Shown here: in pieces, positions 1-64,000 of the stretch
Position numbering within the stretch: position 1 is the stretch's first letter
Layout of the letters: each line of letters starts with the position of its first letter
Assembly (NCBI GenBank): GCA_002794735.1
Contig: NBAZ01000003.1
Span: forward strand, 744,001-808,000
Length of the DNA: 64,000 bases
Reading direction: 5' to 3'
Origin: Pyrrhoderma lamaoense
Lineage: Eukaryota > Basidiomycota > Agaricomycetes > Hymenochaetales > Hymenochaetaceae
Program-made: the position numbers and the translations under genes
The notes under the pieces: model-generated
The model's database searches: none
The model's input: the letters and a program-made list of their open reading frames with translations, nothing else
What the model was told of the DNA's origin: nothing

Positions 1-96
1 TAAAAAAGTTAGTTTTGATCAGATCATATTGTCACTCTTCATCTACTTATGACTTCATATACCCGCAGTCAGTCATAACTTCTTCTCTAGTTGCCA

Positions 97-653
97 ATGG
101 AGTCCGAAAATTCCAATGAACAGCTACGTGAAGACGGATCCGAAAGGAGGGAACGACGTAGGGAGAGTAACGAGCAGACGAGACGCTGGCAAGAGGTCTT
201 CCTTGGAGATGACATGACCAGTGTCTTTATAAACAATACTCACCCACGAGCCGATAAGCGGCGATATGGCTTCGTCCCTATCAAACCGCCGGCTACACAA
301 GAGGATATGGGTGAGTTTGGGTGCGAGCCTGCCCCGGAGCCCCCAGAGAAGGATCGCGGGAGTTCCATGAATTATATTGGAACTAAAATGGAGAGGTCGA
401 ACATAGTAAGTCTATGAGATTATCTACGAGCTCTTGTGCTGATTTGCTTCAGAGTTCATATGATAATACCATAGAGTCACCAGCTGCGAAGGACAGACCC
501 AAAGCAGAGAATACGACGGAGTCTGTTATCGATACTGATATTACTATGACTGATAAAGGACTTGATCCAGAGGAGTTTGAGCTAGTGGATTGTGCAGCGG
601 GAGAATGCAGAAATCGACCCGGCAGATTCTGGGACGTACTCCGTCGTCGATGA
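97..653 (+). CDS. Hypothetical two-exon protein
   Basis: Two exons join in frame. Exon 1 runs from an ATG at 97 to 405. A GTAAGT donor at 406 and a TTGCTTCAG acceptor ending at 452 remove 47 nt, and exon 2 reads 453-653 to TGA. The product is about 168 residues, highly charged, with an Arg/Glu-rich start (ERRERRRESNEQTRR) and an acidic middle (TDKGLDPEEFELVD). I see no signal peptide, membrane segment or known domain. The clean phase-0 intron and continuous frame support a real gene, but I do not recognise the family. Confidence 0.5.
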
Positions 654-2435
654 GATTCGCGATTGCTATAGAACATGAGAGATGTGTATATAGATTTTTC
701 GTAGTTTTCATCTTCTCCCATATCTTTCCATGATTGTGTAAGACACTGCCTTTATAGATAATATGTAAGCCTTTACTATAGGATTATCCTTCTGTATGAT
801 TACCAATGTCAAAAGTCATTTTTCAACTTCGTCATATGCTTTGTAAAGCTGCGGTCATTATATACCATAGGGACAGGACCCAGAAATTGAGCAAGTGAGC
901 TGTGTGGTTCGATATCGGTAAAATGGTTTCCCTAGACATTTGGTTCGAAAATCGAGTCTACAATGCACCATATAACTTTCAGATGAGATGATCTAGTACC
1001 ATTTTTTCATATAAGTATTATCTACACAATATAAGCATCAGACTTACTCTCATCTCAAATATGTGTTCAATTATTTTAAATAAAAGGCACAAAAGCGAGC
1101 CAGTAAGTAAGAGTCACGAGGAGTATCTGAAGGTTCCCCAACAAAACAACAATGTCGTGCACGTGATGGTAACTGTTACAAGTACATAATTATTACATAT
1201 CATATCGTCTTATTAACAACATCGAAAGAGAGATACTTGAAATGATTTCTCCAAAAATGATATATTTCAAAGAGGTCCAGCCGGCTTTTGTGTAAATAAT
1301 ATAAGGTTAGCAAATGAAAAACTAAGAAGGATGCTAATCGCTGCTTTACCAAAAGTTCACACGACCAAACATGTAACCTTTACGCAAAATAAGCATATCG
1401 ACGACAGATGAACAAAGTGATGTTTGTGCTGATGGAGAAAAGCTTACATATGGGAGACACAGTATCTCTATTAAGGTATCCCTGAGTCTCTTACAAAAAA
1501 ATTGACTAGGGGTTTCTCAGCAAAGGGCGCAACCGTGACGGGTGATATTCCAAGACAAGAACTAGAGGCGAAACCTCAAAGTTTTACAAAACCAGGATAA
1601 GATTGTATAAATGTCTTATATGGTAGATGTTCTCTCATATAAGCAAATTCATATATACCAGCTCCTTAGTTCAAGAAAACAACGCGTACAAGTGTCAGAC
1701 GAACCAATAAAAAAACACCAACCTCCAAGTACAATCCAGAAAGCTGATTATTCTACAAAAATTATCCTTGTTTGACATCGGCCAACTTCAAACTCTAGTT
1801 GAGATTGCTCTGAGGAGAGAAGTTCGGAAATGATATCAGAGATATCCACAGGTTCAAAATAAGAACAGGAAAACAAACCGAAGTGAAACTCAAAAAAGAG
1901 TACCAATGAGCCGGAACGAAACACGATACAACAATTCACATATGACTATAAGAATCGAATTTGTGTGACGCGTACACAACTAATAGTGTTACGTTAGATT
2001 TCTGATAGAGTACGAGAGGAGATTATGTGTGCACATGTTGAAGTTCTTGACAGCAAACTTGTTTGTCTTCAAATGACAATTTCCGGCCGTATTGACTAAA
2101 TCCGATCGGATTGAAGTCCACTCACAGCCAAATACTCACAACCGCTGAACCAATTTAATCACTTTATTATACAAACTTGGATACTCACTCGGAATTTGCC
2201 GAATAAATTTGAGTGCACGTATATTCTTACCTCATACTTCGTGCAATATTCGGACGCTTAAGCAGAAAAGTTGCTTACCAGAACCTTTAATTATAAAGCT
2301 CTCTTACACATATGATAAGAACTAGCAAAGCTACTCATAATCTCTCTTAATATCATATAAAGATAATGAACCGAAGCTGCATAGGCATCCTTTGCCCCCT
2401 ACGCAGAAAACAACCCTTTCTGAATAAATATAGGG
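654..2435. other. Intergenic, no gene seen
   Basis: About 1.8 kb, AT-rich, with only short shadow ORFs. No conserved protein signature was found on either strand. The end of the stretch is the promoter side of the kinase gene. Confidence 0.5.
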
Positions 2436-2443
2436 TATATAAG
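2436..2443 (+). promoter_or_regulatory. TATA box of the kinase gene
   Basis: TATATAAG lies about 70 bp before the kinase ATG at 2512 and is followed by a CT-rich leader, the usual layout of a fungal core promoter. Confidence 0.4.
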
Positions 2444-2511
2444 CTTAGTACAAACTCAAAGCTCACAATTGATCTACTTTCACCATTGCATTTCGTCTAC
2501 TCACTAAGTTC

Positions 2512-4636
2512 ATGGCATTTTCTTTAAATGACTTCGAATTTATACGGTTCCTAGGTAAAGGGGCATACAGCAGAGTCTCAGTATGTACGAAAAAAGATTT
2601 TTTTCAACAAGACATCAATTATCTTTCTTATTTAGGAGTACAAAGTCCGTGAGGATCTGAAAGATGACCACTTTTTGAAAAACCTACGAGGTCTGCATGT
2701 CGCGATCAAACAGATACCCACACATAAGGGAACTAAAAACGAAGCCACTTTTCGGGGCTTTTACATCGATGAAAAGAGAATTTTAGAGTCCCTACCTGAG
2801 AATGAAAAAGAAATAGTATGTTTGTCGTATGTTTGCCATTTATAGGCTATCTGCTGTGTTTCTAATTTTTTTCCCAAAAAAGATGAAATACTATGGGGCG
2901 TCAAAGGACGACTCCTTTTATTACCTACTGTTACAAGTTGGCGCAGAAAAATCACTTAAGAGTAATCTCCGGAAAATCCACAGCTCTATTAACACTGAGG
3001 TCGTCATAGACAGGATTCGTTCTATCGCGAGGTACGCTGGCAATAACCGACTCCTTTATTCTCCTTGAGACTTAACACCGGATTTAAAGATTCGCCTTAG
3101 CAGGACTTATGAAACTTCATAATACTAACATTATCCATCAAGACATAAAGTGAGTTTTTTTCCGAGTAGTATTAAAATTGTACCAGGATCTCAAGAGTGA
3201 ATGAAAGGCTGCAAAATATCATTCTTACACACTTTGATGGACAAGACGCAAAAAATATCACTGGTTTTATTGCAGATTTCGGAACGTATGATATATTCGG
3301 CCGTTAACTTGTTATTTAGAGGACTTACACCCTTTTCCTAGATCATATTTATCAGATCTAGGCCCAGCACCAACTTGGGTCAGGACTACGTATATGTATG
3401 CAGATCCACAGCAATTCATAAGCAAAGTAGGAAATAAAGCTTCGGACGTCTATTCAATGGGGTAAATGATAGCACCATAGTATGCTTCAGAATTATCAGA
3501 TTCATCTTCTTAACGCATAGAATTACAATAATTTCCATTTGCCTGGGAAAACATCCACTGCCCTCAGAAACTAGTAATGATATATCTTGCAAGAAAGTAA
3601 AAGACGGTTCTTTATTAACTGATTTACTTAAAGAACTGAGGGAACAATCTCGCATATTCAAGAAACCTCAGGCTGCCTGTAAGTCGAATATATGTAATAC
3701 TTTAACTAATGAGATAATCATTAAGAAACACAATAGTCGAAGATTTACTGCTTGGTATGGTGGATAAAAATCCAAATCTACGGTTCACAGCAGAAGAAGC
3801 CTTTAATCACCCTGTAAGTGCTTTTTTAATTCTTAATTTACTTCAAGACTCTTTGGTATGACTGAATCGTGATTTTGGACAGTTCATCCAAAATAAAACA
3901 TTCACGGTACCTTTACGCAAAGCTTGGAAAAACCCACAGTACAAAGCACCAGCGAGGACAGTCAAAGACCTGGTTCTCCTAGTAAGCTGAGCAAGCCCGA
4001 TAATAAAAATGAACCAAGAAAACTAGTCACTCAACGCAAGATGCTCGTCTTTCAATTCCAGGCTCCAATCAAGCGTCTGCTACTCAAAAGCTTTCATCAC
4101 CGGGCACTTCTAACCCTGTCGCTTCCACCACTTTGAAGCCATCCCCACTTCTACGACCTATCGTCTCAAGCAAAGGCAATCAAAAGAGATTAACAAGTGT
4201 AAATAGGACAATGAGTTTAGCTGGTACAGGCACCGATTTAGGTACTCAACTTAGAGAGAGATCCCTTGGAGTAATGAGGCCATTGCCAGCTCCAGAAAGA
4301 GCAGCGGCGGGTGCTTCAACTAATAATTCTTCAAGTTCTCTTCTCAGGAGTAATAGTAGAGTTCAATCTCATATAATCAGAAAGAAATCACCGCAAGCAC
4401 CTCAGAGAAAACAAGCACGACTAGATACAACGCCAAACCAGTCTGTTGATAGCGCAAAACAGAATGCTATATCTCGTCAGCCTGTAGGTACGGGCAAGAG
4501 TCGAGTAGCCGGAGAAAGCTCAACAGGAAATACACAACCGCCTACGGGGTCACCAAAAAGGCCAAAAAAGCTGAATAAACATGAGATTTCAATGAGAACG
4601 AGTTGTACTCAAACACACGCGCAATCTGCGATTTGA
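2512..4636 (+). CDS. Divergent Ser/Thr protein kinase with long Ser/Thr-rich tail
   Basis: Multi-exon kinase. Seen in order: glycine loop (LGKGAYSRVS), VAIK lysine, catalytic loop HQDIK with a downstream QNIIL, the DFG motif as IADFGT, then DVYSMG of helix F and the R of subdomain XI (NPNLRFTAEEAFNHP). The HRD arginine is replaced by Gln, and the APE motif reads ADP. Introns are 2581-2635, one at about 2816-2882, 3040-3100 (GC-AG type), and others to about 3882. The tail after about 3960 is Ser/Thr/Pro-rich and basic, with an intron at 3982-4040, and ends at 4636. The junction between the kinase end (3813-3882) and the tail frame cannot be reconciled by a simple intron, so that part of the model is uncertain. 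The layout recalls AGC/PDK1-like kinases, but the subfamily is not assigned. A TATA box lies 70 bp upstream. Confidence 0.75.
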
Positions 4637-5747
4637 GATTCTCGACTCACCTATTAGATATATAATTGTAGATGATTTGTAGCACCCAGGGAATCAGTAA
4701 AAATATATGGCTATCTATAACAGAGGTTCTTGGGCTTCTGGCTGAATAATGTGTATCGAATTCTATTCGTTTCTGATTTTTCTAGATGTCTACGACAGAA
4801 ATATTTCTCATGCCTGAAGTATAGCTTGCGCCAGTCAAATACCAGAGATTCGTCACAAAGAAGACGAATGATCCTAGTCCGACCGCTGTTGTAATCCAGC
4901 CGGCAAGCACCTGAAGTCACTTAATCCGATGTCAAGATAGCTTATTATCATTTGGTGAACATCTTGTTATAGCTTATAATCTTTTATACCATACTTTGCG
5001 ATCATACTCAACATCATACTAACTCTTCGTTATTAATTCATTTCTAAAGTGTTTCAATATGATTATGGATACCGTCTCTCATAGTATCCGAATTTTCTCC
5101 TATCAGCTATACTTCCGACACGGTATATATAGCACTGACCTGAGTGACTAGGAACGGTAGTCACACGTTAAAAGTCAAAGATGCACACTACTGAGTATCA
5201 TTCTAACACACCTACTATACTCTCTTATGGGTGCTTTTTGCATGCAGCTCAGGCTTCCATATACAGAACTCGACTGCCAACGCCACACGCACGCAGCTTA
5301 CTATCGCTTAACCTTTATGAGCTTAGCGCTTACTGATTCTGCCTTTTGATATTATCTTATTAATCACCTTAACATCGGCAATGACAGTAAAATATATAGA
5401 AAATAGTCAAAAGCTACACTCGATACGGATTTCTACGTGAGTCCATAAGCATATACATGAGAACAAGAATGATTCATACTAAAGAACTGGAGCATTTTAC
5501 CTCAACAGTACAAACTAGTTCGAACAGCGAGCATAATAACATAAAAAGCATGTTACATATAAGAAAAGAAGTATGGCACATAGAATAATAACAGCTTCTC
5601 AAGGCGCACAAGACAAAATCAAAGCACCTAGAATTGGAAGAAATTAGTTTAAATCCTCTTCGCATTCTTTGGGTGATAATCAGGCACCACCCCCTTTCTC
5701 TAGACCCCTTTCTCTGGGCACCGTCCTCAACTAAACGACGGAACGTA
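4637..5747. other. Intergenic, no gene seen
   Basis: Holds the 3' side of the kinase gene and then the 3' end of the minus-strand membrane-protein gene. Short ORFs here lack ATG starts or recognisable content. Confidence 0.4.
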
Positions 5748-7258
5748 TCATAGATACATCTCCTGATCACTATTGCTTAAGGTTTTAGGGAGAATACGAG
5801 AGGGTACTTCCGTTAACATGCCCCTTGGAATGCCATGCCTATCCAAGTAACTGTTGATCCTGCAGTACGACATTCTACAGCACAGGGAACCATGAAAAGG
5901 TAGTGTCCACCACAAAAAAGTCTGCACAAACTCAACTCGGGACCTGAGTAGCGTATTGCCATACTCGGAGGAGATGCGCAAGTATGGGAGCAGCTTATAC
6001 GAGAAGTAGACAAGGGATATGTGCGCGAGAATGAAACAAGACATGAAGGATACAAAAGTCATCCAACGTATGATGTAACAGATGTAGGACGTGCGAACCC
6101 ATTGACGGAAGCGCCTACGAAGCATACAATACAAATCCTCACGCTCTGTATACAAGAGGATTTTTTGTGTAAGCACGGTTTTTCAAAAAGAGTGAAGATA
6201 CTGACCGAGGATATTAAGGAAGGTAAATTTACCCTTGAAATTTGCTACCATCACAGGAGAAATTGTTTCTCCTTTTGATGTGGATACAGTATCAAATCGA
6301 ACCGGATTGAGGAACTAGTGGGTTGAGGAGTGACTGTTAGTTCTCTACAATCACGGTGCTTGTAACACTGCTACCCGATACTTACATCAACCTCTTCAAT
6401 TCCGAATGCTTTGCGAATATAATCAACTCTCAGGCTCCCATCACTCTCTAAGGGGACTTGTCGAGCAATAGACGTGCTAAGTCCATGAAGAGACCACGGA
6501 GCCCCGCTCAGCGTTCCTTTGGTTCTTTCTTGAAGGTTCCCCCTCCGAAATCGTAGATGGATACCAATGTATCTGATACGAGTGATGAATATCAGTTACA
6601 ACATGGGAAAGCACACGTAGTGTAACTGCATAAAGTAGGTTAACCACGTACCCATCATATATTAGTGCCCTATTCAACCATCGATCCATAGGCAGCGGCC
6701 GGTAGAGATCATACGAGATAGGGCTCATTAAGTCAAATACCTTCAACAGTTTCCACAAATTACGACATGCTTTATCTGGCCTATCGAGCTCCAAGTCTTT
6801 CTTCCATTCGGGCTTGATTAACGCGATGATACGCAGGATTCTACTGCTTATGCGATTGCTCCAGAGTAACCCTAACTCGTTTAGAAGTCCAAAACGTTTA
6901 TATTTTTTAACGTAGAGATACTTATGCTGATATGGGTTTGGCGGCCTAATGCGTTCTTTTCTCTTTGAATGTGGAATTTTGCCTTTTGACCTAGCTTCCA
7001 AGGCCTCTGAATATAGTCGAGCAGAATCAAAGTGTGAAAGGAGTAGTGTGGTCAGTTTAAGTATGCTTCTTCATTGTCATTGAGTAATCCAAGAGAGATA
7101 CTGTACCGTACTATGGAAAAGGACGTTAAATACTCACTTTTATCCTTCCATGAAACTAAGAAGCAAACTACAAGTACTATCGCAATATAGCCAGCGACGT
7201 ACTTCCTCACGGTCGCATCCTCGTAAGCTAATCTGGCAATAATAGCTAGGCTCCACAT
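5748..7258 (-). CDS. Polytopic membrane protein, possibly wax-synthase/MBOAT-like
   Basis: Minus-strand multi-exon model. The ATG at 7258 begins a protein with a hydrophobic helix near residues 22-37 (AIVLVVCFLVSW), and a GTGAGT donor follows WKDK. The next exon (about 7001-6480) contains LLWSNRISSRILRI, PISYDLYRPLPMDRWL and a further hydrophobic stretch (GYVVNLLYAVTLRVLSHVV). The last large exon (about 6176-5748) contains RRRFRQWVRTSYICYIIRW and two more membrane segments (MTFVSFMSCFILAHISLVYF) and ends at TGA 5748. The order of features resembles fungal wax-synthase-domain proteins, but the usual FWGRRWH signature is not clear. Splicing between about 6480 and 6176 is unresolved. The family call is an inference. 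Confidence 0.4.
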
Positions 7259-9314
7259 AGCCAGTCAGAGGCTTAGAGTAGTAGAATAGAGATAATGGCT
7301 AGAAGTTGGATATTTGATGATGAAGGGATTGTTCAGATTTCAACAGTTGACTAAGCAACGAAAGCAGTGACAAAGATTTAAAAAAATGAAGAATGAAGAG
7401 AAGGGATACACAGTAATGATTTCAGAAAAAGCAAAGCGCAAAGCAGTTATGAAGTCAGCTGTATGGGATAGGGGAACTTAGAGGGCACGGGGATGTGGTT
7501 TGGAAGGAGTGGTTCGGAGGAGTACAGAGAAGAAAGAAGAAAAATCAACCGCAACCTATTGTTTCGCCTCTTGCCTTAAATACGCTCTCCCATGTTTGCT
7601 CAAAGACAACACAGAGCAACAAAACACAAACACGTATCCATGAAGGACTACCCGAAGAAGCTACGAAATTACGATTATTTTAGACTTTGTTTTTCACTGA
7701 TCTCGGCAAGACAAGAACGACAATTCAGAGATTCAGAGATTTGTTACATGCTATGGACCCGTCGCTAGGTCATATACAAGCTGCAGAGAAGCTCTTTCTG
7801 ATTTCAATATTACCACCCCCACGTTTGACAGTGGGCGGTGTAGAGTTGATATGCACACCTTTCGATGAATCTTCAGGAGACGTAAGAAAGACGTCCTAGA
7901 AAACAATGTCCGTTGGGAAGTAACAAACATAACAAAGACGTAACCAAGGGACTCAAGTATAAAGAAAGACAATCACAAGGGCCAACCATCGACTCTTCAT
8001 AGAGATCTTTATCAAAAATTCAAGTACTTCCTTATCTGGATCCCTTTAATTCACAAATAATGACAAACATGGCCACACAAAACGAATGTATCTCATCCCT
8101 TTCGATCATTCGTATAAGGAATTTAGTTTTGGTGAAATAGAACCGAAACTCATTGTTACCGGTGAACTAATCGTACTATGCGATATGTATGTATATACGT
8201 ATATACTGGGTTATTACAGAGGTGATTGAGAGTGATTTGAAGACAGAAAAAGGAGACGAAAAATCTCACACCCGTTCAAGGATGAGATAGAGGCCCGTGA
8301 GTATGAGAAGGTAGGCACACTGATCACGACTAGACAACGATAAGATAAGGAGGCGTGTATCTGAGAGGAGACACATGGAGGGAATCATGACCACAAAAAA
8401 TGATTATTGAGAATGATCACAAAACCAGATGAAGGGGATAAGTGTTATCGGGAGCGGGACAAACTGGATAGATTGGAATGGTTAAAAATGAACAATCGAA
8501 CGAACACAGACGAAGTCAAAATCCGAACAGACACGCCGGAAATAAGTAAGACTAAGAAAATGTATAGAGGACTATCCGGGTTGCCGCAAAAAAATCCCAC
8601 GCAGAATAGTTGCAAGTGGCCAAGAGAGTTGGGGAGGAGGAAAAAGAAAAGCGAAAACAGATTTAGAGTAGAGAAATAGGGGAAGGCATAAGTGATTTCA
8701 AATAAGAATCGAATACTGTGAACTAACACAGGTTATTTACGCGATAGAGATACGAGACGAGACAGAAAAGAAAAGTAAAAAACAGAGAGTGGAATGTTCG
8801 AGATGAACAAGACAGTAAAGAGACAGGATGAGAATGAGGTAGTTAATAAAAAGACTAACAACCAATAGCCCAATGGTCCCGTCAAATAATGTACGGGTTC
8901 CGAAGCCGTCTTTCTCCATCCACTGAGATATTACGGGAGATAGTGAATAAAAAGGAAATTATATAATGAAAAAAACGGAGATAGCATCGCCAATCACAGA
9001 ACTTTTTTAAACGCGAATAAGTCCGAAAAAACACGCAAATTTCTGCGACGGCGTTTTGGGAGGTGTAGGATGAGGATAGGCGGCATAAAAGGATGGATAT
9101 CAAAGGTGCGAAGAGAAACCGATAAAAGAAACCGAAGCGAAAAACGATAAAAAGGGTATTCCGTATTCCGGACAGATTTACAAACACATACGCAGTACTT
9201 TACGCATGCACACCCAGGCAAAAGCCCCCAAAATTGTAGTCGAGGACCATTAACCAGAAAGAACCAACTAAATCTTTTTCGACAAGAAAAAAAAGAAAGT
9301 TTCGTTTCGGATCT
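7259..9314. other. Intergenic, no convincing gene
   Basis: About 2 kb between the membrane-protein start and the Nrd1-like stop. ORFs at 7495-7899 and 8407-9221 are short, overlap on both strands and show no recognisable domain. The last part is probably the 3' UTR of the RNA-binding protein gene. Confidence 0.4.
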
Positions 9315-11688
9315 TTAGTTTTCGTCTTTAAGGTGCATCTCAGCGTTCCCTACAGCAGCATCAGCATCAGCTAAGCCGCCATCCTCAAGAGCGATATCAT
9401 AACCCGTTCCCTCGATTCCGTTCATTACATTCAAATCAGCGGATCCTTCAGGGTTGGGGCTCGCAGCGTTGTTACCACTTGCAGTACGTCGCATACCACC
9501 TGAACCACCTTGGGGACCTGAACGTGGAGGATTTGCACAACGGTCTTTTCCATGAGCAATACGTAAGTTCGCATAATCTGGCTTGTTCTTGATGCCATCA
9601 ATCGCCTTAATAGCATTAGAAATGTTCGTGAAGTTAACAAACGTGCAGTTCCTTTTTGAGTGAAAGCATTGTGTTATAATTAATCGGAGCTTAGCAGTAG
9701 AGTAAAACTTACTTTTCCTTCAAAAAGTTAACAAGTTCAATATCACCGTATTCGCCAAAATCCCTCTTAAGCTTCTCTTCATTATATTTGTCGAAATCCT
9801 CAACGTTACCGATATACACATTACGCGTCGCACCAGAGTGGACAGCAAGAGCAAGGGCGGGAGGGAGAGGACCAGAATTCTTGCCCCAACCGACCTTAAG
9901 ACGACGGTTGTTGAGTGTAAGGCCCTGGTAAGAAGCAACTTGATAGAAGGTGAAGGCTGCAGTCGGATCGACAAACGTAATAAACTAATAATCAGAGATA
10001 CGAAGTTAACCATATATATCCCATGAGAAGACCTGATAAGATAAACAATAAATACTTACGGCAATGTGCTTATCTTGCATGTATCGAATGCTTTGAAGGA
10101 CGCCCCCACGGATAGAATTACAGAGATCCTCAGTTGTGGTCTCGGGGTGAATATTGCCGAGATAGACTGTGCGATTCAAACTGGTAGATCCCATCCCATT
10201 AACGCCATCTGGAGAAAATGCTGCATACGGTGAAAACGGAGACGTTTGCAATGGCGAAAGCTGTGCTGCTGATTGCGCAACAAGGGACTGAGCGGCAGCA
10301 GCTTGAGCCGCCTGAGCTGCTGCTTGTTGTGACTTTGGAATGTAGGCGCATCGATCTTTACCATAGTTGATACGCTTTCCAGCCCAGGCGGGCTCTGTTG
10401 GTAAAGTAGCCACTACTTTCGTTGCAGTAGAAATACTTAGAAAATGAACGAATCCAATGTTCTTGTCACGGACGATCTTCACTTGATCAATGAGACCGAA
10501 GCGACTGAGGTCGTCCCGAAGTTGTTCTTCAGTCATACCCTCATCAAGACCACCGATGTAGACATTTCGGCTGGCATTGCTTTGCTGGATGCTTAATGCT
10601 ACTTGGCTAGGTACGGGTGATGGCTTACCCCAACCGATCTTGAGTTCTACGCCATGGAGCGAGAGCTTTTTGACAGTAGCATCTGCATGAAAAGCCGCCG
10701 CAGTCGAGCCATCAAGGAAACTTAAGAACACACATGATTTTTCGGGAAGTACTCGAATAGATTCAAGGGGTCCGAAGTGGACGAGGTTGAGTAACTCGTC
10801 GACGGATGCAGTGGCGGGAAGATTGCCAACGTAAACAGTACGACCCGTTGCATTTCCTGCCGAACCAAGAGCAGCGTTAAGCGCAACAGGAGAGTATCCT
10901 GCAGTGGGAGTCATCGGAACATTCAGAGAACCCATACGCTGCTGGTTGCCAAAGTTCTGTCGGTAAGGAGAAGAAAAGAAAAAAGAAGGAAAAAATCAGG
11001 CACAATCAGACAACATCTAACAAGAGCACAGCCCAAAATCAGAGGCCAGTTACTCACCTGTTGGAATGAGCCCATCTGCGGGCTGTAAGGGAATCCACCA
11101 ACACCAAGCATTCCCATTCCAGCCATGCCCATACCAAGCATGCCGTTCATGTTATAACCGTTGAAACCATTTTGTTGACCTTGCATCGTGGGAAAAGGGG
11201 AAGTCGCGCTGCTGGGACTAATTTGGGACGAAATACCATTCCCATTAGTCGCAGTGTTAACAGTAAGAGATGGAGTAGAGTACAGCTGGCCGTTACCAAG
11301 GCTAATACCATTTGTAGTAGCACCGTTCAATCCGAATGAACCTTGCGAAGGTTGTGTTTGATTGATAGCAGCCTGATTACCGTAGCCGTAGTTAGCAAAG
11401 AGATCACGAGTACCAGAGACGACTGGGCTGTTAGTGAAGGAGTTGGGGACCAGCGCGCCTTTTTGGTCTCGGGTCCACTTGCCATCTCGAGGGGTCTCTG
11501 AAGAAGGGGGGAGGGAGGAAGAGAGAGAAAAAAGGGATTAGCCATATGTCCCTCCACTCTCATTCGGCCTGAGCCGCGAAGCGAAAAAAAAGGGTTTTTT
11601 TAGTGAGTCGACTCACCTTTGACATATCGAGGTCAAAAGGGTAATTGGACGAGTAAGCAAATACGGTCTGTGAATCATCCATGGCCAT
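9315..11688 (-). CDS. nrd1: Four-RRM RNA-binding protein, Nrd1/Mrn1 family
   Basis: Four RNA-recognition motifs are visible. Their RNP2 motifs read TVYVGNL, NVYIGGL, TVYLGNI and NVYIGNV, with RNP1-type strands [23 protein letters not shown] and [11 protein letters not shown]2 and RRM4 are each followed by the family hallmark GKDRCA. The N-terminus is Asn/Gly/Met-rich and disordered, and a poly-Ala/Gln linker separates RRM2 and RRM3. The start at 11688 ([16 protein letters not shown]) gives a short first exon ending at 11617 with a GTGAGT donor. At least four more introns follow, and the stop is TAA at 9315. In fission yeast the relative Nrd1 binds mRNA, represses differentiation and is MAPK-regulated; budding-yeast Mrn1 binds mRNAs in stress granules. 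A role in post-transcriptional control is inferred from the family. Confidence 0.92.
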
Positions 11689-12368
11689 TTTTATTGGAAA
11701 GAGATGAAGTGAATGTGAATGTGTAGGATGATGTGAGAGAAGATTGCAACGGCAAAAATGATGATTCGAAAGAAAAAAGTCGAAAGATCAGATTCAATAG
11801 TTAGGATTATAGATAGAAAAAAAGAGCGTGAAGCGCTGCAGGATCCAAACGAATGTGGTGGGTGAGGAAAGAAACACGCACAAAGGGACGAGCGGTATCA
11901 ATATCAATAGATAGATAAAAAGGGGGACACGCGAACAAAACCCAACAGCAGCGAGCACACCGACACCGACGAATCAGAGACGACGATGATGCGGAGAAGG
12001 GTAATGGAGATAGGTTCGACGACAACAACGACGGCGGCGGCGACGACGCGTGCGACGGGTGAGATGGACGTTGGAACGAAAAAAAACGGTTGACGGTCGT
12101 CTATAATTCTCGGCTCCTCTATACCCAAACGGCAAATCCTTTTTTCAGGCTCCGCTTGAACCATGAAAATCCTCACCCCACATCTACAGAATCTTCGACG
12201 GAACACTGTTTTTAATCCCAGGAAAAAAATAGTCTGCAAGGTAGCATATAGCGACAACTAAGTAATACAAAGCGAAGAAAGCATATGAATATCGGAGGCG
12301 ACAAAAAAAAACTAATAAAATAAGACGGTATAGTAAAAGACACGAAGAAAGAAATCCATAGGTAAGTA
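11689..12368. other. Nrd1-like promoter/5' leader and Cdh1 3' region
   Basis: About 680 bp between two minus-strand genes. It is purine-rich on the plus strand, that is CT-rich in the direction of transcription, as fungal 5' leaders are. ORFs here are low-complexity shadows. Confidence 0.4.
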
Positions 12369-14239
12369 CTATCGTATCAAGCCCCCAAAGTCCAGTTTAC
12401 TGTCCTTCTTAGACTCTTGATTCTCCTTCTTAGGGAAGCAATTCCAAAACCGTAGCGTTTCGTCCCCAGCACCAGTTACAATCGTATCGGCCTCTGGACT
12501 CATAGCCAAATAAAGTACTCGATGCGTATGTCCAGTAAGTGAAGCGACCATATCCAGACTAGGATATTTCCAGATGCAGATCTGGTTTTGGGCAGTTGTC
12601 GACGAAAATCCATGCGTTGAGACTAGCTCATGAGATGTCCTTGACCACGTGAGATTACAGACTTGGCTACCTGTATCTAATGATCGAAGTCCCTTCCCGT
12701 TTAGTACGTTCCAGAACCGAATAGTCTTGTCCTGTGTACCGCCGCCTGTTGCAAGAATGCCATGCATATGAGGATCCCAGGCGAGGGCTTTTACAGCGGC
12801 GGTGTGATCGTGAAATTTTAGTAGTGGGTGAGCTCCAGTAGCGTCCTCCGTTGAATTGCTTGTACCAGCAGTCAGGTCTGCTCGGCTTCCACTTAGACCT
12901 GCACCACGCTGCGAACCCCTGAGATCCCATATACAGACCTTATTGTCATTACCTCCACTTGCAAGTAAGGCGCTATGTGGATCGTCACTAGCATTCCACT
13001 TCAAACCACACACTTCTTGTCGATGACCGACGTATCGTCTGAAGGGGCGTATTGATGATTCACGAACATCTCGATGGTGTATGGTTCGGTCTCGTGAACC
13101 GGAGCTAAGAACATAAGCATTCCACGCCAGTGCCCCTACCCGTTGTGTATGTGCCTGGTTATAAGACCGTTGTAGTTGCAATGTGTGCGCGTCATATATA
13201 TGTAAACGCCCGAGTACAGTACCAATAGCAAGAGTAGTACCCTGCGCATAAGTGTCACTAATTAGTTCCTATTTACTACCGATAAGCTTGCCTACTAACT
13301 TTTTGAACCCACGAAATCGAGCTGATAGTATCAGTTTTTTCTAAGTCGCATAACTTTGAAACTGCAGCTGTATGTGCCGTCCATAGATAGACACATGATC
13401 CTAATCCGACACCAAGAACATTTGTACTGGACCAATCCACAAGATTCAGATAGAAATCATCTGCGAGGTCTGGCGCATCAAGTACGCGATAAGGTGTCTT
13501 TGATATATGTCGTAATTGACGTCTTGGACTCTCTAATAGTCTTTTGCTCTCAGCACGAACCGGGCTCAACGAGTATGACTCATCATTGGGAGTGTCAAGA
13601 CGACGAGTTGGTGTGACAGGATTTGAACCTGAGGGTGAGTTAAAGTTGAATAGCCGTTTTCTAGATGGTGTGGTGGGTAGAGTAGATGTGGATGCAGTCG
13701 CATTAGTATTGGTTCGTTCTGGAGAAGATGGCCGGGCTTTGGGTGGGGTAACCTCTGAGTGTAAAATAGACGTGAAGAGGGAGTTGGCTTGTTCTGAGTG
13801 TGCATATGCTATGAGCTCCTTCTTTTTACCACCATTGTGAGTTACATACCTTTGAGGGCATCCGATTCAGTAGGGATAATCCTGGTAGCCTTTGAAGGCG
13901 TCTGCGGTCCCCCATCTTCCATGAGATTATAACTAGTTCGGATGTCCCCTGCGTCCCTGGATGGTACGAATCTATCCGTGGCTGAGTTCCTGATCACGAT
14001 AGAAGAAAGGCTTGATCTGCTCACCTGTCGTTATAATCTTTGGGCCGTAGTTCCGGTGAGGATGGACCTGCACTATCATCTGTAGAACGCGAATCGAGTG
14101 ACGGCGTGGAGAGGTTTGCCACTCCAAAAATCGGATTCACGCGTGGCCTATTGCGGACAGGTGCATCGTCGTCATTATCCGTGTCTGGATGTGGAGCACG
14201 TAGGCGTTTTCCGAAAGGTGAGTTCTTGAGTCCTGACAT
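12369..14239 (-). CDS. CDH1: APC/C activator Cdh1 (Fizzy-related), WD40 protein
   Basis: The N-terminal C-box DRFVPSR, needed for APC/C binding, lies just after a very short intron (13990-14024). It is followed by a Ser/Thr/Pro-rich linker and the Fizzy signature KTPYRVLDAPDLADDFYLNL, then WD40 blades (NVLGVGLGSCVYLW, LASGGNDNKVCIWD, LATGGGTQDKTIRFWN, IVTGAGDETLRFWN). The protein ends with the diagnostic Ile-Arg tail (GGLIR, stop TAG at 12369) that docks on APC3/Cdc27. The ATG at 14239 (MSGLKNSPFGKRLRAPH) is chosen because the sequence upstream of it is not conserved in character. Cdh1 directs ubiquitination of mitotic cyclins and other substrates in late mitosis and G1. The gene is head-to-head with SPT7. 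Confidence 0.93.
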
Positions 14240-14853
14240 ATTCGTTGGTGTGTATCGTTCTCTGGTCGTATGCGCGTCTTTAGACGTTTTAAAGTATGCA
14301 AATGAGTAAGGAAATTGGTGTCGATATTGAGTGTATGTTTCTTGCGTTTGCGGGTGAACAGCAAGAATATGAGATAAGAGGAGAAGAAGCAAGCGGCATA
14401 GACAGTGTCAAGTGTTTAGCATAGAGTCAGAATGTTTTGGCCAGAAGCAGACAACCAAATCCGGGAGTCTTGGGGAGATGACGGCGGTAGGAGAGACGCG
14501 TTTCGCCACGGGTCGACACGCGTTTGTTCTGTTCGGTCACAGCCCTGTGACCTTGGGAGAACAACATCAATCTGCTTTTTAACCGTGATACATAAAATAG
14601 ATCAGTAGCAAAGTGCCATGTAGGTGCGCAAGAGCGTGGGTTTTGTGATTTTAAATCAACTAGATTCAACATAATTTTCTGCATTTTTGAGGTAAACTAT
14701 GTCAAGAACTGTCACGGAAAAACTAGACGCAAATGGTCTTTTTGATCTTGTGATGCACTTTCTTTCCTAATTCGGGAGATCGACACCGAACGCGCCTAAG
14801 GTCGGTCATTCATCCATGTCCATGTCTATGTACTTGTCTTCATCCGCTGCACG
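14240..14853. promoter_or_regulatory. Shared divergent promoter of CDH1 and SPT7
   Basis: A 614-bp interval separates two divergently transcribed, conserved genes. It must contain both 5' leaders and both promoters. No clear TATA box was seen. An alternative upstream ATG at 14699 is followed by a stop after 23 codons. Confidence 0.45.
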
Positions 14854-17800
14854 ATGAACGTACGTACTCATCCGCTTTCTCGGACTCTCATTTACTAATT
14901 TACGCGCATACAGAACCTGCTGCAGTCGTTGTCTTCCCAACGACTCCGGGTGCACGTGCCAGAAAGCGAGCTCAAGAGACTGCTCAGTGCAGTCAAGGAA
15001 GGCAGGGTCTGTCTTTCCTATTATTCACATTTATCCATCAGAACCGCTCACTTATTCTTTAGGGACATGACAATAAGCTTGCTGATGCTTTCTATGACTC
15101 CTTAGAGGGTGTCCTCAATGACCTTAAGACTGTCACCATCGTACGTGCCTGTCCTAAACTGTGGCGCGGTAACAACTCGGTTCTCATAAATTGATTCTTG
15201 AATTCATATAGGATAACCATGATGCTGAGGCTTTTCTCAAGCCAGTGTCAAAGCAAGACTACCCGGACTATCACGAGAGTATGGACATCTAGCTCATCCT
15301 TCGATATATGAGCTCATCAATTCCTATATAGTAATAACTCAACCTATGGACTTTTCATCCATGTTACGGAAAATAAAACAAAAACAGTATCGGAGTAAAG
15401 AAGAATTCGAACTTGATCTCGAGCTTATATGGGAGAACTGCTTTACATACAATACTGGCGAGGTATGTTTAGGCCTTTTTCCTCCAGCCTAGTATTAGAG
15501 TCACGAACATCTTTGTAGAATCACCCTCTACGGCTATGTGCAAAACGCCTTCAACATAAAGCACAGAAACTGTTGAAAAACATCACCGACAAGCGCGAAC
15601 GCTTGGAGCCTCCTATACCATCCGATGTACGCCCGAATGGAATACTGGTGAATGGAGCGGGCCATTCTCGTAAACACTCAGCAACTCCTATCCCCAAAAC
15701 AGTCATAGTCACCAGACGGCCTACAACTGCCCCTACTACTCCATCAACACTACCTATATCTCCTTCTCAAAGGCAAGAGATGAGTTTTGCTGATTCTCCG
15801 GCTTTTGTACGCACGCCATCTGGAATGGCAACCTTCAATGAACTAGATCGAGGTCTTGCTGAGAACGAGGCAGGACCATCACGCCTCCCGGTAGTAGAGA
15901 AACTACGAAATATAGTAACAGCTTCTGACCCCGCTAATGACTATTATGGTATGGAGGCTGCTAATGGTGACGTTGGTGATAAACGAAAGCTCATACTGAA
16001 CGGTGATATGCGTCCACGTAAAAGGATACGTACTAATTCAAAGTCCCGGTCTCGCTCTCTTACCCTGATACTGACCCTACCGAAATTTGGTGGGAAGCTT
16101 GTACATCCTCAACTTTAATGGCCAATGCTTTACCTACTCTTACCTATGCTTGCTCTCTTGATCGGGACCCATCCGAATCTCTAAATGCGAATTTAGAAGG
16201 TGTCCCTCCTGTGCCTAAACGTGTAAGAAAAAGAAAGAAGAAACGTCCTCCGGAACAACAAGATAACCCCCAAGGTCTCTACTAGGATATATCAATAACA
16301 ATATACGGACCCTACGCCGAGTACGACTCACTCATGAAAAGTTTATAGCTCTCAACTTGAGTAGTACAGATGAAAATCCGGCAGCCGGGACGGGTCCAAA
16401 TTTACCTATAGAGAATATCCCTGATATAAAACCTATCAACGAAAAAGATCTAGATGAAGGTGTTGTTGTGGATGATAGACCTTGGAGGCCTCAGGCTTCT
16501 GGGATCGAGTTGGGAGAGAGAAATGCTGACGCATGCTTGAGGTGGATGAGTACGAAAGTGTTGGAGCATGCAGGATTTGATAGTAGGATTTCGATATATT
16601 GCGCATTCCTTTTTCTCTATTAAACTACCTTTATTCTAGGTACCTCGAAGGCAGCGTTGGATGTGTTCACAGGTGTTGCTTCCGAATATCTGTTCAATGT
16701 GGAAGAACTCTTCGTTTTTTTTGTGACAAATACTCTCGCCAGATGTCTGCGGAGGTAAGAGGACAGCCCCATTATTATTTGTATAAATCAAAGTTATTAA
16801 TATTTTCATATTTTTCCCTAGGAAATCATTCTCCATACACTCTTTGAGAGTGGTATAACTCACGTCCGGGACTTAGAGCGGTATATTACCGATGATGTGA
16901 TTCGATACGGGAATCGTCTCAATGAGATGGAGAAGAAGCTAGTCAACGCATACAATGAAGTAGTAAGTTTATGTGCTTCTTATAATGGAATGATCCACTT
17001 ACGATTTTTTGCAGGCAAATGACGTTATGCTAGATGAAGAGGATGCCTTCTTTAATGAAGATGAAGAAGAAGAAGGCGAATTACTCATGTACTTCTTTAT
17101 AATTTCTTACCACGTTATCCTTGACAATAACACAAACGATGTCTCTTTCTAGGGGTAACTTTGCGGATACATTTGGTATTGATTTCCTGGGTTTGAAAGA
17201 ACTGGGCATCACAGAGGAACTTGGCTTGCAGAGTCTTTCAGTCCCAAGAAGACTTCTCCGGGGCAAGCACAGACAACGGAATGCTCAGAAAGGGTATGTT
17301 ATAGCCTAATTCACTTTAATACATCTACACATATCTTATTATATCTAACTGTAACAGAGCAAAACCATCCGAACCTCCACCTCCTTATCCTCCCCGCCTC
17401 CTTTTGTGCCTCTCGAGTCTGCACATGTGGATTCTCAGATCGGACTTCTCAAACCTTTCTATATCTCACGTTTCAACTCTCACGCTTTACGTACCTCTCC
17501 ATCACAGCCTCCACCCTTTATTTCTCCTCCCTCTCGTCCTCTTTCACCTACGACGGCACTGCAGCTTGAGCTTGAAGGCTCATTAGGCACGGGTCTAGGT
17601 GAACTGGGATCTATGGATACTTCTCTATCAGCAACAATAGCCCAGCAGCATCAACCTCTGCCCGTACGCAATCCTGCATCTGCTTCTGTTATTCTACCAG
17701 ACGAATCTCCGCCTACTACTCGGACAAAGAGTGGGCCTTTGGGTCAAATCATACGGCCCAGTGCAACTTCAGGAAAGAAGAAGTCCAAGCCAAAAGACCC

Positions 17801-18095
17801 TTCTTCTATAGCTCCAAATACGGCTAACTCTAATGTTAATAATGCTTCTGGTTCTGCTCCGAATGGGAATGGGATTTCAGGTGCGACTGGAGATGGGAAT
17901 GTGAATGGAGTGAATGGAATTATTGCGATTTCATCTACATCTGAAGAGAACGGTTCTGGGATCTTTACTAGTGGCATGGATATGAATAGAGGTATCAATG
18001 CCAGTTCCAGTACGAAGAAGAAATCAGGGACATCTAACGGTGTCGATACACCTGTTACGATACCTCCTGTGATGCCCGTGATGCCAGTTCTGTAA
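14854..18095 (+). CDS. SPT7: SAGA complex subunit Spt7 (bromodomain and histone fold)
   Basis: The first coding exon is only six bases (ATGAAC, donor GTACGT at 14860) and joins to NLLQSLSSQRLRVHVPESEL. The bromodomain runs over about 15210-15600 (DYPDYHEIITQPMDFSSML and FELDLELIWENCFTYN with the conserved Asn). After a disordered segment comes IWWEACTSSTLMANALP, then the histone-fold/BTP domain (about 16470-17000: RPWRPQASGIELGERNADAC, GRTLRFFCDKYSRQM, IILHTLFESGITHVRDLERY). An acidic patch, DTFGIDFLGLKELGI and a long Ser/Thr/Asn/Gly tail follow, ending at 18095. The frame change near 16043 is explained by a phase-1 intron ending TACTAATTCAAAG, with possible donors at 15967, 15976 and 16003. 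Spt7 scaffolds SAGA, the histone acetyltransferase co-activator, in the nucleus. Confidence 0.92.
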
Positions 18096-19789
18096 TTCCA
18101 ATTCTTGTGAATCGCTTCATAATCCTTGAACTCACAATTATCGATTTTGATCTGGGTCCTGAAATGCTAACCCCGTTTATCATTTATTTATACACCTACA
18201 CCCTTAGTCATAACTATTCGAATCACGAAAGCTCTCGTAATCATCCACAATAACCTCCCCCCCACCCCTTATCATTGATCTAGGATTTCCCTCCCCTTAT
18301 ATCTTTTCTCTCCTCTGTTGCGATATCATTCATCCATCATCTATCACTCAACTACTGCCACCCATCACACCAATCATACAATTATCATTTTTCTTGGCTT
18401 TTGCGTTTTTTCAGTAGCATTGCAAAAAAAGGGAATAGCAAATTTACATGCATACGTACACACAACTTCTCCGGCTTTTTATACACATCTCAACTGCGAC
18501 CTCTATATTCCTATCGATATTCTTCTCCTCTTCCCCTTCCCTTTCACTACTCTCTTCTTATATCCTTTTGTTCCCTTTGTGTCCAATCAGCTGTTCAAAT
18601 TCTTTCTTGAACCCGTTTAATTCTTATTTCGTCATTACCTATCCATGGTCGAGAAAAAAAAGGGGGGGATCATCGTCATTGTTATCCATTCTTTGTCTGC
18701 TGTGCTTTCTTCTCCGTGTCTTTTCCCTTTTTATTCCCGTTTTTCATAGGGGTTACTGTACATGCGTATATTTCACGGTCGATACCTATCTCATCCTTTT
18801 TCTTTCTTTTAATTCCCTCTTCTTCTCTTTATATAATCACCAGTAAGGTAGACGATACGACGATAAGACGATAGGTGACTTTCAAACAGATGGTTGTGGA
18901 AAAAGTTGTAATAGTGTATACTAATGATACACCATCAAATTTATTTACTCAGAATGTAATGTTAAATCTTTTCGGAACAGGAGTCGTTACAAATACTTGC
19001 ACTTGGGTAGGATGCAATCTATTAGGAAGTACAGGTGTGCTTACGAAAGGATGCCAAGAACCATATGCGATGTAAGCTATTTTAGATATCTTCTCGCCTG
19101 AATTTGAGGAAAATCTTGCCTGTGTACTTGTGCCTCACGTCCTTTCGTATAATCACCTGTGTTGTCAGATTATTTGATTTGATCGATTTTCAACTGGTAT
19201 GTGCTGTGGCCAAATCTCTTGCATGAACTAACTTAGTACCTGGTGTTGTACATGTACATACCAGCGTTGCTAAAATCAGAATCAAGCAGGACAGATTGAT
19301 AAGCCTAGTTTGTTAATTATTAATACCACTTAAAATGCGGTCACCATGAACAAAGATCAACCTTTTCGAGTCATTCATATATTTTGTCAGTAGTCTCGAG
19401 ATATCCATTCCTAAGTTGATCTTTAGTCTTATGCAATACAAGGAACCCAAGTCTGGGACGCTTTGAACTAGAAGTATAATTCCATATATTATCGTGATAT
19501 ACTACTTAAATCTTAGATCCCTGACTCCAGTCAGCTATAGTTCGATATCCTATACCGATATTAGCCCGAGTCAATTGGATATTAATGTGAATATTACAGG
19601 GGAAAAGAGAGGGGGAAAGGGGGCTTTAATAAGCCTCTAAGTATTCACGAGTGCTTATACAATATGCAATAAATAATATACTTTACATTCATGCTTGTAC
19701 TCTGTTGCAATATACATTGGGAGAAACTAGTTCAACCTTACATACATTAACTAGAACTACTTTCGTTCCTAGCCCCTTTCGCATCACAT
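18096..19789. other. SPT7 3' region, no gene seen
   Basis: The interval 18200-18850 is strongly pyrimidine-rich on the plus strand and yields several long but low-complexity shadow ORFs in all three frames. A 66-codon ORF at 18875-19075 has no recognisable content. Nothing else is supported. Confidence 0.45.
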
Positions 19790-21094
19790 TTACTGACCAT
19801 AGTATTCACGAGAATAACTCTGTCCATAACCTCCGCCTTCATAATAACCCTGTTGGGGGGTGGGGGAGGAGGAGCATATCCTCCACCATATCCAGGTCCC
19901 TGCTCATACCCACCCCCACCATATCCTCCTCCATATCCTCCTCCATATCCTCCTCCACCATATCCTGGCCCTCCCTCACCACCATACCTCTGTTCATACC
20001 AACCATAACTCTGACACCCCTGAGCCCCATACGGTGCCCCTCTCCCATAATTGTACTCATTTGCGGGCCCCTGTGAGGCTTGGGCATACTCCCACCCAGT
20101 ACCACCTTGATAGCGCGCCTCAGCAAGTGCATGTGCTTGGTGCTCGGCGAGCTTCTTCGCTTTGTGTCTGTCTAGCCAGTCTAGACCTTTCGTCTCAGCC
20201 AGTTTGTCGACTTCAGCAGCGGCTATGGCTGCGAGAATTTCCTATCACAGTTGTACGTATACATACATACGTAGATGTAGATGTGTACGCATCGTGATAT
20301 TGTGAGTTCAACAAGTGACAATATTAAATTTGGTTTGTTAGTAGGTTGATTTCAAATGATTGAACGATGAGTGGAGGGGTGGATGTATCATTTGATTAGA
20401 TAGATCAAAGTTAATCAATTATTAAAGACGGATGATGAAGTATGACATCATCGGAATATAAGTGGTTTGGGATATCACGGTCACATACAACAACGATAAA
20501 TGCAACAACGCAACATAAAGTTGAGAGCACATGTGTTGAGAAGACCGCATAATGTCCATGAGTTCATTGTCAACCAGTAGTCAGCCTCAAGATCGTTTTG
20601 GGGCGATGATGGAAGGTTGACTGACCTTCATTGTACCATGAGACACCTCTTGACCCGTTGCACGAAGATGAGACTCATATGCATGCATAGCAGCAAAACC
20701 GGCGGCAGCGGCGATAGCTATCAATGTCCAGTTTTGAGAGACGCATATATGATATCAAGATAAATCAGTCAGTCAAGGATTCATAAACATACTGTGAAAG
20801 AAAACAAGAGCATCATGCCAACGAGCCAGCCCCCAGCCGGTACCATTATACCAGGTTCAAAGACGTTGTATTCACAAGCGTATATCACGTCTCTGACTCA
20901 GTAAAAGTAGCTCATTTGTTCAAGCTAGTGAAGCTCAACCTAAGAGTTTTTTCTGATTAATAATGTTCACCTACATGCGTCAAACTAGACTCATGTTTTG
21001 GTTGTTCAGAAAGATATAGATCTTCGTAATGCTGCTGAGCTCTGTTCTCAGAGAACGGCGTGAAGCCACCAAACATTCCAAGTATGTTTTCCAT
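19790..21094 (-). CDS. CipC-like (DUF3759) protein with Gly/Tyr-rich tail
   Basis: The start at 21094 reads MENILGMFGGFTPFSENRAQ. After introns the CipC/DUF3759 core follows: AAGFAAMHAYESHLRATGQE, then EILAAIAAAEVDKLAETKGL and DWLDRHKAKKLAEHQAHALA, matching the usual AGAAxYEAxKAYExH and TKGLDxxDRxKAK pattern. The intron at about 20241-20632 (roughly 390 nt) is unusually long here. The core is extended by a tail rich in GYGGG and ending SYSREYYGQ. The core-side and end-side tail frames differ by one base at a G6-T-G5 run (19855-19866), so the C-terminus is either misassembled or shifted. CipC proteins are small, stress- or drug-induced fungal proteins of unclear biochemical role. Confidence 0.8.
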
Positions 21095-22102
21095 GTATGC
21101 GTTAGAGACAGTAGAGCAATGAGCTATCTCTCCGGTCCTAACTTTGGCTGACGAAGCGTTTGTTACTTGCGAAACAAAAACTCGTGTACGAAAAAAGGAG
21201 ATCGGTTATATGGCGGATTTGTAAAATTACTCTGCAGCCAGATCTCCTTCTAAGGAGTTATCGAGTACAGAAGAATGAGATAGGGAAGTATTTCAAGTTA
21301 TAAGAGGGTGTGGCGAGAAGAGGTTCTGTCTCCGATCCTTGAACGATGATGGGCTTCAGTTTATTCCTCATGCTCCCGTGCCCTTATATACGCAATAACT
21401 AGATGACCGCAATTAAATATAGTTCGTGTATAAAAATAGTCAGCAATTACTTTGCATCTCGGTCGGCATGTTACAGATGCCGCATTTGTGCACATGTCCG
21501 CCTCTATTTATAGAAGATCATGTTTTGTATGAATGGTATTAAACATTGATTCTCGGTGATAGAAACCGAATTTAGAATCAAATTAGAGGCATAGAAGTAT
21601 GTGTTTGAGTGTGCTTAAGTGTATGCGAGAAAGACAAAGCAAAGACTTGTTAGGCCAGTTTACACAGTTACTTTGAAACTTTCGAAAAGGATGCGACAGC
21701 TATTCAGTATGTATATTATGGTCTACTCAATCAATCCGAGCCTATTTCAATTCTATAATCTGGATCAGATAAGTGATTTAGAAGGATAAAAGCTATAAGT
21801 AGCTCATCAACGTTTTGAAAGGGAGAAATGCCATTGTAAATACTAAATAGCAAAACAGCTGCCTTCTAGTTTCTGAATGACATTACTATAAGACCTTGGA
21901 CAGCCGGCCCGTTGTCACTTTAGTTGATAAAGAAGCTGACGTAACTCTTATTTCTCACGGTCATCTTTACAACGGAGCCACCACTCCATTGTTTCAACGC
22001 CAATCCCAATAGAGAATAAAGTAACAAAGTTCATTAAGCGAGCTCACATATACGTATGTATTACGGGAATACGAGGAAAGGTGCGTGATCCATAAGTCAC
22101 AC
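21095..22102. other. Divergent intergenic region
   Basis: About 1 kb between the CipC-like gene start (minus) and the acidic-repeat gene start (plus). It carries both promoters. No gene or clear TATA was identified. Confidence 0.4.
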
Positions 22103-23161
22103 ATGCACGACACAAAATTGATAAAGAAGGAAATAGTGTCCTCGTTTGTTGATCTTACGTTCGATCCTTTACTTTACCCGAACCTTACTTTCAACAAACC
22201 AAACCACTCGCACTCCTCAGACTTCCTCTTGTCTACACACCCTCTCGACCAAATCTATTCTAGCCTCATTCCATCTGATACTGCACAGCTGGTTGCTAAG
22301 ATAGACACATCCGTATATAGTCATATCCATCTAGAATACACACCAAAAATGATACGTACAAAGGCTATTAGGAGCTTAAGAGTGGAGAATGACAGTTCCG
22401 ATTTCGATCCTACGTTCGACGGTCCTTCGTTAGTACTTACCATCAACGGCGACGATGAGGATCAACAAGCTAACAACAGTGATGCTTGTGCCTCAGAGTT
22501 GTTTGACGATGAAGACGGAGAAGCAAGCATCTATCACGGAGATGTATCATATTTAAGATCTACCGGTCCGAGTAGTATCAGAAACCAGAAACGCTATGTT
22601 GCTTACGACGACACTTATAGCGACGACGAAGAAGAAGAAGAAGATGGATACTACTCAGCTGATGAGTATCAAGAAGGCTGGAGTCGAGGATGTGGCTACG
22701 AAGGCGATGACGAGGATCGCTTCGGATCTAGGAATATTGAAGAACTTGAGGAGGAGGAAGAGAAAGAGAGAGAATTTGGATACGAAGGCGATGATGAACT
22801 TAGTCTTAGTGACTTTGAGGACGACATTGCTGACAGATATAACACTGAGGATGGATATATTGGTGACGATGATCTTAGTGAATGGGACGATGACGTCGAA
22901 TTTAGTGAAGACGAGACGATGAGTTGCAAGGGATATGTCGGGAGTGACGAGATCGATTGGGATTCTGAGACACTCTCAGAAGAGTATATCGAGAATGAAG
23001 AGGAAGTTGAACACGAGGAGCTATCAGATGAAATCGAGGTACGTGAAACATCCACCATTTCTGGCTATCGATTTGGGAGATCAGTGAGTTGACTATTGGC
23101 TGGCTTTTATGTTCCATTACAGGCCGAAGAAAAACAGAAAAAGGAAGAGAGAGAGACTTAA
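22103..23161 (+). CDS. Acidic protein with tandem GYxGDDE repeats
   Basis: The ATG at 22103 (MHDTKLIKKEIVSS) opens a frame of about 330 codons. From residue 110 or so it is extremely rich in Asp/Glu. Four repeats start with the motif Gly-Tyr-X-Gly-Asp/Ser-Asp-Glu/Asp (GYEGDDE, GYEGDDE, GYIGDDD, GYVGSDE) at spacings of about 25-28 residues; a looser copy (GYYSADE) precedes them. An intron with either a GTACGT donor (23039) or a GTGAGT donor near 23082, and an acceptor at 23122, leads in the same phase to AEEKQKKEERET and TAA at 23159-23161. No signal peptide is seen. Acidic repeats occur in histone chaperones and nucleolar proteins, but no family is recognised and function is unknown. Confidence 0.6.
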
Positions 23162-26100
23162 GGCACCCAGAAGGATTAGATAGCAGCAGTGGCAGCAACA
23201 ACAGCGGTCTCAAAACTCCTGTAGAAACAGTAAGCATCTTAGTAATTTTCAATAACTTACTTCTTTCCACACCTTCGTATGTGGGAAGGGGTATATTATT
23301 CGAAATTCGTGATGACTGACCAACAATATTATCGTCTGCCAGGGCCCGCTTGACCTGGACCTAGATTCCATAGGTCACATACATGTCTCACCGTATATGT
23401 ACGAGGTATGGATGATGATTTGCTTCTTTCTATCTTTTTCCCCTCCTATATCTTCAGTGTATCGCTAGCTGTGCCATCAACTGAGACAGGAATGCGTCTT
23501 CATCCCACACCAAACTAGCTCTCCTTCATTTTACTCCACTGCCTACCATCATACAGACTACTGACATCGTTCGCATAACATTCTATAGATCAGATATCAT
23601 GATCCAGAGAAGAGCTTAGTCGACGACGCACCAAAGCATCCTTGATAATGAGCTTAGAGGAACTAGGGAACACCCCTCACAAAGGAGGTGACGTTAATCA
23701 AAAGGACTATATCAAAACGAGCAATGATTCAGGACTAAGAACTGCTTGCATTGGCAAAGAAAAGAAAAATACACGTTTCCCGTTTTTACCAAGTATACGT
23801 TTTTCGGGACATTTTCGATCTATATTTCGTTGGCCAAGGGGATGTAGAAATATTAACAGACCAAGAGCTTTGCTGTATCGAGGAGTAGGGAGATGGGGCC
23901 AGAAACACGTCTCGTACTATCTCTCCATTGGGCAATAGCGTACTTCCGTATTTGTGGACCAGTTTTATCCCGAGCCATTTATCTCCCACCAGTTCTGTAA
24001 CCCATAATCCCTTCTCTTGATTCCACCTATGTTCCCAGTTCTAAACTACGGCTGAACAACTGGCAGTCTATCTGGCAACCCCATTAACATCCTGTAATAT
24101 TGATCTACGCATCAAGAGCATCGTTAGCACTTGTGCCTTTACACCTAACTTATGACTTCCCACTTGTATTTGTATCCGCTTATACAAGACGCTGACAGTC
24201 TTGACCACAATCGTATGGGATCGAGATCCGAGAACTATCCCTATTTAAAGAAAGATGGACACTTCGAGTTATACCGCTAGCAAGAATCGAAATCCCGGAA
24301 CGGTGCAGCCGATCACAGAACCTACACTTTACTTTCTTCGTGTATCATCATTGCCTACTATTAGATGCAGAGGGGATGGAGGAGATGTTGTGCCATGGGT
24401 TGTATATATGTAAAAGGGTATACATACCTGAAAACTCGTTCTTGTTGTACATTGAACACATTGCAGCCGATGTTGGGACTTGTACTTACAGAAAATACCG
24501 GATTCTCTAGATTGGTCCTTGGATGGTGACAAGTTGAAAATGAAGATGATATATATAGACAATTTAATATAAAAAGGTATTTGCAGACAAACAAGAGAAT
24601 GCCAATGGTTTTGAGTTGATATCAATCATATAAAACATAACAAAAAGGGTATGTGGGAAGCGATGGAGTTAGTTATCTTGTCTCTTCGTCGATGAAAATG
24701 AAGGTCCTGCATGGGACATTTCTGGGTCTTTGACATCAAACGAATGACTGCGACAATTCCATCTTAATAAAGACAAAAAAATTCTAGGGCACGATAACAG
24801 GACACAATAGCAAAGTCACATTTTTTGCGGCTCAGACCAGAGATGAAATTTTCGATACCATACATAATCAGGATTTTTGTAGGGCACAAAACACGTTTCC
24901 AAATGCCTGATTATTTGAGGACACGAATAGGGTTATGGATGGATAGCTTTTGCTTCAAGACCGATTACCATACGTCGTCCAACGCTTTGTGCTATCACTC
25001 CATGCCACTTCTGTCAAGCCTCTCCATCAACCCAAGCAGGGAGTTTTATCACGACAACATCCATGAAAGAGGCAATGCATGACGTTGAAAAGTAAATAAT
25101 GGATGCCTAATCTATACCTCGATCTTTCTGTTCTAGGACCAGCTACACCTGAATTACCCCCCAGCCCTCCCTCTCTCTTTGGTCAAGCTCTGTGTAGACG
25201 AGAAAATTCGGTACGCAACATTGGACATAAGAGCAGAGTTTTGAAAGCTTCGTCGGAGCGTTCACTGAGACCAACTGACAGAAACAGTCGTTATGTTAAT
25301 GTATGAGTCGAACTGTGCAGTACCAAGAGCGTGACTTTCACGCGGAACAACTATACAACTTCACTTACTAAACCCCCTTCAACCACGTCTGAAAGACGAT
25401 TTATTCACGATCAAGTCTCTAGTAAATTCAGAAGCAAAAATACTCTACATAGTGGCTTCTAAGTACAAAACTACGTTCGTACACAACAAAAGTAGTACGA
25501 GGCTACACCTCATTTTAATCAACTCAATCGGATGAATACCGCAGTCAGATCTGAACCAATTATCCATTTAAGATATAGAGAACTCCAAAAGCGTGGACGA
25601 TATGTGTGTGTGGTACAGAACTATAGGATACTGGTCGAATGAATGGTGGAGTAGGCAAGACGTACGTTCCGTAGAAGTAACATGCGAATTCAATATCAGG
25701 TAGAACCTAATTCTTCAAGTTATCGAGCTGATACTTGTATATTAAGGGTCACGAATTATTAATATGCCATTAGCGGTAGCTACACCTGATATGATGGACT
25801 CGAAGACTAGTAGTGACGTGACTTGCAGGAAAGAATACCAACCGACCGGTACGAGAAGACAACAAAGTCCTGGAGGTTATTCTCTTGAATGGACCAGTAC
25901 GGGACTTGCCAGTATACCTTCGTTCAGAACAGACAAGACAGGAGAGTCTGGGATGATGGTTATCCACGGTCGTGATCATTACTCTTAGGCTCGGAAGGAG
26001 GCTAGTCGAGAGACAAGAATGTATCAAAATTGACTTTTTCGAAACACTTATAACAATCTTTAGCGTTCATATCTGTTGTGAAAGTATGTCAAGAGATACA

Positions 26101-26495
26101 AGAGACGTAATATGGAAGACAGGCGAATTTTTATGAACGAGAGATCCGCTGATCTAGAACATGAAAAAACATCCCTGAGATCTGGTATCTTAGTGGGTTT
26201 GCAATTGGACGGATGTTCTCAGACATTGCCAGCCCTGTGTGGTCTTGTTTGTCTATATATATGTTAATTTTTCTGTGCACATGCACCTGCACGCAGCTTC
26301 AACCCACCACCATAACCTTACTTCCGTAGGGCCAGTCAAGGACATACTTGTATATCATGTACCGTAAGCAGCTTTCGACTAGTATTACAAACGGAGGTAC
26401 AACAACAACTCTAACGTTCAATACAGAAAAGAAATATAATACAAAAAACGTTGTGTTGAGGTTGCAAAAACTCGGATGCTACATTAGTAGGTGAT
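23162..26495. other. Gene-poor stretch with two small ORFs
   Basis: About 3.3 kb. Two plus-strand ORFs at 25103-25306 (starts MPNLYLDLSVLGPATPELPP) and 25764-25988 (starts MPLAVATPDMMDSK) have ATG starts and Ser/Pro/Arg-rich content. They could be single-exon small proteins or parts of one gene, but no domain is recognisable. Another 98-codon ORF at 23642-23938 is equally unsupported. Confidence 0.3.
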
Positions 26496-27158
26496 CTACG
26501 CAATCGTATCATCAGAATCGTCTACGAGAAACAAAAAGTAAGTTCAAAGTTATCGAACATGACATGGTATATACTCACCAGCGAAAAGTAAGCCAGAAAA
26601 GGCTGTGATCTCTACGCAGAGTGCGTCAAAGTCTAATTCCATATCAGAGTAAATATTCTCAAGAGCTATAGAATATGATGGAACTTTCGAAATCGAGTAC
26701 TCCAATCACGTGGTCCTTAGAGATTAAGCGCGATAGATCTTCGTTATCGATCACAGTATCTGGAGTTCGAGGTCCCGAGGAGTCGGAACTGCTGTCATCC
26801 CAGCTAGGAGAATTCGGGATTTCTATTTGATTGTAACAGTAGTTCTACATTTGCGTAATGCAAATTCAGAACAATATACAATGAAATAGAAATGACATAC
26901 TCACGCTTGGAAGAAATAACATAGATTCCCAGATGGGGCCTTCCTTGGTGCTTCCGCTCTGCCGGACCCAGCTTGCTTTTCAACAGGATTGGGGTTGACA
27001 TATCGCCGGTGCGGGTAACAATTTTTAATTGGTGAGTTGGTTGGATTGCTGGATGGCAAGGGCATGCGACCGCAATTTGTCAGGCCATGCATACAACTTC
27101 GAGAGGTAAAGTATCACATACCCTCAGGTGACTGCGCATAAACAATTGGGTTTTCCAT
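26496..27158 (-). CDS. Small hypothetical protein, five exons
   Basis: Five exons join without a frame break. Exon 1 (ATG at 27158, MENPIVYAQSPE) ends at a GTATGT donor. Exon 2 reads AIQPTHQLKIVTRTGDM to GRPHLGIYVISSK. Exon 3 reads QIPNSPSWDDSSSDSSGPRT to SRLISKDH. Exon 4 reads NIYSDMELDFDALCVEITAF then SGLLFA. Exon 5 ends DDSDDTIA with TAG at 26496. The product is about 150 residues. The middle is Ser/Asp-rich and the last hydrophobic segment is short. Consistent phases across four introns support a real gene. Family unknown. Confidence 0.5.
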
Positions 27159-30100
27159 TTCTGAAACAGAGAGTTTGTTTTAACTTTGTCTGTTAACACG
27201 AGGTTGAGGGGGGAGGGGATGGTGTGTTGTAGACAACAAAGAGAGGAACAAAGGGGAAAAAAGTCGAACTTCCAGCTTGAAATAGGCTATGACAAATCTA
27301 GAAGTAACTGTTCCCACGAAGAACCTTGTTTTCCAAACACCGGTTGTTAATCTGGATGCCATAAATTGTACCAAGCTGTTACTGGATTATCCTTATTTTT
27401 TTTGGTCTCATAAACCCCAAAGGATGGCAAAATACCAACTTTTTTGAACGACTGAGATCTATGGTCTATGAAATCTTCGGTTATCTGTATAATGTCTCTA
27501 GGTTCACTAGTTCCAACAAGCGATTTTCTCTCTACTCAGATTACTCATATCTTCGTAATCATCATAACAGTGTCACATCCATATATTAATCGCTCACAAA
27601 ACAGATCAACCTTAGAGGATTTCAGCGGATTTTTGAGTCCTGAATTTCAGAGTGATTATATAGACATGGTGCAGTATGGTCGAAGTCAAGACCTGGTTTG
27701 TACATAGAAAACCAATATCTACGGTTACATAACTTAGTGCACAAACCGCATTACTCATCATTCAAAGGAAGAGGTGAATCGAATGATAATACCCAACATG
27801 TTCATTTATGCTGTGTGTTGCTTATCTTTGTATCCTATTTTTCTGCGTAGTTGCTGTCACTGTTGTCCTGCATCTTTCGCATACTCACTTATGCGACTTA
27901 GTAAATCTACTCTTGGTACTCGTGAGGATCCGGACTTGAAAAATGTATAATCCGAGTAATTTGAGGTACTGTTGATGTTTAGATTGAGCTCAGAGAGCTG
28001 TGCATAAGATATATCAGATTATGTATGGATCGATTTACCATCAACTCCCTTTTGATGGTTTGTAAAATGGATGAGCATACAAACAATTAGGGCCTGTTCG
28101 ACACACGATCTCACACGATCGCGATTTCGCTCTATCTCAACTATCGGGCACATGAATCAAAGTACAAAAGTATTGTGTGTTATGCTGAACTACACAATAT
28201 ATCACGAAGCAAATTCACAACAGTTTCGAGACTTGTAATCTAAGTCATTCTTATAGCTACAATTGGGTGCCGTAGTGCGATAAAGGTAGTTAAAAAACGA
28301 CAAAATCGAGTTACCGAACGGTACCTCATACCTCGAACTAGGAATGCGGTTGCAATTTTGACCACTCAGAACTGCGATAACATAGAGTGTAGGAAGTTTA
28401 TGTTGATTTGCGCCAGTTGAAAACTATCTAATATGTTGAAAGATTGTTTGTATCGACATATACTAGACTGAAATAAAATACCGTAACCGTTTCCGAAAAC
28501 ATACCTGCCAAAGCTGATGTTATTGTTGTTTATAGCCGGAGTACGAGGAAGAGTAAGCGATGAAAAGTAGGATTTTAACATAAAGAGAGAGAAAAACCCT
28601 TTCAGTCTGACTCTACTACAATTCTGATTTGAAATTTTAATAGTTGATACTACTGTTTTGTGTTACGTCGAGATAGACATGCAAACTACTACTTTATTAT
28701 AGGACAACCTACGCTAAGTACTTTGCTTTCGCATTACCCCCATCTACCGACACTCTCGCCTTTTGCACCCTTATCATATCGACTAGCTATATGAACACTA
28801 ATATAGGGGCGTGAAAGTCACTTTGTGGACTTGAGTAATGTAGTTTTTTGAACTAGACTCCTGCCTCCATCTTCTAGGCTTACCTAGACCCCCTACCCAA
28901 GGAATATAAATGTATATGACCTGGGTCATACTTAAAGTCGTTGTGAACAAATGAATACGTTATTTCCGTTTCCTAAGATTTGCCTTAATCTTTCTCACTG
29001 ACTTTGACTCGGATTGCTAGGTTTACATTTAAGTAATGTTACTATATTTGATATTTGACATGATAGTAATGATCGTTACCCGAACCCAAGGTCACCCTTA
29101 CATGCATATTCAGTAATTACGTATGGAACAATGTGCGTACATGTTCGTGTATAATCAATCAAACATTAACAGGCGCACTTTGTTGATAAATTAAATGAGA
29201 ATTATACAAGTCTAATGCAGGTGTAATTCTGGACTAATACGAATGATTATAGCGACAGTAGTAACTACAATGAACCAGAAATTGAGTCGAATGAACCCCT
29301 AAAAGAAATAGAATTGGTAGCTCGGTACTCCCCAGAGACAAAAACAATGTTGACGTTAAAGCGTTTTTACTGCTTTATCCGGGGAGAGGGATATATAAGT
29401 AGAGAGATGCGCATGTGAGGTTCGGAGGGGGGAGGGCCGGAAGTGGTTTTAGATGTATATATGGTGTAATTATAGGATGGGCTGTAATTGGTATAGATGT
29501 AGACATGGTGCATATGGCTCAGGTATGGATACAGGTGTAAGTGAGGATGTACTGTACTAGTTGTATATTATGTGCACAGGTGCTGGATTCGTGCATAGTT
29601 TTGGTCTGACCTGGGACCCCCTCCCCCCAACTGTATAGAGCAGTAGAAGTAGAGAGCAAGACATGCAAGATTGAGATATATAACGGAAGAGCAAGGAGAG
29701 AATAGATGTGATATCAAACAGAAAGGAGGGACGGAGCGATCGACTCCTATCTCACATTTATCCTTCACTAAGCTGACACATTGTGGAATCGAGTAATCGT
29801 CAAAGTTTCTCTAGCATGGGGAAGCACATCCGCCTTCCTTATATGTTACTTGCTGATAGTATCGAGGTTTGGTCATAGTATACGGGGCTAGAGAGCGAGT
29901 ATGAGTTCTCAATCTCATAGTCTCGTAGTCTCAACAACCTTCTATACCACTGCTACCAGTCAATAAATTCTCAAAGATGTCATAGTAGCTGATGAAAAAA
30001 AAAACGAGCGGGGGTCGTTAGGGGAGTTGTGCATGGTTAAAGTGTCACTATTCACTATTTATACAATACTTACACACACATATGTGCATTCACTTGTATA

Positions 30101-31776
30101 TGTATAAATGTACATAGCTACATATTTGTATGCTTATAAAAAGTGAAAGACCACAAGAAACAGAAGACGAGATTTTCGTATGTTGAAGGGATGGAGGAAG
30201 GGGAAACACGACAATCATTGTAAAGCTAGGAACGGAATTGAACGCTCTAGATATTTAATCAATATCAACCGTATAGCAATTTTTAGGACCTAGAACCCAT
30301 ATAGATAATCCAAGATTAGATCGTACCAGTAATAGGACTAGGAATATTGGGGCATAAAGATAGGAAAGCTACAATGTATGTGTTGTGGCTTATAACTTAT
30401 AAGCGCAACAACATACGTGTCATGCCTATTACTTGAAACTTCTAACGATTATAATTATCTATCTCATTACTCTGGACACCCTTCGGCAACCTTCCGTTTG
30501 TCTAGTTGTAGAGTTAACAATCTAATATAAAATCACTAATACAAAAACATTCAAATTGTACTGCTATTTCACTACAATCAAAACACCGAAGTCATTAAAA
30601 GACAAATATGTAGTGTTACTTCAAGTTTTCGATATCAACTATCAATAGATAGTTACTCATTGTCTGTATAACCTGACCCTTTTAACTTGGCGGACACTTA
30701 TTCATTATAATTGTTCTCCTCTTTTTCGTTTACTTATGGATTTTCACATTTATATAATGTGTTAGAGATAACTGGAATGATATATTTGTCTTCTATTCCG
30801 TGTGCATATCCCGAAATCAATTTGAGACCTAATAATAGATATTAGATGCTGTGGAACAGCGAGTCGGCGGACGCATCCATACCAACCTCCTCGTTGTTCC
30901 TAATTTTCCTAAATTATATGTAACGAATTGATTATCGCTTGTTAATCAGTGTGCGGCTCATTCTCAGCTCCCAGCTGCGCCTTGAATTTTACTTCGTTAC
31001 TGGAATTATTTGGCCGCTGTATATTAGATAGAATGTCTAAGCTGTCTCAGGCATGAGGCTGAAATATTGCTATGGCTATGTATCGGAAGACAGACTGAGA
31101 CTGCGTCGGCCCGCTCCGCGTCCCAATGACTTTCACGTGGATCTCGGATCCCCTCAGTCACTTCCAGTCTCTGGATGGATCCATAGCACACCTCCTATCG
31201 CCCCCGAGACTCTTTGACCTCAAACTTCGAGGCAGAAAGTTGAAGAACTGAAGAACTAAACTCAAAATGCTTGAGACTGCTCTAAAGGTTAACTCAAAAC
31301 TGAAACAGAGGCAATCAACGTTTCCGTGTTTCATCTCTTAATGTCTAGTTCATCTTAACCAGCTAATTACCTTAATTTACTTGAGGTCCATGCTATGCAT
31401 GTTCCATCTCCAATCCCTGTTCCGTATCCATATCTAATCATCCGAACTCCATGAACGTATAAATATTACGGCGAACCCGTTCCTCGAATTTTTGAACTTT
31501 CATTTCACTTCAACTCAACCTACCTGCTATAGCCGCCAGATAACCAGTCTTCCCCAATCCCTTGCGGCTGACAACTGTTTTTTTGCACGTTGTTATCTGT
31601 CTCTTGGAGCGATATACGCTTGCTGTAACCTCTTTTCTTTAACGTTCGATTTGGCCTTTCAACGTCGGAGTCTTCTGATAAAGTTTACAAATTAGCGTTA
31701 CTCACGAATTGTTAATACTCCTTCAATCAGAGTTGAGAGAGCCTTTTTTTCGTAGCTCATTTCTCCTCTTTCAATA
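27159..31776. other. 4.6-kb gene-free stretch
   Basis: Neither strand shows a conserved protein signature or a multi-exon chain of coding character. Only isolated ORFs under 80 codons occur. At 29388 a TATATAAG-like element is followed by a GT-rich, low-complexity stretch (29440-29560), but no transcript can be argued. Confidence 0.45.
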
Positions 31777-32853
31777 ATGACAGTCGCTATCAAAACTCAG
31801 CCCATTGGGGTAAATGTCGGAATTGAATTAGGTCACGGTCATCAACACCAACTTCAGAAGCACCATCACCAGCCTCATTTTCATTGTGCTCAACCTCAAA
31901 TTAATGAGTCTCCCAAAGCTTCAATCAATGAATCCAATCAGCTCAAGTCCAACGTTGATGGATTGGACTTCGGACAGGAAGAAGCCGTGCCGAATATTAT
32001 GAGCGTCGAATTCATGTTTGAAAAAATCATGGATACTGTCGTCAAATCTGTGAGTGTCTCGGTTCTCTGTTCATACTTAATTAGACTTCTTTTTTATCCC
32101 CCTCTACATGATTTTAAAAAAAAAATTTTGAAGCTTTTTTCTCGGTTTTGTATCTAGGGAACATCTAACTTTTAGTATTTCTGCATAAATTTGATTTTTA
32201 GCTTCTTGTTTACCAGTTTCATATCGTCGGACTTTTCCAACATTCTGTTTTCCGTCTCGCTTTACGTTTTTCATCTATCTCTTCTTTCGATACACTTTTC
32301 TCGTTTACTTTCTCCTCTCAAGTTTACTAATAACCATGTTTATTAATGATAGAATACGGAAATTGAGGAACTTCGACAAGAATGTTCAGATTTATGGGAT
32401 GCAAACGCGAATCTGGAGAAGATGGTCAAGGAATATGAATCTTCTCGAGTTGACACTAAATCCGGTGTTGAATCGAGGTGGGTTTCTGAAACTCCTTAAA
32501 TCTTCAATTTCGAATTGACAAAGTTTTTTCTTCTAGCTCTGGCTCAAAAGCAAGTCCAGTTTCGGGCTCTGGTGGCAACTCTACCTTGAGTACGGTTCCA
32601 AGGATGGCTTTGAGGCCAAAAGCGATGCCGACGGCGAGGATGGGTGTCGGAATGGGCGCAGGAAGAGATATAGAATTGAATGCGGTTAGTTTTTGTACTG
32701 CAATTATTGGCCTGCTTTTCAACTATTCATCTTTCTTTTCCCGTTCCGCAATTTCAGGGCATGCAAAGCTTATCATTATCGAATGGTTCTGGAATTGCTG
32801 TTGATAGAGTTGGGAATGGACGAAGAAAGTCACCGCTCAGTCAAGTTATCTAA
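31777..32853 (+). CDS. His/Gln-rich coiled-coil protein
   Basis: Four exons. Exon 1 (ATG at 31777) encodes a His-rich stretch (GHGHQHQLQKHHHQPHFH) and ends FEKIMDTVVKS at a GTGAGT donor (32050). The intron is about 300 nt. Exon 2 from 32353 reads NTEIEELRQECSDLWDANAN then LEKMVKEYESSR, a heptad pattern typical of a short coiled coil. Exon 3 is Ser/Gly-rich and then Arg/Met-rich (MALRPKAMPTARMGVGMGAG). After an intron with a GTTAGT donor, exon 4 reads GMQSLSLSNGSGIAVDRVGN and ends SPLSQVI at TAA 32851-32853. All phases agree. A GTATAAATATT element about 320 bp upstream (near 31458) could be its TATA box. Function unknown. Confidence 0.6.
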
Positions 32854-34170
32854 ATCTAAGGGATGCAAAGAGAGATTAGGTAACAATCTCTAACGAATGA
32901 ATCTCGTCACCACTTCGTGGTTTCCTCCTATTTTCAAGAATTCCTAATATAACAAAGAGTCATTCTTCTATTATTCGACTTTTTCTTTTCCCAACTTCCA
33001 CGAACCTCTTTTTGCTTTATAAACCTCTACATATGCAATATCATGCTTTATCTCATCTCAGTTCCCTTTCTCCTCCATGTCACGAACTTTCTCTTTCCAT
33101 TTTCACCGTATCACTCCTCATTTCACATTTGCAAACCTCCAACTTACATCCTGTCCTCTTTTACTCAAAGACAATTTCTCAACGCATTACAATCCTCTCC
33201 TTTCGTCTTTCATTGGACTTTTCTTTCTTTTTCACAACGTTCGGACTCTCTTCTCTTTCATTCATCTCCTTTCCGTAGCAGTATTTAAGCTTGAATTGAA
33301 CATTTTTTCTACTTCACTTGCTTGAAATAAATAGGTTCATGAGATTTTCTCCCGAATATTTTTCCTTTCTGGAAGGAAACATTGTAACTTTTTTGATACA
33401 ATTACCCTTCGGCTTTTCGCACAGTTGGTTTAAGACTTTTTTTCATCTATTCAAACTTCTAAATCATTTTTATCCTAAGGTAATAGGAATATGATTTTTC
33501 TTGAATAAAAAGAATTAATCGTTTCTCGCCTCTTTCTTTCTTTTATCTTTGTCTATTTTAAGGTTTCGTTAACGTTTGGGATATGGACCATCTAACGCAT
33601 ATTTGCTAATCTAAATTTGTTTCAATGTTTCCTATATGTACCCAGAGCAATTGATTAGTTCTAAAATGACTAGATCAACTATGTAGTCAAATATAAATGC
33701 GAAAGAGACTACAAGAAAATGATGATAAATCAAACAGAGTACATCGCATACAGTGCTTAAGTATCTCAAACAGCCCATCTTCCGTCTCCCTCTCTCCCTA
33801 TCTTCTGGAGAGAGCGAAGAAAATTAGTATGGATTTAAAGTACGTTATCTAAATGATCAAAATTAAGAGAATCTGTAAGCTATATGTCAGATAAGAACGC
33901 TTCCAGCCAGCCCACAGTCCTTGTACCACCACTCTTGGCATCTAGCTCCAATTACCGGACCCCAGAATCTTCAGCCCTTCTCTTCCATTTCTCATTCGAT
34001 GTGAGCACCAGCCGAGAGCTCTTGTATAAGTTTCTCTAGACCTACTTCGTTCGCAATCTACGTGCATGATAAATGCGTTTGTTCAGTGTTCAGAATAAGG
34101 AGGTAAAAGATTGATAGTTGGGAGCAGAAGAAAGCGAGCAATTAATAATCATAAAATCACCAATGGATTA
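32854..34170. other. Intergenic, pyrimidine-rich 3' region
   Basis: The interval 32940-33300 is CT-rich and gives overlapping low-complexity ORFs in three frames. They have no coding character. The stretch then runs to the 3' end of the transporter gene. Confidence 0.4.
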
Positions 34171-36982
34171 TCAATGTACACGTACCTCACGTCTAAGCTC
34201 TTCCTCCTCTCCCCCAGCACCAGTAGCCGCGTTGGCAGAGTCATTGCTCGAGCGCGAGCGTGAATGCGAGTTGGTCAAAGCCGAGAACATTTTATCGATC
34301 TCCTCGAGTGATACACCCGCCGTCTCAGGCACACACTTGCGGGACCATATTACAGCAGATACGCAAGCAACGGAAAAAATAAAGAATGTCGTTCTATAGT
34401 AATATGTGAGCAGGTGGATCGTTGGATGATTCGGAAAGGAAGAGATCGTACGCTGGAGATGTAGACAATAGGACAGGCGTCACAAGTCCGATTACAACTA
34501 TATTAAAGTATGAACGCAATCAGTAAATGCATACACCGGCGCATCTCACGCGAATATAAGATGACATGATAAAATCACAGACAAATAGAGAATACATACA
34601 ATTATTCGTCCAAACAGACATGGTAGCTAACGCAGCTCCACGACTCCGTATCGAAAGCGGTAAGACCTCGCTCGGTAAGATCCACGCAATGGGCCCATAA
34701 CTAAACCCGTATGCTGCTGTGAACACATACACGCACCCGACGGCAACCCACGCTGCGAAGTGGTGAGACGCCCAGTCCGTTTGGAAGCACAGTACCTTTG
34801 AGAGGGATTAGTGTATGACAGGAAGCGGGCGTAATTGTGAAGAAAAGGGGGATAAATTGATTGGTAACACTTACGAGGAGGCCTACAAGGAGATGTGCAC
34901 CGCCCATGACGAGTCCGCCCCACTGGAGTAGAGGTTTCCTGCCTGTGAGTATGTTTTTCGGTGATTGTAGGAGTACAGGGAGAATTTAGTGATATAGAGT
35001 TTGAGAGGTTTATATTTCAAAATCATGCATAGACACGTATCAAGAAGAGAGTTGATGAGATCATTATTGAATGGTTTAGGAGAAAATCAGCACGAGCCAG
35101 TTATGCACGAACCTAATCTATCGATGTATAGAATAGCAGGGACAACAGCAAGTAGTTGCGCGATCCCGATCCCACCACTTCCAATAAGTTTTGGTATATC
35201 CCCTTCAAGACCGATCCGTTCCATCAAATGCGGCCCATAGTAGATCAATGCGTTTATTCCACTCCATTCTATACTTACATTAAGTGCCATTGAAGGAGAG
35301 CAATTTGGGTCCGGGATATTATAAAGTTTATCATACAATCAAGGGGAGTTGAGCACAGAGTTAAAAACGACTCACGTTGGAAGAACATCATTACTACGCC
35401 AATCATGACTCGTTCTCTGTATTTTGGTTGAAGTAGCCTCATCCAACAACGTAATTCTGCCTCTAACCCATTTTTGGTTGCATTGTCGCTGTCAGAACGA
35501 AGTGAATATGCCTCTGACCTACTTATGAGCTCCGCTTCGACTTGCATCTCCAGATACTCGATCTATTATATGAAGAATTCATGAAAATAGTAATTAGAGT
35601 AGGACTTATTTCTCGAATAGCAATACAGAACATCAGACTCACCCTCAATAATGGATCTGTCTGTTTCTCTTCCGGCTTCCGCAGCCTTAATCGTGCTAAC
35701 GCACTCAGCGCTTCTTCGTTCTTTCCTTGTATGATTAGGAGCCTCGGAGATGGTGGTAATACGAGGCAGCCCACAGCAAGGATGATGGCTGGTATAATTT
35801 GAATAGCTAGTGGAAGTCTCCAGGATGTTGACCCTTCATCTAGTAATCAGAATTCAAAGGAGTTGAGTATTCATATATGCATATTAGTTGTTGAAACGGA
35901 CACATTTGTCCAAGAAGAGTGGTCAATTTCATTAGTTGAGGGAGAAAGACATACATTCACGAGTGGTATAGCCTGTCCAGAAGCCCAGCACGACCCCCAG
36001 GACGATAGCTAGTTGCTCTAATGCCATAAGTGAACCACGAACTTCAGGGGGACTAATCTCCGCTAAGTAAAGAGGGGAGAGCATGCTATCAGAACATAGC
36101 ATAGATAGTCAGCATGACTTTTTTTTCTTCAAATAATAACATTGATATCAGCAGAAGGGGGCTTACCTCAAAGACCCAATACCTAACCCTCCTATAGTCC
36201 TCCCGATGATTAGGTCACGGATAGCTTGAGCCCCACATTGGAAAAGTGATCCGATGATGAAGATAACTGATATGTCAGAATGTTATGAAGGAAAAGTCAG
36301 GATACATATCAACGACTCATCTAGCACATAGAGCAAAGGAGATAAAGTATTAAGAGTCAGATAAATGTGAGAGGGCTGATGTCGATCAGCCACCTTTAAG
36401 GTAGCTGAGATAGTCTTCTACAGAACAAATCCACATAGAGCCAAATGCCTCAAATGTAATATAAAGCAAATGTGCGTACAAAGAGAAAACAAGTTGTGTT
36501 ACGTACCACATGCGGTGAAGATTGATACTCTACGTGAATGTCGGTCGGCGAGTGCACCAGCCAAAAGTGCGCCAACTAACGCCCCAAGTTCAAGCATAGC
36601 GGCTTTGATGAAATTTAATTAAATTAGAACGAAAACTTTATTCAGAAGCTTATTTCCATATGATCATATCCTTACTCATAACACCTTCTTGCCAATCAGT
36701 CATAGCCCATCTCGCTCTGAAATCGTTCATGACGAGAACGTTTGCAATGACACCTTGGTCATATCCAAATAACAGACCACCGATAGAGGCAAGTACAGCA
36801 CTAAGTAGTGTATAGTAATTGTGTAAGAGTCCTTGGAAACCAGATGGTCCGTATGCATATGAATATCTGCCACTTCCAGGATGAACTGTGAAAGTCCCGT
36901 TCGTTACCAAAACTGACACATGGTTTCCTACTTCTTGCCCTAACGCGAGTTCTGACTCGTGATTATCTGTCGGTAACGCCAC
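34171..36982 (-). CDS. MFS sugar transporter (sugar porter family)
   Basis: Many small exons encode a 12-helix major-facilitator protein. The start at 36982 (MALPTDNHESEL) leads to helix 1 with the sugar-porter signature IGGLLFGYDQGVIANVLVM. The loop 2-3 motif appears as ALADRHSRRVS, and helix 4-5 as LIIGRTIGGLGIGSL and PLYLAEISPPEVRGSL. The central loop has PPSPRLL, helix 7 has EWSGINALIYYGPHLMERIG and helix 10 has YGFSYGPIAWILPSEVLPLS. The fungal end motif VPETAGVSLEEID precedes a Ser/Arg-rich tail ending at TGA 34171. It should sit in the plasma membrane and move a hexose or related sugar with protons. The substrate cannot be told from sequence. Confidence 0.88.
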
Positions 36983-37293
36983 ATATCCATTGGCAGGATA
37001 GGTCTTATATGCAGCAAATGATTAGATTCATTACTGAGACAAATAGTTGTGCTTCAAACTTACATACCATTGGGAAATAGAATTAGTTTTGCCTTGTAAG
37101 AAGCTCAGCGTGCCCACTTTAGGGCCAGCATCGAATGCTTAGCACGTGACTTTCGCGCTCACGTTTGCGCGGGGATGCGCGTCATGGGACATTTGCTCCG
37201 ATGCTCCAATATAGAGCTTTACTACTTCGAACTTTCAACTTTCATACGTCGATTAGAAGCCACAATATATACTATTCTTCCTTAAAACAAGTA

Positions 37294-38450
37294 ATGTCGG
37301 GAAAGCCACAGATACTGTCTTCTCATGAACTATCTGCCTCGGAAGCAAAGTACGTAAGCTATGCGATATGGATGTACCGCATTTAGTAACACAAGCGTAT
37401 ATGCATTCAAGATGGGTTTCCTTGAAAGAGTTGAAATGGAAAGACGAAGATGGAAAGAGGTTGATATATAGAAATGTACCTTATCGTGATATTGAAATAT
37501 TGTTCTTCAATGAAACAGAGAAAATGGGAATGTGCTGAGCGACGAACACGAGGGTCCTCTGGAATTGACGGTACGCACAGTAGAGATAGGATTATAGGAA
37601 TATCTACTCATATTTGAAATTTATACTCTAATCTAAATTTTTGTATCTAGCTGTTGCGATATTGGCTATCATCAAATCGGAGAAGAATACATTCCCTCCA
37701 TCGACAGTCATTATTGAACAGTTCCGTCCGCCAGTGAACTCATATGTTATTGGTATATACTCTAGATCGTATAGCGGATAGGATTTACTGACGTTTTAAC
37801 TGGGTAGAACTTCCAGCGGGTAGGGAATAACCTCTTCTATCTTACCTTTCATTTTCATACCTTGGTAGTTTGATATAGCGCTAACATCTTTTCCGTTCAG
37901 GATTGATTGATAAGGGCGAGACTGCAGAGCAAGCAGCGATCCGCGAACTTGAAGAAGAAACTGGATTTAAGTCTGATAAAATATTAGAATCATCTCCTGT
38001 GCTCGCAACTGACCCCGGTTTGTCTTTACTGTTTCATCAAGTATGGCATATTGAACGAAAAGACGATAATTTGTACACAACCTATCAGGAATGACCACGG
38101 CTAATATGAAGCTGGTGGTACTTGATGTTACGCTTCCCGACAAATTGGAGACCAATGATGCTAAACTGGATGAGGAGAGCATATCGTGAAACGTGTCGTC
38201 GAGCTTTCGAAGTTGTACGATGAGTTACAAGGTAGAGTCTCTCAATACTCAACTCCAAACTGGAATCTGGCTTATGATGCTCCATTGTTTTTCGTAAACA
38301 TCGATATATACTCAGAGTATGACAAGAAGGTGAGCACCGGGACCTACTTACGCAACTGGAATGCTAAGTTCACGAACTCAGGGTTTTATGGTAGACGCAA
38401 GGCTCTCACACTTCGCTTCAGGGTATCGGCTTGCAAAGCAATCTCTTTAG
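37294..38450 (+). CDS. Nudix hydrolase, ADP-ribose pyrophosphatase type, with a frame break
   Basis: Multi-exon gene from ATG 37294 ([19 protein letters not shown]). Seen in order: [15 protein letters not shown], the substrate-side strand [20 protein letters not shown], and a complete Nudix box [18 protein letters not shown] (G-x5-E-x7-REU-x-EE-x-GU pattern). ATDPG continues across an intron into [20 protein letters not shown], as in NUDT5/Ysa1 enzymes. At 38173-38177 the frame breaks: LDEE must become [20 protein letters not shown], which needs one extra G. The C-terminus [19 protein letters not shown] with TAG at 38448 is family-like. These enzymes split ADP-ribose into AMP and ribose-5-phosphate. 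The gene is either intact with an assembly indel or a recent pseudogene. Confidence 0.78.
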
Positions 38451-40231
38451 CTTTGAAATGAATCTGTCATTTGAACCTCCTCGACTGCTATTCTATATAT
38501 ACTTATACTACTTTTGTAGTATATTCAGCCAAGTAATTTTGACCAAAGTGTACACTATAACGGAATATTACAGGTGCGGGGGCTCTTGTAAAGAAGTTTA
38601 CTCTTACTTGTTATTGTGTAAGCAAAGATATTAGATTCAAAGTCAAGCTTTAGTACTATCTATAGTACTATCTCATATTATATTCGTTATTCACACCCAG
38701 ACTCATTGACTACGTGCACGGAGTATATGCTGGTGCCTCTCTTACTTTTGAAGAGTCTGTTAGTCAACGACACAGAATAAGTAACGAAGAACTCGTGCCT
38801 CATGAAAGGGCCTCCACCAATCATTCTCTCAAAATGAGTATATCGGCCGTGCTACTGCTGCTTTCAATGACCCGTCAAAAACATAACGTTAGAATACTCC
38901 TATCATCGTGGTCGATAATGACATTACCTCACTTTGAAGTTGATAAAATTGCAATGCTCTGAAGTTGATGACAAAGGCAGGCTCTAGAAGGCACAATAGC
39001 ATATATCCAATACTTACCTACGAGGGTTCTATTCTTAAACAGGTATATCGTCTTGAGTCTATCATTTTGTCTATTCTCAAGATGGAGGTCAGTATAACCA
39101 CTTCCTTTCATATATTATGCGTCTCTTTGCTTTCACCCTCCAGCGATTAAAGTAGTACTTCCGTAGTTCTTGCTTGTCGTTCTCGTAGTTAAGAAACTGG
39201 ATTGACAAGATTACAGAAAAGTCCTCTTAGAGTATATGTATGTATATTTTCCAGACGCATTATACACAAGTTTTCTAGCTACGATTCCTAATCGTCGAAA
39301 AGACTATAACTCATAGTGGTTGACGGTCAGCCTAAGACCATGTACCGTTATGACGGTATTATAATTGCCTGAAGTAAGTGTCAGCCTCAACCAAGAAGTT
39401 AAGACATTCATTGTTTTAATTGGCCTTCCCGTGAAAAGACGTACACGAATCTCAACTAGCAACCATACAAGCAAGTAAGTCACAGCTTCCTCATATGGTT
39501 ACACGAACGAGTTCGAAACGATAGATATATCGTATATTGTGATCTCCATCTTAGATGCATATCAGAAGCCAGCGACGATGCTTGTAGCCTGACGAATCTT
39601 GTATAACGCTTGTTCCGAAGTTATATGGACTACCAAAGCATCCAAATAAAGCTTCCCAGGAACGAGTGGCAACTACTGAATCAGCTGATGTGGAGACGAA
39701 CCTTGAGGTTGTCCATGTTATAGCGAGGCACCCTCTTTTCGGTAGTATTTCGATACCAAAGGGTGCTTTGGACTGGAAAGTAGTAAGATGTTATAGTCAG
39801 GACTTCATAAGATCAAAGGGGTAATTTCTTCCGAAGTTTAAATTGAGATCGTCCATTGACATGTACGTAATCAAAATGAGTAATGATGACGATGCAACGG
39901 TATGTGACAAATACGCATGGCTCGCCCACGCAAGTGGTTTCAGAAATACCACATTTCAGTGACTCATACATATCATAAAACACACCATAAAAACAGTAAT
40001 TACATCGATAAGCTGATTCATTCATTTGAAAATAAAACATACAAAAGATGAGGTAAAAACATAAATGTCATCAACGAAAAGGCCGTCCCCATGAAATGCA
40101 ATTTGTCAGTGGATTCAGTCCCAGTAATACAAACGAAGGCCGCAAAAATACAGAGGGTATAACCAAAGTGAAAGAGGCAAGGTATAGAGCAAGAAACCCA
40201 GAAAATAAAAGGGAAGATACTCGTAGTAAAG
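38451..40231. other. Intergenic, no gene seen
   Basis: About 1.8 kb with short ORFs only (for example 38714-38962). I could not connect them into a gene of recognisable family. Confidence 0.4.
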
Positions 40232-41438
40232 TTAACTTTCGTTACTGAGCACATACTCAATGTCCTTCTCAAGTTTACTCTCATCAAACGCCTTTTTGAA
40301 GGTTAAACGATGTTTTTTCGGAACGATAAATACAACCTTCTCAAAAGAACCTCCGAATCTTGATCCTTGACCACATAGTAACTCAGCCCAGATGCTGCCA
40401 ATCATTTCAGGAGAGTTACAGGACTGACCGACCCCGAAAGCGCCTAGGATCAGTACCTTGTCACCGTGTTCTTCAAAGAGGCGAAGTGCGCGAGCCATGC
40501 GAGTACGCATAACATGTCTGACACCTTCTTCGCGTTCTGTTTCCTCTAATTTAAACTTTGCACGTACGGTCTCAGCGTTGACTGGGACACAAGATACTAC
40601 ATTAATCAGATAAGGTGGGATATTACGTCCGCAATCGTCCTTGATTACAGATACTCCAGGGCTGTAAAGCATTGCATGATCGTGTAAGCCAGAGTGATCT
40701 GTAGTCTTACGATGTTCCATGTAGAACGCTTTACCAGCGTCCGATGATTGCAGGGAATCGATGAGGGTGGATTGACGTACAAGACACTCTTCAAGGGTAC
40801 AACCACCACTGAGGCTTGCCCCACCAGGCTTCTTGGGTGACACGGGATTAAGTATTCCTAAAGTAAGTGGATGAGTCTTCAAGTAAGTACAATTTAAGCT
40901 CTCTCTCCGAGCAGCCTTAAGTACGGAAAGACTTGAAATCTGATATTTAGGGTGGAAGATGTGGCGATGAGTGGGAAGGTTTCAAGTGTAGAAGAAGGTG
41001 TATCCTTCGGCGTATCTAACGGTATTCTCCTCTCCCACAGTGCGAGAGACGGTAAGAAACGAGAGTAAAATACTGTCTCTTTACGGTGTTAAGGATGCTA
41101 TCCTCAAGATTGTGGTGCCTTGCCTTGGATTGTTCTGGAGCTGGGGAAGTTAGAGAACGAGTTTCTTCATCCGAGTCGCTAAAAACGTCTTCTGTATACT
41201 CGCGCTTGAGGAGGGCAATTTCGAATGTGTCTCTCGTCGTCGAAGCAAGACGGCCACGAAATATACGAAGGTCCCTGAAATTATTTCTTCCTCTGTTTCT
41301 GAAGCTGCCCTTGTTAGCTTGGGCATCCAAGGCTGCTTGTTGGCGATCACGATTTCGACGATAAAACCGATTGCGTTTGCTACCTGTCTTTGATGGATCA
41401 GTTTTCATCTTTCTTGAATGTAGTGGACCTATGTGCAT
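40232..41438 (-). CDS. Microbial-type PARG-like protein (DUF2263/TIGR02452 fold)
   Basis: The large exon (about 40882-40232) matches the macrodomain-like PARG family of bacteria and fungi in order: LGILNPVSPKKPGGASLSGG, the signature region CTLEECLVRQSTLIDSL, HDHAMLYSPGVSVIKDDCG, INVVSCVPVNAETV, DKVLILGAFGVGQSCNSPEM and FEKVVFIVPKK. The upstream exon carries the N-terminal helix RGRLASTTRDTFEIALLKREY. The classic GGG-x6-8-QEE signature is altered: PGGA replaces PGGG and LEE replaces QEE, although both glutamates remain. Splicing between about 41090 and 40930 is not resolved. Known relatives remove ADP-ribose polymers or bind ADP-ribose; activity here is uncertain. The start could also be Met at 41408. 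TAA at 40232-40234. Confidence 0.72.
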
Positions 41439-42992
41439 CGACGACGCTGGTGTTTGATTAGTGAGCAAGAACAAAAGAGGACTATGAACTGTCCTGAAAA
41501 ACAGAATAATTGCGTAAGGCAGTGCAGTCACGTGTAAGGAGGTTGTGGGTTCGACCTGAACTCATTGCTTGAGGGCCATAGAAAAAGAACGACATTAGTA
41601 TTCTGCTTCATTGATGGAAGAATGTCTATGGCTCAGAATTATGGCTCACATACTAGCTGACCCTTACTCAGAGTTTTGAGCCTGATGGAGAACTCTCTGA
41701 TTCAACAGTCTGGTATAACGCACTACATAATGATTCAGTTTTGGGCTCTTTTTATCGCTGGTATACTAAAAAACCACGGTATGCTCTTTATCAGTACTAC
41801 TATGACGATAGTATTCGGCATATCACAATCTTTCATCGATGAGGAATTAACCTATTGAAGATGAGCATGAAAAAGAATTGGCAATGGCGTCAGTAATATT
41901 CTATCAATACAAAAAAAGTAGCTCACGAGCCATTCGATCGTAAGTATTTTTTTTGTATTGTTGTGTCTCGCAGAATATTCCTACAATAACTAGGAACGGG
42001 CTCGTAGTACTCGAATCTCTATCTGCTCGTGACTCGGGTGGTGTCTTCATTGTCTTCATTCAAATTCTCTCTTAAATTCATCGTACCGCTCAAATGAACG
42101 GATACGCAGTACTAGTTACTGAGATACGTTTGGGATACCTCATTTGCTGACCTATGTTGTATTCTTCAACATGGGATAATCTACTTGGTACGTTCTCGTG
42201 CGGGTCGAAGCTCTTTGGTCTCGATTCTTCTATGCTTCTGACGTACCGTCAACCTTTGGAGAAGCAAACCATCCGGAATACATAACGCTTGGATTGGAAG
42301 CTCCAAGACAAACCTCCTGTAGCCATTGAAGACTTTCCTCGTCTACGTGCACAGAAAAACACTGCCTTTATACCTTGATTCATCTGAAACCAACCACCTT
42401 GTAGCACCTGTTCTGATGGATATGGGTTGATCAGTAACTATGCTAGAGGAGTGCATACGCATATCAGTGGAATATGGGTCAATGACAAATAATAATGAAC
42501 TGACTATATAGATATTAGTGACGGACGGACAGACTGTAAGAATTCTGATAGGCGACATCAACTCGAAGATTTGGTAAGGGAGAAGAACATTTGGTCGCAG
42601 CTCAATCAGAAGCTCGCTTAATAATGCAGTCAAAAAAGATATTTGTGAATGGATTAATGGACAGGGGCGCGAAATAAAGCACATAGAATGCTCACGAAAC
42701 GACTGATAACGAGAGTAAGAGGTTGCGGTGTTATTTGATTCAGAATCTCTTCATCCACGTGAAGTTGACAATCAACCGCAGCAGCAAACTTAGCGCATAA
42801 TCTTCACTTGAAATTATGCGCTGACACACAAATAGGAAAATCGTAAAGTTACAGACAAATACGCGGATATATTTTGTATTGAAAACCAAATCAGCGTCTA
42901 CACAACTGTACATGTACATCACCTAAGTATGCTACCTGACAAAAAGGCTCTTTTCGTGTACGAACACCATCCATCAGAGTATAGGACCCTTC
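41439..42992. other. Intergenic, flank of the inverted repeat
   Basis: About 1.5 kb with no convincing gene. Short ORFs on both strands have no recognisable content. Confidence 0.4.
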
Positions 42993-43131
42993 TAATATCA
43001 TAGCCCGCGCACAAGACAACATGTAGAATGAAACAAGCCTATGCATAGACAACCTGCATCAGAAGTCAACCTCGCTTCTCTCCATATGAAGGAGAGTAAG
43101 ACCCACTAATAGTACTGTCCTCAGCACAGAT

Positions 43132-43202
43132 GTGACGGGCCCGGCCCATGCACGCTTGTTGCCATAAACCCGTGCATCAGGCACTCCCACCCCTCCCGTC
43201 AC
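43132..43202 (-). ncRNA. Hairpin module M4, left arm
   Basis: Outer stem GTGACGGG/CCCGTCAC; inner stem ATGCACG/CGTGCAT; loop constants GGGTTTATGG and ACAAG. Compared with its right-arm partner the innermost pair is G-C instead of G-U, so pairing is kept. Confidence 0.75.
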
Positions 43203-43383
43203 TTGCAACCTGATAGACATCCCTGCAAAGATAGCCAAGAGACAAAGGTGGTACTCACCACCACCCCTTACATACTTGCCCATCATCATTGACGTCTGAA
43301 AGACCTGCAGCAGCAGTTAAGGTCATTACTCTCCATGTGAATGAGAGTAAGACTCACCTTTATCTTGTATGATAACGAGATAA

Positions 43384-43455
43384 GTGACGGGCCCGGCCCT
43401 ATGCATGCTTGTAACCATAAACCCACGCACAAGACACTCCCACCCCTCCCGTCAC
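43384..43455 (-). ncRNA. Hairpin module M3, left arm
   Basis: Same outer stem; inner stem TGTGCGTG/CATGCATA formed with two G-U wobbles; same constant loop. Confidence 0.75.
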
Positions 43456-43996
43456 CTACGACCTTGTGAAGAGACCTGCAAAGAAAGTTAGAAGAAGAGG
43501 GCGGATCCCGCCACCACCCCTTACCGACCACACCGTCATTCGAAAATGTCTAGAAATAAAGAAGAATGATGATCGTTGCGATACTAGGGTACACGAATTC
43601 AGTGCAGAGAGAAAGAGAAGTAAGAGAAATACTGGACATCCGATCTTGAGGTACTTGAGTGTTGAGCGCGCTTGAGGATTGAGTTTATACTAAAGGTTAG
43701 TGATCTGAATAGATGCGGCGCTGTGTAAAGGAGAGTGTGCAAAGAGAGAGAACGAAAGAGGTAAGTTGAAGCGATCGAGCAAGGGAGACACACCACAGTC
43801 CTTTCCGCACTCCACCGTAGTTGATACTGATGTTGCTGTTATGAGACTTGAAGTTATAAACCGCCATTTCTTGATATTCCGGTATTAGTGGGGCTCTCGT
43901 ATGCAACCCTGGGTAACAGGGAGTAGGTGAGGGAAGGAAGAGAAGGAAAGTGAAGTAAGCCGGAGACTCACTATGAATGGTATCTTCAACATAAAG

Positions 43997-44069
43997 GTGA
44001 CGGGCCCGACCCATGTACGCTTGTATACCCATAAACCCGTACATGAAGCACTCCCACCCCTCCCGTCAC
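43997..44069 (-). ncRNA. Hairpin module M2, left arm
   Basis: Same outer stem; inner stem CATGTACG/CGTACATG, eight Watson-Crick pairs; loop has one extra G before TATACAAG. Confidence 0.75.
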
Positions 44070-44191
44070 CTAGAACCTATTGTCGTATCTGTAATATAAA
44101 AGCTTAGTAGAAGAGGGCAGTTCCCACCACCACCCTTACCGACCACACTTATCGTCACAGACGTCTAGAAAAAAAAAAAATAAAAGTAAAA

Positions 44192-44221
44192 GATGCGATG
44201 CGATGCGATGCGATGCGATGC
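44192..44221 (-). repeat. GATGC microsatellite, left arm
   Basis: Six tandem GATGC units just upstream (in the minus direction) of the M2 microexon. The right arm has five copies at the mirrored place. Confidence 0.85.
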
Positions 44222-44984
44222 TGAATGAACGAGATCAATGCAGAAAAGAAAGGGCATAAGAGAATTACTAGGCACGCCTTTGTCTAATTTGAGATTGCGA
44301 ATCCGGGGTATTGCAGTGTTGAGCGTGCTTGAGTGTTTAACCATCATTTCACATAAATAGTATAAATAAATCCAATGCTGGGTATCGGGGTTGATGCAAG
44401 AGAAAAGAGAAACAATGCGATAAATAGCAATAGAGACAAATGATGCTGTGTATACGAGTCAACGCAGAGAGAGGTTGGAGAGAAAAACAAAGCAGAGTAG
44501 ACACACCACCAACGAGTCTTCTTAGGCATTACCGTGACATAGTTGAGGGTGCCGTCTTGAGGCCGAGATTCAAAGGGAGTCTACCTTATTAGAAGTTACT
44601 AGTATGCACGTTAGTAGTACAAATGATTTGTAGTATGGCTTGATGCAAGAATGTGAAAGAGATGGATTGAAATAGATACTCATAAGCATAAATAATGCAA
44701 GGAAAGCAGTATGCGAAGTAAAATGCGGAAAGAGAAGAAAAAGCAAAATGAGAATTGAAAGCAAATACAACACCTTCGAGTCCTTCTATACTCCATCACG
44801 ATTGTCGATGTTGGCATCTTGAGAACGAGGTCCAGACGATCGGTGCTTGTATTGATCTATAGGCATTAGTAGAGTATATGTATTTATGTATCTAGTCCTG
44901 GGTATCATAGGGCATATGAATAAAAGAGGAGGCTCGGTAGAGAAGATCCGGAGACTCACTATTGATATGTATTGTAAGTGAAAG

Positions 44985-45055
44985 GTGACGGGCCCGACCC
45001 ATGCATGCTTGTTACCATAAACCCATGCACGAAGCACTCCCACCCCTCCCGTCAC
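44985..45055 (-). ncRNA. Hairpin module M1, left arm
   Basis: Same outer stem; inner stem CGTGCATG/CATGCATG with one G-U; same constant loop. Confidence 0.75.
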
Positions 45056-46793
45056 CCTAGAGCCGATGGATCGAGCCTGCAAAGAAAAGTTAAAAGATAA
45101 TGTGGTTCCCACCTCCACCCCTTACCGGCCACACCTATCGTCACAGACGTCTAGAACAAACTAAAAGAGATCGATAGATGCGATGCTCGAGAATACGAGG
45201 TCAATGCAGTGAGAAAGAGAAAAGTGAGAATTACTGGGATGTCTCGCCGCCGTCGCCCTCACACACCACCTTTGTCTAGACTCATATAATGGGTGGTCGA
45301 GATACTGAGACCCTGAGCGTTGGGGTCGAGAAGATGAAATCTGTCAACTCAGAGAGAGAACAGAGAAGGCAGTGAAACAGAGTAGACACACCAATGCAAA
45401 GAGACAATGTCAAAAGGAAGGCACGGTTGTTTATGTTGCTGTCTTGAGGCACACATTCATGTTCAGAGGTTTAAGATGCCGGGGATCACACAGCTAGCTC
45501 ACACATCAGTAACACACAAAACGAAAACGCTGAGCATAAGGAGACGAGTCAGTGTTAGTGAGGGAAAGGAGAACACGATAGCCCACCACCACAAGTTGCC
45601 GATCGAGCTATAGATCTTGAAACCACAGTATCGGTAGTTGAGGATATCATGAGATGTCAAAGAGGCATAAGTCCTAGCTGAAGAGATCAAGGCAGAGTGA
45701 TAACGAATGAGACAGGCTGACGACCCACCACGACCCAAACATTCCGTCAATCTTAATTGGGTATATGGTATTCTTGAGGACTTGGGGTGGACATGAAAAT
45801 TTAAATAGATTTAAAAATAATTGGGGTGCTGGTGCAGGTCAATGCAAAGATATATTAAAGAATGAGTAGAGAATAAGTACAGGGCAGACCCACCGCCTCT
45901 ACTGCATCACCTGCTTTGACATTCTTGCCTTGAGATGTTGGGGCGATGAGAGAGCTTGGTCTACCTAATCGCAATCGCATGTGTCAGTACACATAGATAA
46001 GGCGTAAGGAAATCAAGTCACTGAAGAGCAATTATAGGAGAACGACAAATGATAAATAATTTAAATTTGTTGACGTTCTTGAGACGAGTAACATTAAATA
46101 TAATATAGCGATGTGATGCTAGGTATACAGATACGAGTCAACGAGAGAACGAGAGAAAAGAGGGATTGATATCGTGCTCACCACCTCGAAGGCACCTCAC
46201 AGTATCCCCAAGGAGCGGGCGTATTGAAGCCTGTCCATCGGGAACGTCGAGATCTTGAGGAAATAAGTTTGCTTCATGGCTTGCTTGAGGCAAGTAATAA
46301 GGATAAAAATAACGATAGTAGCGAGCCGGAGGTCTAAATCAACGCAGAAAACAAACGGAAAGAAAGAAGAAGAAGAAGAAAACATGGCAATAACCCAACC
46401 ACTTCCCATCACACATCTACCATAAGCTTGATACGCATCGACCGACTCTGAAACTAACTAAAGAACGAGGTTACATGTAACATATAGAGTCAGTGTACAA
46501 CAACAAGGAACACGGGTCATTCAGTATCGGAACAATAAGGCGGATCCCACCACCTCCCCTTGCACGGCACCTTTCTTAATCTTATGTCTCACATGCGTCC
46601 TTGAGGGACGACTTAGAAGTCGTTTCTAATGATCGATCGGAGTTGAGCAAGCCCAACGATAAGAGGAGTCGAGTTGAGTCAGACAAGTGGGAGGCGGACG
46701 CGAGGAAGGGGCAAGAGACTGTGAGAGTAGGTGAGTGGGAGATGATGGGGGAGGAGAAGTTTGGAGTTGGAGATTTTTCGATAAAGAGGAGTC

Positions 46794-46801
46794 CTTTTAT
46801 A
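46794..46801 (-). promoter_or_regulatory. TATA box, left-arm unit
   Basis: TATAAAAG on the minus strand, mirror of the right-arm box. The two units are therefore divergent, with about 3.8 kb between the boxes. Confidence 0.5.
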
Positions 46802-47064
46802 TGATAGATGTAACCCTAGGCTATGTGTCTGTTTGGCCTAAGCACACCCTAAATGTGGAAATAAAAAGACCATCAATGTTTTAGAAGATATAATAAAATA
46901 AAAATACAAGGCGTTTCTAATGGGGTGCCTTAGAATAAGCGAAGAAGCTCAGGGATAAACACGTTTTCTTCCTCAACAGAGTACTTCTAACAAAGAAGGT
47001 TTCAAAAAATGTAGGTGACTACGTATTTGTACGTATTTGCACACCGCCCCTTTGTGGAATCACG

Positions 47065-47256
47065 ATGAGTTCAGGGGTTCCTGGACGCATCCTGGATGCT
47101 AATGGATATTCCAGCGAAAAACATCCCGTACCACCCACCCAGAACAAAATCTCACACAGTCAAGGCCTGTTTTTGAAAGTGCCTTTAACTCTTTGTGTCG
47201 AGCTCCTCCGGACCGAACTATGTTATCTGATTGCTAATAACGACGCCATCAAATAA
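47065..47256 (+). CDS. Possible 63-residue protein, left inner arm
   Basis: ATG-started frame (MSSGVPGRILDANGYSSEKH) ending ANNDAIK. It points toward the core, opposite to the modular transcript. The mirrored frame encodes the same protein. No domain is recognised; it may be chance. Confidence 0.2.
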   Translation: MSSGVPGRILDANGYSSEKHPVPPTQNKISHSQGLFLKVPLTLCVELLRTELCYLIANNDAIK

Positions 47257-48410
47257 TGGGTGTTCACATTCTGAGACATTTCACGCGGAGTACATGAGTG
47301 GAGTATAGGTACCTGGTGCACTACCCTTGGGTAAGCACCTTCTTGTAAGTCGATAGGCTAGTTATGAGCAAGCAACTGAAATGGAGTGTGCAACTCCCCT
47401 GAGCCAGCGACACGTAAGTTTATGATGTATGTTGTACGTGTGCAAGTGCGAAGCGCATATAACCGTATGCATCCAAGAATTTATAAGTAAATAAATCATA
47501 CCCACTCTTTCCATATTCTATTTAGAGATAGCAATTTATGTTCCATCCCAAAAACTGGGTTACCTATTTGCTGACGGATAAGTAAATGGAATATCAGGGG
47601 AGGAACTATAGGCGGCTTATTTTACCCTATCTGATTGTTCTGCTATGCGAGCCTCTAGGTACTCGTGATGAGCTCTCCCTCCTAGTTATAGGAATGTCCC
47701 TTATTTTACTACCAACGACCTCCCGCCACCAACTCCCGCCTCATAGATATGTTTGCGTCCAGTGAATCCACACTATCTCATAGTGCCCTTTGAGTGATGC
47801 GTGTCAATGAGCAATGTATGTTACAAGCTGGAGATTCAATAAGGACGTATGCGAGACTCCCCTTACTTTCGGAAGGCAAGAAATATGGGCACCACTACCA
47901 TCATTAGTTTTCCGAATTACTATTTTGGGACACAAAGGAAAATACGAAACGACATCGATTCAGGGTAGGGTGTAATAAGCCGAGATTTCCGATTTAATAT
48001 CAACTAATCTCCTATTTTTTTACTGGGACAAAAAAGAAACCCATTCCTTCATGGGTAGCAACCAGTTTTCAGACTTGGTGGTTTGATGGTTCGCACACCG
48101 AAACGCTCAGATCGTAGATCTGGTAAGTTCCTCGAGCTAAATAGAAGCTTCTAAAAGAAGCTTTCGCTTGGAAGCAAATTCAACTACTCGTAATTGTGAT
48201 TTCATAAACCTCACCTTATGCTGTGTCGTAAACTGGCTTCATAATTTATAATTTTTCGGATGTAGAATATTTTGAGATTGTACTCATAAAGCGAAGACTC
48301 GCCTTGAAGATATTTCAAACCTTCTTTTTTGCATCAAACTGATTTACTGCGATAGGATAATGGGGTGCAATGGACATCACGAGCCCGTGTGAACGTATGA
48401 ACGTGACATG

Positions 48411-49034
48411 TGCAACCTCATAATGAATATTAATTCAAACGGGAATATATACCCGTACATGTGCCCTCTTTCAATACTTCGTCACACAGTGTCACAATGC
48501 TGTATATTATTTTTTATAGTCGCGAAATTCGCTTAACTAGTACATCTTATATTAGAATCTAGGAAAGTTGATCAATTTTGTCACTCGCTGTCACTATCGT
48601 TTTATTTTCTTGATAAGTCAACGAAATAATTTTTTTAAAGCATGAAAATAATTATGAAGTTATTTTTGTATCTATATATATTATATATAAAGTTATATAG
48701 AAAGTTAATGAGAAAAATAATTTTATAATTGTAGTTTCTCATATATATGTTGTCCTACATCTGTGTATATGCTAATTTTCTATTTAATTAATATTATTTT
48801 GATGATAATTTTTACATAATCTTGATTAATCAGTAAAAACATATTTTTGTGCCAAATTTTGAATAGAGTTTATTTGTATAACGTTGAGAAATATCGAGTT
48901 TGAAAGAGGGTACACTTTGAAAGAAGGGCACGTGTACGGTAAGGATGCCGAGGACTACAACTGACATTTCCGTATTTAGCAATTCCGTTCCAAAGGTTTT
49001 TTCCAAATTAGCTTCGCTAATCGAGTATCTGTTT
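48411..49034. other. AT-rich unique core between the arms
   Basis: 624 bp with no counterpart on the other side. It is markedly AT-rich, with runs such as TATATATATTATATATAAAG near 48673 and long A/T tracts. No ORF of note lies within it. It could be an origin, a centromere-like core or simply the loop left by the duplication event. The sequence alone does not decide. Confidence 0.8.
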
Positions 49035-50188
49035 CATGTCACGTTCATACGTTCACACGGGCTCGTGATGTCCATTGCACCCCATTATCCTATCGCAGTA
49101 AATCAGTTTGATGCAAAAAAGAAGGTTTGAAATATCTTCAAGGCGAGTCTTCGCTTTATGAGTACAATCTCAAAATATTCTACATCCGAAAAATTATAAA
49201 TTATGAAGCCAGTTTACGACACAGCATAAGGTGAGGTTTATGAAATCACAATTACGAGTAGTTGAATTTGCTTCCAAGCGAAAGCTTCTTTTAGAAGCTT
49301 CTATTTAGCTCGAGGAACTTACCAGATCTACGATCTGAGCGTTTCGGTGTGCGAACCATCAAACCACCAAGTCTGAAAACTGGTTGCTACCCATGAAGGA
49401 ATGGGTTTCTTTTTTGTCCCAGTAAAAAAATAGGAGATTAGTTGATATTAAATCGGAAATCTCGGCTTATTACACCCTACCCTGAATCGATGTCGTTTCG
49501 TATTTTCCTTTGTGTCCCAAAATAGTAATTCGGAAAACTAATGATGGTAGTGGTGCCCATATTTCTTGCCTTCCGAAAGTAAGGGGAGTCTCGCATACGT
49601 CCTTATTGAATCTCCAGCTTGTAACATACATTGCTCATTGACACGCATCACTCAAAGGGCACTATGAGATAGTGTGGATTCACTGGACGCAAACATATCT
49701 ATGAGGCGGGAGTTGGTGGCGGGAGGTCGTTGGTAGTAAAATAAGGGACATTCCTATAACTAGGAGGGAGAGCTCATCACGAGTACCTAGAGGCTCGCAT
49801 AGCAGAACAATCAGATAGGGTAAAATAAGCCGCCTATAGTTCCTCCCCTGATATTCCATTTACTTATCCGTCAGCAAATAGGTAACCCAGTTTTTGGGAT
49901 GGAACATAAATTGCTATCTCTAAATAGAATATGGAAAGAGTGGGTATGATTTATTTACTTATAAATTCTTGGATGCATACGGTTATATGCGCTTCGCACT
50001 TGCACACGTACAACATACATCATAAACTTACGTGTCGCTGGCTCAGGGGAGTTGCACACTCCATTTCAGTTGCTTGCTCATAACTAGCCTATCGACTTAC
50101 AAGAAGGTGCTTACCCAAGGGTAGTGCACCAGGTACCTATACTCCACTCATGTACTCCGCGTGAAATGTCTCAGAATGTGAACACCCA

Positions 50189-50380
50189 TTATTTGATGGC
50201 GTCGTTATTAGCAATCAGATAACATAGTTCGGTCCGGAGGAGCTCGACACAAAGAGTTAAAGGCACTTTCAAAAACAGGCCTTGACTGTGTGAGATTTTG
50301 TTCTGGGTGGGTGGTACGGGATGTTTTTCGCTGGAATATCCATTAGCATCCAGGATGCGTCCAGGAACCCCTGAACTCAT
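50189..50380 (-). CDS. Possible 63-residue protein, right inner arm
   Basis: Identical in translation to the left-arm frame at 47065-47256. In this inner zone the arms barely differ, so identity alone is not evidence of selection. Confidence 0.2.
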   Translation of the reverse strand: MSSGVPGRILDANGYSSEKHPVPPTQNKISHSQGLFLKVPLTLCVELLRTELCYLIANNDAIK

Positions 50381-50642
50381 CGTGATTCCACAAAGGGGCG
50401 GTGTGCAAATACGTACAAATACGTAGTCACCTACATTTTTTGAAACCTTCTTTGTTAGAAGTACTCTGTTGAGAAGAAAACGTGTTTATCCCTGAGCTTC
50501 TTCGCTTATTCTAAGGCACCCCATTAGAAACGCCTTGTATTTTTATTTTATTATATCTTCTAAAACATTGATGGTCTTTTTATTTCCACATTTAGGGTGT
50601 GCTTAGGCCAAACAGACACATAGCCTAGGGTTACATCTATCA

Positions 50643-50650
50643 TATAAAAG
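50643..50650 (+). promoter_or_regulatory. TATA box, right-arm unit
   Basis: TATAAAAG followed by a CT-rich tract (about 50680-50760), the usual fungal promoter-plus-leader pattern. It is the mirror of 46794-46801. Confidence 0.5.
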
Positions 50651-52390
50651 GACTCCTCTTTATCGAAAAATCTCCAACTCCAAACTTCTCCTCCCCCATC
50701 ATCTCCCACTCACCTACTCTCACAGTCTCTTGCCCCTTCCTCGCGTCCGCCTCCCACTTGTCTGACTCAACTCGACTCCTCTTATCGTTGGGCTTGCTCA
50801 ACTCCGATCGATCATTAGAAACGACTTCTAAGTCGTCCCTCAAGGACGCATGTGAGACATAAGATTAAGAAAGGTGCCGTGCAAGGGGAGGTGGTGGGAT
50901 CCGCCTTATTGTTCCGATACTGAATGACCCGTGTTCCTTGTTGTTGTACACTGACTCTATATGTTACATGTAACCTCGTTCCTTTAGTTAGTTTCAGAGT
51001 CGGTCGATGCGTATCAAGCTTATGGTAGATGTGTGATGGGAAGTGGTTGGGTTATTGCCATGTTTTCTTCTTCTTCTTCTTTCTTTCCGTTTGTTTTCTG
51101 CGTTGATTTAGACCTCCGGCTCGCTCCTATCGTTATTTTTATCCTTATTACTTGCCTCAAGCAAGCCATGAAGCAAACTTATTTCCTCAAGATCTCGACG
51201 TTCCCGATGGACAGGCTTCAATACGCCCGCTCCTTGGGGATACTGTGAGGTGCCTTCGAGGTGGTGAGCACGATATCAATCCCTCTTTTCTCTCGTTCTC
51301 TCGTTGACTCGTATCTGTATACCTAGCATCACATCGCTATATTATATTTTAATGTTACTCGTCTCAAGAACGTCAACAAATTTAAATTATTTATCATTTG
51401 TCGTTCTCCTATAATTGCTCTTCAGTAACTTGATTTCCTTACGCCTTATCTATGTGTACTGACACATGCGATTGCGAATAGGTAGACCAAGCTCTCTCAT
51501 CGCCCCAACATCTCAAGGCAAGAATGTCAAAGCAGGTGATGCAGTAGAGGCGGTGGGTCTGCCCTGTACTTATTCTCTACTCATTCTTTAATATATCTTT
51601 GCATTGACCTGCACCAGCACCCCAATTATTTTTAAACCTATTTTAATTTTCATGTCCACCCCAAGTCCTCAAGAATACCATATACCCAATTAAGATTGAC
51701 GGAATGTTTGGGTCGTGGTGGGTCGTCAGCCTGTCTCATTCGTTATCACTCTGCCTTGATCTCTTCAGCTAGGACTTATGCCTCTTTGACATCTCATGAT
51801 ATCCTCAACTACCGATACTGTGGTTTCAAGATCTATAGCTCGATCGGCAACTTGTGGTGGTGGGCTACCGTGTTCTCCTTTCCCTCACTAACACTGACTC
51901 GTCTCCTTATGCTCAGCGTTTTCGTTTTGTGTGTTACTGATGTGTGAGCTAGCTGTGTGATCCCCGGCATCTTGAACCTCCTGAACATGAATGTGTGCCT
52001 CAAGACAGCAACATAAACAACCGTGCCTTCCTTTTGACATTGTCTCTTTGCATTGGTGTGTCTACTCTGTTTCACTGCCTTCTCTGTTCTCTCTCTGAGT
52101 TGACAGATTTCATCTTCTCGACCCCAACGCTCAGGGTCTCAGTATCTCGACCACCCATTATATGAGTCTAGACAAAGGTGGTGTGTGAGGGCGACGGCGG
52201 CGGACATCCCAGTAATTCTCACTTTTCTCTTTCTCACTGCATTGACCTCGTATTCTCGAGCATCGCATCTATCGATCTCTTTTAGTTTGTTCTAGACGTC
52301 TGTGACGATAGGTGTGGCCGGTAAGGGGTGGAGGTGGGAACCACATTATCTTTTAACTTTTCTTTGCAGGCTCGATCCATCGGCTCTAGG

Positions 52391-52461
52391 GTGACGGGAG
52401 GGGTGGGAGTGCTTCGTGCATGGGTTTATGGTAACAAGCATGCATGGGTCGGGCCCGTCAC
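52391..52461 (+). ncRNA. Hairpin module M1, right arm
   Basis: 71 nt. GTGACGGG at the start pairs with CCCGTCAC at the end. CGTGCATG (52415-52422) pairs with CATGCATG (52439-52446). The 5' internal loop is G-rich (AGGGGTGGGAGTGC). It lies inside the 117-nt exon 52370-52486. Confidence 0.78.
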
Positions 52462-53223
52462 CTTTCACTTACAATACATATCAATAGTGAGTCTCCGGAT
52501 CTTCTCTACCGAGCCTCCTCTTTTATTCATATGCCCTATGATACCCAGGACTAGATACATAAATACATATACTCTACTAATGCCTATAGATCAATACAAG
52601 CACCGATCGTCTGGACCTCGTTCTCAAGATGCCAACATCGACAATCGTGATGGAGTATAGAAGGACTCGAAGGTGTTGTATTTGCTTTCAATTCTCATTT
52701 TGCTTTTTCTTCTCTTTCCGCATTTTACTTCGCATACTGCTTTCCTTGCATTATTTATGCTTATGAGTATCTATTTCAATCCATCTCTTTCACATTCTTG
52801 CATCAAGCCATACTACAAATCATTTGTACTACTAACGTGCATACTAGTAACTTCTAATAAGGTAGACTCCCTTTGAATCTCGGCCTCAAGACGGCACCCT
52901 CAACTATGTCACGGTAATGCCTAAGAAGACCCGTTGGTGGTGTGTCTACTCTGCTTTGTTTTTCTCTCCAACCTCTCTCTGCGTTGACCGTATACACAGC
53001 ATCATTTGTCTCTATTGCTATTTATCGCATTGTTTCTCTTTTCTCTTGCATCAACCCCGATACCCAGCATTGGATTTATTTATACTATTTATGTGAAATG
53101 ATGGTTCAACACTCAAGCACGCTCAACACTGCAATACCCCGGATTCGCAATCTCAAATTAGACAAAGGCGTGCCTAGTAATTCTCTTATGCCCTTTCTTT
53201 TCTGCATTGATCTCGTTCATTCA

Positions 53224-53248
53224 GCATCGCATCGCATCGCATCGCATC
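53224..53248 (+). repeat. GCATC microsatellite, right arm
   Basis: Five tandem GCATC units, the mirror of the six-copy left-arm repeat. The copy difference shows that the two arms were read independently. Confidence 0.85.
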
Positions 53249-53374
53249 TTTTACTTTTATTTTTATTTTTATTTCTAGACGTCTGTGACGATAAGTGTGG
53301 TCGGTAAGGGATGGTGGTGGGAACTGCCCTCTTCTACTAAGCTTTTATATTACAGATACGACAATAGGTTCTAG

Positions 53375-53448
53375 GTGACGGGGGGGGGTGGGAGTGCTTC
53401 ATGTACGGGTTTATGGGTATACAAGCGTACATGGGTCGGGCCCGTCAC
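53375..53448 (+). ncRNA. Hairpin module M2, right arm
   Basis: 74 nt. Inner stem CATGTACG/CGTACATG: relative to M1, C-G becomes U-A and U-A becomes C-G, two compensatory changes. The G-rich loop here is a run of nine Gs, then T, then GGG. Confidence 0.78.
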
Positions 53449-53989
53449 CTTTATGTTGAAGATACCATTCATAGTGAGTCTCCGGCTTACTTCACTTTCC
53501 TTCTCTTCCTTCCCTCACCTACTCCCTGTTACCCAGGGTTGCATACGAGAGCCCCACTAATACCGGAATATCAAGAAATGGCGGTTTATAACTTCAAGTC
53601 TCATAACAGCAACATCAGTATCAACTACGGTGGAGTGCGGAAAGGACTGTGGTGTGTCTCCCTTGCTCGATCGCTTCAACTTACCTCTTTCGTTCTCTCT
53701 CTTTGCACACTCTCCTTTACACAGCGCCGCATCTATTCAGATCACTGACCTTTAGTATAAACTCAATCCTCAAGCGCGCTCAACACTCAAGTACCTCAAG
53801 ATCGGATGTCCAGTATTTCTCTTACTTCTCTTTCTCTCTGCACTGAATTCGTGTACCCTAGTATCGCAACGATCATCATTCTTCTTTATTTCTAGACATT
53901 TTCGAATGACGGTGTGGTCGGTAAGGGGTGGTGGCGGGATCCGCCCTCTTCTTCTAACCTTCTTTACAGGTCTCTTCACAAGGTCGTAG

Positions 53990-54061
53990 GTGACGGGAGG
54001 GGTGGGAGTGCCTTGTGCGTGGGTTTATGGTTACAAGCATGCATAGGGCCGGGCCCGTCAC
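53990..54061 (+). ncRNA. Hairpin module M3, right arm
   Basis: 72 nt. Inner stem TGTGCGTG/CATGCATA with G-U wobbles. One base longer than M1 on the 3' side, which breaks the reading frame but not the pairing. Confidence 0.78.
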
Positions 54062-54242
54062 TTATCTCGTTATCATACAAGATAAAGGTGAGTCTTACTC
54101 TCATTCACATGGAGAGTAATGACCTTAACTGCTGCTGCAGGTCTTTCAGACGTCAATGATGATGGGCACGTATGTAAGGGGTGGTGGTGAGTACCACCTT
54201 TGTCTCTTGACGATCTTTGCAGGGATATCTATCAGGTTGCAA

Positions 54243-54313
54243 GTGACGGGAGGGGTGGGAGTGCCTTATGCACGGGTTTATGGCAACAAGTGTGCATGGG
54301 CCGGGCCCGTCAC
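54243..54313 (+). ncRNA. Hairpin module M4, right arm
   Basis: 71 nt. Inner stem ATGCACG/TGTGCAT; the outer stem is perfect. It is the outermost copy and the most diverged from its left-arm partner, yet still paired. Confidence 0.75.
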
Positions 54314-54678
54314 ATCTGTGCTGAGGACAGTACTATTAGTGGGTCTTACTCTCCTTCATATGGAGAGAAGCGAGGTTGACTTCTGATGCAGGTTGTCTAT
54401 GCATAGGCTTGTTCCATATTACATGTCGTCTTGTCTGGGGCTATGGTATTACGCCTCGTCTTTATGTTAGTAAGAAGAGTGAAAGGTCAAAGCACTTTTG
54501 TTGTTGAAGAAAAGTAAAGCTTGAACGTACATGTAGTAGACGTTTTACTAATAATATATCTCGCTTCCTATCATGAAATAAGATTTATGTCGAGTATACT
54601 GAGCGTCGGAGTGTGAATAACAAAGAAAAATCATGGACAGAGTAAGTTGATACCTCAAGTTTTCTTTCTCTTCTGCAA

Positions 54679-54996
54679 TCACACGGAGAATCGAAAAGTG
54701 TTTTGGATTTTGAATTGTTCCTTTTCATAGAATAGTAGCGATATAGTATTATGGGGATTTGTGGAAGATAGTTGATAAATACCAATGTTCAGATAAAAGT
54801 CCACGAAAAGCAAAAAAGCCGGCAATACAGAAATATGAATTGTGATAGACAAAGGGATGGAAACTACGACGGATGCATTGCCAGTCTCCATAAAAATTGT
54901 TGAAGCCTGTGGCGAGTGAAAATCAGATGGTGTTGATTTGGTAAAAATTACGAGTATATAGTTCTTTGGAGAAAGTTGTAAGATCAAGCTAGTCAT
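54679..54996 (-). CDS. Fragment of an AIG1/FAR-17a-like membrane protein (weak)
   Basis: The frame contains SIPLSITIHISVLPAFLLFV followed by DFYLNIG, which resembles the conserved H-x-x-P-x-x-x-x-x-x-D-F membrane segment of fungal AIG1-like proteins. The N-terminal part and the C-terminal exons are not clear. The expected C-terminal half would fall next to the outer edge of the inverted repeat (54451), so the gene may be truncated there. This family call is a guess from one segment. Confidence 0.3.
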   Translation of the reverse strand: MTSLILQLSPKNYILVIFTKSTPSDFHSPQASTIFMETGNASVVVSIPLSITIHISVLPAFLLFVDFYLNIGIYQLSSTNPHNTISLLFYEKEQFKIQNTFRFSV

Positions 54997-55110
54997 AAGC
55001 TACTTCATCCACTTACATGGGTATGAGTAACTGGCCAAGGCTGAAGTAGTCACAACGAGTGTACACGCTCACAGAGCGAGTGGAATTAGTCGATCATTGT
55101 CATGGGTCAT

Positions 55111-55399
55111 TCAACAATTGCTGGGATCCCTTCATCCGTCGGAGAACCGCGTAGTTTGTATCCCAACCAAAACATGAAAGCTATGAAAAGCAGAAGAGCA
55201 GCGCGTTGCCATTTGGGAGGCGTCGGAAGATCAAAGCGGGGGTCATGGATGAAAGCAACGTGTGCAGGTGAAGGTATGTTTATCCTTGTTCTTCCGATTG
55301 AGGCTTCTTCCTCCCGAGGTCGAAGACGCTAGTAGATCTCTGACCCGGAACGTCCTCTCTTCTGGGAGATGTTGGGAGTCGTTCATATTGTGATGGCAT
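55111..55399 (-). CDS. Small single-pass membrane protein with a frame break
   Basis: The ATG at 55399 gives MPSQYERLPTSPRRED, then RSTSVFDLGRKKPQSEEQG and an early stop. One base away, the other frame continues INIPSPAHVAFIHDPRFDLP then TPPKWQRAALLLFIAFMFW and LGYKLRGSPTDEGIPAIVE to TGA at 55111. The whole reads as one protein of about 95 residues: a disordered Ser/Arg start, an HDPRFDLPTP linker and one membrane helix near the end. The break is near 55282 and no intron explains it. No function is assigned. Confidence 0.45.
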
Positions 55400-58300
55400 C
55401 ACTACCTATGCTATAGATGAGTAAAGAGTGACTTCTAGTTCGATATATACCCGTTCTGAGTAGTAGAGCAAGTAAAGGTGTGCTTTGGATAGTGCCCCTG
55501 AGCGTGTCGCCAGGCTGACAGTCACGCAGGTCTTCATTCTCCCACTGTGACTCTCAAGCGCGTGTTACACCGTTACGTTATGTTACTTTGTTTGTATTGA
55601 TAGGTCAACTTGTCAACTCATACTACTATTGTGTGATGTATGAGCCGTAGACTTTATTCTTCCTTCCCATGTCACAGGGACCTCAAGTTTGTGCTTGTAG
55701 CCTACTCACTCATCAGTCACTATATCACACTTGAAACAGTTCTTTACTGTTATGCTACCTGGAACCACATCATAGTATCTTGTCTTTCATTTTTCCAATT
55801 TTCTGATCGTTATAGAAAGTCGTGGCCCGATAATGAGCCAGGACAGCCTGCCTGAGACTGATCATCTCCACGGGAATTTTCTACTTTGATATCATCTTAT
55901 AACGATATGATTAGTAAAAAACCACACTCTGTGCGCTTCGTGCGTCACCGGGCCACTCGTCGAAGAGAAAAAGAAGTATCATTCAGAAATTCATTCATCA
56001 GACTAGCGGATGGAATAACTGAGTGTGGGTAAGTGCTATGAGTTTCCTGTAAGACTTGTTGGGATGCCTTAATGTGGGAGAAGACAGGACCAAGTTTTGT
56101 CTGAAAAAATCCTGTTCTATCCCTTCTACTTATCTAGAAATGGATACGTCAAGGTCTTCTAGATTAGCTATGGGTCCTTCAACTATTCGTGATGTCCTGC
56201 ATATTTGAAGTCACAAGCACTTCTTAGGCTGATTAGACCTAAAGGGCAGACACGGAGACGTTCTAATTCTGGGATTGATACAAACTGTGAGAGGTTTCCC
56301 TTACTTGAAAAGAATAATTTCCTTCACAGTCTTACTGGGAAATCCCACTGTTTGGGAGGGTGGCATGCATTTTTCTTTTATGAGATGTAGGGCATCTCAA
56401 AGGAATTTTGGGATAAGGGATGAATGAAATCAGATCGCGGACATTTCAAAAATCACCAACGAGAAAGGTTGAAGGATTTCGTATAGGTGGAGGGCATCGT
56501 GATCCGATTCATTTCTAACATCTCATGATCAAGGAAGGAGTCGCCCATGGTCTTACTTAAACATGAACAGGTATTCAATCATTTCTGGGGTGGGAGTGGG
56601 TCCGATGAACAATGAATGTCAGACAGAAAGCTCTTAAGTCAAGGGAGTGAAAATATGAACATATATTCACTCTGATTTTCTATATTATTGGTAATCGTGA
56701 GATTATCGAGTTTATCCCAAATTCTGGTTGGGAGTAGCCTTTGAAATAGGGGGAAAGTGCTCAGATGGGTGCTGATTTGCCTATAAAGTCTGAAGAGCTG
56801 CATCTCAAGTCATACACTTATCTGACTCATAGCCTCTTCTATGACACTGACATTTCTGCGCCTAATCCAGACGTCGTAAGGAGGTCGTATCGTTACTTAT
56901 GATTTTCAGGCTTTGATATAGCCCTTCGTCACTCGTTTACTCATCTCTAGCGAGAGCTCCAGGTTATGGCCATTCTACCTGCTGGATAAAATCAAAGAAT
57001 ACGTGTTTGGGATCAGACATGTTTCTGATTCGCCTCTGTGAAGTACTGATACTTCAAAATTACTAAGTATATACATGTTTTTAGGCCTGTCTTGTTATGC
57101 ATAGATGTTACGAACTCGAGAAATGGCTCCAAACTCTGTCAACAAATATCCATTACCCATATGCATTCCGGCCACGTTGTCAACTAAAGGTCTTTCCTCT
57201 AGAGACTTTCGTTGCCTAGCCCTTGCTTGAATATGTTGAATTTGGCTTTTTTGGTTTGCTTCTATACGTGTATATCAGGAAACTAGATCAGCGGTAGAGA
57301 AAAGATATTGAACGGTTCTCACTTCTTTGATCCATTTTTGCCCAAATCGCCAACCCTTCTTCTTGTCAACGGTTTCTGTCGGTTTTAATAGCGTTCCCGC
57401 ATTGGCCACATCGGCGATCCAGCGCCTTATCCTAGGGTGCTCTGCTGCAAACTCCTCATCTATTTCGACTACAATCTTTCTTTCGCGATTCACGAACAGG
57501 CGAGCCAATCTTGTGAGAGCTGTTGCATATCCATTAGTTGAGATTGGAAGTGTAAATAGGGAGAGAAAGAGTATGCGCACGGTTGGACATGATTATCGAA
57601 ATGAGTCTATAAATAAAATACTTCGAAGGAATGGACGTTTTGGTTTGAGACAAGATGTGGTCGTATGGGTGGTTGTAGTATTGTTCGGACAACTATGAAA
57701 GCTCAGCTTAAGTAATCTGGTCCTTTGTTTTTTGTGCACTACGGGAACAATAGACACAAAGAACAGTTGATTGTTCACCGGGGCAGTATAGCTATTCTGC
57801 GTTGCCTATTTATCAGAAAATGTTATCTTAGATTGGAATGGAATGAATTTATCTTTCTTTTCAATTGTGCGCATTGCCGCGATTTAAGCCCCTATTTATC
57901 TATGTGTATATATTTACATGTATTCATATTGTAAACAAAATCACTATACTGCTATGTATATCATTTCTCATAGTCCTTTTTTGTCGTGATCTTTTGTAAA
58001 AGAAAAAGAAAAGATAAGACAAAATCAATTGCAAGCAAATCATGCATTGTTCCTGACACGCTTCCTTCGCCGCGCTAGCCCACTTGTCACAAGAGTGAGA
58101 CTGACTGGCTCATTAACTGGTGTGTCAGACGAATATCATAACAAAACGATCGGTTAGCAGTCTGTCTCAGAAATTACCTTCAGACTGAGCCCATCGGCTA
58201 TGGCTCATCTCACGCTCATGGAAATATCGATATGTTTATGAGCCACAGAAAACTGCGCAGTTTTCTGTACGCGAACATTTATGGCAGACTCCATCTTAAA

Positions 58301-58971
58301 CATATTCCAATCAGACCCTTAGAATAACCATCCTCGTCAGTCTTGAAGGTATTCTGAGTTATTACAGCTGAATTTAACACGTATATATATATCGTTCATC
58401 CGTTCATCCTCTCTATAGTCCACAATCACACATTCTAAGTATATATATAATGATATAATAGCAGAGTAAGAACGGCTGTTCTCTATATGATCTTGTTGAA
58501 GCTGGAAATCTAGTGATCAGTTCTCGATGTAAGTTGTATCTTTCAAAATCACCGAGCTAAGCTACATGTAATCGCCATTTATGTATCTCACACCGAAACT
58601 AGTCTTCTATCCTCGCCTATGTTACGTCATGATTCCAGTCGTTCTGCTTATCACATCGTAGTCTCACAACGATCAAATCATGATTCTCTCTCTAAGAGAA
58701 GGCTCCCACACCGTACGGTAGAATCATGCTCTTACAGTACATAATTAAATTACTCTGGCTCATTTGAGAGAAAGGCAGTCAAAAAATTAGAGTAGTATAA
58801 CGCCAGGAGGATAATATTCTTAAATTTAAGGATGTTGCGTATACCAATGGAATGTATAATGCAATTCGAGTAGGAATCAGTGATCTTACTGATATGTTAT
58901 TACTCGAACTACTACTTACACTAATACACACTGCTCTCACATTTGTAAGAGTTGGATGCAGGGTTAATAAA
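55400..58971. other. Gene-poor stretch
   Basis: About 3.6 kb. A 101-codon minus-strand frame at 57275-57580 (contains IDEEFAAEHPRIRRWIADVA) has some coding character but no ATG and no joined exons. Others are shorter. Nothing can be assigned. Confidence 0.35.
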
Positions 58972-59205
58972 CTACGTCAAAATTCTGTATAGATGAATTG
59001 ACATAGTGAGAGGAAGCCAAAGACAGTTGTTTGTAAGCCTGCTGAAAGCGGGCCAAGTCAGATACTCAACAGAGATGGAGATGGCCTTTTCATCATTATT
59101 CCAATTATTGTCTCCATTACTATCAATTGTTACACATTTATTGTTGCTCAGTGAGATGACGTTAGACATGAAGCCTAGAAAAAGAAATATGACGTAGATC
59201 TTCAT
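58972..59205 (-). CDS. Small secreted-protein candidate
   Basis: The ATG at 59205 opens 77 codons. The start MKIYVIFLFLGFMSNVISLS looks like a classical signal peptide: Lys, a hydrophobic core, then a Ser-rich cleavage zone. The mature part is short, Asn/Asp-rich (NNKCVTIDSNGDNNWNNDEK) and has only two cysteines. No neighbour supports it. It could be a small effector-like protein or the first exon of a longer one. Confidence 0.35.
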   Translation of the reverse strand: MKIYVIFLFLGFMSNVISLSNNKCVTIDSNGDNNWNNDEKAISISVEYLTWPAFSRLTNNCLWLPLTMSIHLYRILT

Positions 59206-59507
59206 CAACTAGTTGGAGACACATATCATCGATTTTTTTTATCTACGCGCCTTCAATCTCCTTTGGCCTTTCATGAAGCCATAGCCAATAAATTGAGGGA
59301 GAGATTTTCCATTACTCACGCCATTTATATGGATTCTTAGTTGCAAAGTTCAGATAGCATACTCAGTATGAATTAAGGATTATTCTCTTATTACTATCAA
59401 AGTCCCTTTTGTTCGAAGAACACAAAGAAATTATCTTCATATGGGCCCATTGCACCAAGATGATAGGCCAACGACTGAGTTTTTGTATCTGGGCCACTCC
59501 AATTGGT

Positions 59508-59516
59508 ATAAAGGAG
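59508..59516 (+). promoter_or_regulatory. TATA box of the downstream nuclear-type gene
   Basis: TATAAAGG-type element in TTGGTATAAAGGAG, about 100 bp before the ATG at 59607. Confidence 0.35.
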
Positions 59517-59606
59517 CTGAGAGTAGCAACTTCTTCCCTACCATTTTTCTAGAATCAACTCCGAAGCCAAGTTGCAACCGCTAATCTCTACAACTTACCA
59601 AAAAAG

Positions 59607-60442
59607 ATGACTTTATCAGGAATGTGAGTTCGCAGCGGACCTTTTTTATGCTACTTTTGTCTGACATTAGTTGAATAGTGCCTATATTCAACTTCCAACT
59701 CATGATCGAGCTCCTCTCCTTGATGGATATAGAGGAGAACGTGTGATAACTATCGACATGTTTATCGAAGAAGTGAGAATAGCCCGGTCCTCGGGGTAAG
59801 CACTCCTTTCAGATACTAATCCTTCCTGAAAATGACTTGTGTCACGAGTAGAAGAGAATTATAATCATGAAAGGACCGGGACCAGATGACGAAGAGTCAA
59901 GCGAGAATGAAAGTAATCACGGGCCCGTAGACAGGACGGTACCAAATGTTGAGGGAAATGAAGGAAGAGTTCTCAAACAATATGAGAATGATGACAAAGC
60001 AAAAACTAGCGCTCACAAGTTGTTAATCGATAGAGAAGAAAAAACAAACTCACAGAGAAGTGACTCCCCGTAAGTTATAGGTTCTAACAGTCTATCACGC
60101 CGAGATACGTATCGCTGACTCAATGAGTCGAAATAGAAACCTCCCGCAAAGTTTCGCAGGAAGAGGCTTGCTAGTTCCGACGAGAATGACGGAGTTACTC
60201 CTGAAGCTACTCCTGAGACTGTATCTGGATTTGCGATCGCGACCACCCCGGCCCATAGATCGGCTTCCTCTAACTTGATTGTAGATTCAACAATGAATCA
60301 ACGTTTGAACGAACCCCCAAGCGCAGGTACTAGATCGAAAAGGAAGGCTGCGATACAGAATGAACACTCCGAACCAAAACGCAAACGAGTGTACACTCGT
60401 TCATCTAACTCAAAGCCTAAGAAACGCGCACGCCGCAAGTAG
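59607..60442 (+). CDS. Hypothetical acidic/basic nuclear-type protein
   Basis: Four exons join in frame: 59607-59623, 59679-59772 (donor GTGAGA), 59852-60069 (donor GTAAGT) and 60160-60442. The protein starts MTLSGIAYIQLPTHDRAPLL then DGYRGERVITIDMFIEE. The middle is acidic (GPGPDDEESSENES). The C-terminus holds clustered basic motifs (SKRKAAIQ, EPKRKRVYTR, KPKKRARRK) that look like nuclear localisation signals. About 198 residues. All phases and the branch-like TACTAATCC in intron 2 support the model. Family unknown. Confidence 0.6.
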
Positions 60443-61740
60443 CTGTGAAATTAGGTAGCCAGTTCTTATATGTTCCTCAGTTATGACACTTTGTACCCAT
60501 AAATGACTGTTTAGTAAGAGGGGGTATGTTTGCTTACATCCAAGAAACTTTATAAGTTTACTATCGCAAAATACAAAAGGAGGATATTCCTTGTGGCGTG
60601 GTGCGAGAGAAACGCCCTTGATGGATATTCATCATATAAGAGTGAGAGGATGCGATATAAATCTACATTAACGAAAAAAGGAAGAAAAAGACAGATAAAA
60701 ATCGATTGGAAGATTATACAGTGTGGGAATTTCACGGAAGCGAGATTGAGCAAACTCATGTTTTGAGTGTATTTATCTCTCGTTCTTAGATCCTCCTTTT
60801 TTTAAGCTTCAATACAGAGGAATTATAATGAAAATGACGAGGTGCTGTATAAGGGCTAGCTTAGTACAACTCTACTACTTCAAGAAGACTCAGAGATAAT
60901 CGACTCGACTTGGTTTTCTCTGTTAAGCGCTCAGTGTCAGCATAGGTAAGTTGAAATCCGGGTTGCGATGCTATCGATGCAGAATCAACACTAAACACTA
61001 TATTGTTGGCATATGTCATGGTACTCGCATGCCGTTGTAATATGAGGTTGAAAGTTACATAGAACCCTTGAACTCCTTAATGTTTTGAGCGTTTATCGTT
61101 AGTCAAATATCTCTTTTGTACTCAGAACTTGTTGTCTTTGTGGTACTTGCAAATTACTTTCCCCCTCCCCCCAGCCTCAGAGCCAATAAAGAGAGTGGTA
61201 AAGCCTGGTCGCGATGAATGAAGATAGATGACGGGGACGTTGTAATGATTAATCAATTGCAATTACTGGTACAGGAGGTTCCGAGTCTGAGAATCTTTGG
61301 TGAAGAAAAAAATAGGTAAAATGTGATTATGCTTGGTAGCCCTATATATAGTATTTTATTCATAGATGCTTCCAATGGTTCAAGTATAAGAAAGTATACA
61401 CATGATGTGCCAAGATGATGCGTATTCGAAGCTCATGGTGAACGGAGAATAATATATATGTTAAATGTACTATCTTTCAGAAACCATGCAACGATATAAC
61501 CCCTGAGCCGTACAAAGGTAACAGATATACTCCTATAGTTTTATGCGGGCTGGAGATCAGAGCGGGAAGGGTGCTGGGTACAAAATGTTAATGAGGAATA
61601 GGACACATGTATGCTCCCGATATGGCATCACCGTCCTACAACATCATAAGACACTATGAGTTACATATTTATAATTAACAAAGCTTGATGCGTATACAAA
61701 GAGTATCTCTCAGCGTTTAGATATAGTAAATTGAAGAATT
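60443..61740. other. Intergenic, no gene seen
   Basis: About 1.3 kb between two converging genes. The short frame at 60530-60766 is Lys/Arg-rich without a recognisable domain. Confidence 0.4.
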
Positions 61741-63813
61741 TTAATTGAGTAAACTCGCAATCTTCTTCATCTCATTCAAAGAGTAGCCTCCTTCTTCCCA
61801 CGTCTTCACAAACTCCTCTTTAAACCACACCGCCTTCGCACGTTTTGCCTGCCCATCCTCGCCTCGGGCCTTAGTGAAAACATCCGTAAGCTCGGCTCTC
61901 AAGGCCTCTAGCGTGCCCACAGGAGCTTTGTTCCAAGCCGGTACAAGGGTTTCAATCCCATTCCAGTACGAACTTCGTATAACTCGTACCCAGCATTATG
62001 GCCGTTGACAACAGTGAGGCATTGATTGGCTGATCAAGATCGAACGGCCAGAATATTCTATCAAAGACGTTAGGAAAAAACTAATCACACCTGTTCGAAA
62101 GCTTACAATGGTACTCCTTCAGCCAATGATTCCTGGAATGAGTTCTGACCTCCATGCGTGATAAACCATCCACAAGCCTATTCACATGAGTTAATTGTAG
62201 AAAAAATTAAATTAGCATAAATAAGTTGTCTCGTTCACCTTGTGGCGGAGGATCATTTGTTGAGGAAGCCAACTTGATAAGTACCCAAGACCAGAATCTT
62301 TGATCTTGCTCTTAACTTCTTCTGGGATGACAGCCAAAGGTGATGCATGAGCGAAAACCTAGGAAGTTATTTTAGATAAGTAATCTGTTAGGTGTCCATA
62401 GTACTATACACTCACGAAGGGTATATTCTGCTCGATGAGAATCTCAATTAGAAGGGATACTTTCTCTGGATCAGCCGGCCACCAGGAAGTGCCGAATGAA
62501 ATCTAGGTAAAAAATATTTTTGAGTCGGACCTGAGAGAAATTACTGTCTCTACACAGAACATACGTAGATAACGGAGTTGGGACCATATTTATTAAGCGC
62601 ATTATCAAGGAAAGACTCAACTTCACCGACTACTGGTGAAGATTCCCTTGCCTTCTTCAGTTCTACGTCAGAAGTAGGAGGGGAAAGAGGTCCCATTGTA
62701 AGGCAGTTTTTCTCTCCAAGCCATTTTTTGACATCCTGTATTGCTCCTGCCTCGACAAGGTTATTTGTATGTGTGATAGCGCCATCACAATCGTTTAGGA
62801 ATCTGAAATAGTCTTTGCAGATGGTTGCGATACCCGCTTGGCTTATAAAAACTGAGGCCTTGGTAGGATCGTAAGTTTCGCCTGAGATCTTTTGTAGAAA
62901 TATATTTAGAAGTGTTCTACTCACTGCTTGAGGTTTAAGCTCATAGTCGTACATGGGAGGAAGTCCGGTGATTTTTAAGAGTTTACCTTCATCGCGAGAA
63001 AAAATCTATAGAAGTTACACCATTCACTAGAGAGTTAATAAACCATAAACATTAGCAACCTACTTTGGAAATAGCTTTCATACGTTCTTCCATATCCGTC
63101 GCTGTGATTTTGCTCAGTTTCTCGTTCAAATCACCGAGTCCTCCTAGTTCCTCGGGACCAAACATCAACAAGAGAGCACTTGCTGAAGTAGTTTGCCAAG
63201 CATAGACCGGAACAGATCTTCCACTGACAGATCGAGTTGCGGCCATGACGTCGTAGAGAAGAGACTAAGATGTTTGAGAGTTCCGCTTGGCTTAGATAAC
63301 CATATATCAAGTAGCAGAAAGGGTATTTGAAACGTACATCAATCAAGACTAACTGAGGTTTTGGAACAGACGGAAGCATTTCGCCTTCTGGAATAACGGG
63401 AATGGGTTTCTCAGAATGCAGTTCCTTATAGGCATCGGTGTAGGCAGATTTGAAGACGTTATCTGAATCAAGGGGGTCATCCTTCATGGGCAGGCCCACG
63501 ATTCTGTAGAAAAACCAATTTGATTAAAGCATGAACACGAGTTTATCGTCAATGACGTACCTGATCAAGGATTTTAGTTCCTCAGCACCGCCGTCAAATA
63601 GTCTATCAAATTCGGCAATAGCCTTGTCGCGTGCTGTGGTCATCGTGAATAAGGTAACATATGTAGGTTTGACCCGCACGAGTCTATAGAGAAGAGCACA
63701 AAGAGGTTTCAAATGCCCTAAACATAGCACTCAGATGAAGATCCATGAATAGAATATAAGGGTATACCCCAGAAAGAGAGCTCTACAGCAACTATATGAC
63801 CTTTGATCGACAT
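61741..63813 (-). CDS. UDP-glycosyltransferase (GT1 family)
   Basis: The ATG at 63813 gives MSIKGHIVAVELSFW, and an intron (donor GTATAC, acceptor GTTTAG) then restores WGHLKPLCALLYRLVRVKPT, the GT1 N-terminal GHxxP motif with the likely catalytic His. Downstream: PQLVLIDSLLYDVMAATRSV, YAWQTTSASALLLMFGPEEL, ISFGTSWWPADPEKV, and the C-terminal nucleotide-sugar site WLPQQMILRHKACGWFITHG followed by GQNSFQESLAEGVPLIFWPF and DLDQPINA. The TAA is at 61741. About 8 introns. Fungal members transfer a sugar from a UDP-sugar to sterols, lipids or small secondary metabolites; the acceptor is not evident and no biosynthetic cluster surrounds it. A possible frame problem near 62000 (THGG exon to LVPAWNKAPVGTLEALRAEL) was not fully resolved. 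Confidence 0.88.
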
Positions 63814-64000
63814 CGAAAATGAGCAGCGATTAATTTGTATAAGCAGCGCCGAGTAAGCAGTGATGATGAAAGTTTCGTGGTGGCTTTATCCTAGTATACC
63901 GGGGTACTTATCCTTTCATCGCAGGTACTCCTTTATCTCTGCATCAGTTGATTACTGTACAGTAGGAGCATACTTAATATGCGAGTCTCGCGAACCTGAT

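What the first reader, a model, noticed from the sequence alone, without database searches (positions are those of the whole stretch)
43132..54313. New hairpin RNA family with compensatory base changes (4 modules x 2 arms)
Eight copies share an 8-bp outer stem GTGACGGG/CCCGTCAC and constant loop parts GGTTTATGG and ACAAG. Their inner stems read CGTGCATG, CATGTACG, TGTGCGTG and TATGCACG and stay paired: position 5 shows C-G to U-A, position 7 shows U-A to C-G, and other changes use G-U. One-base length changes disrupt the reading frame but not the stems. This pattern indicates selection on structure.
Basis: seen in the sequence. Interest (0 to 1): 0.93.

Follow-up and report, generated by a model that had tools for sequence, protein, structure and literature searches.

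The report
Repeated hairpins in fungal non-coding gene
In a basidiomycete fungus, a mirror-image pair of apparently non-coding, intron-rich genes each carries four copies of a 71-base RNA hairpin that stayed nearly unchanged while the DNA around it drifted apart, which suggests an undescribed structured RNA whose partner and job still have to be found.

Summary
Eight copies of a 71-74 nt hairpin lie at 43132-54313, inside two inverted 5.4-kb arms that differ by 25 substitutions and 16 indel columns and were found nowhere else in the 30.65-Mb genome. The eight copies are therefore four independent modules seen twice. The seven inner-stem pairs hold in 49 of 49 cells and two change on both sides, but with four modules this is modest evidence (exact permutation p = 0.042). 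Conservation is stronger evidence: the hairpin is 88% identical between modules, the rest of the same predicted exon 40-41%. No frame is shared and summed codon scores are negative in every frame. Intron signals favour the outward strand (10 candidates against 0 inward), the strand on which wobbles read G-U; the intron detector did poorly on known genes. Best reading: a spliced non-coding RNA with four hairpin domains, probably multivalent protein-binding sites with an invariant G-rich core. Rival: the hairpin is itself an intron overlapping the next donor (stwintron-like). No relative was found; other fungal genomes could not be searched. Transcription and function are inferred, not shown.

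The parts
43011..48410 (-). left palindrome arm (outward direction is the - strand)
   Evidence: about 99% identical inverted copy of 49035-54434; whole-genome search with the right arm finds these two places only
49035..54434 (+). right palindrome arm (outward direction is the + strand)
   Evidence: similarity trails on to about 54451
48411..49034 (.). 624-bp spacer between the arms
52391..52461 (+). hairpin c1, right arm (71 nt)
53375..53448 (+). hairpin c2, right arm (74 nt)
53990..54061 (+). hairpin c3, right arm (72 nt)
54243..54313 (+). hairpin c4, right arm (71 nt)
44985..45055 (-). hairpin c1, left arm (identical to right c1)
43997..44069 (-). hairpin c2, left arm (73 nt)
43384..43455 (-). 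hairpin c3, left arm (72 nt)
43132..43202 (-). hairpin c4, left arm (71 nt)
50643..50649 (+). TATA box (TATAAAA), likely promoter of the right transcript; 50626-50633 just upstream reads TAGGGTTA
   Evidence: sequence; inferred
46795..46801 (-). mirror TATA box of the left transcript
   Evidence: sequence; inferred
52321..52369 (+). predicted intron A of module c1
   Evidence: lax list; GTAAGGGG...CAG aligned in the four modules; not in the strict list
53304..53355 (+). predicted intron A of module c2
   Evidence: not in the strict list
53921..53969 (+). predicted intron A of module c3
54174..54222 (+). predicted intron A of module c4 (alternative donor 54170)
52487..52589 (+). predicted intron B of module c1 (alternative ends 52548, 52554)
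   Evidence: not in the strict list
53474..53536 (+). predicted intron B of module c2
   Evidence: not in the strict list
54088..54140 (+). predicted intron B of module c3
   Evidence: not in the strict list
54339..54391 (+). predicted intron B of module c4
   Evidence: not in the strict list
52370..52486 (+). predicted hairpin exon c1, 117 nt
53356..53473 (+). predicted hairpin exon c2, 118 nt
53970..54087 (+). predicted hairpin exon c3, 118 nt
54223..54338 (+). predicted hairpin exon c4, 116 nt
50660..53810 (+). stretch with older, strongly diverged repeated units marked by CTCAAG (13 copies, about 1 expected) and GGTGGTG

Best explanation
Each arm of the palindrome holds one outward-transcribed, intron-rich, non-coding RNA gene. 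Its 3' half carries four tandem modules, each being intron A, a short exon with the hairpin, and intron B. In the spliced RNA the four hairpins would stand as separate small domains: an invariant 8-bp outer helix, an asymmetric internal loop rich in invariant G-runs, a 7-bp inner helix whose sequence may vary if it stays paired, and an apical loop with invariant GGGUUUAUGG and ACAAG. I propose that each domain is a binding site for one RNA-binding protein, so that the transcript works as a multivalent scaffold or decoy, and that arm-to-arm gene conversion keeps the two genes alike. Shown by computation: the hairpins, their conservation against the flanks, the absence of a shared coding frame, a strand bias of intron-like signals, the palindrome. 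Inferred: transcription, splicing, exonic position, gene conversion, protein binding, function.
For: Mean identity between the four modules is 0.88 in the hairpin (59 of 74 columns invariant), 0.41 and 0.40 in the 5' and 3' remainder of the same exon, 0.69 in intron A. The seven inner pairs hold in 49 of 49 cells on the outward strand and 43 of 49 on the opposite strand. Sliding the partner by 1-3 columns drops pairing of the whole structure to 15-54%. Strict intron candidates: 10 on the outward strand of the right arm (7 distinct acceptors), 0 on the inward strand, block-Markov null mean 1.9, maximum 7 in 200. All 20 unpaired G columns are invariant and 8 of 24 other unpaired columns vary, Fisher p = 0.005, a grouping chosen after looking. 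Summed codon scores are negative in all three frames over 11 hand-bounded CTCAAG exons, and each of the 12 exon-frame scores of the four hairpin exons is negative, against median best-frame scores of +3.5 to +6.0 in four genes of the window. Exon lengths 117, 118, 118, 116 and module-specific indels. The one hairpin frame searched had 2 candidates and no relative at E up to 10; no Pfam family reached its cut-off in 12 frames of the arm (2, 10). TATA box upstream.
Against: No transcript data. Covariation rests on two pairs and four modules (p = 0.042). The strict intron detector did not prefer the sense strand of known genes (9200-14400: 2 sense, 3 antisense) and listed only two of the eight module introns, A of c3 and c4. 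Stability is unremarkable: z -1.24 to -3.07 for the copies, -1.44 to -2.62 for three opposite strands; over 129 windows per strand of the right arm the outward mean z is +0.21 and the best single window (z -4.14) is on the inward strand, over c2. An open 90-nt frame is present in 71% of outward windows, more than in the other non-coding stretches (33-57%) though less than in genes (85-99%); single CTCAAG exons score up to +4.5 in one frame. With lax donors a spliced frame of 344 codons (287 in the left arm) can be threaded, at the top of 60 Markov controls (mean 159, maximum 346), which had fewer candidate introns (53 against 76). Outer stem and loops are invariant, so a conserved DNA or sequence motif would also fit. 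No copy outside this locus; no other fungal genome could be tested.
Confidence: 0.46

Rival explanations
1. The hairpin is an intron, not an exon: GTGACGGG is a donor, the outer stem brings it close to a branch point in the 3' flank, and the acceptor AG overlaps or abuts the donor of intron B, as in a [D1,2] stwintron or a recursive splice site. The conserved element would then be a regulated, structured internal intron.
For: In the four right-arm copies an AG ends exactly at the next donor (three read TAGTGRGT, one AAAGGTGAGT); the would-be internal introns are 97, 100, 98 and 97 nt; in c1 and c2 the joined donor would read GTGAGTC; YTNA branch-like sites in c1, c2, c4. [quoted passage not shown]
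Against: The donor GTGACG is weak at +5 and +6 (recalled consensus) and is buried in the 8-bp stem. In c4 the joined donor would read ATGGGTC, not a donor; c3 has no YTNA site in the flank. The invariant G-runs and loop are not needed for splicing.
Confidence: 0.15
2. The conservation acts on DNA: the near-palindromic 71-bp unit is a protein-binding or cruciform-forming site, and the paired changes arise by template-switch correction of imperfect inverted repeats.
For: The outer 8-bp arms are perfect inverted repeats in all eight copies; the units sit in a large palindrome with signs of arm-to-arm homogenisation (35 difference events: 0, 1, 7, 4, 9, 14 per 900 bp from centre to edge).
Against: Departures from Watson-Crick pairing are all G-T on the outward strand, none A-C, on the strand favoured by intron signals. 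Independent wobble events are few (about three by my reading), so this is weak.
Confidence: 0.15
3. Decayed or fast-evolving protein gene: the arms are pseudogenes or an intron-rich coding gene with repeated exons, and the hairpin is the best-kept exon.
For: Repeated exon-like units with CTCAAG; a spliced frame of up to 344 codons can be threaded; hairpin exons c1, c3, c4 are open in one, one and two frames; more open 90-nt windows outward than in other non-coding stretches.
Against: c2 has stops in all three frames and no frame is open in all four. Summed codon scores are negative. Better donors leave 126 (right) and 129 (left) codons, or 115 without any intron, and the paths of the two arms agree only in part. 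The hairpin is the conserved piece while the rest of the exon is near saturation. No relatives found for what was searched.
Confidence: 0.08
4. Known RNA class not recognised by the models: a box H/ACA or C/D guide RNA host, a telomerase RNA or a small-RNA precursor.
For: Hairpin with an internal loop; ANANNA-like boxes starting 14 nt after the hairpin in c2, c3, c4, and at 10 and 17 in c1; fungal snoRNA hosts can be non-coding and intron-rich, one with an exon-encoded snoRNA (PMC2780460 passages); a TAGGGTTA motif beside the TATA box.
Against: No Rfam match to a snoRNA, telomerase or small-RNA precursor family at gathering over the window or at E up to 10 over 42500-54900. The pocket lies about 30 nt from the box in c2-c4 instead of 14-16 (rule; positions). 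No rDNA was found in the held assembly, so target pairing could not be tested.
Confidence: 0.07
5. Mobile element: a 71-bp inverted-repeat element (MITE-like or introner-like) inserted repeatedly.
For: Terminal inverted repeats.
Against: No copy found elsewhere in the genome; the copies sit at the same place in homologous modules, 19-21 nt after intron A and 25-26 nt before intron B, and no target-site duplication is seen by eye.
Confidence: 0.03

Closest known systems
roX1/roX2 lncRNAs of Drosophila (repeated roXbox stem-loops)
   Same: Non-coding RNA whose function rests on short repeated stem-loops with a conserved motif, the number of repeats matters, the rest turns over fast (PMC4719309, passages).
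   Different: The roXbox was not searched for here; fungus; protein partner unknown; here the whole hairpin is conserved, in tandem intron-exon modules, in a palindrome. An analogy of design, not membership.
[D1,2] stwintrons with terminal inverted repeats and introner-like elements (Hypoxylaceae and other fungi)
   Same: About 100-nt unit with inverted repeats next to overlapping splice sites (AGT junction) in c1, c2, c4.
   Different: Those are described in many genes of a genome, with imperfect inverted repeats (PMC8469720, passages); here four modules at one locus with fixed loops and G-runs; the donor is weak and c4 does not fit.
Fungal non-coding snoRNA host genes (Neurospora clusters)
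   Same: Intron-rich, short frames only, RNA elements in introns, one in an exon (PMC2780460, passages).
   Different: No snoRNA family match here.
Large palindromes with near-identical arms kept by gene conversion (recalled: primate Y chromosome)
   Same: 5.4-kb arms, 624-bp spacer, divergence rising outward.
   Different: Fungal contig; one presumed non-coding gene per arm.

Membership tests
Structured RNA family (in general) | compensatory changes above background | tested here: inconclusive
   Two pairs with changes on both sides; exact permutation p = 0.042 with four modules. On seven non-independent rows three measures are reached by 1 of 500 shuffles, two by 238 and 500 of 500
Structured RNA family (in general) | match to a described family | tested here: not met
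   Rfam 15: none at gathering over the window; at E up to 10 over 42500-54900 four sub-threshold matches (Histone3 twice, sau-66 twice), none on a hairpin
Protein-coding exon family | one shared open frame, codon bias | tested here: not met
   no frame open in all four copies; codon scores
Box H/ACA snoRNA | H or ACA box 14-16 nt downstream of the target position | tested here: not met
   ANANNA-like boxes in the 3' flank lie about 30 nt from the pocket in c2-c4 and elsewhere in c1 (rule from PMC2780460)
Box H/ACA snoRNA | pairing to rRNA or snRNA | not testable with these tools
   no rDNA found by a primer pattern in the held assembly; Rfam rRNA searches of the genome not answered
[D1,2] stwintron | removal of the internal intron recreates a donor | tested here: inconclusive
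   GTGAGTC in c1 and c2, intact donor behind a G in c3, ATGGGTC in c4
[D1,2] stwintron | two-step splicing seen in RNA | not testable with these tools
   no RNA data
Introner-like element / MITE | many dispersed near-identical copies | tested here: not met
   eight copies, one locus
Repeat-hairpin lncRNA (roX-like design) | non-coding transcript | tested here: inconclusive
   sequence signals only: intron bias with a weak positive control, non-coding codon scores
Repeat-hairpin lncRNA (roX-like design) | repeated stem-loops bound by a protein | not testable with these tools
   repeats shown; binding needs experiment

The most novel reading that the evidence does not exclude
The hairpin is a new kind of repeated RNA domain: two helices stacked on a G-quadruplex-like core made from four invariant G-runs of the internal loop (GGGG and GGG on the 5' side, GGG and GGG on the 3' side), topped by a fixed loop. 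Four such domains per transcript, in two gene-converted mirror-image genes, form a multivalent scaffold or decoy for a G-core-binding protein in Hymenochaetaceae.
Probability: 0.17. Interest if true: 0.82.

Novelty: new variant of a known kind. Interest (0 to 1): 0.55.

Why it matters
To my knowledge (recalled) few fungal long non-coding RNAs have a recognised repeated domain. If this one is transcribed, it gives a compact, testable object: four near-identical domains, a stem that so far changes only with pairing kept, and an invariant G-rich core, in a gene pair that a palindrome seems to keep alike. It would also be a case of a non-coding gene in a gene-converted palindrome in a fungus. If instead the hairpin is an intron sharing its acceptor with the next donor, it bears on how structured and nested introns arise.

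Tried and rejected
Viral contigs: the 21-mer GTGACGGGAGGGGTGGGAGTG gave four IMG/VR contigs; around the match (180 bases printed) all four carry one and the same sequence of 66-67% GC contigs, without CCCGTCAC in the stretch shown: a coincidence. Covariance model R1: over 40000-58000 its only matches with E below 0.01 are the eight copies, seven distinct of which it was built from. The first structure string that I gave to the pair counter was misplaced and was replaced by a computed one. Spliced-frame search: see evidence against and the third rival. Folding scan: the right-arm transcript as a whole is not unusually structured. ViennaRNA with G-quadruplexes changes the fold of one of seven hairpins alone (c2R), of one of three hairpin exons (c1), strongly of introns A of c1 and c3, marginally of c2, not of c4; to my knowledge it cannot place a helix inside a quadruplex, so the novel reading is untested. 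A telomerase RNA and a tRNA-like fold were considered from the sequence and dropped (no match). An inward-strand coding gene was considered: median codon score negative, no strict introns, no Pfam family at its cut-off in the four inward frames given.

Literature: searches. By the titles and abstract beginnings listed, I saw no paper on a repeated hairpin RNA or a non-coding palindrome in Hymenochaetales; most lists were capped (listed of found: 9 of 9, 15 of 19, 10 of 44, 12 of 16, 8 of 35, 6 of 18, 6 of 86, 0 of 0, 5 of 7). Passages were read in PMC4719309, PMC8469720 and PMC2780460, and the outline with abstract of PMC3596301; the others were seen as search listings only. Most subscription journals are not in the library.
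Full report
WHERE IT IS. The window is G000:C3:744001-808000 of a 30.65-Mb, 72-contig genome. The neighbouring gene with a microbial-type PARG domain (40232-40981, - strand) has its best named relatives in Sanghuangporus, Phellinidium, Fomitiporia, Phellopilus and Coniferiporia at 58-64% identity. Sanghuangporus and Phellinidium were looked up and are Hymenochaetaceae. So the host is a Hymenochaetales basidiomycete, probably Hymenochaetaceae; the species is not known.

THE SETTING. The eight hairpins lie in a palindrome: arms 43011-48410 and 49035-54434 with a 624-bp spacer. The arms differ by 25 substitutions (16 transitions) and 16 indel columns in 5408 columns. Grouped into 35 events, the differences rise outward: 0, 1, 7, 4, 9, 14 per 900 bp, and similarity trails off past 54434, to about 54451. 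This looks like an old inverted duplication kept alike by gene conversion that is strongest near the centre; an assembly artefact is less likely but not excluded. The right arm, and its part 50650-51950 alone, each find only themselves and their mirror in the genome.

THE OBSERVATION. GTGACGGG-N45..65-CCCGTCAC is found at eight places in the genome, all here. The 21-base start of the hairpin with up to three mismatches finds seven hairpins and three further places with two or three mismatches, against six matches of the reversed control. A 221-bp module finds eight places, all here, at 78-100% identity. The loop pattern finds eight places, all here, control one. On the seven distinct copies the seven inner pairs hold in 49 of 49 cells. 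Pairs 30-55 and 32-53 change on both sides, pairs 27-58, 31-54 and 33-52 vary by G-U only, two inner pairs and all eight outer pairs never vary. One position further down, column 26, left c4 has G opposite G, so the stem is not perfect in every copy there.

HOW STRONG IS THE COVARIATION? The arms are not independent. With one copy of each of the four modules, the exact probability that all cells pair when 3' letters are permuted within each pair is 0.042, for either choice of arm. On seven rows, of five measures three are reached by 1 of 500 shuffles, and two are unremarkable: pairs changed on both sides (238 of 500) and further pair types (500 of 500). So the base changes alone are suggestive. 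The energies are also modest: z from -1.24 to -3.07 for seven copies; three opposite strands give -1.44 to -2.62.

STRONGER EVIDENCE. Aligned over whole modules (c1R, c2L, c3R, c4R), mean pairwise identity is 0.88 in the hairpin, but 0.41 and 0.40 in the two remainders of the same predicted exon, 0.62 in the exon before, 0.69 in intron A and 0.57 in the start of intron B. The exon flanks are near saturation, so the modules are old, and the hairpin ends mark the ends of conservation. Departures from Watson-Crick pairing on the outward strand are all G-U; read on the opposite strand the same letters pair in 43 of 49 cells. The outward strand is also favoured by intron signals: 10 strict candidates at 7 distinct acceptors outward, 0 inward, against a block-Markov null with mean 1.9 and maximum 7 of 200; other non-coding stretches gave 0 to 3 per strand. 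A control speaks against relying on this too much: on the known genes at 9200-14400 the same detector found 2 on the sense and 3 on the antisense strand, and of the eight module introns it lists only A of c3 and c4; the others come from a laxer list of 76 candidates. All 20 unpaired G columns are invariant while 8 of 24 other unpaired columns vary over the four modules (p = 0.005; the grouping was chosen after seeing the alignment).

IS IT CODING? Predicted hairpin exons are 117, 118, 118 and 116 nt; no frame is open in all four and c2 has stops in all three. Codon log-odds trained on 1751 codons of open frames elsewhere in the window are negative in all 12 exon-frames of the hairpin exons; summed over 11 CTCAAG exons, whose borders I set by hand, they are -47.5, -53.0 and -22.8 in the three frames, although single exons reach +4.4 and +4.5 in one frame. 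Sliding windows in the arm score like non-coding DNA (median -3.7 outward, -4.5 inward; other non-coding stretches -1.5 to -2.6) and unlike four genes (+3.5 to +6.0); those genes overlap the training set, so the contrast is flattering, and 71% of outward windows hold an open 90-nt frame, more than other non-coding stretches (33-57%). Lax splicing permits a 344-codon frame (287 in the left arm), at the edge of 60 controls (maximum 346; the controls had fewer candidate introns); better donors leave 126-129 codons, or 115 without introns, and the paths of the two arms agree only in part. No Pfam family reaches its cut-off in 12 frames of the arm, and the one hairpin frame sought among 5.8 billion proteins had two candidates and no match at E up to 10.

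ANATOMY OF THE GENE. On the right arm a TATA box at 50643 (with TAGGGTTA at 50626) precedes a pyrimidine-rich stretch. Its first part holds strongly diverged repeated units marked by CTCAAG (13 copies, about 1 expected; 3.4 per kb against 0.35 per kb outside the palindrome) and GGTGGTG (9 copies, 0.36 expected). Its last part holds the four hairpin modules: intron A (GTAAGGG to CAG), hairpin exon, intron B (GTGAGTCT or GTGGGTCT). Intron A itself has a small G-rich stem that pairs in 23 of 25 cells over five copies, with a C-G / U-A change at one pair, or alternatively a two-layer G-quadruplex, favoured by ViennaRNA in c1 and c3.

MECHANISM. Most likely each hairpin is a protein-binding domain and the transcript a multivalent scaffold or decoy. 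The pattern of constraint, fixed loops and G-runs with a replaceable but paired inner stem, is what a folded recognition domain would show. The G-runs lie two on each side of the internal loop between the helices, so a quadruplex-like core between two helices is possible; it was not testable here. The main rival is that the hairpin is itself an intron whose acceptor overlaps the donor of intron B: three copies read TAGTGRGT and one AAAGGTGAGT, but c4 would not recreate a donor and c3 lacks a branch-like site.

RELATION TO KNOWN THINGS. Rfam has no match on a hairpin. roX RNAs are the closest design (PMC4719309, passages), stwintrons with inverted repeats the closest splicing analogue (PMC8469720, passages), snoRNA hosts the closest fungal gene type (PMC2780460, passages; PMC3596301, outline and abstract). 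None is claimed as membership.

LIMITS. No RNA data, no other fungal genomes, no rDNA found in the assembly held. Everything about transcription and function is inferred.

Noticed in passing
50660-53810 (right arm, + strand) and its mirror: CTCAAG occurs 13 times (about 1 expected) and CCTCAAG 8 times (0.18 expected) on the outward strand, with CTTGAG absent there; together with GGTGGTG they mark about ten older, strongly diverged exon-intron units.
   Followed up: partly
52321-52369, 53304-53355, 53921-53969, 54174-54222, and 50880-50930: Intron A has its own small G-rich stem right after the donor, with 23 of 25 pair cells kept in five copies and one pair changed on both sides; in c1 and c3 a two-layer G-quadruplex is predicted instead.
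   Followed up: partly
43011-48410 and 49035-54434: Palindrome with divergence rising from centre to edge, as expected of gene conversion between arms.
   Followed up: partly
50626-50633: TAGGGTTA, a telomere-repeat-like motif, sits about 10 bases upstream of the TATA box of the presumed non-coding gene; in yeasts such motifs bind Tbf1 at snoRNA promoters (recalled).
   Followed up: no
54158-54203 (- strand) and 43242-43287 (+ strand): Rfam Histone3 stem-loop matches below the gathering score (24.3 and 26.5 bits against 34; E 0.004 and 0.0006) on the inward strand, over the donor side of intron A of module c4; unexplained.
   Followed up: no
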